A stretch of DNA of 39,000 bases from a virus. The translations under genes and the position numbers were made by a program. Positions 1 through 39,000 of the stretch are shown piece after piece; positions within the stretch are counted from its first letter, which is position 1; the number at the start of each line of letters is the position of its first letter. The stretch is taken from IMG/VR virus record IMGVR_UViG_3300032313_001324, positions 1 through 39,000 of that record, one strand, 5' to 3'. Below the pieces are notes generated by a model. That model made no database searches. It was given only the letters and a program-made list of their open reading frames with translations, and was not told where the DNA came from.

Positions 1-234
1 GAACAACTTACATCAGCTATTCACCAAGCAGTAGATAAAATCTGTGAAAACAATAAGGGTGTAATTATAACTATAGTTGCAACCCACAATTGTGTATCAT
101 GTAGGGGTGTAAAACATCAAGGAGCATCTATGGTAACAACTAAAGCATCTGGAGTATTTCTTCAAAATGAAAACCAAGCCCGTAAAGAATTCTTTGATAG
201 CTTAAAAATTAATAATGGAGGACATCAAATATGA
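1..234 (+). CDS. folE: GTP cyclohydrolase I, C-terminal part (gene cut by window start)
   Basis: Reading frame 1 is open from the first base to a TGA at 232-234 and gives 77 residues. They match the end of type I GTP cyclohydrolase. A beta strand (VIITIVATH) leads into THNCVSCRGV, which holds the zinc-ligand cysteine and the conserved Arg-Gly. Then come a Thr-rich turn (VTTKASGVF) and a closing helix with RKEFFDSL. The enzyme converts GTP to dihydroneopterin triphosphate, the entry point to folate and to 7-deazaguanine (preQ0) synthesis. In phages it often accompanies queC/D/E-type genes for DNA base modification; whether those lie upstream cannot be seen. It overlaps the next start by four bases (ATGA), so the two are probably co-transcribed. 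The catalytic His/Cys of the N-terminal half lie outside the window. Confidence 0.86.
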   Translation, partial: EQLTSAIHQAVDKICENNKGVIITIVATHNCVSCRGVKHQGASMVTTKASGVFLQNENQARKEFFDSLKINNGGHQI

Positions 235-377
235 CAACGTATCAAGTATCTTATAGGGATAAAGGTTCATCCAAATCCCAAACAATGGATGTAAAAGCAA
301 ATACTACTGATGAGGCAAAACGTATTGTTGAAAGTAGAGGCAAAGAAGTTATTACAGCAAAAATAGTTTATAAATAA
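231..377 (+). CDS. small hypothetical protein, 48 aa
   Basis: The ATG overlaps the folE stop (ATGA) and follows a GGAGG-like stretch (ggaggacatcaa) with about the right spacing for ribosome binding. The product is basic and soluble, begins MTTYQVSYRDKG and ends AKIVYK. Its middle, VKANTTDEAKRIVESRGKEV, has the beta-alpha-beta look of the tiny phage proteins that often sit beside nucleotide-metabolism genes. No family is recognised. The overlap on the 5' side and a gap of only three bases to the next gene support translation as part of one operon. Confidence 0.65.
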   Translation: MTTYQVSYRDKGSSKSQTMDVKANTTDEAKRIVESRGKEVITAKIVYK

Positions 378-380
378 AGT

Positions 381-881
381 ATGTTATTAAATTCAAATCA
401 AATATCAGAGTACATTAAAGAATCAGAGTACTCAAAAAGAGCACAAATAGGCATTGACTTGTCTGCTTGTAAAATTGAACGAATCGATGTTGGTTCATGG
501 GTTATGTTAGATAAAACAGAAATAGATCCTGAAGGATACATTGACATCCCTACAATTAATATTGATGGGAAAGAATGTTGGCGACTTGAAAAAGGTATTT
601 ATTCTGTTACATTTAATGAAGGTATTCACGTGCCTGCTGATTGTGCGGCTAAAATTACTCATCGCTCATCTTTGTATCGTACTGGAACTATTATCGAATC
701 ACCTTGGTGGGATCCGGGTTTTCATTGTGAACAAATGAATAGCACAATGATTGTAAATGGGTTAGCTATTATTGAAAAAAATGCTAGAGTTGCTCAAATT
801 GCATTTTGGCGAGTTGATGAGGTAGGAGAGCAATACTCAGGCCAATTTCAGGGATTAAATACCGCTTATAAACCTTCCTAA
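381..881 (+). CDS. dUTPase/dCTP deaminase family protein
   Basis: This 166-residue protein belongs to the trimeric dUTPase/dCTP-deaminase superfamily, which controls dUTP and supplies dUMP for dTTP synthesis. The signature HRSSLYRTG (residues 94-102) corresponds to the RSSL active-site motif. WWDPGF (109-114) matches the DPG turn, and NARVAQIAFW (134-143) the conserved 'G.xxAQ' strand. The C-terminal YSGQFQG resembles the substrate-covering tail. Length fits the family (roughly 150-190). The sequence alone does not say whether it hydrolyses dUTP or deaminates dCTP; the DPGF-plus-tail arrangement recalls dUTPase-like members. It sits with folE in a nucleotide-metabolism group upstream of the polymerase. 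Confidence 0.8.
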   Translation: MLLNSNQISEYIKESEYSKRAQIGIDLSACKIERIDVGSWVMLDKTEIDPEGYIDIPTINIDGKECWRLEKGIYSVTFNEGIHVPADCAAKITHRSSLYRTGTIIESPWWDPGFHCEQMNSTMIVNGLAIIEKNARVAQIAFWRVDEVGEQYSGQFQGLNTAYKPS

Positions 882-885
882 TACT

Positions 886-1005
886 ATGGACAAGCTAATT
901 ATAATACTTATTTTATCTACTATTATTTATGGACTTTATCGTTTGAAAAAACATAGCCTTAAAGTTCGTCAAGAAATGATGGATGAAATGGACGAAAACG
1001 AGTAA
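886..1005 (+). CDS. small single-pass membrane peptide, 39 aa
   Basis: The ATG lies four bases after the preceding stop. The product starts MDKLIIILILSTIIYGLYRL, a single hydrophobic helix of about 16 residues. A basic stretch (KKHSLKVRQ) and an acidic tail ending DEMDENE follow, the usual design of tiny phage inner-membrane proteins. No family is recognised. It is the last gene before the terminator at 1032, consistent with being the distal gene of the folE operon. Confidence 0.6.
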   Translation: MDKLIIILILSTIIYGLYRLKKHSLKVRQEMMDEMDENE

Positions 1006-1031
1006 AACATTTATTATTTTCTTATAAAGAG

Positions 1032-1055
1032 AGCTTGGGAAACCAAGCTTTTTTT
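1032..1055 (+). terminator. rho-independent terminator with GAAA tetraloop
   Basis: A perfect 7-bp stem (AGCTTGG at 1032-1038 with CCAAGCT at 1043-1049) closes a GAAA tetraloop and runs into seven T residues (1049-1055). It lies 26 bases after the last stop of the upstream group. The left arm also supplies the -33 element of the following promoter. Confidence 0.85.
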
Positions 1056-1065
1056 ATTATATTCA
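1034..1065 (+). promoter_or_regulatory. Bacteroidota-type promoter for the DNA polymerase gene
   Basis: CTTG (1034-1037) and TATATTCA (1058-1065) are separated by exactly 20 bases, the arrangement shared by eight other sites in this window. It fits the Bacteroidota consensus TTTG/TAnnTTTG. The polymerase GTG begins five bases after the -7 box, so transcription may start at or next to the start codon. The -33 element lies inside the terminator stem. Confidence 0.7.
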
Positions 1066-1069
1066 CATC

Positions 1070-3736
1070 GTGTATCAAGCAGTATTTTACGACAGATCAG
1101 AGAAACAATATTATTTAAGGGATGATCGTTGGGATGGTTTTAAAACATTTCAATATTGGCCTACCGTTTATTATCCAGATCCAGATGGTGAATTAGAAAC
1201 TTTAGAGGGTACTAGAGTATCTCCTACTAAAAAAATGGATAACTGGAAAGATACTAAATATTTTGAGAAAGATGTAGACAAAGTTACTCGATTATTAGTT
1301 GACTATTATTACGAATCAGATGACACACCTAAGTTCCATAATACTGTTTATTTAGATATCGAGTGTGAAATAGCAGGTGCTTTAACTCCTACAAATATTA
1401 AGAATCCACAAGGTAAGATAACAGCTATTGCTTTATATGATAATAATAGCAAAACATATTATTGTTTAATTTTAGATGAGGCGGGAAAGATGAATGAGAC
1501 TGTTTCTAATGAGAAACATATTATTCCCTATAAAAACGAAAAATCATTATTGAATGGATTTCTTGATTTATGGATTAAATTAGATCCTACTATTATCACA
1601 GGATGGAATAGTGCATTTTTTGATATGCCTTATTTATATAATCGTATTAGATTAGTTTGTGGTGAGGAAATAGCAAATTATATGTCCCCTATTCGTAAAG
1701 TAACATATAATGATTATAATACAGATGATCCAATTACTATTGGTGGTATTAATCATCTTGATTATATGCTTTTATTTAAAAAGTACATAGTAAAACAAGA
1801 ACCATCATATCGTTTAGGAGATATCGGTAGAAAATATGCTAAATTAGATAAAATTGAATACCAGGGATCATTAGATAAATTATTTGAAGATGATATAAAT
1901 AAATTTATTGATTATAACGTACGAGATGTTGAGATTATTGTTGAGTTAGAACAAATAATGAAATTTATTGAATTAACTATTACAATAGGTCATTTATGCC
2001 ATACAACCTATGATTCTATTTACTATTCAACAATTTTAAATGAGGGCGCTATTTTAACCTATTTAAAACGTAAAGATATTGTTTCCCCTAATAAACCAAC
2101 TACCTATAATCCTGTTTTAAAAGATCTTAGTATTAAAAAAGCAAAATGGGAATTTGAGCAAGGCAATATATCTAAGGATGAATACGATGAAATTATTTTC
2201 CTATCAGAATATGCTGGAGGTTATTTAAAAGATCCTGTACCCGGATTATATGAGTGGGTTATTGATTTAGATTTCACCTCACTGTATCCCTCTATTATTC
2301 GTTCAATGAATATGGGAATTGAAACATTAGTTGGCAGGGTTGTAAATTCTGGCAAGTTTGACAATCAGTGGTCATTGAAGGAATTAAAACAGATGAATCC
2401 TGAGAAAATAGTTAGTATTGAAAAGATTAAAAAAGATAGAACAATTGCTACTTCCAAAATTCAAATAAAAGAGTTAATTGAAATAATTGAAAAAAATGAT
2501 TTGATTATTTCTGCCCCTGGTGTAATGTTTCGTAAAGATAAATCAAGTGTTGTATGTGAGATTTTATCTGATTGGTTTGCTAAACGTCAAGAGTATAAGG
2601 CATTAATGAAAAAAGCATATAAAGTTGATAATGATCCTGTTATGGGAGAATTTTATAATAAACGTCAACATGCTTATAAAATTAAACTCAATGATGTTTA
2701 TGGTGTATTTGCTGTTAATAGTTGGAGATACACTGATGGTAATAAATTTATTAGTAAGGCGATAACACTTTCTGGTCAAAGACTTTTACAGGAAAGTATT
2801 ATTAATATGAATGATTATATAAACAAACAATTAGGTAATACTAAACCAGTAGATTATATAGTTACTAGTGATACAGATTCTCTTTTCATCCAATGTAAAG
2901 ACCTACTAATAGCAAAGCACCCAGATATTGATTTTAATGATAAAGAAGATGTAATTAGTAAGATTCTAATTATTGCTACTGAGTTACAGCTAATGGCTAA
3001 TAAATTTATTGGTGAGTTTTCAAAAGAAGCATTTAATTTAGGAGAAAATGAACCACATTATTTTGAATTAAAACAAGAGGTTGTACTTGATAGAGGTTAT
3101 TTTGCTGGTAAACGTAGATATGCCCAACATATTGTTAATAAAGAGGGTGTAACTGTGGATGAATTGGATGTTAAGGGATTAGATTTGATGAAATCAAATT
3201 TCCCACCATTATTTAAAAAATTCGGAGAACATTTAATTAATGAAATCATGTTCGGTAAACCTAAAGATGATATTGACAAACAAATACTAGAGTTTAGAAC
3301 CGAATTAAGGACAATTGATTGGAGACAAATCCTAAAACCAACTGGTCTAAAGAAAATGGGAGAATACATTGCATCATCTCCTAGATCAGGTGAAATATTT
3401 TCTAGATTAGGTAATAAATGCCCTATTAATACTAAATCAGCAATCTTTACAAATGATTTACTTCGTTTTAAAGGTTTAGATAAAAATTATCCCGTTTTTC
3501 AAATAGGAGATAAAATATATATTGTTTATCTAAAAAATAATCCATACAGAATAGATGTTATGGCCTTAAACGGATACAATGATGCTCCCGAATTATTAGA
3601 ATTTGCTGAAAAATATATAGACCGAGACGGTTTATTTGATGGAGTTTTGAAAAACAAACTTGAATCATTATATTCCGATCTAGGTTGGGGTGCTGTAGTA
3701 TTAAACCAAAACATAAACAAATTTTTTAAATTTTAA
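1070..3736 (+). CDS. family B DNA polymerase (T4 gp43-like)
   Basis: This is the replicative DNA polymerase with 3'-5' proofreading, 888 residues (T4 gp43 is 898). Exonuclease motifs are visible: Exo I YLDIECE (D96, E98), Exo II GWNSAFFD (D185) and Exo III YNVRD (D286). Polymerase motif A is DFTSLYPS from D401, motif B KIKLNDVYG from K537, and motif C SDTDS (D601, D603). All catalytic acidic residues are present. The C-terminal NINKFFKF is hydrophobic/aromatic, as expected for a clamp-binding tail. The start is GTG at 1070, chosen because it follows the promoter directly and no better upstream start exists. The clamp gene begins two bases after its stop. Confidence 0.96.
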   Translation: MYQAVFYDRSEKQYYLRDDRWDGFKTFQYWPTVYYPDPDGELETLEGTRVSPTKKMDNWKDTKYFEKDVDKVTRLLVDYYYESDDTPKFHNTVYLDIECEIAGALTPTNIKNPQGKITAIALYDNNSKTYYCLILDEAGKMNETVSNEKHIIPYKNEKSLLNGFLDLWIKLDPTIITGWNSAFFDMPYLYNRIRLVCGEEIANYMSPIRKVTYNDYNTDDPITIGGINHLDYMLLFKKYIVKQEPSYRLGDIGRKYAKLDKIEYQGSLDKLFEDDINKFIDYNVRDVEIIVELEQIMKFIELTITIGHLCHTTYDSIYYSTILNEGAILTYLKRKDIVSPNKPTTYNPVLKDLSIKKAKWEFEQGNISKDEYDEIIFLSEYAGGYLKDPVPGLYEWVIDLDFTSLYPSIIRSMNMGIETLVGRVVNSGKFDNQWSLKELKQMNPEKIVSIEKIKKDRTIATSKIQIKELIEIIEKNDLIISAPGVMFRKDKSSVVCEILSDWFAKRQEYKALMKKAYKVDNDPVMGEFYNKRQHAYKIKLNDVYGVFAVNSWRYTDGNKFISKAITLSGQRLLQESIINMNDYINKQLGNTKPVDYIVTSDTDSLFIQCKDLLIAKHPDIDFNDKEDVISKILIIATELQLMANKFIGEFSKEAFNLGENEPHYFELKQEVVLDRGYFAGKRRYAQHIVNKEGVTVDELDVKGLDLMKSNFPPLFKKFGEHLINEIMFGKPKDDIDKQILEFRTELRTIDWRQILKPTGLKKMGEYIASSPRSGEIFSRLGNKCPINTKSAIFTNDLLRFKGLDKNYPVFQIGDKIYIVYLKNNPYRIDVMALNGYNDAPELLEFAEKYIDRDGLFDGVLKNKLESLYSDLGWGAVVLNQNINKFFKF

Positions 3737-3738
3737 AG

Positions 3739-4479
3739 ATGATAAATAAATTAGATATAATAAGTATTATTTCAAAGTATTACTTGAATGCCATGAATGA
3801 AGCAGTTCGTTGGGATATTCAAGACAATAAGTTAACAATTAAGTTTACATCCCCCGATAAAACAATGATTGGGGTTGTAACTTGTGATAATTTTGAATTA
3901 GAGGATTCATCTATTGGTATCAGTAATACTACCCAATTAAATAAATTATTAGCTATTACAAATGGTTATTTAGATTTAAAGTATCAAAAACACCATAAAC
4001 TTATTAGCAAACTAATTATAGCAGATAACCAATTTACTTTAAATTATGCTTTAGCTGATACAATGATCATCCCTAAAGCAGGTAAATATGTTGGTGATGA
4101 CCTATATAACATAAAAGCTAATTTAGATAACGAAAGTATAAACGCTATAGTTAAAGCAAAATCAGCTTTGGCCGACACCGATACAGTTGTATTTAAACCA
4201 TTTACTAACGATGATGGTGATTTACAATTAGAAATGTTATTTGGAGGTAATATTGAATACTCGAATAAAGTATCATTTTACCTTCCAGACATAACTACAC
4301 ATAGTTTACCATCTGATTTTAAAGTTCATTACAATTCTAATTTAATCAGAGAGATCATGTATTGTAATAAAGATGTAGCCAATTGTGTTATGGGTATCAA
4401 TTTAGAAGGTATTATGAAACTTTCTTTTGATAATGGAAGTATAAAAAGTGAATATTTTATTGTTGCTAAAGAATTATGA
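3739..4479 (+). CDS. DNA polymerase sliding clamp (T4 gp45-like)
   Basis: The 246-residue product sits directly after the DNA polymerase gene. It has the mixed alpha/beta pattern of phage clamps: an N-terminal helix (LDIISIISKYYLNAMNEAV), alternating strands, and a final strand ending KSEYFIVAKEL. Its length is close to T4 gp45 (228). Clamps are poorly conserved in sequence, so the call rests on length, pattern and the neighbouring polymerase and clamp-loader genes. It would encircle DNA as a trimer and tether the polymerase. The final ATGA overlaps the next gene. Confidence 0.82.
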   Translation: MINKLDIISIISKYYLNAMNEAVRWDIQDNKLTIKFTSPDKTMIGVVTCDNFELEDSSIGISNTTQLNKLLAITNGYLDLKYQKHHKLISKLIIADNQFTLNYALADTMIIPKAGKYVGDDLYNIKANLDNESINAIVKAKSALADTDTVVFKPFTNDDGDLQLEMLFGGNIEYSNKVSFYLPDITTHSLPSDFKVHYNSNLIREIMYCNKDVANCVMGINLEGIMKLSFDNGSIKSEYFIVAKEL

Positions 4480-4697
4480 TTTTAGATTTAATTAATACAA
4501 ATGATGGTACTATGTATCATATTGTAAGAAAAATACCTGAGCATGTTCAAATAGATACTGAACATTTTAAAAACAAAACAAATTCTACTCATGTATTCAG
4601 AAAAGATGGATTATTTTGGTTTGTTAGAATAATAGAAGAGGCACAACTTATTGAAGAAGAAGAAAAACTTCTTGAGGAAAATTTGGAGGAGCAATAG
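4476..4697 (+). CDS. hypothetical protein, 73 aa, acidic C-terminus
   Basis: It starts in an ATGA overlap with the clamp gene. The N-terminal half (MILDLINTNDGTMYHIVRKI) looks like a small beta-rich domain, and the last 20 residues are a run of Glu and Leu likely to form a charged helix. No family is recognised. The 3' end of the gene contains the -33 element of the next promoter (codons for Asn-Leu). Its place in the replication operon suggests an accessory function but nothing more specific. Confidence 0.7.
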   Translation: MILDLINTNDGTMYHIVRKIPEHVQIDTEHFKNKTNSTHVFRKDGLFWFVRIIEEAQLIEEEEKLLEENLEEQ

Positions 4698-4713
4698 ATA
4701 TTTCGTATATTGA
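4682..4713 (+). promoter_or_regulatory. Bacteroidota-type promoter before gene 4718 and groES/groEL
   Basis: TTTG (4682-4685), a 20-base spacer and TATATTGA (4706-4713). The -33 element is inside the 3' end of the preceding gene and the -7 box just beyond its stop codon. The ATG at 4718 is only five bases from the -7 box, so a leaderless transcript is likely. The site would give the chaperonin genes their own transcription start. Confidence 0.7.
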
Positions 4714-4717
4714 CGTT

Positions 4718-5011
4718 ATGATAAAAGAAAAAGAATACACTCGTTTTGTAAAAGATCCTATTATGGAACCTTATTTCATTTCTATAGATGATCATTGTGT
4801 TACTGTAAATATTAGTATTACTCCTGATGCACGTTACTCAGATTCAACTAAAGAATACACTAAAATTATAGGTCATTATTCCAATATGGGAAGTGCTTTA
4901 AGAACAGTAATTAGAAATAAAACTAATAATTATTCCTATGATTCTCTTAAAGAATACATGGATAAATATAATTCATTAACCGAAATTTTTGGTAAAACAT
5001 TTAATATATAA
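4718..5011 (+). CDS. hypothetical protein, 97 aa
   Basis: Begins MIKEKEYTRFVKDP directly after a promoter and ends three bases before groES. The sequence is rich in Tyr, Ser and Lys. It has a strand-like segment (CVTVNISITPDA) and a C-terminal helix (YDSLKEYMDKYNSLTEIFG). No signal peptide, membrane segment or known domain is evident. Being first in the chaperonin transcript, it may be a partner or substrate of the chaperonin, but the sequence does not show this. Confidence 0.7.
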   Translation: MIKEKEYTRFVKDPIMEPYFISIDDHCVTVNISITPDARYSDSTKEYTKIIGHYSNMGSALRTVIRNKTNNYSYDSLKEYMDKYNSLTEIFGKTFNI

Positions 5012-5014
5012 CAT

Positions 5015-5308
5015 ATGTCATTAGAAGCAATTTATAACGCAATTATCGTAAAACCAATGGATGTAGAAGAAACATCGTATGGTAGTATTATTGTTCCTGA
5101 TTTAGGAACTGAGAAAAACAAATTAGCAGAAGTAGTATCTGTTGGACCGGGTCATTATTCGGCTACCGGTACTTTTTTACCTACTAGCTTAACAGTAGGA
5201 GATGTAGTAGTATTACCAACTATGGGTTTCTCTAAGATGGAATACAAAGGTGATGAATACTGGATTGGGGTTGAGAATCAAGTATTGGCAAAAGTAAATC
5301 AAGACTAA
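5015..5308 (+). CDS. groES: co-chaperonin GroES
   Basis: A 97-residue GroES-type cap protein of normal length. It opens with the beta strand AIYNAIIVKPMD. The mobile loop is at residues about 18-35 (EETSYGSIIVPDLGTEKNKL), with the hydrophobic IIV tripeptide that docks on GroEL. AEVVSVGPG matches the GxVxxVGxG strand, and VGDVVVLP and YKGDEYWIG the closing barrel strands. It would form the heptameric lid of the folding chamber. groEL starts two bases after its stop, so the two should be co-translated. Confidence 0.93.
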   Translation: MSLEAIYNAIIVKPMDVEETSYGSIIVPDLGTEKNKLAEVVSVGPGHYSATGTFLPTSLTVGDVVVLPTMGFSKMEYKGDEYWIGVENQVLAKVNQD

Positions 5309-5310
5309 TT

Positions 5311-6921
5311 ATGAGCAAAATTATAGAATTTGGTCCTGAGGGACGTAGAAAATTAGCTAACGGTATTGACAAGTTAGCAAACGCAGTAACAGCTACATTA
5401 GGACCTAATGGCCGAAATGTTATTATAACTAATAATGGTATTCCTCAAAGTACAAAAGATGGAGTATCTGTAGCAAGATCTATTGTATTAGAAGATCCTA
5501 TTGAAGAGGTAGGGGTTCAAATGGTTAAACAAGCTGCTATTAAAACCGCAGATGTAGCGGGTGATGGAACTACAACATCTACTTTATTGGCCGCTGAAAT
5601 GATTAAAGCAGGATTAAAAGAATTAAATAATGAAATTAATGCTGTTGAATTAAAACGAGAAATGGATGTTGCTGTTAAACAAGTAATAGGAGCATTACAT
5701 GGTATTATTAAAGAAGATATCTCATCTGAGGAACAACTTAAACAAATTGCTACTATCTCAGCCAATAATGATCCAGAGATTGGAGAATTGATTGCTACAG
5801 CAATGCAGAAAGTAGGTCGTGAGGGTGTAGTATTCATTGAAGAATCTAAGAATGGTGAAACATATCTTGAAAACGTTGAGGGTATGCAGTTTGATCGCGG
5901 TTACAAGTCTCCATATTTTGTAACCGACAACAATTCAATGAGTACTACTATTAACGATGCTCTAGTTTTAATTGCTGATAAAAAGTTTACTACTGTAAAA
6001 GAATTATTACCTATTTTAGAGGCAGTATCTAACCAAAATAAGCCATTAGTTATCATTGCTGAAGATATTGATGGGGAAGCATTAGCTACTTTGATAGTAA
6101 ATAAAGCACGTGGTACTTTGAAAACCGTAGCTATTAAAGCACCTGATTTTGGAGATCGTCGTAAACTAATTCTTGAGGATATTGCTATTATGACAGGTGG
6201 TCAAGTGTTTAGTACAGAAAAAGGTATGAAACTAGACAAATTTAGTTGGGAATGGTTTGGTGAGGCTCGAGTAGTTACTGTTAATAAAGATGAAACAACT
6301 ATTATTGATGGTAAAGGAGATGAAGATAAAATTAAATCTCGTATTGAAGAACTTCAATCTCAAATTGAAAAATCAGTATCACCGTATGAAAAAGAAAAAC
6401 TTCAAGAACGCTTAGCTAAATTTATTGGAGGTGTTTCTATCATATATGTTGGTGGATTTACTGAAACCGAAATGAAAGAGAAGAAAGACCGTGTTGATGA
6501 TGCTCTCCAAGCTACCAAAGCCGCTCTTGAAGAAGGTATTGTTCCAGGTGGAGGTGCTGCTTTAATACATGCTCGTGAATATATTGATCGAACCAATATT
6601 GGATCAGACATTGTGTATAAAGCATGTGGTTCTCCATTTAAGAAAATCTTAACAAATGCGGGTATTGATCAAGAATATATTTATCATGCTAGTAATACCT
6701 TGTTAAATTCTGATCATTGGACAGGTTATAATCTAAAAACAGATGAGTTTGTTAATATGAAAGAAGCAGGAATTATTGATCCAGCTAAAGTAACTCGTAC
6801 CGCCCTTGAAAATGCGGCCTCAGTAGCAGGAACTGTATTACTAACAGAAGCTATTATAGTAGACAAACCAGACGATAAAAAAGATGAGGGTGGGTTTGGA
6901 GATATGATGGGAATGATGTAA
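5311..6921 (+). CDS. groEL: chaperonin GroEL
   Basis: A full-length 536-residue group I chaperonin subunit (bacterial ones are about 545). The ATP-binding parts are intact: TATLGPNGRNV, TKDGVSVA (D50, matching E. coli D52), AGDGTTT (85-89) and RVDDALQATKAALEEG, which carries the hydrolysis aspartate. VPGGGAAL follows. The tail ends GGFGDMMGMM, a Gly-Met-rich tail like those of cellular GroELs. The apical domain is complete. With groES just upstream this is a self-sufficient folding system, probably for an abundant or large phage protein that the host GroEL folds poorly. Complete groES-groEL pairs are uncommon in phages; origin from a bacterial host is likely but needs a tree. Confidence 0.96.
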   Translation: MSKIIEFGPEGRRKLANGIDKLANAVTATLGPNGRNVIITNNGIPQSTKDGVSVARSIVLEDPIEEVGVQMVKQAAIKTADVAGDGTTTSTLLAAEMIKAGLKELNNEINAVELKREMDVAVKQVIGALHGIIKEDISSEEQLKQIATISANNDPEIGELIATAMQKVGREGVVFIEESKNGETYLENVEGMQFDRGYKSPYFVTDNNSMSTTINDALVLIADKKFTTVKELLPILEAVSNQNKPLVIIAEDIDGEALATLIVNKARGTLKTVAIKAPDFGDRRKLILEDIAIMTGGQVFSTEKGMKLDKFSWEWFGEARVVTVNKDETTIIDGKGDEDKIKSRIEELQSQIEKSVSPYEKEKLQERLAKFIGGVSIIYVGGFTETEMKEKKDRVDDALQATKAALEEGIVPGGGAALIHAREYIDRTNIGSDIVYKACGSPFKKILTNAGIDQEYIYHASNTLLNSDHWTGYNLKTDEFVNMKEAGIIDPAKVTRTALENAASVAGTVLLTEAIIVDKPDDKKDEGGFGDMMGMM

Positions 6922-6925
6922 ATTG

Positions 6926-7132
6926 ATGATTATGCAGGATGCAGTAAGTCTTATAGGTAAAACCATTTCTATGGGAGAAATGAATTATACCATTGTTGAA
7001 GTGTTTTTTATTCCTAATGCTGTCCATGAGTACCATAATTTGTACTTTGGTTTACAGAAAGCAGATAATGTAGTAATAAATTATCCCTATAAGACTTTAT
7101 TGCCCTATTTTAAAGAACAAATTAAGTTATGA
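6926..7132 (+). CDS. hypothetical protein, 68 aa
   Basis: A small protein just downstream of groEL. The frame opens at a TTG at 6923, but the adjacent ATG at 6926 (MIMQDAVSLIGKT) is the more natural start; a third option is the ATG at 6932. The sequence IGKTISMGEMNYTIVEVFFI and the Tyr/Phe-rich second half suggest a small beta-barrel or SH3-like fold, though no family is recognised. It overlaps the next gene by four bases (ATGA). Confidence 0.6.
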   Translation: MIMQDAVSLIGKTISMGEMNYTIVEVFFIPNAVHEYHNLYFGLQKADNVVINYPYKTLLPYFKEQIKL

Positions 7133-7392
7133 AAAAAGAAGTTATAGAAAATAATGTACTAATTGCTACCCGGGTAGCCCCAGGTGATTCTTGGAAACTA
7201 ACTACCGATCCTAATACTGTGTATAAATCATTAACCGATGCTTTAGAGGCATATTTTCAGGAAACAGGTAATCGTTGTGAATTTAGATTAGCTCCTTTAG
7301 ATAGTAAGTTATATGCTATTGGGGTTGAAGAACATATAATTGAAGAACCGCAACCAAAGAAATTAAGTATATACGGTGAATATGAATTCTAA
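7129..7392 (+). CDS. hypothetical protein, 87 aa
   Basis: Starts in an ATGA overlap and ends inside the start of the clamp-loader gene. The product is soluble, with a helix around SLTDALEAYFQETGN and a strand FRLAPLDSKLYAIGVEEH. The tail EEPQPKKLSIYGEYEF is Pro-rich and aromatic and could be a docking peptide. No family is recognised. The overlaps on both sides argue for translation within the replication operon. Confidence 0.65.
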   Translation: MKKEVIENNVLIATRVAPGDSWKLTTDPNTVYKSLTDALEAYFQETGNRCEFRLAPLDSKLYAIGVEEHIIEEPQPKKLSIYGEYEF

Positions 7393-8314
7393 ACATACTA
7401 TTTGGGTTGAGAAATTTAGACCAACATCATTAGATACTTATATTTGTGAAGAATCTATTCGAGAAAAGGTACAAGAATTTCTAACTAATCAAGATATTCC
7501 TCACTTAGGTTTTTTTGGTCTACAAGGTTCTGGTAAATCTACTTTAGCAAAGATATTAGTCAATAATATTGATTGTGATTTTATTTATCTAAATGCCACT
7601 GAGAACAGGGGTATGGATGATATTAAAGATAAAGTAGGATCATTTGCCTCTACCCGTAGTTTTAAACCATTAAAGATTGTTATTTTAGATGAATCAACTC
7701 ATATTCTACAAGCATCTCAAGTATTGCTATTAAATATGATTGAAACATATAGTCTAACAACCAGGTTTATTTTAACAGGTAATTATCCTGAACGATTAAT
7801 TCCACCTCTTAGAAGTCGATTACAAGAGTTTAAACTAATTCCTCCATCTAGAAAGATAGTAGCAAAGAATGTATATGAAATTTTAGAGCAAGAGGGTATT
7901 GAATTTAATATTGAGGATTTAGTTACTGTTGTAAACAGTTCTTATCCTGATTTTAGAAAAATTATTAATAGTTGTCAAAAATATGTTGTAGATAATAAAT
8001 TAGTAATTCCTTCTACATTAGTTAAAAATGAGGATGTTAATAGTAAAATAGTAGATGAATTAAAAAAGCCATCTAGTAAAACATTTAACAACATTAGACA
8101 GATAATCGCGGACAATGGTGTATCTTTATTTGAAGACATTTATAAACACCTATATGACACTATACACCAATATGCTGTTGGGTGTGAGGGTCAAATAGCT
8201 ATTATTATCAATGAAGGATTATATCAGTCTAATTTTAAACTAGATTTAGAAATAAACTTTATGGCCTCTACATCCAAAATTATAGAAACAATTAAACAAA
8301 ATAAAATATTATGA
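7382..8314 (+). CDS. clamp loader large subunit (T4 gp44-like AAA+ ATPase)
   Basis: A 310-residue AAA+ ATPase, close to T4 gp44 (319), that loads the sliding clamp. It opens IWVEKFRPTSLDTYI, the N-terminal motif typical of clamp loaders. Walker A is GLQGSGKST (46-54). Walker B is IVILDEST, with D103 and E104 and a Ser-Thr replacing the usual Ala-Asp. Sensor 1 is LTGNYP (N134), and the arginine-finger motif RSR is at 144-146. The frame could also begin at a GTG at 7376; the ATG at 7382 is preferred because it gives the usual N-terminus. It overlaps genes on both sides and works with gp62 below. Confidence 0.93.
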   Translation: MNSKHTIWVEKFRPTSLDTYICEESIREKVQEFLTNQDIPHLGFFGLQGSGKSTLAKILVNNIDCDFIYLNATENRGMDDIKDKVGSFASTRSFKPLKIVILDESTHILQASQVLLLNMIETYSLTTRFILTGNYPERLIPPLRSRLQEFKLIPPSRKIVAKNVYEILEQEGIEFNIEDLVTVVNSSYPDFRKIINSCQKYVVDNKLVIPSTLVKNEDVNSKIVDELKKPSSKTFNNIRQIIADNGVSLFEDIYKHLYDTIHQYAVGCEGQIAIIINEGLYQSNFKLDLEINFMASTSKIIETIKQNKIL

Positions 8315-8544
8315 AAAACCAACAACCACAATTAAATCTTGACCTATCAAAAACAACCTCAGTGGAAACACCAAATGGAGGTAAAATTTGGAGCCAAGGA
8401 GTTATTATTCGTAAAGTATCTAAATTTGTAGTAGGTGCTGATGAGGATGCTCTTATCCCAATTTCAGTATTTTATGATGTAGAATCAGGTGAAATTTTAC
8501 TTGAAACATTACCTAAAGAATTAAGAGAAGAATACGGCGGATGA
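8311..8544 (+). CDS. hypothetical protein, 77 aa
   Basis: Overlaps the clamp-loader gene and the next gene by four bases each (ATGA both times). The N-terminal 25 residues are polar and probably disordered. The rest (SQGVIIRKVSKFVVGA and IPISVFYDVESGEILLETLP) reads as a small beta sheet. No family is recognised. Its location between the two clamp-loader subunits is a hint, not proof, of a replication role. Confidence 0.7.
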   Translation: MKNQQPQLNLDLSKTTSVETPNGGKIWSQGVIIRKVSKFVVGADEDALIPISVFYDVESGEILLETLPKELREEYGG

Positions 8545-8960
8545 TAATATTTGATTGGTTAAAAGAAATTAATGGTGATAAAAAACCATGGTCCTCATTT
8601 ACCGAAGAGGATCATAAACAATTTGCTCCATATATGATTCATAGGTACATTAGTATGTACGAACCATATGTGGAGGTAGCCAATCATGCTCAATTACTTC
8701 CTCAAAATGATAAAGAAAAAATATATCAGTTCTATTGTAGTATAATTCCTAAAAGTAATGTATGGTTAAAATACATTAAAGGATCACGTAATAAAATAAG
8801 TGATGACTTACTACAATATGTTGCTGATTTTTACTCTATTTCATTTAGGGAAGCCGAAGAATATATTTATCTTCTTAAAAAAGAAGGAGTAGATGATATT
8901 TTAGAAAAATCAGGTGTAGATGAAAAACAAAGGAAAAAACTATTAAAGGAAATAAAATGA
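8541..8960 (+). CDS. clamp loader small subunit (T4 gp62-like)
   Basis: A 139-residue protein with the pattern of the gp62 family as seen in T4-like phages of marine bacteria. It opens with an aromatic-basic segment (IIFDWLKEINGDKKPW). APYMIHRYISM, an alpha-helical VEVANHAQ segment, a YCSIIPKSN/KYIKG region and a C-terminal Lys/Glu helix follow. gp62 is the non-ATPase subunit that completes the clamp-loader pentamer with gp44. The family diverges strongly and the T4 member is longer (187), so the call depends partly on position beside the gp44-like gene. The ends overlap both neighbours. Confidence 0.75.
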   Translation: MIIFDWLKEINGDKKPWSSFTEEDHKQFAPYMIHRYISMYEPYVEVANHAQLLPQNDKEKIYQFYCSIIPKSNVWLKYIKGSRNKISDDLLQYVADFYSISFREAEEYIYLLKKEGVDDILEKSGVDEKQRKKLLKEIK

Positions 8961-9274
8961 CAAAAAATAAAGATATTTACAACGTTACTCATACTGGTAT
9001 CCCTACTACAGATGAACCAATCTATACTGATACTTTTTATGAGGCTTTAAATAAATCAGCGTTACAATATAAAGAAAAAACATTTATACCTGATTCTATT
9101 GTACAATCAGTTATAGATAAATTTAATTCACGGGCTGAAATGGGTTATCAAAAGTATAATAATACTTTAGATCGTAATGATTTTACAGTAGTAGAATGGA
9201 TTGTAAATTCTCAAGAAGAATTAATGGATGCTATTCTTTATCTTGAAAAATTAAAAAAAACACTAGGTGGCTAA
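8957..9274 (+). CDS. MazG-like / phage nucleotide pyrophosphohydrolase-type protein
   Basis: The 105-residue product has a C-terminal module seen in many phages. VIDKFNSRAEMGYQKYNNTL is followed by DRNDFTVVEWI and then the acidic helix QEELMDAILYLEKL. The EELMDA element resembles the EExxD/E metal-binding helix of MazG-type all-alpha NTP pyrophosphohydrolases, enzymes that hydrolyse (d)NTPs to monophosphates. The N-terminal 30 residues are variable. Function is inferred from that short pattern only; it could instead be a binding protein of the same fold. It overlaps the nuclease gene by eight bases. Confidence 0.6.
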   Translation: MTKNKDIYNVTHTGIPTTDEPIYTDTFYEALNKSALQYKEKTFIPDSIVQSVIDKFNSRAEMGYQKYNNTLDRNDFTVVEWIVNSQEELMDAILYLEKLKKTLGG

Positions 9275-10223
9275 AAAGAAAAAAATTCCAGCCATTGTAA
9301 AACAAATACAAAAACACCCACTTAAAGAAATCAATTATGCTTTTGAAAAGTCGATTTCTTACAGCCAGATGTCTATGTTTTTGAGTTGCCCACGTAAGTG
9401 GGCACTACAATATAGAGACGGTTATTATACATCCGAATCCTCTATCCATATGACATTCGGAACAGCACTTCACGAGGCATTACAACACTATATAACAACT
9501 ATATACAATGAAAGTGGTGCGGCCGCTGACCGAATTAATATAGAGGAATATTTTGAAGAACGTTTTAAAGAAACATATTTAAAAGATTATAAGTCAAATA
9601 AAAAAGTACATTTTTCTGATCCTGCTGAAATGAAAGAATTCTATAGCGATGGATTAGAAATTTTAAATTTTATTAAGAAAAAACGAGGTGGTTATTTTGG
9701 TAAACGGGGTTGGTATTTAGTTGGATGTGAAGTTCCTATTTTATTAACTCCACACCCCAAGTATAAAAATATTTTATATAAAGGTTATTTAGATATTGTT
9801 TTATATAATGAAACCTTAAATCGATTTAAAATAATTGATATAAAAACTAGTAAATCAGGATGGGATGATAAAACAAAAAAAGATGAAACTAAGCAACTTC
9901 AATTAATATTATACAAGAAATTCTATAGCCAACAATTCAATATCCCAGAAGATAATATTGATATTGAATTTTTTATTGTTAAGCGAAAGGTATGGGATAA
10001 ATCTCCATATCCTATCTCCAGAATCCAAACATTTGTTCCCACTAGTGGTAAAGTAAAAATGAATAAAGCAACAAATGCTATAAATTTATTTATTGAAGAA
10101 GTGTTTAATGAAGATAATTCATATAATACTAAACAATTTGAAACAAACTCTAATGAGTGGAATTGTCGTTTTTGTCCTTTTAAAAATAAAAAAGACCTTT
10201 GCCCAGTAGGTGTATCTTCATAG
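9267..10223 (+). CDS. PD-(D/E)XK nuclease, Cas4/RecB type, with predicted Fe-S cluster
   Basis: A 318-residue nuclease of the RecB/AddB/Cas4 group. Active-site elements are H69 in GTALHEAL, D176 in GYLDIVLY, the D191-I-K193 of IIDIKTSK, and the Q-motif QLQLILYK. Four cysteines (C41 in SCPRKW and C300, C303, C312 near the C-terminus) have the one-plus-three spacing that binds a 4Fe-4S cluster in this family. It begins with GTG (MAKKKK...) overlapping the upstream gene; no suitable ATG lies before the catalytic domain. In this operon it most likely processes DNA ends during replication or recombination. There is no CRISPR array or cas1/cas2, so it should not be read as a CRISPR gene. Confidence 0.88.
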   Translation: MAKKKKIPAIVKQIQKHPLKEINYAFEKSISYSQMSMFLSCPRKWALQYRDGYYTSESSIHMTFGTALHEALQHYITTIYNESGAAADRINIEEYFEERFKETYLKDYKSNKKVHFSDPAEMKEFYSDGLEILNFIKKKRGGYFGKRGWYLVGCEVPILLTPHPKYKNILYKGYLDIVLYNETLNRFKIIDIKTSKSGWDDKTKKDETKQLQLILYKKFYSQQFNIPEDNIDIEFFIVKRKVWDKSPYPISRIQTFVPTSGKVKMNKATNAINLFIEEVFNEDNSYNTKQFETNSNEWNCRFCPFKNKKDLCPVGVSS

Positions 10224-10263
10224 ACTTAAATATATTTATATACAAAATATAATGTTAACATCT

Positions 10264-10461
10264 ATGACAAACAAAAAAGACATGACTCTAACTTCTGTAA
10301 AGGTACAGAGCGAGTTATTTGAGGAATTCAAAGTAGCAACAGTTCGCTACAAATTTTCATTACAAAAACTTACAGACAGAGCAATTCATTTGTATCTAAC
10401 AGATGAAAATTTTAGAAAAATGATTCACAGTCATACTAATCTAGAATTTAAAGAAGCTTAA
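10264..10461 (+). CDS. ribbon-helix-helix-like regulator, 65 aa
   Basis: The core LTSVKVQSELFEEFKVATVRYKFSLQKLTDR fits a ribbon-helix-helix (CopG/Arc-like) pattern: a strand with alternating residues, then two helices. Relatives are common in T4-like phages, though a DNA-binding role is inferred. The frame extends upstream to an ATG at 10210 inside the nuclease gene, but ATG 10264 (MTNKKDMTL) gives the compact form; ATG 10252 is also possible. A TATATTTA box at 10231-10238 lies just upstream but lacks a clear -33 partner. The gene ends just before the glycan-island promoter, so it may regulate that promoter. Confidence 0.65.
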   Translation: MTNKKDMTLTSVKVQSELFEEFKVATVRYKFSLQKLTDRAIHLYLTDENFRKMIHSHTNLEFKEA

Positions 10462-10468
10462 TCTAAAA

Positions 10469-10500
10469 GTTGGTTATTTAAAAAAATTAAGTTATATTTA
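10469..10500 (+). promoter_or_regulatory. promoter of the glycan island
   Basis: GTTG (10469-10472), 20 bases, and TATATTTA (10493-10500). The ATG of the first glycosyltransferase is at 10507, so the transcript has at most a few leader bases. No other convincing promoter or terminator was seen until after 24.5 kb, so this may be the main promoter for the island. Confidence 0.65.
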
Positions 10501-10506
10501 CATTAC

Positions 10507-11955
10507 ATGAAAGAAAAATTTGGTTATTTACTTCCTGAACAGAGAAAGAAAATACTTCTCATTTGCGATGACATTAGAGTACATTCCGGCATAGCAACTG
10601 TTGCTAGAGAGATTGTAGTCCAAACATCCCACCATTTTAATTGGGTTAACCTTGCTGGAGCCGTTCAACACCCTGAAAAGGGTAAAAAATTAGATCTATC
10701 AGAAGATACTAATAAAAACTCAGGTATTACAGATTCATCTGTAGTATTATATCCTGTTGATGGTTACGGAGATACAACATTGATCCGCCAGTTAATTCAA
10801 TTAGAAAAACCAGATGCTATAATGTTGATTACCGATCCACGTTACTTTGTTTGGTTATTTTCTATTGAAAATGAAATAAGAAAACAAATTCCTATTACTT
10901 ATTTAAACATTTGGGACGATTATCCAGCACCCCTTTACAACCAACCTTATTATGAGGCATGTGATTTGTTAATGGGTATTTCTAAACAAACTGTAAACAT
11001 TAATAAGATTGTTTTAGGAGAGAAAGCCAATAGTAGAATCCTCAAATATGTTCCTCATGGATTAAATGATGAAATATTTAAACCGTTTGAAACAGGAAGC
11101 GATGAGGAAAAACATATGCTAGGGCTTAAGAAGCATATTTTTGGTAAACACGATCCTAAGTTTATTCTCTTTTTCAACTCAAGAAACATCCGTCGTAAAC
11201 AAATTCCAGACACATTACTTGCTTTTAGACACTTTTTAGATAAATTACCTAAAGAACAGGCAAAAGATTGTGTTTTAATGCTCCACACGGAACATATTAG
11301 TGAACATGGTACTGATTTACCAGCTGTTATAGAATTGTTATTTGGAGAAGATTATCCAAACAATATATTCTTCACTAATTTTAGAGGAAATCCTTTAGAT
11401 ATGGCATCTCTTTATAATATGTCTGATGCTCAAATTTTATTAACATCAAACGAAGGATGGGGATTAGCATTGACAGAAGCTATTCTATGTGGGAAACCAA
11501 TTATTGCTAATACTACTGGTGGTATGCAAGATCAGATGCGTTTTGAATTTGAAGATGGTTCTTGGATTGATTTTGATGAAAATTTCCCATCAAACCACAG
11601 AGGTACTTATAAAAAGCATGGTCGATGGGCATTCCCCGTTTATCCAACCTCTCGCTCAATCGTAGGTTCTCCTCCAACACCATATATTTTTGATGATAGA
11701 TGTGAGGCAGAAGATGCTGCCGATCGTATATTTGAAATATATAATATGAGTAAAGAAGAACGTATCGAAAGAGGTTTAGAAGGTAGAGAATGGGCCATAA
11801 GTGATGAGGCAGGATTTACTTCTAAACATCAGGCAAATAGAGTTATTGAAGCATTTAGTGAATTATTTTCTACATGGACCCCAAGAACTAAGTTTGAGTT
11901 CATCGATGCTAATAATTCCCCAAAACGTACCTTAAAACATAAATTAATATATTAA
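10507..11955 (+). CDS. glycosyltransferase, GT4-like (GT-B fold)
   Basis: A 482-residue GT-B glycosyltransferase. The N-terminal domain starts KKILLICDDIRVHSGIATVA, the Rossmann strand and acceptor-side Gly of GT4 enzymes. The C-terminal domain has PHGLNDEIFKP, FFNSRNIRRKQ and SNEGWGLALTEAILCGKPII, the E-x7-E-type nucleotide-sugar motif. It would transfer a sugar from a nucleotide donor; donor and acceptor cannot be told. It is the first gene of the island and overlaps the next by one base (TAATG). Confidence 0.88.
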   Translation: MKEKFGYLLPEQRKKILLICDDIRVHSGIATVAREIVVQTSHHFNWVNLAGAVQHPEKGKKLDLSEDTNKNSGITDSSVVLYPVDGYGDTTLIRQLIQLEKPDAIMLITDPRYFVWLFSIENEIRKQIPITYLNIWDDYPAPLYNQPYYEACDLLMGISKQTVNINKIVLGEKANSRILKYVPHGLNDEIFKPFETGSDEEKHMLGLKKHIFGKHDPKFILFFNSRNIRRKQIPDTLLAFRHFLDKLPKEQAKDCVLMLHTEHISEHGTDLPAVIELLFGEDYPNNIFFTNFRGNPLDMASLYNMSDAQILLTSNEGWGLALTEAILCGKPIIANTTGGMQDQMRFEFEDGSWIDFDENFPSNHRGTYKKHGRWAFPVYPTSRSIVGSPPTPYIFDDRCEAEDAADRIFEIYNMSKEERIERGLEGREWAISDEAGFTSKHQANRVIEAFSELFSTWTPRTKFEFIDANNSPKRTLKHKLIY

Positions 11956-13268
11956 TGAAACCGTTATTTGTAATAAGTTGTCCAATAGACACATACTCCG
12001 GGTATGGAAGTAGATCTCGTGATCTAGTTAAATCAATTATCGAATTAGATAAATATGATGTTAAAATTCTCCCCCAACGTTGGGGAGATACTAGCTGGGG
12101 ATTTATTAATGATAATCCTGAATGGGAATTTCTAAATAAATATGTTTTAACTAATCCCCAAATGAATCAACAACCAGATATTTGGGCCCAAGTAACAGTA
12201 CCTAATGAATTCCAACCAATAGGAAAATATAATATTGGGTTTACAGCAGGTATTGAAACCACAATAGCTAGCCCTGATTTTATTGAGGGGTGTAATAGAA
12301 TGAACCTAAATATTGTTTCATCTAAACATTCGGCCGAGGTTCTAAAAAGCAGTTCATTTGAGCAAAAAGACCAAAACACTAATCAAGTAGTAAGAACTAT
12401 TAAGTTAGAAAAACCGGTTGAAGTATTGTTTGAGGGTGCTGATTTGACTAAATATTTTATTATAGAGGATAAAGATCTTCCTGATAATGATTTAGTAGTA
12501 ACATTGGATGAAATACAGGAATCATTTGCTTATTTATTTGTAGGGCATTGGTTACCCGGAGATCTAGGAGAAGATAGAAAAAATGTGGGATTGCTTATTA
12601 AAGCTTTTTATGAAACATTTAAAAATAAATCTAAAAAACCGTGTTTAATCCTTAAAACATCTTCGGGACCATCATCTTATGTTGATAGAGAAAACATTTT
12701 AAAGAAAATTCAACAAATCAAAGAAACCGTTTCATCAAATAATTTACCTAATATTTATCTACTTCATGGTGAATTTACAGATGAGGAAATGAATTATTTA
12801 TATAATCATCCTAAAGTAAAAGCAATGGTTAATTTAACTAAGGGTGAGGGATTTGGTAGACCATTACTTGAATTTAGTTTAGTTAAAAAACCACTTATTA
12901 TTTCTTATTGGTCAGGTCAGACAGATTTCTTAGACAATGAGTTAGTATGTGGTGTAGGAGGGAATTTAACTAATGTTCATCCAAGTGCCGCTAATCAATT
13001 CTTACTCCAAGAAAGTCAATGGTTTTCTCCAGACCACGGTCAAGTAGGTTTTTATTTAAAGGATGTATTTGAAAATTATAAAAAATATACCGTTAATGCT
13101 AAACGTCAAACACATAAAAGTAAAACTAAATTCAGTTTTGATGCTATGAAAGAATTAATAGGTACTATTCTAGATAAAAACATACCTGAATTTCCTAAAC
13201 AGGTTCAAATCAAGTTACCTCAATTAAAGAAAATAGAGTTACCAAAATTAAAGAAAATCAATGAATAA
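11955..13268 (+). CDS. glycosyltransferase, GT4-like (second copy, divergent)
   Basis: The 437-residue product resembles its neighbour in architecture. It starts MKPLFVISCPIDTYSGYGSR with the Gly-rich N-terminal loop, and has FVGHWLPGDLGEDRKN and a donor-site motif KGEGFGRPLLEFSLVKKPLI in the C-terminal domain. The last 30 residues are a Lys/Pro/Leu repeat (two variants of LPxLKKIE/N), probably a flexible tail. It shares a mode of overlap with the next gene (8 bases). The two GT4-like genes may act in sequence on the same glycan or form a pair. Confidence 0.85.
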   Translation: MKPLFVISCPIDTYSGYGSRSRDLVKSIIELDKYDVKILPQRWGDTSWGFINDNPEWEFLNKYVLTNPQMNQQPDIWAQVTVPNEFQPIGKYNIGFTAGIETTIASPDFIEGCNRMNLNIVSSKHSAEVLKSSSFEQKDQNTNQVVRTIKLEKPVEVLFEGADLTKYFIIEDKDLPDNDLVVTLDEIQESFAYLFVGHWLPGDLGEDRKNVGLLIKAFYETFKNKSKKPCLILKTSSGPSSYVDRENILKKIQQIKETVSSNNLPNIYLLHGEFTDEEMNYLYNHPKVKAMVNLTKGEGFGRPLLEFSLVKKPLIISYWSGQTDFLDNELVCGVGGNLTNVHPSAANQFLLQESQWFSPDHGQVGFYLKDVFENYKKYTVNAKRQTHKSKTKFSFDAMKELIGTILDKNIPEFPKQVQIKLPQLKKIELPKLKKINE

Positions 13269-13707
13269 TCTAGTAATTTGTAATAAATGTGGATCAGACG
13301 CATGTGCTGTAGACGAGGTAAATAAAGATTTAAAAACATACTTCTGTTTTGGATGTGGATTTCAATCTAATTCATTAATGAAGGAAGGTGAGGAGTTTTA
13401 TGAACAACAACTCCTTACTCTTCCGGAGTTATATAAAGATTTACTTTATAAAGATGATAAGGGATATATGTGGATGCCATCATCAGTAAATGTTCCTGAT
13501 AAGGGAATGATATTTGCTTATGGTACTAATGCAGGACAATGGATGTGGTCTGCCGTAAAATCAGTTCCAGTAACTGAAGAAGAGGCATCTAAAGATCCTA
13601 TTTTGTCTAAAAATAAATCTAAGTTCAAAATGGATATGTCTACAATAAAACATTTTGCTGAACGTGACTTTATGGATGGTCTTTCGTACATTCAAGTCAT
13701 ACCATAA
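13261..13707 (+). CDS. zinc-ribbon phage protein of unknown function
   Basis: 148 residues. The N-terminus carries a four-cysteine ribbon: CNKCG (residues 7-11) and CFGCGF about 23 residues further. The remainder (YMWMPSSVNVPDKGMIFAYG, QWMWSAVKSVPV, FAERDFMDGLSYIQVI) is Trp/Met-rich and looks like a compact beta domain. It resembles conserved hypotheticals seen in other large phages but no function is known. It lies between glycosyltransferase genes and overlaps both, so it is translated with them; it might be an accessory or regulatory factor. Confidence 0.7.
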   Translation: MNNLVICNKCGSDACAVDEVNKDLKTYFCFGCGFQSNSLMKEGEEFYEQQLLTLPELYKDLLYKDDKGYMWMPSSVNVPDKGMIFAYGTNAGQWMWSAVKSVPVTEEEASKDPILSKNKSKFKMDMSTIKHFAERDFMDGLSYIQVIP

Positions 13708-14315
13708 TGATAAGCATAGCTATAACTGTATGTAATGAGGCTCAAGAGCTAAAAAATTTACTTGATTTTCTTCAAGAAAATGCTCTTCCTGACCAATATG
13801 AGTTAGTAATTCAAATCGATAAAGATAACTACACTAATGAAGTTATCGAAGTCATTGTTAATAGGGGTATTAAACATTATTTTTACCCCTTAAACAAGGA
13901 TTTTGCATCGTATAAAAACGAGTTATTTAAACATTGTAGTGGAGACTTTATTCTACAACTAGATGCAGATGAGTTAGTTAGTATAGATTTCCTTAGACTA
14001 ATCCCTCAAATAGTATTAGCAAATCCAGAAGTAGATTTATATTATATTCCACGTATAAACACTGTAGAGGGATTAACCGAGGAAGATATTCAAACATGGA
14101 GATGGAATGTTAAGGGTGATAGAATAAATTATCCTGATTATCAATCTCGTTTATATCGTAATTCATCTGATATTAAATGGGTAGGGAAAGTTCATGAACA
14201 AATTCAAGGTTTTAAACAGTTTACATTATTACCTGAGGCTGATGAATTATCACTTTTACATTACAAAACAATAGAAAAACAAAGAAAACAAAACCAGTTT
14301 TATGAAACGTTATGA
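13707..14315 (+). CDS. glycosyltransferase, GT2-like (GT-A fold)
   Basis: A short GT2 enzyme (202 residues). It has the first strand ISIAITVCNEAQELKNLLDFL, typical of family 2. The metal-binding motif is QLDADELV (DxD), and a downstream HxH-like region is RNSSDIKWVGKVHEQI. It is similar in type to LPS core GT2 enzymes with the WVGxVHE element. Length is short but the catalytic core is complete. It overlaps the next gene by four bases. Confidence 0.85.
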   Translation: MISIAITVCNEAQELKNLLDFLQENALPDQYELVIQIDKDNYTNEVIEVIVNRGIKHYFYPLNKDFASYKNELFKHCSGDFILQLDADELVSIDFLRLIPQIVLANPEVDLYYIPRINTVEGLTEEDIQTWRWNVKGDRINYPDYQSRLYRNSSDIKWVGKVHEQIQGFKQFTLLPEADELSLLHYKTIEKQRKQNQFYETL

Positions 14316-15124
14316 AAATAAAAGTAGCTCATTTTGATGCTAAAGTTTTTGAAAATAAACTTCAACATTTATCCCATTTAGATTTTTCATTATTTATTGA
14401 TACTCCTCCTCAATCACAAGAGGATTTATCCTCTATCAATATAATTTCATTCCAGGAACCAAATGAATATTTTGGTTTACATGATTGGGCTATTCAAAAT
14501 AAAGAATTATTCGATATTATTTTAACACAAAGTGATAAAGTACTAAATAATTGTGATAACGCTTTTTATCAACCTTTTGGACATACTTGGTTAAAATCAG
14601 ACCAATATGAAAAAGAACATAATAAGGAATTTAAGTTAGCTCATTTACAAGGTAAATTACTTAAAACATATGGTCATTCTTTAAGACATGAAGTAACAAC
14701 CAGACAAAATGAATTTAGTATTCCTACTAAATTTTATGAAACGTATGGAGATAGAAATAATATTGAGGATGCTCGTTTAGGTAAAGAATTTATTTTTGGG
14801 GATTCACAATTTGGAGTAGTAATTGAAAATACATCTCATAGGGGATATTTTACCGAAAAAATATTAGACTGTTTTTTATTAAAGACTATTCCCATTTATT
14901 GGGGTTGTTCGAATATAGGTGATTATTTTGATATAGACGGTATTATACCGTTTAATAACGTAGATGACTTAATTTATATGTCAAACAATTTAAATGAGGA
15001 CTACTACTCTTCAAGAAAAGAAATTATTAATAAAAATTGGAAATTGGCTTTAGAGTACGTAAATTACGAGCAAAATATAGTTAACACAATTACAAACATT
15101 TTTAAACACAACAACTTAATATGA
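14312..15124 (+). CDS. GT10-like (fucosyltransferase family) glycosyltransferase
   Basis: A 270-residue protein whose C-terminal half carries the GT10 donor-binding signature: FGVVIENTSHRGYFTEKILD followed by LLKTIPIYWGC. The N-terminal half is divergent, as usual for acceptor domains. GT10 members are alpha-1,3-fucosyltransferases and relatives that take GDP-linked 6-deoxy sugars. That would suit a cassette making unusual deoxy sugars next door. The donor here is an inference. Confidence 0.75.
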   Translation: MKIKVAHFDAKVFENKLQHLSHLDFSLFIDTPPQSQEDLSSINIISFQEPNEYFGLHDWAIQNKELFDIILTQSDKVLNNCDNAFYQPFGHTWLKSDQYEKEHNKEFKLAHLQGKLLKTYGHSLRHEVTTRQNEFSIPTKFYETYGDRNNIEDARLGKEFIFGDSQFGVVIENTSHRGYFTEKILDCFLLKTIPIYWGCSNIGDYFDIDGIIPFNNVDDLIYMSNNLNEDYYSSRKEIINKNWKLALEYVNYEQNIVNTITNIFKHNNLI

Positions 15125-16263
15125 AAAAAATATGGTACGCTCCTTATAAGTTTGAATCTTATGGGGAAGAAGAAATTAAAGCCGTAGAAGAAGCTCTACG
15201 TTCTGGATGGTTAGGTGGACAGGGCCCTAAATCAGTGGAATTTGAAGAAAAAATTGCTAAACGTTTTGGTAAAAAATATGGTATATTTGTTAATTCAGGC
15301 TCATCAGCCTGTTTATTAGCTATTGCTGCTTTAAATTTACCTAAAGGATGTAGAATTATTACTCCTGCTTGTACTTTTTCTACCACATTGGCTCCAATTT
15401 TACAACTTGGTTACAAACCAGTATTTGTAGATGTAGGATTAGATGATTATGTAGCCGTTATTGACCAAATATTAGATGCTATTACCCCTGATGTAAAAGC
15501 AATTATGTTACCTAACTTAATTGGTAATAAACCTGATTGGAAACGTTTACGTCAAGAAATTAAATTATTAGGTAGAACAGACATTATTTTGATTGAAGAT
15601 TCAGCTGATACAATTACTGAAACCCCTGAATCAGATGTTGCTACAACTAGTTTTTATGCCTCACACGTAATTACAGCAGGTGGTGTTGGTGGTATGGTAA
15701 TGTTTAATAATAAAAAACACGTTACATTAGCATTACAATACAGAGACTGGGGTCGTCTGGGGGATGATTCGGAAATTATGGATGATCGTTTTAATCACAT
15801 AGTAGACGGTATTCCTTATGATCATAAATTCCTATACTCAGTATTAGGTTATCATATGAAAGCTTGTGAAATGAATGCTGCTTTTGGATTGGTTCAATTA
15901 CATCGCTTTGAAAAATTCTCACAAATTAGACGAGAAAATATTGAACGTTATCTTGAAAATCTTAAAGGTGTAGGTGATTTAATTCTACCCGATGATTCAA
16001 TTCAACCTAATTGGTTAGCAATTCCTTTACAAACAGAAAAACGTTTTGAATTACTTAACTTCTTAGAAGATAATAATATTCAAACTAGAGTAACATTTGC
16101 TGGTAATGTAACTCGTCATCCTGCTTATAGAGAATTTCTACAGGACTTTAAAAACGCTGATACTATTATGAAAAATGGTTTCTTGTTGGGTGCACATCAT
16201 GGAATGACAGTTGATGATGTAGATTACGTTTGTGATAAAATTAAAGAATTTTTTAATAAATAA
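15121..16263 (+). CDS. DegT/DnrJ-family sugar 3-dehydratase-like enzyme, His at the PLP-lysine site
   Basis: A 380-residue fold-type I PLP enzyme. Family marks include SGWLGGQGPKSVEFEE, NSGSSACLLA and LIEDSAD with D160. At the position of the Schiff-base lysine the motif SFYASHVITAG carries His182. This substitution marks the PMP-dependent 3-dehydratases (RfbH/E1 and ColD) that remove the C3 hydroxyl of 4-keto-6-deoxy sugars instead of transaminating. YRDWGR and YDHKFLYSVLGYHMK also look like the RfbH group. The cysteines that bind the iron-sulphur cluster in RfbH/E1, normally just after DWGR, are absent, so it may act like ColD or differently. It is adjacent to the aldolase and ThDP enzyme genes below. 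Confidence 0.8.
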   Translation: MKKIWYAPYKFESYGEEEIKAVEEALRSGWLGGQGPKSVEFEEKIAKRFGKKYGIFVNSGSSACLLAIAALNLPKGCRIITPACTFSTTLAPILQLGYKPVFVDVGLDDYVAVIDQILDAITPDVKAIMLPNLIGNKPDWKRLRQEIKLLGRTDIILIEDSADTITETPESDVATTSFYASHVITAGGVGGMVMFNNKKHVTLALQYRDWGRLGDDSEIMDDRFNHIVDGIPYDHKFLYSVLGYHMKACEMNAAFGLVQLHRFEKFSQIRRENIERYLENLKGVGDLILPDDSIQPNWLAIPLQTEKRFELLNFLEDNNIQTRVTFAGNVTRHPAYREFLQDFKNADTIMKNGFLLGAHHGMTVDDVDYVCDKIKEFFNK

Positions 16264-16266
16264 AAT

Positions 16267-17064
16267 ATGAACAAAAGAGAATTTAAATGTTCCTCAGTTA
16301 TAACAGATATGGTTGAGAACCATGGTCTAATTGGTATTAAGACTAGTTTTGAGGATGAAGGAGCTACTTTTAATGAAGTTCTTAGATTAAAAGAAATATG
16401 TAATCAAGCTAAAACTAAATTAACCCTAAAAATAGGAGGCCCAGAAGCATCAAGAGATATCCAGGATTCTTCTATAATTGGGGTAAAAGGATTAGTAGCA
16501 CCTATGGTTGAATCAGGGTTTGGATTAAGTAAATTTATTGGATCCGTTAATTCTAATTTAACTAAAGATGTTATTAACTCTTTAGAATTAATTGTTAATA
16601 TTGAAACTATTCAGGCTTATAAAAATATTGATGAAATTTTAAATGTTAAAGAAAGCAAAGAATTATATGCTATTACTGTAGGTAGGGTTGATTTTGTTTC
16701 ATCTATGGGAAAAGATAGATCATTTGTAAATTCTCCTGAGATGTTAAAAATGACTAAAGATATCTTTACTAAAGCTAAAAATATTGGTTTAACAGTTAAT
16801 TTAGGGGGAGCAATAACAACGGATTCATATGATTTTTTAAATGAGTTATATAAGGAAGGTCTTTTAGATAAATTTGAAACTAGATATGCTATTTATGATC
16901 CTTCTAAAGCATTAAAAAATTTAGGTAAAGCTTTAGCTAAAGGACAGTTATTTGAGTATGAGTGGTTAATGAATAAAAGAGAATCATATCAAAAACAATC
17001 AGATAAAGAAATTAAACGCATTCAAATGATTCAAGATCGAATAAATCAATCAACCAATATTTAA
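16267..17064 (+). CDS. HpcH/HpaI aldolase/citrate lyase-like protein
   Basis: 265 residues, TIM-barrel type. Motifs include FEDEGATFNEVLRLKEI, LKIGGPEA, GLVAPMVESGFGL (metal-site Glu), IVNIETIQAY, ITVGRVDFVSSMG and LGGAITTDSYDFL. These correspond to the HpcH/HpaI and citryl-CoA-lyase-like superfamily, which cleaves or forms C-C bonds with pyruvate or acyl-CoA enolates. The C-terminal 35 residues are Lys/Gln-rich and helical. Here it sits between the dehydratase-like and ThDP-enzyme genes. It could extend a sugar with a two- or three-carbon unit or provide the pyruvate-derived unit; this is a hypothesis. Confidence 0.7.
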   Translation: MNKREFKCSSVITDMVENHGLIGIKTSFEDEGATFNEVLRLKEICNQAKTKLTLKIGGPEASRDIQDSSIIGVKGLVAPMVESGFGLSKFIGSVNSNLTKDVINSLELIVNIETIQAYKNIDEILNVKESKELYAITVGRVDFVSSMGKDRSFVNSPEMLKMTKDIFTKAKNIGLTVNLGGAITTDSYDFLNELYKEGLLDKFETRYAIYDPSKALKNLGKALAKGQLFEYEWLMNKRESYQKQSDKEIKRIQMIQDRINQSTNI

Positions 17065-17065
17065 A

Positions 17066-17461
17066 ATGGAATATAAAGAATTGGTTTTAAAAGATGAATC
17101 AAATACTATAGCTATCGATTTTGATGGTGTTATTCATAGTTTTGAATTAGGTTATCATGATGGAACTATATATGGTACACCATTACCCGGTTCTATAGAC
17201 AGTATAAAACGTTTATATAAAAAATTCAAATTAGTTATATATACTGCTAAAGCTAAATCCGATAGACCATTAATTAATGGAAAAACAGGAATAGAATTAG
17301 TTTGGGAATGGCTAGGAAAATACAATATTGATTCGTATATTTCTGAAGTAACAGCAGAAAAACCTAGAGCAATTTGTTATATTGATGATAAAGCCATTAG
17401 GTTTGTTAACTGGGATCAAACATTAAATGAATTATTAGATTTTACCGATGAAAGTTTCTGA
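17066..17461 (+). CDS. HAD-superfamily phosphatase-like protein
   Basis: A 131-residue compact HAD fold. Motif I is IAIDFDGVIH with both aspartates. Motif II is VIYTAKA (Thr), and Lys plus acidic motif III/IV are in EKPRAICYIDDKAI. Such small HADs remove phosphate from sugars or nucleotides. It overlaps the next gene by 14 bases and follows the aldolase gene by one base, so it belongs to the cassette. The substrate is not known. Confidence 0.8.
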   Translation: MEYKELVLKDESNTIAIDFDGVIHSFELGYHDGTIYGTPLPGSIDSIKRLYKKFKLVIYTAKAKSDRPLINGKTGIELVWEWLGKYNIDSYISEVTAEKPRAICYIDDKAIRFVNWDQTLNELLDFTDESF

Positions 17462-19181
17462 TTTAGTTATAAAATTTTTAGAAGATAAAAACGTATCTCA
17501 TGTTTTTACAGTATCCGGAGGCGGTTCTATGCATTTGGTCGATTCATTAGGTAAAGCTGAAAAACTAAAATATGTTTGTGTTCATCATGAACAAGTAGCT
17601 GCTATGGCTGTAGAGGGTTTTTATAGATTAAAAGAAGAGGTTAGTGCAGCTATTGTAACAACAGGGCCTGGAGGTACTAATACATTAACTGGTGTATTAG
17701 GATGTTGGTTAGATAGTATACCCTCAATTTTTATCTCAGGCCAAGTAAATTTATCCCAAACTTCAAAAGATACAGGTTGTAGACAAATAGGTGATCAAGA
17801 ATTTGATATTGTGTCTACAGTAAAAAGTATGACTAAATATGCTGTAATGATTAAAAATAAAAATGATATTTTATATGAATTAGAAAAAGCATATGAATTA
17901 GCTACTACCGGAAGACCTGGACCAGTTTGGATAGATATTCCTTTAGATATTCAAGGGGAAAATGTTGAATTAGAATTATTGAAAAAACATTGGTCTTTTA
18001 ATGAAAAATTATCTCCTACTAAAAAAGAACTTAATAAATTCTATGAATTATTAAATTTATCTAAAAAACCTTTATTTGTTGTTGGAAATGGTATTCGTTT
18101 ATCTAAAAGTTATGAATTATTTAATAACTTACTTAAACAATCAAATATTCCCGCATTAACAGGAGTACATTCTGGAGTAGATTGTATTGATAATACTTAT
18201 GAATATTACGCTGGAAGAATTGGGGTTTTAGGTCAAATTACTTCAAATACTATAGTTCAAGAAGCAGATCTATTAATTATATTAGGTAGTAGACTTAATA
18301 TAAAAACAACTGGATATAACATCCCAGGATTTGCTCCAAATGCTAAAAAAATATTTGTTGATATTGATATCAATGAAATAGACAAGCATAAATTTAAAAT
18401 AGATTTAGGTATAGTTTCTGATTTGAATGAATTTTTAAAAAATTTACAAATAGAAAACCTAAATATTAATGAATGGCGAAATTTTGTTAAACAAGAAAGA
18501 ACTAAACAGGTTTATTTTTATCCTAAACATAAGAATATGGAAAAATACGCTAGTGCTTATTATTTTTCTCATAAATTAAATCAATATACCGGTAATAAAC
18601 CCATTATTACTAGTGATGGTTCTGCCCACGTAGTAATATTACAAACATTTACCTTAAAAAAAGACCAACGTTTATTTACAAATGTAGGTTGTGCTAGTAT
18701 GGGATATGGTTTACCCGCAGCTATTGGGGCGGCTTTTTCTAATAATAAAGAAGATGTAATTTGTATTGAAGGAGATGGTAGTTTACAAATGAATATTCAA
18801 GAATTACAAACTTTATTTCATTATAATCTACCTGTTAAATTGTTTGTTATTAATAATGATGGTTATTTATCTATTAAAATTACTCAAGAAAACTTTTTTA
18901 ACGGTAGAGAAGTAGCTTCTGGAAAAAATAGTGGAATTAGTTTCCCTAATTTAGAAAAATTATGTACAGCTTATGGTTTACCGTATGTTAGTATAACTCA
19001 TAATGATCAAATGGATGAAAAAATCCAACAAACACTTAACACTTCTGGCCCTATTGTATGTGAATTGTTTACATATCCTTATGAAAAACATGAACCAAAA
19101 GTAGTTCATAAAGGAATGGATGCTAATGGAAAAATTATTCCTGGACAATTAACTGATATGTTTATATCTGAAGAATTTTAA
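17448..19181 (+). CDS. ThDP-dependent enzyme, acetolactate-synthase-like
   Basis: 577 residues with the three-domain pyruvate-oxidase/acetolactate-synthase architecture. The N-terminal domain has HHEQVAAMAVEGF, where E48 is the cofactor-activating glutamate, and TTGPGGTNTLTGV. A middle Rossmann domain follows. The C-terminal ThDP motif begins at IEGDGSLQMN (GDG at 442-444) and ends in the NND loop. Such enzymes condense pyruvate-derived acetyl units with ketones or aldehydes. In bacterial polysaccharide loci a homologue, YerE, adds a two-carbon branch to a 4-keto-3,6-dideoxy sugar. The adjacent 3-dehydratase-like gene makes this the best guess. It is too divergent to assign as a classical branched-chain amino acid enzyme. 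Confidence 0.85.
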   Translation: MKVSDLVIKFLEDKNVSHVFTVSGGGSMHLVDSLGKAEKLKYVCVHHEQVAAMAVEGFYRLKEEVSAAIVTTGPGGTNTLTGVLGCWLDSIPSIFISGQVNLSQTSKDTGCRQIGDQEFDIVSTVKSMTKYAVMIKNKNDILYELEKAYELATTGRPGPVWIDIPLDIQGENVELELLKKHWSFNEKLSPTKKELNKFYELLNLSKKPLFVVGNGIRLSKSYELFNNLLKQSNIPALTGVHSGVDCIDNTYEYYAGRIGVLGQITSNTIVQEADLLIILGSRLNIKTTGYNIPGFAPNAKKIFVDIDINEIDKHKFKIDLGIVSDLNEFLKNLQIENLNINEWRNFVKQERTKQVYFYPKHKNMEKYASAYYFSHKLNQYTGNKPIITSDGSAHVVILQTFTLKKDQRLFTNVGCASMGYGLPAAIGAAFSNNKEDVICIEGDGSLQMNIQELQTLFHYNLPVKLFVINNDGYLSIKITQENFFNGREVASGKNSGISFPNLEKLCTAYGLPYVSITHNDQMDEKIQQTLNTSGPIVCELFTYPYEKHEPKVVHKGMDANGKIIPGQLTDMFISEEF

Positions 19182-19190
19182 TAAAAAAAT

Positions 19191-19952
19191 ATGATACTAT
19201 ATAAAAAGCAAACTAATTTAAATTCATTTTTTCAAAAATCAACCCCCACATTATCAGACTTAGCTAATAAATTTGAAACTGATAAAGGTACAGAAAACTC
19301 TTTAAATTTATCCTGGGGGAAGGATTATCCTCATCATTCATGTATGCATTACACAAAAACGTATGAAAAATATATGGAAATAAAAAGAAATGATGAAATT
19401 TCTATGTTAGAAATAGGTGTGTGTGATAAAAGATTTCCTTATGCTTCGATTAAAATGTGGATGAGTTATTTTAAAAATATTGATTTATATGCTGTTGATA
19501 ATTTTTGGGGACACACAGTTGAAGATAAATTAACAGATATAAAGGACATTAATAATAATGGAGTAAATTTTATCTATGCTGATCAAGGTAGTTTTAATGA
19601 TTGGGATGAAATTAATCATTGCTATCCAAATAAATTTGATTTTATTGTTGAAGATGGAAGTCATTGGCCTAATCATATGATGATTAGTTTATGGAAATCT
19701 ATTAATATAATTAAAAAAGATGGTTATTTTTTTATGGAAGATATACAAAATCCATTAAAGTCTAGAGGTTGGTTTAAATATGATAATTCTTTACTAGCTC
19801 AAGAACTATTAGAAACTTTAGCTACAAATAAATTAGAGTCTAGTTTTTTAAATACTCAACAAAATCAAGACATACAAAATAATTATGATTTAGTTGAATT
19901 AGTATTAGACCCTAATAAAGTTAATTATTTAGCAGTGTTTAAAAAGAAATGA
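19191..19952 (+). CDS. class I SAM methyltransferase (TylF/macrocin O-methyltransferase-like)
   Basis: 253 residues. DLANKFETDKGTEN, EISMLEIGVCD and IKMWMSYFKNIDLYAVD match the SAM-binding part of the O-methyltransferase group that includes TylF-type and macrocin methyltransferases. DFIVEDGSHWPNHM is the acidic metal/substrate motif. A sugar hydroxyl is the likely target in this cluster. Its 3' end overlaps the epimerase gene (ATGA). Confidence 0.78.
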   Translation: MILYKKQTNLNSFFQKSTPTLSDLANKFETDKGTENSLNLSWGKDYPHHSCMHYTKTYEKYMEIKRNDEISMLEIGVCDKRFPYASIKMWMSYFKNIDLYAVDNFWGHTVEDKLTDIKDINNNGVNFIYADQGSFNDWDEINHCYPNKFDFIVEDGSHWPNHMMISLWKSINIIKKDGYFFMEDIQNPLKSRGWFKYDNSLLAQELLETLATNKLESSFLNTQQNQDIQNNYDLVELVLDPNKVNYLAVFKKK

Positions 19953-20719
19953 AAATTTTAATAACTGGGGCTAATGGTTATATAGGTAAAACTTTATATA
20001 ACTCTTTAAATACAAAGTACGATGTAATACCTTTGTCTAGAAAAGAATTAGACGTAACCAATTTAAAACAAGTTAAAGATTATTTAAAACATAAATATTT
20101 TGATGTTGTTATACATTGTGCTGTTGAAGGCGGTCTTAGATTAGAACCAGAACATTCTTATATCCTGGATAGTAATTTGAAAATGTATTATAATTTATTG
20201 GAATGTAAAGATCATTTTAATAAATTTTTCTATTTTGGCTCTGGGGCTGAAGAGCAGGATACATTTTATGGGTTAAGTAAAAAAGTACTAAACCAATCTA
20301 TCCAGGATAAAGATAATTTTCATAACGTAAGAATATTTGCTGTATTTGATGAAAACGAATTAGAATCTAAATTTGTTAAAACAAACATTTATAATTATAT
20401 TACCCGAAAAGATGTACAAATATTTCAAAATAAATACATGGATTTTTTCTATATGGATGATTTAATTACACTAATGAATTATTGTATTACAACTAATAAT
20501 TTGCCAAAAGAAATAAATTGTAGTTATAATTATTCTCCTACGTTATATGATGTTGCTCAAATTATTAACAATTTAAGTGATTATAAAGTAAATATTAATA
20601 TAGAAGAATGGGGTATGGCTCCAATATTTAATGGTAGTTTTACTGATTTAGGATTAACTTATATTGGATTAGAACAAGGTATAAAGAATGTTTATAATAA
20701 ATTAAAATATGAATATTAA
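19949..20719 (+). CDS. NAD-dependent epimerase/reductase (extended SDR)
   Basis: 256 residues. GANGYIGKT (residues 7-15) is the Rossmann GxxGxxG motif of extended short-chain dehydrogenases, and FYGLSKK provides the catalytic YxxxK pair. The serine upstream of it in FFYFGSGAEE fits the active-site Ser. It would epimerise or reduce a nucleotide-keto sugar. In the yersiniose and colitose pathways a reductase of this class completes the sugar. It is shorter than dTDP-glucose dehydratases. Confidence 0.8.
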   Translation: MKILITGANGYIGKTLYNSLNTKYDVIPLSRKELDVTNLKQVKDYLKHKYFDVVIHCAVEGGLRLEPEHSYILDSNLKMYYNLLECKDHFNKFFYFGSGAEEQDTFYGLSKKVLNQSIQDKDNFHNVRIFAVFDENELESKFVKTNIYNYITRKDVQIFQNKYMDFFYMDDLITLMNYCITTNNLPKEINCSYNYSPTLYDVAQIINNLSDYKVNINIEEWGMAPIFNGSFTDLGLTYIGLEQGIKNVYNKLKYEY

Positions 20720-21632
20720 AATATTAATCCATGTAATGCCATGGGATATCGATTATGCCTTATTAATGTTTACTCAATTAAAAAAATCCAAATATTATCT
20801 TCCAAAAGATGTTAATATTATTTTAGATATTGAATTAAATTTAACAAGTTATTTATACAATTGGGAAGAAAGTAAATTATCTAAAGATTATTTTATTGAT
20901 AAGTTTAATACTTTACTTTTATTACTAGGTGACTATAAAGTAAATACTTTTATATATGAGGGAAATGAATTATATGGCCATTTTGACCACCAGAAAAAAT
21001 TTATATCACCCGACACTGATTACTATATGGGTATATGCCCTGATATTTATTTTAGTGAATATGCCTTAACATATTTAATAGAATCAGCAAAACAAATAAC
21101 TAATAAATATTTTGTTATTACTCCTCAAGTACATAAGGTAGGTGATGATGATTGGGATAGAATTGTAGATCCAAAATATTTAGATGTTCCTTATTCGGAT
21201 TATTTAAAAGTAGATATCTTTGATATAAGATATAATAATAAAATAGATAATCAAGAAAGATATTTAGAACCATTACATAAAAGTAAATTCGCTGGTTGGT
21301 TTGATTTATATAGTAAATCTTTTTATGAAGAATTATGTCCTGTTCAAAAAGAATGGAATGGATATGGCCCTTGGGATTATTACTCTATGGTAATAACTGA
21401 TTATTGTAAATCTAAAGGAGTAGATGTTCAACAATATGTTTTAAGAGGAGAAACAATATGGATGTACCCATCAGGACCATTATTGGAAAATGGGGCTAAT
21501 GGTTTTACTCAGTATTACAGAGATAGATTAAAAACAAACATTGTACCTAATCAAAGAGAAGAATTTGAATCTAAGATTGAAGAATATGTTAATAAAACCC
21601 TTATAGACCTAAAAAATAAAAATATCATTTAA
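20709..21632 (+). CDS. probable GT-A-fold glycosyltransferase, 307 aa
   Basis: The start overlaps the epimerase gene by 11 bases. Landmarks are SPDTDYYMGICPDIYFSEYAL, with a DxD-like acidic element, and FAGWFDLYSKSFYEEL. WNGYGPWDYYSMV and YVLRGETIWMYPSGPL suggest an acceptor/donor-site region shared with phage and bacterial GT2-type enzymes. I recognise a glycosyltransferase style rather than a named family; it could also be a sugar-binding or other transferase. It lies in a run of transferase genes, and its stop overlaps the next ATG by one base. Confidence 0.55.
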   Translation: MNIKILIHVMPWDIDYALLMFTQLKKSKYYLPKDVNIILDIELNLTSYLYNWEESKLSKDYFIDKFNTLLLLLGDYKVNTFIYEGNELYGHFDHQKKFISPDTDYYMGICPDIYFSEYALTYLIESAKQITNKYFVITPQVHKVGDDDWDRIVDPKYLDVPYSDYLKVDIFDIRYNNKIDNQERYLEPLHKSKFAGWFDLYSKSFYEELCPVQKEWNGYGPWDYYSMVITDYCKSKGVDVQQYVLRGETIWMYPSGPLLENGANGFTQYYRDRLKTNIVPNQREEFESKIEEYVNKTLIDLKNKNII

Positions 21633-23050
21633 TGAAAAAAGAATTAGTTATAGCAGCCTACGATAGAGATTATAGTTGGATTAATAATCTTAATGAGGAT
21701 GTTCTAGTTACAGTATATAGAAAAGGTGATAATCCTTTACTTAAAGATGAAATATTGATTAATCCAAATGTTGGAAGAGATGTTCATACTTTTTTTTATC
21801 ATTTGTATAATAAATACGAAACACTATCTGATGTTACTTTTTTTAGCCAAGATTATCCTTTTGATCATGTACACAATTATGTTGATATTATAAATGGGGA
21901 TAAAACCCTATGGAATCAACAAGCAAGACAAAATATAGATGGATGTTGGTTTTTTTCACACTATGATTTTGTATTATGTAACAAAACAGGAGCCCCTCAC
22001 CATCCTGGGGTAGGATTAGATATACTTGATTTAGAAAAATTATGGAATGACATATTTCAAATTCCTTGTCCCTCAAATATCGTATTCCCATCAGCCGGTC
22101 ATTTTGCTATTTCGAAAGAACATGCCCATATTTTTCCAAAAGAATTTTATAAAAAAATAGTAGATATACTTGAAACCCAACCTAATTCCCCATGGGAACT
22201 TGAACGTTTAGAACCTTATATTTTTTTTAACCCATCAACATTAAAATCTTTTCCTAAAAAGAATGCTATAGTTATACCAGCTTATAATAATTTACAAACA
22301 CATGAACAATATAAAAAGTGTATTTCAACATGGGAATTTTATTGTAAAAAACATAATATAGATTTTCATATAATAGAAGGAGAAAAATATTATACAGATT
22401 TTCCTGACTATGCTGCTATGTGTTATGATAGATGGATAGACATCAATTTTCTTATTTCAGAATATGATAGAATAACCTTTGTCGATGCTGATACTTTTAT
22501 AAGATGGGATTCACCTGATATGAATAAGATTTTTGAAGAAAATAACCTAGATATAGTAGTTGTTCCTGACCAAGGTGGACCTCAAACCGCACAATACCAT
22601 ATTAATCAATGGTTAGGTTTTAAACCTAATGTTTTTTCTTTTATAAAGAATTATTTTAATGCTGGGTTTGTTTCTATGAAAACACACCACTTCCATAAAC
22701 TTCAAGAACAAATAGTTTTATATAAAGATTATTATTATACTCATAAAGATATTGAAGGTCATGTAAAAGGTATTGGTAAAAAAGGAGGAGTAAGGATTGA
22801 TGCTATGGATCAAACAGCGGTTAATATAATTTTACAAGAATTATTTCCATATAACATTACATTCATTCAAAAAGATTTTAATTGTCAAGTACCCTATCTG
22901 TTTAATGGAGATGAAGATTTTAGAAATAATTACTCTAGCTTTAAATGGTTAAATGAGGGTTATATATTCCACCTAGGATCTAGTACATTAGCGTATATGA
23001 ATCTAGTAAATGAGTTTTGGTCGTACTTTAACGAAAATTATAATTATTAA
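21632..23050 (+). CDS. DUF3431-glycosyltransferase fusion protein
   Basis: 472 residues, two parts. The first about 110 residues match the DUF3431 style: VIAAYDRDYSWINNL, the invariant NVGRDVHTFFYHLYN and VTFFSQDYPFDH. The second part (from about residue 210) is a GT8/GT-A-like glycosyltransferase. It has KNAIVIPAYNN, DRITFVDADTFIRWD (DxD), MDQTAVNIIL and a closing IFHLGSST. DUF3431 often accompanies glycan genes and is likely sugar-active. Joining it to a GT in one phage protein is unusual. The protein follows the 20709 gene with a one-base overlap. Confidence 0.7.
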   Translation: MKKELVIAAYDRDYSWINNLNEDVLVTVYRKGDNPLLKDEILINPNVGRDVHTFFYHLYNKYETLSDVTFFSQDYPFDHVHNYVDIINGDKTLWNQQARQNIDGCWFFSHYDFVLCNKTGAPHHPGVGLDILDLEKLWNDIFQIPCPSNIVFPSAGHFAISKEHAHIFPKEFYKKIVDILETQPNSPWELERLEPYIFFNPSTLKSFPKKNAIVIPAYNNLQTHEQYKKCISTWEFYCKKHNIDFHIIEGEKYYTDFPDYAAMCYDRWIDINFLISEYDRITFVDADTFIRWDSPDMNKIFEENNLDIVVVPDQGGPQTAQYHINQWLGFKPNVFSFIKNYFNAGFVSMKTHHFHKLQEQIVLYKDYYYTHKDIEGHVKGIGKKGGVRIDAMDQTAVNIILQELFPYNITFIQKDFNCQVPYLFNGDEDFRNNYSSFKWLNEGYIFHLGSSTLAYMNLVNEFWSYFNENYNY

Positions 23051-23061
23051 ATATAATAAAC

Positions 23062-23631
23062 ATGGCACATAAAGAACAAATAGATTATGTAAATAGGGTT
23101 AAAGATAAATTCCCTACATTTTTTCAAAAACAAAAAGTTTTGGGAATTGGAACATTTAATGTCTGTGGGACAGAGGATCAATTTTTTAATGATTGTAATT
23201 ACCAAGGGTTAGACCTAGGACCTGGCCCCGGAGTAGATATTGTTTGCCCTGCTCAGGATTACGATGCTCCTGATAACTCATACGATGTTATTATTTCATG
23301 TGAATGTTTTGAGCATAACCCCTTTTATAAGGAAACTATCCAAAATGCTTATAGAATACTTAAACCTGGGGGGATGTTTTTATTCACTTGTGCTACCATA
23401 GGAAGACCTATCCATGGTACCGCTTCTTTAGAGGAAGAAAGCAAGAAAAAGTTTCCAAAATGGAAAACAATGCCTAATGTTGTAAAAGAAAACTGGGATA
23501 ATGATTATTATAAGAATTTAACCGAAGAAGATATTAGAGAATGTATAGATATAGATAATTCATTTAGTGAGTATGAATTTGAAGTAGAAACTAATCACTG
23601 TGACCTTTTTTTTCATGGTTTTAAGAAATGA
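23062..23631 (+). CDS. SAM-dependent methyltransferase (Methyltransf_11-like)
   Basis: 189 residues. The SAM pocket is in QKVLGIGTFNVCGT and LDLGPGPGVDIVC, then SYDVIISCECFEHNP and YRILKPGGMFLFTCAT. It lacks a target-recognition domain for DNA, so a sugar or lipid-linked precursor is the likely substrate. It overlaps the next glycosyltransferase by four bases. Confidence 0.85.
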   Translation: MAHKEQIDYVNRVKDKFPTFFQKQKVLGIGTFNVCGTEDQFFNDCNYQGLDLGPGPGVDIVCPAQDYDAPDNSYDVIISCECFEHNPFYKETIQNAYRILKPGGMFLFTCATIGRPIHGTASLEEESKKKFPKWKTMPNVVKENWDNDYYKNLTEEDIRECIDIDNSFSEYEFEVETNHCDLFFHGFKK

Positions 23632-24539
23632 TATCTTTAATAATTCCTGCTACTAGTGGTAATAAAAAATACACAGATAATATTTTAAAAAATATTAATG
23701 AAATTTATCCTAATGTTGAAGTTATTATTGAAGTAAATGATCATTTATCTTTAGCGGATAATTATAATAATGCGGTATCTAAGGCTAGTGGAGATAAAAT
23801 AATTTTATTACATAATGATATGATTATTAAACCCGGTTTCATTGAAACAATGAATAAACATATCACCAAAGGCAGAATAACCACATACACAAGAATAGAA
23901 CCACCAATATACCCCGATATATACCCAGGTAAAGAGCTATTAGATTGCGGACGAGACTTAGAAACATTTGATAAAAATAAATTTTTAGACTTTAATGTAG
24001 ATGAAAGTTTAAGTGATGGTGGATCACAATTATTTTTTGGATGTATGAAAGAAGATTATATTGGATTAGATAATAAAACTTTTTGTCCACCACAAATGTG
24101 GTGTTCTGATGATGATCTTCATTTAAGATATAAATTGGCAGGATTTGAACATAAAGTGAGTTCTGCTCATGTTTATCACTTTGTAAGTAAAACTTCTCGA
24201 GTTGGAAATTATCAAGAAATTGAACAACAATCTAATATAAATTTTATTAAAAAATGGGGGTTTAGAAATTCCATCTATAATGTAGTTTATAATAAAAAAT
24301 GTATTATAAATAATAGTAATGATGGATTAAATGAATCTATAAATTGGTGGTTTAATGGAGGAGAAGATATTATTGTTGAAATTGACGGTAATACTTTTAC
24401 TCAACAAGATTATACCTATATCCAGCAGCTTAATGATATAATAAAAGAAAACAATGATATAGGTACTTTTGAGTTGGGGAATATTAAAGTAACAGTAAAT
24501 AAATTAGATGAACAACAACATAAATATATCAAATTATGA
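23628..24539 (+). CDS. glycosyltransferase, GT2-like
   Basis: 303 residues. The N-terminus ISLIIPATSGNKKYTDNIL and the LLHNDMIIKPGF region (with an Asn-Asp-Met in place of the usual DxD) fit family 2. SDDDLHLRYKLAGFEHKV is the conserved acidic acceptor-side motif. The last 60 residues are polar and Gln/Asn-rich. It is the last recognisable enzyme of the island. Confidence 0.78.
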   Translation: MISLIIPATSGNKKYTDNILKNINEIYPNVEVIIEVNDHLSLADNYNNAVSKASGDKIILLHNDMIIKPGFIETMNKHITKGRITTYTRIEPPIYPDIYPGKELLDCGRDLETFDKNKFLDFNVDESLSDGGSQLFFGCMKEDYIGLDNKTFCPPQMWCSDDDLHLRYKLAGFEHKVSSAHVYHFVSKTSRVGNYQEIEQQSNINFIKKWGFRNSIYNVVYNKKCIINNSNDGLNESINWWFNGGEDIIVEIDGNTFTQQDYTYIQQLNDIIKENNDIGTFELGNIKVTVNKLDEQQHKYIKL

Positions 24540-24697
24540 AGTACGGATTTTATTTTAAAAATAGCAAAAAACAAGAAATAATAGGTAAAACCGAAGATTT
24601 ATCTAGATTAAGTGCGGCAATGTATTTTGCGGGAATGAAAAATTTACCATTAAGAGAATTTTTAAAGGTATTTGGTGTAAAAACAATATTAAGATGA
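24536..24697 (+). CDS. hypothetical protein, 53 aa
   Basis: Starts in an ATGA overlap with the last glycosyltransferase and overlaps the next gene by four bases in the same way. The product, MKYGFYFKNSKKQE..., has helices DLSRLSAAMYFAGM and LREFLKVFGVKTIL, so it is small, basic and helical. No family is recognised. Coupled overlaps on both sides are good evidence that it is translated. Confidence 0.68.
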   Translation: MKYGFYFKNSKKQEIIGKTEDLSRLSAAMYFAGMKNLPLREFLKVFGVKTILR

Positions 24698-25113
24698 AAA
24701 TGGGAAACTTTGGAAAAAACTTAAACATAAAAAAACGAGAAATTAAATCTCCTAAACAAAATGCTAAATCAAAATTTGTAACAATTGTTTCAACCTTTGA
24801 TTCTTTAGATAAACGTTCTATGGAAGTTGAAGCATTTGGGATCGAGTTATCAGATTATGAGGATGCTCATTTTTCATTAATTGAAAGTCTGATATTTGAA
24901 ATATATGGTGAATGGAAAACTCAATTAGTAATGTGGTATGTTTACGAACGTATGGATGAAGAAGGTAATTTACTTCCATTACTTGTCAGTGATATTGAAG
25001 AGGGTGAGGAGGAGGATGATGAGGATGAGGAAGATGGGGAAGAGGTATTCATTGAAACTCCTGAACAACTATATGATTTCATCAAACAAATAGAAAAAAC
25101 AACAAAAAAATAA
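24694..25113 (+). CDS. acidic hypothetical protein, 139 aa
   Basis: Start in an ATGA overlap. A basic first 25 residues (KKREIKSPKQNAKSK) lead to a structured middle (SMEVEAFGIELSDYEDAHF, MWYVYERMDEEGNLLPLL). Residues about 105-125 then hold a run of Glu and Asp. Such charge blocks are common in phage proteins that bind positively charged partners. No family is recognised. A box resembling a -7 element (TATATTTA, 25120-25127) follows but has no clear -33. Confidence 0.68.
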   Translation: MKMGNFGKNLNIKKREIKSPKQNAKSKFVTIVSTFDSLDKRSMEVEAFGIELSDYEDAHFSLIESLIFEIYGEWKTQLVMWYVYERMDEEGNLLPLLVSDIEEGEEEDDEDEEDGEEVFIETPEQLYDFIKQIEKTTKK

Positions 25114-25132
25114 AAGTTATATATTTAAAATT

Positions 25133-25366
25133 ATGAAATGTATCAAATGTAGAGAAATAATCCCTGAGGGGAGGTTAAAAGCAATACCAGAAACAAAAAC
25201 ATGCACCAGCTGTTCAGGTGCTAGAATGAAAGGTGTTGTAACATTAATGAAAGGTGAAGGAGATCATACTTGGATAGAAACTATTCATTTGGATGCTGAT
25301 GACTATGATCGTTACTTAGCACAAGAAAAAAAACAAAACCCACCACCCCAAGAGGAGGAACAATAA
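25133..25366 (+). CDS. DksA/TraR-type zinc finger protein, 77 aa
   Basis: CIKCREIIPEGRLKAIPETK followed by CTSCSGARM matches the C4 zinc finger of the DksA/TraR family (CxxC, RLxAxP, CxxC). DksA-like proteins bind in the RNA polymerase secondary channel and modulate transcription, but this copy lacks the long coiled coil. Here it is probably a reduced version or a zinc finger of related fold. The C-terminal tail is Gln/Pro/Glu-rich. The start follows a TATATTTA box by five bases, so it could be leaderless. Confidence 0.72.
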   Translation: MKCIKCREIIPEGRLKAIPETKTCTSCSGARMKGVVTLMKGEGDHTWIETIHLDADDYDRYLAQEKKQNPPPQEEEQ

Positions 25367-26011
25367 ATGCCTTCCCCCAAACCTTTTACAAAAGAACAGG
25401 TCCTTAGTGCAATGGACAAAACAAAGTCCGTAAGAGGAGCTGCTCGTTACTTAAACTGTTCATATCAACATCTTAAAAAGTGGATGAAACTTTATAAAGA
25501 TGAGGCCACAGGTAAAACACTATTTGAATCACATAAAAATCCATCAGGTAAAGGTATTCCTAAATTTTTAAGTCATGCCCCTTTTGGTAGAAAAGAACCA
25601 GCTATTCTAGACATTATGAATGGTGTTATTGATCCTTCCAATTTTAGTCCTCAAAAAATTAAATATAGAATGATTGAGGGAGGTTATTTAAAAGAGGAAT
25701 GCTATAAATGTGGTTTTCATGAGCGTAGAGTATTAGATTATAAAATACCATTACTAATGCATTTTAAAAATGGTAATAAGATGAATTATACCTTTGAAAA
25801 TGTTGAAATGCTATGTTATAATTGTTATTATATTTCTGTGGGTGACTTATATACAGGTAAACAAATTGAGGGAATTGAGGACCATAAACCAATATATAAT
25901 GCTCAAGTAGATTGGGAGGTTGATAGTTATACTTTAGAACGTTTTAAAGAATTAGGATTATATGATCCAAAACCTTTAGAGGATGGAAGCGAATTTATAA
26001 GTCGACTTTAA
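25367..26011 (+). CDS. HTH plus HNH-like zinc domain protein
   Basis: 214 residues. An N-terminal helix-turn-helix style region (SVRGAARYLNCSYQHLKKWM) is followed by a linker. A zinc domain similar to HNH endonucleases is CYKCGFHERRVLDYKIP, then LMHFKNGNKMNYTFENVEML and CYNCYY. The final His of an HNH motif is Tyr here (NCYY where NCH is typical), so catalytic activity is doubtful. A DNA-binding protein is likely. The start follows the zinc-finger gene directly (stop TAA, then ATG), so the two may be a regulatory pair. Confidence 0.68.
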   Translation: MPSPKPFTKEQVLSAMDKTKSVRGAARYLNCSYQHLKKWMKLYKDEATGKTLFESHKNPSGKGIPKFLSHAPFGRKEPAILDIMNGVIDPSNFSPQKIKYRMIEGGYLKEECYKCGFHERRVLDYKIPLLMHFKNGNKMNYTFENVEMLCYNCYYISVGDLYTGKQIEGIEDHKPIYNAQVDWEVDSYTLERFKELGLYDPKPLEDGSEFISRL

Positions 26012-26023
26012 GTTTAAATATTT

Positions 26024-26185
26024 ATGATGGTGAAAAATAAAAAACATGATAAGCTAGTTAGTAGCTATGAAAAACAGAAACAAAATCACCTAGAAAAATT
26101 AGCAACAAAACAGCTTAAAAGTAAAGATAAAATAGACAATTTAAAAACAAAATATGTGGATGGGGATTTTTTAAAATTATTTTAA
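26024..26185 (+). CDS. small charged coiled-coil-like protein, 53 aa
   Basis: MMVKNKKHDKLVSSYEKQKQ and further Lys/Glu/Gln heptad-like residues form a single helix of about 40 residues. The tail VDGDFLKLF ends in hydrophobics that could dock on a partner. The frame opens with two ATGs in a row. No family is recognised. It is close upstream of the next gene (two bases). Confidence 0.6.
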   Translation: MMVKNKKHDKLVSSYEKQKQNHLEKLATKQLKSKDKIDNLKTKYVDGDFLKLF

Positions 26186-26187
26186 TT

Positions 26188-26496
26188 ATGGCAGAAGAAA
26201 TAGTAGTAAACAACAGTGAAGAATTCCAGGAAATGGTTGATAATAAAGACTTCAGAATAGCTAATGCTATTGTAACATCTATACTATCTAACCTTACCAC
26301 TAAGAAGAAAAACGTTCATATTCTATCAGTCAATTGTGTTGAAGATCAAGCAGTATATGATTTGACATTAGATAGAAAATTCTTTACAGATACACTAGAG
26401 GAAAACTTAAAATACTTTATTGAACAAGAACGATATGAAGAGTGCCAAAAAATAGTAGAGGCAATAAATAACTTAAAGAAAAAATCTACTAAGTAA
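26188..26496 (+). CDS. hypothetical protein, 102 aa
   Basis: A soluble protein of mainly helical type. Segments are SEEFQEMVDNKDFRIANAIV and SILSNLTTKKKNVHILSV, then the acidic helices DTLEENLKYFIEQERYEECQ and KIVEAINNLKKK. No family is recognised. Its coding end precedes the inverted repeat and promoter at 26497, suggesting an operon boundary. Confidence 0.68.
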   Translation: MAEEIVVNNSEEFQEMVDNKDFRIANAIVTSILSNLTTKKKNVHILSVNCVEDQAVYDLTLDRKFFTDTLEENLKYFIEQERYEECQKIVEAINNLKKKSTK

Positions 26497-26536
26497 ATTT
26501 GGGGGAGTGAAAATATTTTATTATATTCCCCCAAAT
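26497..26536 (+). promoter_or_regulatory. promoter embedded in a perfect inverted repeat
   Basis: ATTTGGGGGA (26497-26506) and TCCCCCAAAT (26527-26536) are exactly complementary, separated by 20 bases. The promoter elements lie in the arms: TTTG (26498-26501) in the left, and TATATTCC (26522-26529) at the edge of the right, with the standard 20-base spacer. It lies just before the glucosaminidase gene. The repeat could be an operator, or a bidirectional terminator stem without a T run. Confidence 0.62.
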
Positions 26537-26543
26537 AAAAGTT

Positions 26544-27110
26544 ATGACATATAAATTTAATCCAAACACTCTAAATTACGAAAAAAACAACAAAACCCTA
26601 TACAAATATGTGTTATTAGGGATTGGTATTTCATTACTTACTTTTATAGTAGGAAGACAAACAAGTTTATATAATCTAACTAAGTATGAAAAGGAACTAA
26701 TAGTTTTAAATTTAGAACAAGAAAAAAATAAATTTACTGAAGAAAAATTAGTATATCTACTTAAAGAACTTAATGTACGTTTTCCTCATATTGTAATGGC
26801 TCAAGCATTATTAGAAACAGGTAATTTTAAATCAAAAGTATTTTTACAGAATAATAATTGTTTCGGTATGAAACAAGCCCAAGTTCGTGTAAATACAGCT
26901 AAAGGTACAAGTTTAAATCACGCTTATTATGATTCGTGGAAGGAAAGTGTTTATGACTATGCTTTTTATAGTTGTCGTTATTTACATAATGCACAAACAG
27001 AAGATGAATATTATGCTGCATTAGATGCCTCATATGCCGAAGCATCTCAGTATTCAAAAACATTAAAAAGTATTGTAGAAAAAAGAGGTTTAAGAAAATT
27101 ATTCAAATAA
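26544..27110 (+). CDS. membrane-anchored glucosaminidase (lysin-like)
   Basis: 188 residues. A membrane helix (YVLLGIGISLLTFIVG, 22-37) is followed by a Glu/Lys-rich linker and a C-terminal glucosaminidase domain: HIVMAQALLETGNF with E91 as catalytic acid, then NNCFGMK. These fit the FlgJ/Bax/LytD-type endo-beta-N-acetylglucosaminidase family, which cuts peptidoglycan. The N-terminal helix could be a signal-anchor for export to the periplasm without a classical holin. A role in lysis or in peptidoglycan remodelling is likely. It is the first gene after the promoter at 26498. Confidence 0.82.
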   Translation: MTYKFNPNTLNYEKNNKTLYKYVLLGIGISLLTFIVGRQTSLYNLTKYEKELIVLNLEQEKNKFTEEKLVYLLKELNVRFPHIVMAQALLETGNFKSKVFLQNNNCFGMKQAQVRVNTAKGTSLNHAYYDSWKESVYDYAFYSCRYLHNAQTEDEYYAALDASYAEASQYSKTLKSIVEKRGLRKLFK

Positions 27111-27167
27111 TATTGATAAAATGTTATGCTTTTTTCAATTTTCCAATATGTATAATCAACATACACT

Positions 27168-27752
27168 ATGAAAAAGGGAGAAAACAAAAAATCTGGAGAA
27201 CGTAATCTAATTCCATTAGGAACAAAATTTGGAAAACTAACAACAATTAGTGAATCCCAAAGTATTAAAAAAAGATGGGGATATCATAAAATTACAAAAG
27301 AACCAATTTATACAACTGTATTTCATTATGAAGTTATGTGTGAGTGTGGTAATGTTAGATTCTTACCTAAGACACAACTTACAACAGGAGTAATGAAAAC
27401 TTGTGGTTGTACAAAGTTAGGTATAAAACAATATAAAGATATTCCACGTTGGTTAATTAGAATGTTTAAAAGTCAAGCAGATGCAAAAAATAAGAAATGG
27501 GATGTTAGTTTAGAATATTTAGGAGATTTATATGAACAACAAAAGGGAAAATGTATGTATACAGGATGGGAGTTACAAATAAATGGCGCTAAACAAAGTA
27601 AAACAGCTTCTTTAGATAGAATTAACAGCTCTAAAGGATACATAGAAGGAAATGTTCAGTGGGTTCACAAAGATGTTAACATAGCAAAAAATAAATTATC
27701 TCATGAAGACTTTATAAAATTATGCCAAGATGTATCCAAAAAATTTATTTAA
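27168..27752 (+). CDS. HNH homing endonuclease
   Basis: 194 residues. An N-terminal region LIPLGTKFGKLTTISESQS plus CECGNVRFLPKTQLTTG and KTCGCTKLG is typical of free-standing phage HNH endonucleases. The HNH core includes KCMYTGWELQI, ASLDRINSSKGYIEGNVQWV and VNIAKNKLSHEDFIKLC. Such genes are mobile and often insert between host genes. This one lies in a 57-base-flanked gap between the lysin gene and a small gene. The conserved DRINSSKGY element and the following Asn are intact, so activity is plausible. Confidence 0.87.
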   Translation: MKKGENKKSGERNLIPLGTKFGKLTTISESQSIKKRWGYHKITKEPIYTTVFHYEVMCECGNVRFLPKTQLTTGVMKTCGCTKLGIKQYKDIPRWLIRMFKSQADAKNKKWDVSLEYLGDLYEQQKGKCMYTGWELQINGAKQSKTASLDRINSSKGYIEGNVQWVHKDVNIAKNKLSHEDFIKLCQDVSKKFI

Positions 27753-27776
27753 ATAAAAACATGCGTATTTATATGT

Positions 27777-27928
27777 ATGGCAAAAGCAAAAAAACCAACC
27801 TTAAGTGCTTCTTCTTCATATAAAGAAAAACCAAAAAATCAAGAAAAGGTATTGTAGCAAAAACAAAATCAAGTAAGACAAAAACATCAAAGTTATATAA
27901 AAAAACATCAGTAGGACAAGGAAATTAA
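27777..27928 (+). pseudogene. small basic phage protein gene with a frameshift (programmed or broken)
   Basis: The ATG frame begins MAKAKKPTLSASSSYKEKPK and meets a TAG at 27855-27857 after 26 codons. The -1 frame is open past that point. It reads GIVAKTKSSKTKTSKLYKKT and ends SVGQGN before a TAA at 27926-27928, a continuation in the same Ser/Thr/Lys-rich style. The slip can be placed at 27833-27839, A-AAA-AAT, which has the form of a -1 slippery heptamer. The fused product would have about 50 residues. Alternatives are a natural mutation or a one-base error in the A6 run. The ending resembles conserved small basic proteins of T4-like phages. Confidence 0.5.
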
Positions 27929-27933
27929 AATTT

Positions 27934-28068
27934 ATGAGTAAAGTAAGCAATTCACAAAGACTAGCAGTTTTAAAAATTTGGTTAGAAGACCTAAAGAAGA
28001 ACAAAAAACAACGTAACAACAAAAAACAACCCAAATGGTTATTAGAAGATTTAACTGATGAAGATTAG
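27934..28068 (+). CDS. small basic hypothetical protein, 44 aa
   Basis: The ATG five bases after the previous stop opens MSKVSNSQRLAVLKIWLEDL. A Lys/Asn-rich patch and the ending WLLEDLTDED follow. Most of it is one amphipathic helix. The WLEDL and WLLEDL segments are internal near-repeats. The gene overlaps the next one by 11 bases. No family is recognised. Confidence 0.6.
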   Translation: MSKVSNSQRLAVLKIWLEDLKKNKKQRNNKKQPKWLLEDLTDED

Positions 28069-28246
28069 GTCTATAAGCGTTATAGAGATGTTTGATTCAT
28101 TATCTGAGGAAACATTAATACAAATTGCAGACAAAGATTGGGAAAGTCTTGAACGTTTATGTATAGCTCTTACTTTAGATATACAACTTTTAAGAGAAGA
28201 AATTGAATATTCTAGAAAATATCCAACAGAAAATTTGGCTTCCTAA
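28058..28246 (+). CDS. hypothetical protein, 62 aa
   Basis: Starts inside the end of the previous gene and reads MKIRSISVIEMFDSLSEETL, followed by mostly helical acidic residues. The last codons (Glu-Asn-Leu-Ala-Ser) encode the -33 element of the following promoter. No family is recognised. The overlap and the promoter placement suggest that it is real and terminal in its transcript. Confidence 0.62.
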   Translation: MKIRSISVIEMFDSLSEETLIQIADKDWESLERLCIALTLDIQLLREEIEYSRKYPTENLAS

Positions 28247-28265
28247 GATTTTGTTCGTATATTTA
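28234..28265 (+). promoter_or_regulatory. promoter cassette for the SWIM gene
   Basis: TTTG (28234-28237), a 20-base spacer, TATATTTA (28258-28265). The block continues with TGTCATAATAAAGGTTATG into the start at 28282. It is nearly identical to the cassette at 28946, so both look like copies of one regulatory module with a short leader carrying AAAGG. Confidence 0.78.
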
Positions 28266-28281
28266 TGTCATAATAAAGGTT

Positions 28282-28740
28282 ATGGCATTACATAAAATAA
28301 TTCAAAAACACAAAGTAACAATTTTAGGTCAAGAGATTACCTACACAAATCAGTTTATTAAACATACTGAAGGTACTAGTTATGGTTTTAAACCAAGCTC
28401 TAGTTTAATTAGTAGTTCAAGTCAATTATTTAAATATGATTATGAACATCCCATACTAGCACCTACACTGTATGAATCTAAAGGACAAAAATATATTATT
28501 CCCTCTTGGATTAAAGTTCATCCTAAAACCACATACAGTGATATTAACTGGATTAAACCTGAGGTAAAGAAAATTGAACCTGAAAAAAATTCTTGGAAAT
28601 TTGAATCAAGCAGTGCACCTGGTACTTTTTATATAGTTAAACAATCAGGATTAAAATTGAGTTGTAACTGCCCAGGTGTTTGGAGATCTAAAGATCGTCG
28701 TTGTAAACATATTAAACAAGTAGAAAATGATAACAAATAA
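28282..28740 (+). CDS. SWIM zinc finger protein
   Basis: 152 residues. The C-terminus has the SWIM signature CxC-x10-CxH: SCNCPGVWRSKDRRCKH with C128, C130, C141 and H143. It is preceded by FYIVKQSGLKL, which forms the strand of the fold. SWIM domains bind DNA or proteins and occur in recombination and transposase factors. The first 110 residues (TNQFIKHTEGTSYG, ILAPTLYESKGQKYIIPSW) are unassigned. It overlaps the next gene by 14 bases. Confidence 0.75.
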   Translation: MALHKIIQKHKVTILGQEITYTNQFIKHTEGTSYGFKPSSSLISSSSQLFKYDYEHPILAPTLYESKGQKYIIPSWIKVHPKTTYSDINWIKPEVKKIEPEKNSWKFESSSAPGTFYIVKQSGLKLSCNCPGVWRSKDRRCKHIKQVENDNK

Positions 28741-28945
28741 ACGTCCTGTAAAAGAAAAAATCGAAATCGATTTACAAGGTCCTGATGGTAATGCTTTTAC
28801 TTTATTAGGTATAGCTAGAGATTTAGCTATTCAATTAGATTTGGATTGGAATTATATTCATAGTGAAATGACATCAAGTGATTATGAAAATCTAATCCAA
28901 GTTATGGATCATTATTTTGGTGATTTTATAGTCATGTATAAGTAA
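28727..28945 (+). CDS. conserved phage hypothetical protein, 72 aa
   Basis: The core EIDLQGPDGNAFTLLGIARD followed by the helix LAIQLDLDWNYIHSEM and the ending DHYFGDFIVMYK is a pattern I know from many phages (a small acidic protein with GPDGNAF). Its function is unknown. The stop codon is at 28943-28945, immediately before the -33 element of the next promoter. Confidence 0.72.
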   Translation: MITNKRPVKEKIEIDLQGPDGNAFTLLGIARDLAIQLDLDWNYIHSEMTSSDYENLIQVMDHYFGDFIVMYK

Positions 28946-28977
28946 TTTGGCTTCCTGAAAAATGGTTCGTATATTCA
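28946..28977 (+). promoter_or_regulatory. promoter cassette before gene 28994
   Basis: TTTG (28946-28949), 20 bases, TATATTCA (28970-28977), then CGTCATAATAAAGGTTATG into the ATG at 28994. The -33 context (AATTTGGCTTCCT) is identical to that at 28234, and the leader is the same. Confidence 0.78.
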
Positions 28978-28993
28978 CGTCATAATAAAGGTT

Positions 28994-29413
28994 ATGAAAG
29001 AAAATAGAGGAAGACCAAAAGAAATTCAAACAGAACAGTCTGATAAATGGACTAGAGAATTTTATGAAGTACCAACTAAACCAGAATTAGGTTGGAAAAT
29101 GGTTTGGCATTATGATGTGGATAAAAACACAGCAGGTCCATTTAAAACCGAAGTAACTTATCCAAAAGGCCATAAACATGATAGAGTTAAAGCCGATAAA
29201 GGTAAAGCATATAATGGACAACCTGTGGTTATGGTATTTAAAACATCAGAACGTTCAAATGCTAAAACCAAAATGAAGATTTGGAATAATGAAAATATAG
29301 ATTATATCATTTCAGCCCCCACACTACCAGGTGTACCGGATGATGCTATTATATTAGAATGTGGTGTTGGTGAAAGTTTTATTGATATTTATAAACAAAA
29401 GTATAAAATATAA
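28994..29413 (+). CDS. hypothetical protein, 139 aa
   Basis: A soluble, mixed-charge protein. Landmarks are GWKMVWHYDVDKNTAGPF, YPKGHKHDRVKADKG and IILECGVGESFIDIYKQKYK. The strand-rich centre, VVMVFKTSERSNAKTKM, suggests an alpha/beta fold. No family is recognised. It follows a strong promoter cassette and is 12 bases from the next gene. Confidence 0.68.
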   Translation: MKENRGRPKEIQTEQSDKWTREFYEVPTKPELGWKMVWHYDVDKNTAGPFKTEVTYPKGHKHDRVKADKGKAYNGQPVVMVFKTSERSNAKTKMKIWNNENIDYIISAPTLPGVPDDAIILECGVGESFIDIYKQKYKI

Positions 29414-29425
29414 TATTTATAACAT

Positions 29426-30109
29426 ATGGCAACTAGAGGACAAATAGCTTATTTAGCAAACCCAAACACAATATTTTCAATTTACAATCATTATGATTCT
29501 TACCCAGAACATTTAGGTAAAGCATTAACTTCTCACTTTAATTCAGATAATGATGCAGAAGATGTAGTAATGAATGGTGGTGATATTAGGTTCATTGATG
29601 ATGATGGAACTGTAGATCGTTTTGATAGAGGAGGAGCTAAGCAAATCAAAGGTGAAGAACCAGAAGATTTATTTAATGAATTATATTCATATTCCGATAA
29701 AACAACAGCTGATTATGTTTATGTTTGGTTAGAAAATAAATGGATCACTCTTCCTATGAACAAAGGTAGAGAATACTTTGTAGGTACCTTACTTGATTCA
29801 ATTAGAAAAATAGAACCAACTATGAACGAAAGTTATACAGATGCCACTAATAATGAACTAGCTTCATATATTGGTACACTCCAAAACGAAATAGGAAATG
29901 AAGAAAATCCTGAAAAATTAGCAATGCTTAAGCAAGATCTTGAGGATGTTAAACGTGAGCTTAAAAAAAGAAAATCTACTAAAGTAAATTCTCATTATGT
30001 AAGTAATGAAGAAGCAGATGAAGATGCTAGATTAGCTAAAATGAAAGAGATTGAATTAAATGAATCCTTTATTCACCAAATGAAATACCGTGCAGGTATT
30101 ATAAAATAA
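29426..30109 (+). CDS. conserved phage protein (MATRGxIAYL family), 227 aa
   Basis: The start MATRGQIAYLANPN, the YNHYDSYPEHLGKAL segment and NGGDIRFIDDDGTVD belong to a widespread phage family of unknown function. The middle has an acidic helical region. The C-terminus ends ESFIHQMKYRAGIIK, which resembles a short closing motif seen at the ends of several proteins in T4-type phages. Function is unknown. It ends 23 bases before the terminator-promoter at 30133. Confidence 0.74.
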   Translation: MATRGQIAYLANPNTIFSIYNHYDSYPEHLGKALTSHFNSDNDAEDVVMNGGDIRFIDDDGTVDRFDRGGAKQIKGEEPEDLFNELYSYSDKTTADYVYVWLENKWITLPMNKGREYFVGTLLDSIRKIEPTMNESYTDATNNELASYIGTLQNEIGNEENPEKLAMLKQDLEDVKRELKKRKSTKVNSHYVSNEEADEDARLAKMKEIELNESFIHQMKYRAGIIK

Positions 30110-30132
30110 TTTAGAACGATTCTAAATGAACT

Positions 30133-30159
30133 AAAGGGGTGGCTGTGTCATCCCTTTTT
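30133..30159 (+). terminator. rho-independent terminator
   Basis: An 11-bp stem with GU wobbles runs from AAAGGG at 30133 to CCCTTT ending 30157, has a three-base loop (TGT, 30144-30146), and ends in five T residues (30155-30159). It lies 23 bases after the stop of gene 29426. Its left arm overlaps the -33 region of the next promoter. Confidence 0.78.
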
Positions 30160-30169
30160 CGTATATTTA
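30138..30169 (+). promoter_or_regulatory. promoter before gene 30174, overlapping a terminator
   Basis: GGTGGCT at 30138 lies in register with TTTGGCT of the other cassettes, and TATATTTA is at 30162-30169 with a 20-base spacer. TTTG is degraded to GGTG, so this is the weakest of the set. The ATG is five bases after the -7 box, so a leaderless start is likely. Confidence 0.6.
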
Positions 30170-30173
30170 CGAC

Positions 30174-30314
30174 ATGATGAAAGAGCAAGATAAAATAGAG
30201 GGTTTAAATAGAAGACACGTTGCCCAAATTATTAGACGAAATATGGTTCAACGTGTGAAAGACAGTAAAAAAGTTTACGATCGAAAAAAAGAAAGAAAAA
30301 ATTTGGCTTTTTAA
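30174..30314 (+). CDS. small basic phage protein, 46 aa
   Basis: Two ATGs in a row start MMKEQDKIEGLNRRHVAQII, then RRNMVQRVKDSKKVYDRKK, a very basic helical protein. It resembles the small 'NRxHVAxII' phage proteins, which are probably DNA- or RNA-binding. It ends KNLAF with the last codons providing the next -33 element. Confidence 0.65.
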   Translation: MMKEQDKIEGLNRRHVAQIIRRNMVQRVKDSKKVYDRKKERKNLAF

Positions 30315-30333
30315 GATAGAGTTCGTATATTCA
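30302..30333 (+). promoter_or_regulatory. promoter cassette before gene 30361
   Basis: TTTG (30302-30305), 20 bases, TATATTCA (30326-30333). The -33 lies in the last codons of gene 30174. The leader ends AATAAAGGTTATG, the same start context as the cassettes at 28234 and 28946. Confidence 0.75.
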
Positions 30334-30360
30334 CGGTATAAAGATAAAAAAATAAAGGTT

Positions 30361-30531
30361 ATGATAAATTTAGAAAACGTTAAAAAGGCAGTACAATTAC
30401 AAAAAGAAGCAAATTTTGATATTAATTTATTTGGTCAAGCCAACAATGTAAGGGTAAATGAAATGTTAGAATTGATTGATGATTTTAGCTGTGCCGAAAA
30501 TGAGTTATTTATTGAATTAATGAACAAATAA
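30361..30531 (+). CDS. hypothetical protein, 56 aa
   Basis: MINLENVKKAVQLQKEANF continues with DINLFGQANNVRVNEMLELI and ends in acidic helical residues IELMNK. It is a small, mainly helical protein without a recognised family. It has its own promoter and an AAAGGTTATG start context. Confidence 0.62.
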   Translation: MINLENVKKAVQLQKEANFDINLFGQANNVRVNEMLELIDDFSCAENELFIELMNK

Positions 30532-30542
30532 AAATAAAAGTT

Positions 30543-30767
30543 ATGAAAAAAACAAATATAGTTACTCCAATGTGGGACAAATGCAAAAATGCACTTGCCG
30601 AAAATAATTTAGAATTAGCCGATACTTTATTAATGACTCTAATTTTTAGATTAGGTGAATATACAATCAAGGGTTATAGAGATGCCGATGTGATTGAAGG
30701 TGCTAAGCTCGAAGTATGGAAAGAAAGGGCCTGGTACAGTTTAGAAAATGCTGGTTTAATGGATTAA
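30543..30767 (+). CDS. hypothetical protein, 74 aa
   Basis: A helical protein with MWDKCKNALAENNLELADT, a TPR-like or four-helix pattern, and WKERAWYSLENAGL. It follows the previous stop by 11 bases with AAAAGTTATG as the start context. No family is recognised. Confidence 0.66.
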   Translation: MKKTNIVTPMWDKCKNALAENNLELADTLLMTLIFRLGEYTIKGYRDADVIEGAKLEVWKERAWYSLENAGLMD

Positions 30768-30770
30768 GTT

Positions 30771-30905
30771 ATGACTGTTGACGAGAAACAAAAATTATAC
30801 GAGGAATTATCTTATATATTAGATATGTTAGATAATGGTAATTCAAATATAGCCTCAAGTACACTAGAGGATTTGATTGAAAAAATTAAAAACGATGAAC
30901 TATGA
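30771..30905 (+). CDS. small acidic helical protein, 44 aa
   Basis: MTVDEKQKLYEELSYILDML is followed by a Gly/Asn turn and SSTLEDLIEKIKNDEL: two amphipathic helices joined by a turn. The start is three bases after the upstream stop. It overlaps the short MSEKRG frame by ATGA. No family is recognised. Confidence 0.6.
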   Translation: MTVDEKQKLYEELSYILDMLDNGNSNIASSTLEDLIEKIKNDEL

Positions 30906-30946
30906 GTGAAAAGCGAGGAATCATAATATGTATCATAAATAGATAA
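30902..30946 (+). other. short frame MSEKRG..., possible severed start of gene 31585
   Basis: A 14-codon frame starting in an ATGA overlap with the preceding gene reads MSEKRG then IIICIINR and stops. The EKRG matches the start of gene 31585 (MEKRGQ), although every codon differs in its third base or is otherwise shifted. The HNH gene lies between. This may be the original start of the downstream gene, cut off by insertion of the HNH gene; chance is the main alternative. Confidence 0.35.
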
Positions 30947-30947
30947 T

Positions 30948-31607
30948 ATGAAAACTTGTAAAATATGTAACCAACAACTTCCTTTAGACCAATTTAACAA
31001 AGCTAGTAAATCTACTTATAGTTCTTATTGTAAAGAATGTACAAGAATTAAAAATAAAAAAAATTACAACCCTGAAGAAAGAAAAGAATATTATTTAAAA
31101 AATAAAGAATTAAAACAACAATATTACTTAAATACCAAAGAACAACATATTAAAAGAGCTTCAAATTGGGTAAAAAATAACCAAGAAAAAGCCTCTCAAA
31201 TATGGAAAGAATACTTTCAAAATAATAAAAAAAAGAACAAGGAATATATAAAAACAAGATATACAAATGATCCCATATTTAAAATAGTTAAACTATTAAG
31301 AAGTAGAATTATTCAAGTACTAAAAAATAAAAAACAAGATAAAAGTATTAATTTCCTTGGTTGTTCTCCTAAAGAATTTAAATTATATTTAGAAAAACAA
31401 TTCCTTCCGGAAATGAATTGGGATAATCATGGAAAAATATGGGAAATAGATCATATAATTCCTATAAATAAAGGAGGAAGTTTTAATTATACAAACACAC
31501 AACCTTTATTTACAACAACAGAAATAGCAGAAAGTTTAGGTTACAAAAATTACACAGGAAATAGAAATAAAAAAAAAGGAAGTTATGGAAAAACGCGGCC
31601 AGCTTGA
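30948..31607 (+). CDS. HNH homing endonuclease (second copy, different type)
   Basis: 219 residues. An N-terminal C4 motif (CKICNQQLPLDQF then YCKEC) is followed by a Lys/Asn-rich stretch with repeated NW/YY segments. The HNH core is KIWEIDHIIPINKGG, with the Asp-His pair, and YTNTQPLF carries the Asn. The final residues include NRNKKKGSYG. It is inserted between small genes, and its 3' end overlaps the start of the next gene by 23 bases, as is common for homing genes that supply a replacement start region for the downstream gene. Confidence 0.85.
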   Translation: MKTCKICNQQLPLDQFNKASKSTYSSYCKECTRIKNKKNYNPEERKEYYLKNKELKQQYYLNTKEQHIKRASNWVKNNQEKASQIWKEYFQNNKKKNKEYIKTRYTNDPIFKIVKLLRSRIIQVLKNKKQDKSINFLGCSPKEFKLYLEKQFLPEMNWDNHGKIWEIDHIIPINKGGSFNYTNTQPLFTTTEIAESLGYKNYTGNRNKKKGSYGKTRPA

Positions 31608-31926
31608 AAAACTAAGATATGATTTCAATACTGCTAAAGCGGTATTCATCAAAAATAAAGATGGTAAATTCATTAGGATAACAGAACGTGATTTTAGATC
31701 ATACAATGGTGATCGATGGATATTTGAAAAAATAAATAACGAACATCAATACACACCATATTATGGACCACTTTATTATCACGGTACAAATATAAAGTGT
31801 AAGAAACCAATTGGTGAAAATATGATTCAATATGCCCATGATAAACCTTGGATTTCAATTAGAAGGCCACACGAAAATTATTTATTAGATCCTACTAAAA
31901 ATCAAGCTTGCATTACCATATCATAA
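31585..31926 (+). CDS. hypothetical protein, 113 aa
   Basis: Starts in the 3' end of the HNH gene (MEKRGQLEKLRYDF). It is aromatic and Tyr-rich (YNGDRWIFEKIN, YTPYYGPLYYHGTN) and ends ITIS. No family is recognised. A WIFEKIN segment is faintly like WVFEDFN in gene 32175, so the two may be distant relatives. Confidence 0.6.
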   Translation: MEKRGQLEKLRYDFNTAKAVFIKNKDGKFIRITERDFRSYNGDRWIFEKINNEHQYTPYYGPLYYHGTNIKCKKPIGENMIQYAHDKPWISIRRPHENYLLDPTKNQACITIS

Positions 31927-31961
31927 ATTTTCATCCATATATACAAAACATTCACATTTAA

Positions 31962-31993
31962 TTTGGCTCCCCAAAATAAGATACATATATTCA
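31962..31993 (+). promoter_or_regulatory. promoter cassette before gene 32020
   Basis: TTTG (31962-31965), 20 bases, TATATTCA (31986-31993). The leader to the ATG at 32020 is longer than in the other cassettes. The -33 context is AATTTGGCTCCC. Confidence 0.72.
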
Positions 31994-32019
31994 CGGCATA
32001 GAAATAATACATTTTTATC

Positions 32020-32172
32020 ATGACAAAGACAGAAAAAAAACAATTAAGAGAATCATTATTAAAGTTTTTAAACGATTCGGAAAAAATGTGGAACGAAAAA
32101 ACACCCCATGCCCAAATCATTGGATTTTTACAAGGCACAATTAAACAAACTATTTATCATTTAGAAAAATAA
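32020..32172 (+). CDS. small hypothetical protein, 50 aa
   Basis: MTKTEKKQLRESLLKFLNDS followed by EKMWNEKTPHAQIIGFLQGT and IKQTIYHLEK. It is a helical protein with a conserved-looking TPHAQIIGFLQG turn. The next gene begins two bases after its stop. No family is recognised. Confidence 0.62.
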   Translation: MTKTEKKQLRESLLKFLNDSEKMWNEKTPHAQIIGFLQGTIKQTIYHLEK

Positions 32173-32174
32173 AA

Positions 32175-32528
32175 ATGAATTTTATACACAATTTAAGCCA
32201 AACAGAATACCTTCAGTTCAAAACCCAAAAGGGATATTTTGAATTATACTCAGGATATGAGGCGGGAGGCCAGCCACAAAAATTAGCGGACCATAGGGGT
32301 GGCAAATGGGTATTTGAGGATTTTAACCAACGGACACTATTTTTTACTTTATTTAATTTGTACCGAAATGAATTCTTTAAGGCATTCAAATCGTATCAAC
32401 GTTCTTTAAGAGAGAAACCATCCTTGTATGAATTCTCGTGTGTTAGAAGAAAATTCTCAATAAGAGTAACTAAATTGAAGAGGGGTTGGTCAAATTGGTT
32501 TTACAACGCTTTTTATCCTATGAAATGA
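32175..32528 (+). CDS. hypothetical protein, 117 aa
   Basis: The sequence is aromatic and basic in the second half (FFTLFNLYRNEFFKAFKSYQ, CVRRKFSIRVTKLKRGW). It may be membrane-associated but has no clear transmembrane helix. The overlap with the next gene is four bases (ATGA). From here codons become richer in G/T than in the upstream genes, suggesting a different origin. No family is recognised. Confidence 0.62.
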   Translation: MNFIHNLSQTEYLQFKTQKGYFELYSGYEAGGQPQKLADHRGGKWVFEDFNQRTLFFTLFNLYRNEFFKAFKSYQRSLREKPSLYEFSCVRRKFSIRVTKLKRGWSNWFYNAFYPMK

Positions 32529-32794
32529 TAAACTATTTAACCTTGTTTTTACTCCAAGTGGTTTTCAATATTTTTAAATCACTGGAAATAAGATATACTT
32601 ATGAGAACCGGTTGGCACCAATTCTATGGGTGGGATTTGCTTTGAGTGTAATGACGATATTGGGATTTTATTTATCTATTGGTGCGTTATTGAAAGGGGA
32701 ATGGGAGGTGGTTATAGTGTATGTAAGTGGGTCGGTTTTGGGTAAGTATTTGTCGTTTTTGATTAATAAAAAAATATATAAAAATAAAATATGA
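32525..32794 (+). CDS. multi-pass membrane protein, 89 aa
   Basis: The ATG at 32525 in an ATGA overlap gives MINYLTLFLLQVVFNIFKSL. Further hydrophobic segments are ILWVGFALSVMTILGFYLSI and VVIVYVSGSVLGKYLSFLI, giving about three membrane helices. An upstream ATG at 32486 would add 13 residues but lies deep in the previous gene. It is one of two adjacent membrane proteins; no family is recognised. Confidence 0.65.
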   Translation: MINYLTLFLLQVVFNIFKSLEIRYTYENRLAPILWVGFALSVMTILGFYLSIGALLKGEWEVVIVYVSGSVLGKYLSFLINKKIYKNKI

Positions 32795-33201
32795 TTAGTT
32801 TAGTATTAATGGTGGTGGCCGGGTTTTTAAATGCGGTTATGGATCGGATCTCGTTTACATTTAAATCAAGTGTATTTAGGGGTTTGAATTCAGGGTTTTG
32901 GGATGTGAAGTCATCTTGGAAAAATATGTGGAAATGGCCTTTGGAACCATTTTCAAGTTGGTATTATTTAGGGTTGTATAAACCTAGGTATAAGGAAAAG
33001 TTCCCGTATTCTACTACGTTTTTGGTTTGGGCAACCGATGCTTGGCATTTGTCTAAAATGTTGATGATAGTTTGTATTGGGTTGGCTATTGGATTTCATG
33101 TACCGGTTGTAAATTGGTTTGTGGATGCATTTGTAATGGTGGTTGGGTTTACAACCGTTTTTACCTATTGTTATGATTATATTTTAAAAAGTAGAAAATA
33201 A
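32791..33201 (+). CDS. membrane protein of unknown function, 136 aa
   Basis: An N-terminal hydrophobic stretch (SLVLMVVAGFLNAVMD), a Trp/Phe-rich loop with WDVKSSWKNMWKWPLEP and TFLVWATDAWHLSKM, and a final hydrophobic pair (LMIVCIGLAIGFHVPVV and FVDAFVMVVGFTTVFTY). The DAWH segment may be a functional site. It overlaps the preceding membrane gene (ATGA) and is probably co-expressed. No family is assigned. Confidence 0.65.
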   Translation: MISLVLMVVAGFLNAVMDRISFTFKSSVFRGLNSGFWDVKSSWKNMWKWPLEPFSSWYYLGLYKPRYKEKFPYSTTFLVWATDAWHLSKMLMIVCIGLAIGFHVPVVNWFVDAFVMVVGFTTVFTYCYDYILKSRK

Positions 33202-33204
33202 AAA

Positions 33205-33561
33205 ATGAAACGGTTATTATTAATAGTGCTAATGTCAGTGGGAGTATTGACAGCACAAACAAAATGTGATTTTTCGGAGGTAACATTTGAGAAATACAGT
33301 CAACGAGGAAATGAAATGTATTTCCGAACTAACCTAGATGAGGATGTATGTCTTTATTTCTACTTTACCGCTTATGATTATCAATTAAAACGAGTTGATA
33401 TATTACAAGCTTTTGGTAGTACAACTAAAGCTTTATTTAAAGCTAAAGGTAAATACCAAATGCGATTAAATGTAGTTAATGAATGTGGAAACTGTGATAC
33501 TATACTTACCATTGATATTAAACGTAATAATATTTATACCAATACAATATTTAAGTTATAA
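33205..33561 (+). CDS. secreted protein, 118 aa
   Basis: A signal peptide, MKRLLLIVLMSVGVLTAQ, is followed by a mature part that is Cys-containing (KCDFS, DVCLYF, CGNCDT). It looks like a small Ig/PKD-type beta domain of the kind found in flavobacterial secreted proteins. Export to the periplasm or surface is inferred from the signal. It sits just before the giant secreted protein and may be its partner. Confidence 0.7.
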   Translation: MKRLLLIVLMSVGVLTAQTKCDFSEVTFEKYSQRGNEMYFRTNLDEDVCLYFYFTAYDYQLKRVDILQAFGSTTKALFKAKGKYQMRLNVVNECGNCDTILTIDIKRNNIYTNTIFKL

Positions 33562-33567
33562 AAGAAT

Positions 33568-36500
33568 ATGAGAAAATTATTAAGTATACTATTATTTTTG
33601 TTTAGTTTTTTAGCAGTTAAGGGTACCCATATGATGGGTGCAGACATGAGTTATCAGTGTTTGGGTAACGGAAAGTATAAAATAATTGCCAAAGTTTATC
33701 GAGACTGCCGAGGGGTTGCTTTATCACCTGTTAGTTTTGGTGCGTTTGCAGGAACAAATGGTAGTAATCAGTGTGGAAGTATCACATTAACTGGGTTGAC
33801 AAGGACGGGAATTAGAGATGTTACAACCAGATGCTCGTCATCTTCAAATCCATGCAACCCCAGTAATGTGGGATTTACGGGTAAAGGTGTAGAGGAACAC
33901 ACATTTGAAGCAACTATTGATTTTACAACTTCACCCTTAAATCAGTTTGTCGGTAAAGCTGCTTGTTGTGAAATTACCTTTTATACGGGTCAGTGTTGTA
34001 GGAATGGTGGAATTACAACAGGTGCTGCTAATCAAGACTTTTACACTACCTGTATGATTAATATTTGTAATATCAACAAAACAGATAATAAGTGTAACAG
34101 TTCACCACAACTCTCCAACGAGCCTGTGGGTTTTTTGTGTTGTAACACCCCTTGGTATTACAATAACGGAGCGGTAGATACGGTCGACTTTGATTCTATT
34201 TCATATAAATTGGTTAAAGGTCTTAGTGGTTTACCTACAACTGCGACCAATTATTCTTCACCATTTACGGAGAGATATTTTATGACGCCGTTTTGTATTC
34301 CCCCCAGCGCTACTAACATTAAGTGTACACCTAATGTAAATGTTAATCCACCACGGGGTATATATTTTGATGAAGGTAATGGAGATATTATTACAACACC
34401 TACCAAATGCGACGAGGTTCCAATTTTAGTTATTGAACAGACGGAATATCGAAAAGATACCACAGGTAAATGGTTGGTGATCGGTCGAACCCGAAGGGAC
34501 ATGCAGATGTGGGTTATTGATGAGTGTGGATTTAATAAGCCTCCTATTATCAAAGGTCCTTTTGTTTGGAATTTATGTGAAGGAGAAAAAATTTGTAAGA
34601 AGATAAAAATTGAGGATGAGACCTTTACACCGAACCAAACGGTTCCTGATACCGTTTTAGCGACTTGGAATGGTGGTATACCTGGAGCTACGTTTGAAGT
34701 GGTAGATCCAACCAAGCGTGAAAAAGAATACGAGTTTTGCTGGGAAACAAAGGTTGGCGACGCCTCTGATGTATCGTATACGTTTACCGTGAGAGCGACT
34801 GACCAACACTGTACACCTCCGATGATTTCAATTCGTTCATTTAAAGTTAAGGTAAACCCTAAAGCCGAAGCCGAAAGAAAATATGATACTTTAAAATGTG
34901 GTCGTTTTGCATTTACCAGTGTAACACCTGGTGGATTTAAAGGAACACCATCACATCAATGGAGTGTTAGAGATAGTTCAGGTAGTAAAGAATTAAAATT
35001 CAGTGGTAGAAAAAGTGATACAATGAACTATTACTACGGTGGTAAATATATTGTTGTCCACACGATTAATAACTCTTTCAACTGTCCAACCATTTATAGA
35101 GATACGGTAGACCTTCCTCAACCTCCTAAAGTTATATTAGCAGACCTTGATAGTTTTGCATGTTTTGGTTCAACATTTAAATTATCACCTAAAATAATTG
35201 CAGGTAAAACCCCATTCAGCTATCGCTGGAACACCGGAGATACAACATCATCTAAAGAAATTAAAAATTTTAGACGGGACACTACACTAATCCTTCGAGT
35301 AAAAGATGGGGATGGGTGTTTATTTAGTGATACAGTATTTACACCTGTTAAACCACTACCTGTCGTAAATCTTGGACCTAATAAGATCATCTGTACTTAT
35401 GATAATATCATGTTTGATGCTCAACATTCTGATACTATGTTTTATCTATGGAGTACAGGTGATACAACACGTAGTATTGTTACTAACTTTAAAGGTAATT
35501 ATTCTGTGATTGTTACGGATACAATTTACTCATGTGAGGGATATGATACTGTATTTTTAACCGTAAATGACACTATAAAGTCGATTGCAGGTATTAATCA
35601 GAGAGTTTGTGACAGAGATATCTTTAAAATTAAAGCATCTCATACCCCATCTAATTTAACCGCACAATACCAATGGATTGGAACTGGTGGATTATCTCAA
35701 TATGATATTAAAGCAAATATTAAAAATTCACCATATCAATATATTCTTAGAACCACAATAAATCAAAATGGAATTAGTTGTTTTGATTTTGACACCACAA
35801 ACATTAGTATAAAACCGTTACCAAATCTTTCTTGGAAAAAATTAGACCCCGAATGTTATGATTATGGTAATATTTGGTTACAAGATTTCTTTAATAAACC
35901 ACATACATTAGGAACTTGGGATATTTGGAGTGGAACTCTGAAAGATAAAAAACCTCCTGTATATGGTAATACACCTGATAATGGAAGATTCTATTTTAAT
36001 ATGTCAGATATTGATAATAATAAAATTCAAGGAGGTAATAATCTTTCTGTTAAAATATATGGTAGATTTAACGACACTAATGGATGTCACAATATTGATT
36101 CTACTATTCAGGTTATTAATGGAACACCACTTATTAAGTTATTTACAAAACAATTCTGTCAAGATTTTGGTGAAATAGATTTATTTAAACAGATTGTTGA
36201 CATACCAAGAAGTAAATCAGGTAACACTTTAAAATGGAATGTTTTAAATTACCCTGGTAGTGTTAACAAGGATATGTTACTGGTAAACAAAAACCCATTT
36301 GGAGTTGGAGATTGGTGGTTTAAGTTTGGTGGACCGACTGAAGATTATTATATGGGTAATTACCAATTCCAACTTTGTGTTGAAAATGTAATAAGCGGTT
36401 GTTTTGATTGTGATACCACTAATATCGAAATTATATCGGAACCCGATGTTAGAATTGAAACCATTCCTAACCTTTGTATTAACTCAGGTGAGTTATTAAA

Positions 36501-38106
36501 CTTATATGATTATATTAAAGTTAATGAATTACCCGCAACAGGTGGTGAGATTAAAATTACGGCTTTTAATGGAAATATTAATGATAATAGAACAAAAATA
36601 ACTATTGATAATGGGAAATTTAACCCATCAATTGGAGCAGGAATATATGATTTAGAATATTCAACATCACAAATGGGATGTGAAAAAATTACTAAGTTTA
36701 TGGTGTTTGTTAATGACACACCTGATTTACAGATTTTAGGTGTGAGGGGGTTTTGTTCCACATATTCTTGGCCTTTTGATTTGAAAGGTATACAAACTTT
36801 CACCAGTAAAGGTGTGACAAACATTCTTTATCCTGAAGGTCAATTTTTCACCCCAAACATAGATGTGAATAACAAATATATTGGCGGTAATTACACAAGA
36901 ATGTTAATTGGTGAAAATCAATTTGGGTGTAAAGACACCGAGTGGGCACAAATAATAATAACGGTACAACCTGAGATTAAAATTGTTCCCCCGTTTGTCA
37001 GTTGTAGTAAAGACACTTGGACATTTAAATATGACACAGCAAATATTAATCCCAATGCACTTTATAAAATTAGAGCGGTGATTAACACATATATGTATGA
37101 TACGCTGACACCTCCTAGTGGCAAAGTAATTGGAAGTCTTAGGGGTTTTGGTAAAAAACAATACATACCAAGTGATGAAGATACCGCTCGAGGTTATTTC
37201 ACAGTTCGTTTTAAATCATGGGGTTCATTCCCATGTGCAGATATTAGAGATAGTGTTAAAATTTTAATTACACCCTATCCTGAACCTGATTTTATTACTG
37301 AAAATGGATGTCAACCACACACCCAAGCTTTTATACCAATAGAAAAACGTGGAATTCAAAACATAGAATACTCTTGGTCAATCAACGATACTCTCTCAAT
37401 AGAAAATATTCCGGGTGGGTCAAAAACATCAGGAACATTCAACAATGAAGGATTTTACAGAACAACACTATCAGCAGTTAATAGGACATTCTTTCCTGAC
37501 AAAATATGTGCGACATCAATAACCAAAACATTTGAAGTTTATCCAAATCCTGTCTCAAATTTTATTACTGACCCAACATTTAAAACAACAGTTGCCTTAC
37601 CAAGATTTAAAACAACGAATAAATCAACAGTGTCACAAAAATATTTTACAAATACAATGACCTATGATTGGTATTGGGGTAAAGAAACTGAAATAGGTAA
37701 AGACTCCTCAACGAATCCTTTAATTATTTTTGGTAAAGACACAGGAACCTATTGGATTAATTTGTTTACAAAAACAGATAAGGGGTGTGTTGATTCAACA
37801 TCAAGATTAGTATATGTAGGTCCTGATATGATAGTATTCATACCTGACGTGTTCACACCAAATACGGAAGGACCAAATACTAATAATACTTTCCAACCAT
37901 CACTTATAAATGAAAAATATTTTAACATGATGATTTATAACCGTTGGGGAGAAAAGTTATATGAGACATCAAATATCCATAAAGGATGGGATGGAACTTA
38001 TTTAGGAAGCCCGGCTCAACAAGGTGTGTATATATATAAAATCATGGTTATATCTATGGAAGATAAAATTTATACATACGACGGAACTGTTACATTATTA
38101 AGATAA
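33568..38106 (+). CDS. giant secreted adhesin-like protein with type IX secretion (gliding-motility) C-terminal domain
   Basis: 1512 residues. Residues 1-19 are a signal peptide (MRKLLSILLFLFSFLAV). Then comes THMMGADMSYQCLGNGKYK followed by VYRDCRG, a start seen in secreted Bacteroidota proteins. The middle is a chain of Ig/PKD-like units: for example RWNTGDTTSS near 552 and LWSTGDTTRS near 628 are two related turns. The last about 90 residues (VFIPDVFTPNTEGP, YNRWGEKLYETS, GVYIYKIMV and VTLLR) are the gliding-motility-associated C-terminal domain that directs proteins through the type IX system to the surface. A phage-encoded copy is notable. It may exclude superinfecting phages, alter adhesion, or be a virion protein borrowed from a host; none is shown. 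Confidence 0.85.
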   Translation: MRKLLSILLFLFSFLAVKGTHMMGADMSYQCLGNGKYKIIAKVYRDCRGVALSPVSFGAFAGTNGSNQCGSITLTGLTRTGIRDVTTRCSSSSNPCNPSNVGFTGKGVEEHTFEATIDFTTSPLNQFVGKAACCEITFYTGQCCRNGGITTGAANQDFYTTCMINICNINKTDNKCNSSPQLSNEPVGFLCCNTPWYYNNGAVDTVDFDSISYKLVKGLSGLPTTATNYSSPFTERYFMTPFCIPPSATNIKCTPNVNVNPPRGIYFDEGNGDIITTPTKCDEVPILVIEQTEYRKDTTGKWLVIGRTRRDMQMWVIDECGFNKPPIIKGPFVWNLCEGEKICKKIKIEDETFTPNQTVPDTVLATWNGGIPGATFEVVDPTKREKEYEFCWETKVGDASDVSYTFTVRATDQHCTPPMISIRSFKVKVNPKAEAERKYDTLKCGRFAFTSVTPGGFKGTPSHQWSVRDSSGSKELKFSGRKSDTMNYYYGGKYIVVHTINNSFNCPTIYRDTVDLPQPPKVILADLDSFACFGSTFKLSPKIIAGKTPFSYRWNTGDTTSSKEIKNFRRDTTLILRVKDGDGCLFSDTVFTPVKPLPVVNLGPNKIICTYDNIMFDAQHSDTMFYLWSTGDTTRSIVTNFKGNYSVIVTDTIYSCEGYDTVFLTVNDTIKSIAGINQRVCDRDIFKIKASHTPSNLTAQYQWIGTGGLSQYDIKANIKNSPYQYILRTTINQNGISCFDFDTTNISIKPLPNLSWKKLDPECYDYGNIWLQDFFNKPHTLGTWDIWSGTLKDKKPPVYGNTPDNGRFYFNMSDIDNNKIQGGNNLSVKIYGRFNDTNGCHNIDSTIQVINGTPLIKLFTKQFCQDFGEIDLFKQIVDIPRSKSGNTLKWNVLNYPGSVNKDMLLVNKNPFGVGDWWFKFGGPTEDYYMGNYQFQLCVENVISGCFDCDTTNIEIISEPDVRIETIPNLCINSGELLNLYDYIKVNELPATGGEIKITAFNGNINDNRTKITIDNGKFNPSIGAGIYDLEYSTSQMGCEKITKFMVFVNDTPDLQILGVRGFCSTYSWPFDLKGIQTFTSKGVTNILYPEGQFFTPNIDVNNKYIGGNYTRMLIGENQFGCKDTEWAQIIITVQPEIKIVPPFVSCSKDTWTFKYDTANINPNALYKIRAVINTYMYDTLTPPSGKVIGSLRGFGKKQYIPSDEDTARGYFTVRFKSWGSFPCADIRDSVKILITPYPEPDFITENGCQPHTQAFIPIEKRGIQNIEYSWSINDTLSIENIPGGSKTSGTFNNEGFYRTTLSAVNRTFFPDKICATSITKTFEVYPNPVSNFITDPTFKTTVALPRFKTTNKSTVSQKYFTNTMTYDWYWGKETEIGKDSSTNPLIIFGKDTGTYWINLFTKTDKGCVDSTSRLVYVGPDMIVFIPDVFTPNTEGPNTNNTFQPSLINEKYFNMMIYNRWGEKLYETSNIHKGWDGTYLGSPAQQGVYIYKIMVISMEDKIYTYDGTVTLLR

Positions 38107-38249
38107 AAATCATCGTTAATAACGCGGAACTCCGAATCATCGGGTACTATGACATGATGGGCAAGCAAGTTGATTATATGCGCTATAATGAGGTATATAT
38201 CGTGCTATACAGCAATGGTCAGCGCAGAAAAGTAATGAAACATGAGTAA
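38107..38249 (+). other. open stretch resembling a type-A sorting domain fragment (no start codon)
   Basis: Frame 3 is open over this region without a conventional start until ATG 38154. It reads KIIVNNAELRIIGYYDMMGK and then NEVYIVLYSNGQRRKVMKHE. That is the layout of a type IX secretion type-A C-terminal signal (YDMMGKxV ... YIVxYxxGxxRK). It begins right after the stop of the giant protein and is offset by one frame (-1), so it may be an alternative tail or a remnant. By eye it is richer in G and C (aacgcggaactccgaatcatc) than its neighbours. Its stop overlaps the start of the next gene. Confidence 0.5.
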
Positions 38250-38475
38250 ACCACTTTTTATAATTAGAATACCGGCCTCTGCCCCAACAGATAATCTAGC
38301 AGAGCAAATGGATATGATATCAAGAAGGTTGCATGAAGATTATTATGTAATTCCTATTAGAGATAGTAGTGTTGAGCAATTAGAATTTGAATGTTATAAT
38401 GCCGAAAATGCAACAAGCATAGATATCGAGGAAATTAAACAAATGGTTTTAAAACAATTTAACAATGAGCAATAG
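38242..38475 (+). CDS. hypothetical protein, 77 aa
   Basis: The product MSKPLFIIRIPASAPTDNLA has a beta strand followed by a helix (EQMDMISRRLHEDY), then VIPIRDSS and an acidic helix. This ferredoxin-like pattern appears in many small phage proteins with the start 'KPLFIIRxP', but no function is known. The start overlaps the sorting-domain-like fragment. Confidence 0.68.
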   Translation: MSKPLFIIRIPASAPTDNLAEQMDMISRRLHEDYYVIPIRDSSVEQLEFECYNAENATSIDIEEIKQMVLKQFNNEQ

Positions 38476-38523
38476 TTTAGATTCAAAGTACCAACAATCA
38501 AAGCACCTCTATCAAACTAAATC

Positions 38524-38880
38524 ATGGAAATCAAAGGTATTACATATAAAGAAGTTGAAAAAACATTTAGCCAATTAAAACCGGATTTACTAGATGAACA
38601 TGCCAAATATTATGGATGCTTTATTAAAGATGAATTAGTGGGTATTGTTTCATATGTTGAACATTCCTCAGTAATATACCTTTGTCATGCTTATGTTAAA
38701 GAGGAATATAGATCTAAAGGCATATACAAACTATTATGGAATTATAGAGATTCTAAAATAAAAGAATTAGATAAAACAGTATATGCTCATTGTAATGTAG
38801 ATAGTTTAAAATATTTTATTAATAATGGGTATGTAATTGAAAAAGCATTATTTAAAGTAACTAAAGAAAACAAATTATGA
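38524..38880 (+). CDS. GNAT-family N-acetyltransferase
   Basis: 118 residues. The GNAT fold is suggested by the strands GCFIKDELVGIVSYVEH and YLCHAYVKEEYRSKGIYKLL, the latter with the R/Q-x-x-G/A-like RSKGIY acyl-CoA loop. HCNVDSLKYFINNGYVIEKA provides the typical NxxSxxFxxxxGF-like segment. It would acetylate an amine substrate that cannot be told. The end overlaps the next gene (ATGA). Confidence 0.78.
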   Translation: MEIKGITYKEVEKTFSQLKPDLLDEHAKYYGCFIKDELVGIVSYVEHSSVIYLCHAYVKEEYRSKGIYKLLWNYRDSKIKELDKTVYAHCNVDSLKYFINNGYVIEKALFKVTKENKL

Positions 38881-39000
38881 AATATGAAGATTTTTTATTT
38901 GTAGGTTTACAACTACAAAAGCAAGACAAAGTAATTGATAAGCTAAATGAATTAAATATGGATTTGATGGATTTAGTGGATCCTTATTATGCTATTATCA
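38877..39000 (+). CDS. phage hypothetical protein, N-terminal part (gene cut by window end)
   Basis: The ATG in an ATGA overlap opens MKYEDFLFVGLQLQKQDKVI and continues through DLVDPYYAII to the window end without a stop, 41 residues. The DLVDPYY segment is typical of a widespread family of phage hypotheticals of unknown function. The rest of the gene is not visible. Confidence 0.65.
   Translation, partial: MKYEDFLFVGLQLQKQDKVIDKLNELNMDLMDLVDPYYAII

Follow-up and report, generated by a model that had tools for sequence, protein, structure and literature searches.

Organisation and distribution of the cassette

The window, i.e. the whole stretch of 39,000 nucleotides analysed here, carries four co-directional and almost touching genes on the + strand, the coordinates of which, as given in a first-pass annotation, were confirmed. 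The predicted products are a DegT-fold 3-dehydratase (15121..16263, 380 aa; Pfam DegT, 6e-68), an HpcH/HpaI-fold lyase/aldolase (16267..17064, 265 aa; Pfam HpcH_HpaI, 2e-10), a small capless HAD protein (17066..17461, 131 aa; DxD motif and phrog_1238, 2e-18) and a YerE-like ThDP carboligase (17448..19181, 577 aa; all three Pfam TPP-enzyme domains). While these four genes were rightly grouped, the boundary of the cassette had been drawn too tightly, as it omitted a fifth gene for an RmlD/epimerase-type SDR (SDR2; 19949..20719, + strand; PF01370, 5e-18). SDR2 comes after the ThDP gene in almost all phage cassettes and in some operons of Chlorobiia (green sulphur bacteria), and is a candidate ketoreductase of the sugar branch. 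A predicted SAM methyltransferase-like gene (19191..19952, + strand; phrog_21658, 4e-9) is considered accessory; it occurs in only some cassettes and at varying positions. Upstream, glycosyltransferase genes (10507..15124, + strand; two GT4-like, one GT2 and one GT10-like) are shared with three other loci (L002-L004), and their products would likely use the sugar made by the cassette.

A relative of the HpcH gene was detected in 58 viral contigs and in seven of the 98 searched genomes of Chlorobiia, an assignment backed by CsmA in all seven. The wider cassette was found in most of the viral contigs, and the recurrence of the four genes elsewhere was verified in L004, where DEGT-HpcH-HAD-ThDP are contiguous. 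The commonest order was [4,6-dehydratase]-HpcH-[HAD or SDR+AroB-like cyclase]-ThDP-SDR, with a 3-dehydratase gene close by. The fillings substitute for one another, though not with strict exclusion: HAD was present in 34 and SDR+AroB-like cyclase in 14 non-redundant loci; one locus (L029) displayed both, with a diverged small HAD and a NeuB-family synthase adjoining the ThDP gene. Operons of Chlorobiia were organised as RfbF-RfbG-RfbH-ThDP-[SDR1-DHQS or HAD-IIA]-HpcH(-SDR2). HpcH adjoins ThDP in almost all phage and Chlorobiia cassettes.

Comparison of closely related loci revealed that the ThDP lineage switches together with the filling; neighbouring genes keep 80-93% identity. Between L035, which carries the AroB-like enzyme, and L052, which has the other filling, identity reached 93% for HpcH, 89% for the 4,6-dehydratase and 86% for SDR2, and 50% for ThDP. 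The corresponding values between the window and L002 were 92% (DEGT), 87% (HpcH), 80% (SDR2) and 49% (ThDP). The co-swapping of ThDP may be due to hitch-hiking of adjacent genes. As already remarked for the window, no nucleotide-sugar precursor genes were seen: the 4,6-dehydratase is missing there and in the three nearest relatives. Most other phage relatives have their own 4,6-dehydratase, and the Chlorobiia operons include genes for a CDP-glucose synthase and a 4,6-dehydratase.

HpcH gave no match in annotated phage records, and a search of the genome contigs with the 16267 protein returned a pyruvate kinase (L012) as the sole match. The ThDP matches listed for the annotated phage records had less than 60% identity, and most were acetolactate synthases, annotated or recognisable as such, from host or contaminating DNA; in plasmids, the listed matches of ThDP and DHQS were distant and mostly annotated as acetolactate synthase or aroB. 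A non-exhaustive literature search yielded no publication on the phage cassette.

Features of the four enzymes

The best PDB match of 15121 was the E1 dehydrase (3bcx; 34% identity, Z 42.3, rmsd 3.8 over 357). His182, previously noticed at the site of the PLP lysine, indeed coincides in the alignment with the active-site His of the E1/RfbH dehydrase, at the position marked by the E1 mutant entry 3bb8 (H220K), and no lysine is present there. The reported absence of the RfbH iron-sulphur cysteines was borne out as well, since every [2Fe-2S] Cys position is lost in the window protein and in 11 relatives. In the alignment, all 12 members of this sub-clade combine His at the PLP site with the lack of Fe-S Cys; full-length RfbH-type copies in cassettes have the His plus the complete Cys set. 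Both types replace each other in otherwise alike cassettes. 15121 shares 32-34% identity with E1 and about 28% with ColD, and bit scores were 191 against RfbH/E1 and 138 against ColD. 15121 is therefore predicted to be an NDP-4-keto-6-deoxyhexose 3-dehydratase of the RfbH lineage, though not RfbH proper as the Fe-S Cys are lost. It resembles ColD (a GDP-4-keto-6-deoxymannose 3-dehydratase) in the replacement of the PLP lysine by His and in having no Fe-S cluster, from which a ColD-like recycling of PMP with glutamate is probable. In sequence it is nearer to RfbH/E1 than to ColD, so that the loss of the cluster looks independent of that in ColD.

The predicted structure of 16267 (pLDDT 96) has the TIM-barrel fold of HpcH/HpaI class II pyruvate aldolases and matched HpaI, YfaU and SbnG (Z 18-19.6, rmsd about 2.5 over 195). 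E113 and D142, the equivalents of metal ligands, align with the Q-x-E and D of YfaU and are invariant in 32 phage copies. Where HpcH/HpaI have the catalytic His45 and Arg70, 16267 seems to read FEDEG and KIGG as judged by eye, the sequence alignment stopping short of this part. The subfamily of the cassette displays only 13-16% identity to characterised aldolases. Given this low identity and the apparent loss of the His and Arg positions, it could catalyse another reaction than these. HpcH/HpaI aldolases yield 4-hydroxy-2-oxo acids, and 16267 is proposed to make such an acid, possibly in phosphorylated form.

A Pfam search with 17066 gave no match; its assignment to the HAD family follows from the DxD motif and the phrog_1238 match. 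The nucleophile motif (DFDG) occurs in every intact HAD from the phage cassettes. In L067 and L068, HpcH and HAD are fused into one ORF adjoining a CTP_transf_3 cytidylyltransferase; the complete L067 locus contains no ThDP gene. A role of 17066 as putative phosphatase acting on the aldolase product is proposed.

The nearest solved relative of 17448 was JanthE (8rph, 8e-114), in agreement with the YerE-like identity suggested earlier. Six acetolactate synthases (AHAS) fell outside its clade (SH-aLRT 99) in a tree where JanthE and 5ahk are on long branches, and the grouping with these enzymes that would have spoken against a sugar pathway was thus not obtained. The activating Glu (E48, in HHEQ) and the ThDP motif (GDG at 442) are present. 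Trp464 of the AHAS acceptor site (AHAS II numbering) corresponds to Thr479, and to Thr or Ser in all cassette enzymes; the Phe/Ala substrate positions of AHAS are also changed. Compared to JanthE (8rph-8rpj), the hot-spot residues Y297 and K567 are retained as Y290 and K551, whereas the CDG motif is GDG in 17448 and V121, Y268 and P293 are replaced by D116, L261 and K286. The residue aligned with Y268, which is L in the majority of HAD-type cassettes and H in every phage DHQS-type one including L029, was considered as module marker and rejected, as it fails in L064, L069 and the Chlorobiia. The gene lies in a deoxy-keto sugar operon, in phages as in Chlorobiia, and 17448 is proposed to be a YerE-like ThDP carboligase moving a decarboxylated chain to C4 of a 4-keto sugar.

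Proposed pathway and alternative explanations

In the pathway that we infer, including all substrates, the order of the second to fifth steps and the final acceptor, a nucleotide-activated 4-keto-6-deoxyhexose would lose its 3-OH via the His-type PMP enzyme 15121. This substrate would be host-made here and produced via a phage RmlB-like dehydratase in most relatives. 16267 would join pyruvate (or a similar nucleophile) to a sugar aldehyde, probably phosphorylated, giving a 4-hydroxy-2-oxo acid from which the phosphate would be taken off by 17066. 17448 would decarboxylate the 2-oxo acid and add the resulting acyl group at the ketone of C4. SDR2 would reduce a keto group, which may be the one in the branch, and the neighbouring glycosyltransferases would transfer the sugar to a glycan of the phage or of the host. 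The probability that the phage operon in the window makes a 3,6-dideoxy sugar branched at C4 in this way, with a donor derived from HpcH, dephosphorylated by HAD and transferred by ThDP, is estimated at roughly 60%. Branching of a 3-deoxy-4-keto sugar at C4 is the part held with good confidence. Supply of the donor by the HpcH enzyme is slightly favoured, and action of the HAD on this donor ahead of ThDP falls just short of even odds. In support of a 2-oxo-acid donor role, HpcH and HAD are fused in one phage, and in another the ThDP gene adjoins that of a NeuB-type synthase.

The earlier proposal of a branched deoxy sugar pathway with added aldolase and HAD is thus maintained, while its two-carbon branch of the yersiniose type appears unlikely. 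With such a branch, 17448 would take pyruvate, SDR2 would reduce the acetyl branch, and HpcH and HAD would build a separate sugar (e.g. an ulosonic acid) of the same glycan. The fusion in L067, next to a CMP-sugar-type cytidylyltransferase and without ThDP gene, indicates that the HpcH/HAD pair is able to work apart from ThDP. Against this stand the position of HpcH beside ThDP in almost all cassettes and the shift of the ThDP lineage with the filling next to HpcH. A longer 2-oxo-acid donor is favoured because ErwE accepts 4-hydroxy-2-oxo acids, which HpcH/HpaI aldolases make. Whereas YerE uses pyruvate, the YerE-like ErwE takes these acids and not pyruvate as donors (PMC12247030), and JanthE accepts long donors too (PMC12188165).

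It is less probable still that 15121 performs no 3-dehydration and represents a variant of aminotransferase or lyase type (e.g. a PMP enzyme modifying 4-keto sugars), the product being a branched 6-deoxy sugar retaining its 3-OH. Its modest identity to E1 and ColD and the lost Fe-S ligands would fit, but the His found at the lysine site throughout the sub-clade and the replacement of canonical RfbH by this type in otherwise identical cassettes argue for 3-dehydration. That 17448 could be an ordinary or anabolic acetolactate synthase, acting as auxiliary metabolic gene among unrelated LPS genes, was dropped as very improbable. Acetolactate synthase models do top the NCBIfam list, all of them under cut-off (370 of 538 bits); yet 17448 is closer to JanthE, AHAS lie outside its clade, and Trp464 is lost along with the altered Phe/Ala positions. 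Moreover, no regulatory subunit gene follows 17448, and the sugar-operon context is conserved.

Relation to known branched sugars

The preferred pathway to a C4-branched 3,6-dideoxy sugar shares with that of yersiniose (RfbF/G/H and YerE) the CDP-4-keto-3,6-dideoxyglucose route, a 3-dehydratase with active-site His and a YerE-like carboligase. It differs by the HpcH-fold enzyme and the HAD (or SDR+AroB-like cyclase), which are always added in the phage cassette, and, in the window, by a 3-dehydratase without Fe-S ligands and by the location of the operon in phages. The erwiniose pathway of Pectobacterium is alike in its YerE-like enzyme (ErwE), 4-hydroxy-2-oxo acid donors and CDP-4-keto-3,6-dideoxy sugar acceptor (PMC12247030); no description of the source of its donor was found in the literature searched. 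The cassette would offer such a source of long donors for YerE-like enzymes, and would place a branched-sugar pathway of this kind in phages. A ketoreduction step, reported as still uncharacterised for yersiniose (PMC4753412), is a further shared feature, and SDR2 is a candidate enzyme for it.

More tentatively, the cassettes could represent a system assembled from modules that makes higher branched sugars, with a common front end (3-dehydratase and HpcH). HAD with its own ThDP lineage would lead to an open-chain branch. SDR1, an AroB-like phospholyase (TIGR04425) and the other ThDP lineage would give a carbocyclic branch via transfer of a phosphorylated chain, followed by closure with loss of phosphate. 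Sibling cassettes may thus close the chain into a ring, which would give context to the orphan AroB-related family TIGR04425, and phages would swap the module to alter their surface sugar. Both types of cassette retain SDR2, though closure of the ring by a cyclase would use up the ketone of the branch; this counts against our best explanation. Carbocyclic sugars are known in LPS as caryose and bradyrhizose (PMC9671505, PMC9026286); that the AroB-like cyclase could form a ring of this type is a guess.

YerE-like enzymes account for a small number of C-branched sugars, and a product is known for a minority of the more than 200 predicted enzymes (PMC12247030). Dozens of related viruses, along with some green sulphur bacteria, share this operon and its exchangeable central part, which indicates a family of sugars yet to be characterised. 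That modules are exchanged while the genes around them remain nearly identical suggests a selection on phages to change the sugar. An HpcH homologue of Ilyobacter sits among catabolic genes and was hence treated as outgroup rather than as cassette member. In Novosphingobium, the gene order is RfbF-RfbG-HpcH.

Enzymes of the window cassette

The four genes 15121, 16267, 17066 and 17448, annotated at first pass as a His-type DegT enzyme, an HpcH/HpaI-type aldolase (HpcH), a small HAD phosphatase and a ThDP enzyme, were found in the window as described. Among solved proteins, the E1/RfbH dehydrase was the best match of gene 15121 (191 bits), followed by ColD (138 bits), and His182 occupies the position of the lysine. 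The predicted structure (mean pLDDT 81, residues 213-246 being poor) had E1 3bcx as top match (Z 42.3, rmsd 3.8 over 357); ordinary sugar aminotransferases scored nearly as high, so that the fold alone does not decide the function. The first-pass claim of a His-type enzyme devoid of the Fe-S cysteines of RfbH holds for the window copy and, across related loci, for its whole DegT sub-clade (12 proteins), with the His in all and the cysteines in none. RfbH-type copies of sister cassettes display both. The two types replace each other among cassettes with the same remaining genes, an exchange arguing for one shared function.

For gene 17448, searches that included a profile search ranked JanthE first among solved relatives (8rph, 8e-114), then 5ahk (7e-80), which we take to be Pseudomonas protegens YerE, and then acetolactate synthases. 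JanthE is a YerE-like enzyme coupling aldehydes to ketones (PMC12188165, PMC12247030). Tight grouping with biosynthetic acetolactate synthases had been named beforehand as evidence against the branched or deoxy sugar pathway. In a tree of 57 proteins, in which JanthE and 5ahk are long branches, a branch of support 99 set six acetolactate synthases apart, and every cassette ThDP enzyme grouped with JanthE. The position of acetolactate synthase Trp464 is Thr or Ser in the cassette enzymes, and the hot-spot residues Y297 and K567 of JanthE are retained.

Cassettes in viruses and green sulphur bacteria

Searches with the HpcH protein and an HpcH alignment delivered 58 viral contigs; viral gene counts rest on such metagenomic contigs, many of which are fragments. 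Gene order around the HpcH relatives was determined by tblastn. The core order was GD46 (4,6-dehydratase)-HpcH-filling-ThDP-SDR2, with RfbH or the His-type DegT close by. The nearest model of GD46 is dTDP-glucose 4,6-dehydratase, yet the score is below the cut-off (304 of 365 bits), so that its substrate may carry dTDP or another nucleotide. GD46 was not found in the window or its nearest relatives (L002-L004) in the records as they stand, one of which has 154,840 bases. In locus L011 (8001-10907, + strand), the HpcH, HAD and ThDP genes are split over several frames, reflecting either sequencing errors or decay.

The HpcH gene was present in seven of 98 genomes from the class of genome G068. 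The chlorosome protein CsmA was detected in 7/7 of these and in 0/14 control genomes, identifying the seven as green sulphur bacteria. The operon order in these bacteria varies around RfbF-RfbG-(MBL fold)-RfbH-ThDP-filling-HpcH-SDR2. The complete CDP-sugar operon RfbF-RfbG-RfbH-ThDP-filling-HpcH occurs in the Chlorobiia loci L070, L071, L073 and L074, RfbH not being seen in L071, and in some of them the MBL-fold protein sits between RfbG and RfbH. This operon ties the cassette enzymes to CDP-4-keto-3,6-dideoxyglucose.

Proposed donor synthesis and the exchangeable filling

HpcH/HpaI-type aldolases form 4-hydroxy-2-oxo acids from pyruvate and aldehydes. Such acids, and not pyruvate, are the donors of the YerE-like ErwE (PMC12247030), and the candidate aldolase HpcH is therefore read as the putative donor maker. 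Its predicted structure (pLDDT 96) matches HpaI, YfaU and SbnG at Z 18-19.6 (rmsd ~2.5 over 195 residues), a match at superfamily level since pyruvate kinase barrels also reach Z 18. In L067 (6345-7478, + strand), HpcH and HAD are fused in a single ORF of 377 residues (39% and 46% identity to the window HpcH and HAD, respectively) and the ThDP gene is absent. The fusion also occurs in L068, counted with L067 as one phage lineage because they are 99.98% identical over 11,290 bases. It is adjoined by a cytidylyltransferase of CTP_transf_3, the family that activates ulosonic acids. In the hybrid cassette L029 (9740-12513, + strand), a NeuB-family synthase directly precedes ThDP, downstream of which lie SDR1, a small HAD of diverged sequence and a DHQS-like gene. 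Fusion, cytidylyltransferase and NeuB-family gene suggest that a 3-deoxy-2-oxo acid is the product of HpcH and HAD.

The HpcH-ThDP interval holds one HAD gene, with a gap of 382-504 bases where the phage copy is intact, or else SDR1 and an AroB-like gene, DHQS, with a gap of at least 1.6 kb. The score of the AroB-like protein falls short of the cut-off of its matching family, TIGR04425 ('AroB-related putative sugar phosphate phospholyase (cyclizing)'), and its PDB matches include 3-dehydroquinate synthases. Removal of redundancy at 97% HpcH identity left 54 loci. ThDP was nearby in 49 of them, of which 34 had SDR1 and DHQS only, 14 HAD only and one (L029) both. The Chlorobiia HAD belongs to another family, HAD-IIA, so SDR1-DHQS was replaced by phosphatases of different kinds on two or more occasions. 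At minimum, the filling changed nine times on the HpcH tree and ten times on the SDR2 tree (five and seven forced by starred branches), and three times on the ThDP tree. Mean identity was 77% for HpcH and 48% for ThDP in unlike-filling pairs, and 76% and 71% in like-filling pairs. Together with the few changes on its tree, this indicates that ThDP travels with the filling, as expected if the filling altered the substrate of the ThDP enzyme; joint transfer of adjacent genes would predict the same pattern.

A tentative model, to which we give about three chances in ten, sets HAD against AroB-like phospholyase, with ThDP lineages using different donors. Both fillings would remove phosphate, by hydrolysis (HAD) or by elimination with ring closure (AroB-like phospholyase). 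The latter would leave a ketone, hence the constant pairing of SDR1 with the AroB-like gene. HAD would act before ThDP and the cyclase after it, as ring closure would consume the ketone, and the two ThDP lineages would thus need different donors. Filling exclusion and ThDP co-swapping fit this model, which does not explain the retention of SDR2 in both cassette types.

Surroundings of the cassette

The 39,000-base virus record includes genes for a DNA polymerase, a clamp loader and a GroEL-like phage chaperonin (5311-6921, + strand; phrog_5725, 9e-155). The four cassette genes are part of a longer co-directional sugar-gene run, with glycosyltransferases on the 5' side; on the 3' side follow a methyltransferase-like gene, the SDR gene at 19949-20719 and more glycan genes. 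The same run encodes a protein of 472 aa (21632-23050, + strand) that has DUF3431 at its N-terminus and no PHROGs match. A 1512-aa protein (33568-38106, + strand) carries a weak PKD domain and, at its C-terminus, a CHU_C domain (PF13585, 9e-13), a type IX secretion signal that is odd for a phage protein and hints at a Bacteroidota host.

Follow-up and report, generated by a model that had tools for sequence, protein, structure and literature searches.

Sequence evidence for a mosaic giant T9SS type B cargo protein of probable host ancestry in a freshwater phage contig

Export through Sec and then through the type IX secretion system (T9SS) is an established pathway. Phage-encoded T9SS cargo was reported for Cryophage by Bellas et al. 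(2020; PMC7468147), who proposed a role in exclusion, and T9SS sorting domains had been found in gut phages in 2019 near BACON-repeat genes, annotated beside head genes (PMC6949934). The phages LR756502.1 and LR745206.1 belong to a set of huge phages predicted to replicate in Bacteroidetes. With respect to the host, gld/spr (gliding/T9SS) mutants of Flavobacterium columnare turn phage resistant (PMC9233685).

In this study, we report the analysis of a 39,000-base IMG/VR virus record (G000), a metagenomic linear fragment from freshwater, which is referred to in its full length as the window. Its genes include a PolB polymerase, a clamp loader, GroEL, an exonuclease, an endolysin and HNH nucleases, and it also contains a large sugar/glycosyltransferase block. 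The polymerase (with 48 related viral loci), the clamp loader, the exonuclease, the endolysin and the HNH nucleases are of phage type and lie upstream of the giant gene studied here. On both sides of this gene the window is collinear with positions 80.7-117.7 kb of G014, a 268.7-kb viral contig carrying a terminase, and relatives of the right flank gene and of the GNAT acetyltransferase (Table 1) were found in sister phage contigs. Phage-type sequence to the left and right therefore confirms that the giant gene lies between phage genes, as the earlier note on this DNA had it, and the stretch is not a piece of bacterial chromosome, since the chromosomal neighbours are missing. A prophage or a chromosome end was rejected on the same grounds. 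The plasmid search gave one weak match of 12% only.

The giant gene is an intact ORF of 1512 codons with an ATG start, and the leader of its product resembles a Sec signal peptide when judged by eye. PF13585 (CHU_C) scored 48.6 bits against residues 1424-1508 (cut-off 27) and TIGR04131 scored 40 bits (cut-off 35), the latter giving no match in 14 control genomes. The sorting domain (residues 1424-1511 of the 1512) is situated at the extreme C-terminus and exceeds the curated cut-offs of both Pfam and NCBIfam. The type A sorting domain (Por_Secre_tail) was absent from the protein, which carries type B only. In addition, a PKD_4 repeat was matched with 27.5 bits, at its cut-off (27). All this agrees with the previous description of a 1512-residue protein with a signal-peptide-like leader, a PKD repeat and a C-terminal T9SS domain, for which a check with the TIGR04131 and CHU_C profiles had been proposed. 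With a pLDDT of 49, the AlphaFold prediction for the N-terminal module was too poor for a fold search, and profile searching of the PDB gave nothing beyond a weak match of 67 residues to SraP, an adhesin (E 0.0014), which is retained as a lead. The PDB profile search with the C-terminal part and the PHROG search with the 1512-aa protein gave no match.

Table 1. Features of the giant gene and its surroundings in the window. L053 and L061 are viral loci retrieved via the polymerase.
Feature	Coordinates	Strand	Evidence
Left flank, conserved phage gene, 117 aa	32175..32528	+	Relatives in G014, G011, G012, G024, G025 and L219
Small hydrophobic ORF, 89 aa, in the insertion	32525..32794	+	By eye; no family match
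Small hydrophobic ORF, 136 aa, in the insertion	32791..33201	+	Relatives (47-49%) in L053 and L061
N-terminal fragment (118 aa) of split ~290-aa secreted gene R	33205..33561	+	HMM, 72 bits
Giant T9SS type B cargo gene, 1512 aa	33568..38106	+	Intact frame; CHU_C and TIGR04131 over cut-off
Sec-type leader, residues 1-19, MRKLLSILLFLFSFLAVKG	33568..33624	+	Judged by eye from sequence
N-terminal module, residues ~20-500, bacterial (G034) lineage	33625..35067	+	88% to G034; tree support 100/98; GC3
Remainder, residues ~561-1512, mostly closer to phage copies	35248..38103	+	Identity profile; C-terminal tree
PKD_4 repeat, residues 598-668	35359..35571	+	27.5 bits
Type B T9SS sorting domain CHU_C, residues 1424-1508	37837..38091	+	PF13585 and TIGR04131
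C-terminal remnant of R	38115..38243	+	R residues 245-288, 50% identity
Right flank gene, 77 aa	38242..38475	+	41% to G014 117454-117684
Phage GNAT acetyltransferase	38524..38880	+	PF13673, 33.8 bits; 92% identical to L219 8659-9006

Homologues of the giant protein, several of them full-length, were found on eight Bacteroidota MAG contigs with identities of 40-68% in the best segment; the Sphingomonadales label of one homologue-bearing MAG is probably wrong. The earlier note had linked the protein to the surface of Bacteroidota, and a derivation of the phage gene from a Bacteroidota surface protein is borne out by chromosomal homologues in 66 of the 70 genomes of one family, that of G034, in which the N-terminal module was detected at E <= 1e-60 with a best identity of 88% (G034). 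Most bacterial copies occupy a common chromosomal layout; the genes annotated there in L014, namely aminopeptidase P, PCMT and a Mur-ligase-like gene, are all missing from the window. The comparison of bacterial neighbour genes with window genes gave no match except a weak one of 33%, to a small membrane ORF. All six genomes of the donor family that were tested for SprA (TIGR04189) have it. In attention to the above, the gene very probably encodes a T9SS type B cargo that is carried by the phage and descends from a host gene, and from gene ancestry only we infer that the donor family would also be that of the phage host.

As far as can be read from its sequence, the 1512-aa protein is a mosaic of a bacterial-lineage N-terminal module and a phage-lineage C-terminal part. 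Residues 1-480 show 80-92% identity to L014/G034 versus 46-72% to phages, whereas residues 1121-1360 show 65-68% to the L019 group of phages versus 21-43% to L014; within the remainder, residues 881-960 are an exception in not being closer to the phage copies. In the N-terminal tree the window is sister to L014 (support 100/98) and a single phage clade was rejected (p-AU 3.9e-9). When the window is set aside, a double origin of the remaining phage copies is possible and not forced (p-AU 0.26). In the tree of residues 1041-1512 all phage copies form one clade (100/100) and a clade of the window plus L014 was rejected (p-AU 6.6e-53). The border is matched by GC3, which is 0.28-0.30 before residue 500 and 0.18-0.24 after it. 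The C-terminal part groups only with phage contigs, at 60% identity, and as a full-length query it found no bacterial copy above ~38% among 108 genomes of the order, in which short pieces near the sorting domain do exceed that value. A phage-like C-terminus may exist in an unsampled bacterium. Given that synonymous sites are saturated against L014, the N-terminal exchange was not very recent.

The protein is also encoded in full length on seven further viral contigs. They were obtained by alignment, and a single-protein pattern scan of viral contigs (P0001) found nothing. Five of the seven carry a terminase, and phage-type RNA ligases are near the gene in those that were examined; the DNA polymerase of the window had no match in the seven. 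G004 and G014 have 96 of 309 ORFs in common, including a terminase with 74% identity, and therefore both are placed in one broad phage group. G004 and G005 each encode a second CHU_C protein, and in L022 and L019 another gene encodes a type A (Por_Secre_tail) protein. A strict scan for the sorting-domain motif returned 58 stretches, all viral by IMG/VR label. In every one of them an open frame ends shortly after the motif, so that T9SS type B cargo is a recurrent feature of viral contigs, some of which exceed 100 kb. The copies of the L019 group of phages are under purifying selection (dN/dS 0.075-0.11). L219, which retains only ~60 residues of the N-terminal module, has 1.62 kb of the gene in common with L022 in otherwise different surroundings, and the nucleotide identity of 91.6% indicates a recent transfer between phages. 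The fact that related phages carry and swap versions of the gene suggests that they redecorate the surface of infected cells. Host ancestry, the host/phage mosaic and gene transfer between phages were all absent from the first reading of this DNA.

The comparison with G014 places the giant gene in an insertion, because relatives of the two flanking genes are just 22 bases apart in that contig and the 5.7 kb that separate them in the window, with the giant gene among them, are missing. Among sister phages this slot contains other cargo or none. In L219 it holds a 592-aa CHU_C protein and in G011 a secreted protein of ~290 aa (family R), which in G012 and G022 is present farther off. G014 and G024, both close relatives, have neither R nor CHU_C cargo at the slot, so that the cargo is dispensable. 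By annotation on sight, a thymidylate synthase adjoins the slot in several sister phages.

In the window, the gene R itself is split. An HMM built from four intact R proteins aligned the ORF at 33205-33561 with R positions 1-117, and the 43 codons right after the stop of the giant gene correspond to the end of R (E 4e-11; HMM 51 bits). Both ends of R flank the giant gene, which therefore lies inside R, the middle of R having been lost; in L024 an intact R stands directly upstream of the giant gene. The R C-terminus looks by eye like a short type A sorting tail and gave no match to Por_Secre_tail. A viral scan with the 33205 fragment gave no match, its relatives being found only in contigs taken by position. 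Consequently, the ORF at 33205 was rejected as a separate secreted cargo, and the second secreted protein that had been noted there is the N-terminal remnant of R. Of the two membrane proteins noted upstream, both ORFs stand, the first being best read as 32525-32794 (89 aa), and "membrane" refers to hydrophobicity judged by eye. The multi-gene surface module that these genes had been thought to form is not supported as proposed, given that its secreted ORF is the remnant of a split gene and that no connection between its membrane ORFs and the giant protein came to light.

With regard to its role, the protein would be made with its leader during infection and exported by Sec, after which a SprA-type T9SS of the host would recognise its C-terminal domain and deliver the protein to the cell surface. 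Such a route is suggested by the leader, the sorting domain and the presence of SprA in the donor family. At the surface, the phage protein would replace or cover the host's own homologue and so alter adsorption to the infected cell, the likeliest benefit being superinfection exclusion or protection of the progeny, and exchange of the N-terminal module would match it to the surface of the current host. The phage resistance of the F. columnare T9SS/gliding mutants indicates that T9SS-exported surface proteins matter for adsorption (PMC9233685), and it is on account of these mutants, and of the same idea having been put forward for Cryophage (PMC7468147), that surface alteration with exclusion is favoured. 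Surface remodelling and the blocking of other phages, already raised in the earlier note, are plausible; the mechanism as a whole is put forward tentatively, as the leading candidate and with somewhat less than even confidence. Rather doubtful is a further reading, in which a family of large Bacteroidota phages, besides preserving a lineage of the host protein for itself, would time and again swap the N-terminal module with the chromosomal allele of the current host, so that the infected cell would display a phage-modified "self" protein through the host's T9SS. If true, the exchange would provide an identity-matched disguise or shield at the surface, controlling which phages or neighbouring cells bind.

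Other explanations must be considered. The phage copy could sustain or enhance what the host protein normally does over a long infection, be it adhesion, aggregation, gliding or nutrient capture, without acting against other phages. An N-terminal module that is under constraint and 88% identical to the host form would fit such an auxiliary function, as would the weak profile match to a bacterial adhesin, but the C-terminal part belongs to a lineage of phages that has diverged and L219 has lost most of the module, and we consider it not very probable. Competition of the protein for the translocon, which would curtail the export of further surface proteins, phage receptors among them, is decidedly unlikely. 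Although the sorting domain is of the same class as that of many host proteins (28-70 matches to its profile per bacterial genome) and some phages encode several T9SS cargoes, a short sorting domain would suffice for jamming, and the conservation of the large N-terminal module favours a displayed function.

An adhesin or receptor-binding part of the phage particle would be in line with a large repeat protein in phages and with modular exchange like that of tail fibres. However, the Sec leader and the T9SS signal point outward, PHROG gave no match and the gene is missing from close relatives, so that it is not a core structural part; we regard this as highly improbable. The same low probability is given to a captured gene without phage function, in passing acquisition: the insertion destroyed a resident gene and is missing in relatives, yet the frame is intact over 1512 codons, selection is purifying and the C-terminal part belongs to a long-lived phage lineage. 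Finally, the joining of a bacterial contig to a phage contig during assembly might be invoked for a metagenomic linear fragment with a bacteria-like N-terminal module. This would need two false joins, with phage-type sequence directly up- and downstream, and it is further opposed by the lack of bacterial chromosomal neighbours, the saturation of synonymous sites against the nearest bacterium and the full gene in seven other viral contigs; it is therefore extremely unlikely.

Beyond the carriage of T9SS-tagged genes, the data indicate that large environmental phages preserve a host surface protein in a form of their own and recombine it. Phage control of the Bacteroidota cell surface thereby becomes directly testable, as the gene, the secretion route and the host homologue are all defined and there are natural variants that have or lack the gene at one site.

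Phage T9SS cargo (2020) and sorting domains in gut phages (2019) were already known, the new element being the type B host-derived mosaic, of which no report was found in the literature searched, i.e., that outside subscription journals and preprints. The gut-phage genes are likewise phage genes with T9SS sorting domains, but a host-derived mosaic was not described for them (PMC6949934). LR756502.1 (642 kb) and LR745206.1 (634 kb) have 3 and 4 CHU_C matches above cut-off, respectively, although their resemblance to the window protein is confined to the C-terminal ~290 residues and amounts to 27-28%. The chromosomal "THMMGADM" proteins (gliding motility-associated C-terminal domain, G034 family) share full-length homology and the layout of leader, module, repeats and CHU_C with the phage protein, whose N-terminal module is 88% identical to theirs and places the window inside the bacterial clade; they differ in their conserved chromosomal locus, while the C-terminal part of the phage copy is of a separate phage lineage. 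Cryophage is similar in being a Bacteroidetes phage whose T9SS-tagged proteins vary between close variants, as does the slot in the window, but it is a 76-kb phage with type A domains on an endoglucanase, a glycoside hydrolase and a PA14 protein (PMC7468147), whereas the window encodes a type B, giant, host-derived mosaic belonging to large phages of another kind.

Glycosyltransferases, an aminotransferase, methyltransferases and a sugar epimerase make up a block of ~14 kb at positions 10507-24539 of the window. Because several of its genes (16267-19181 and 21632-23631) are absent from the collinear viral contig G014, the block is a second variable region, possibly surface-related. The phage also encodes a full-length GroEL (5311-6921; PHROG chaperonin, E 9e-155), which shares 80% identity with its G014 counterpart. 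Terminase_6N was matched twice in G014, at 25258-25860 and 228436-229203; the open frames that contain these matches are 543 and 593 aa long.

Close to the cargo slot, several sister phages carry a GDSL/SGNH hydrolase whose N-terminus is hydrophobic; unlike these phages (L219, L229, L230, and L231), the window lacks this hydrolase.

GDSL/SGNH hydrolases near the cargo slot of sister phages
Feature	Location	Identified by
GDSL/SGNH hydrolase	L219:4484-5161	Pfam
GDSL/SGNH hydrolase	L229:15568-16272	by sight
GDSL/SGNH hydrolase	L230:16187-16852	by sight
GDSL/SGNH hydrolase	L231:18155-18862	by sight

The nearest bacterial homologue of the window protein (L014:8001-12646, in the Bacteroidota genome G034) is split over three frames, reflecting either a sequencing error in the MAG or a decayed gene. 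Many viral contigs (L238, L258, L262, L267, L278, and others), some of them longer than 100 kb, encode a distinct family of ~745-775 aa with a terminal type B sorting domain, whose N-terminal part is unrelated to the window protein. In the two huge phages that loci L002-L010 represent, CHU_C matches over the cut-off numbered three in LR756502.1 (642 kb) and four in LR745206.1 (634 kb), repeat proteins of 1670 and 1205 aa being included among them.
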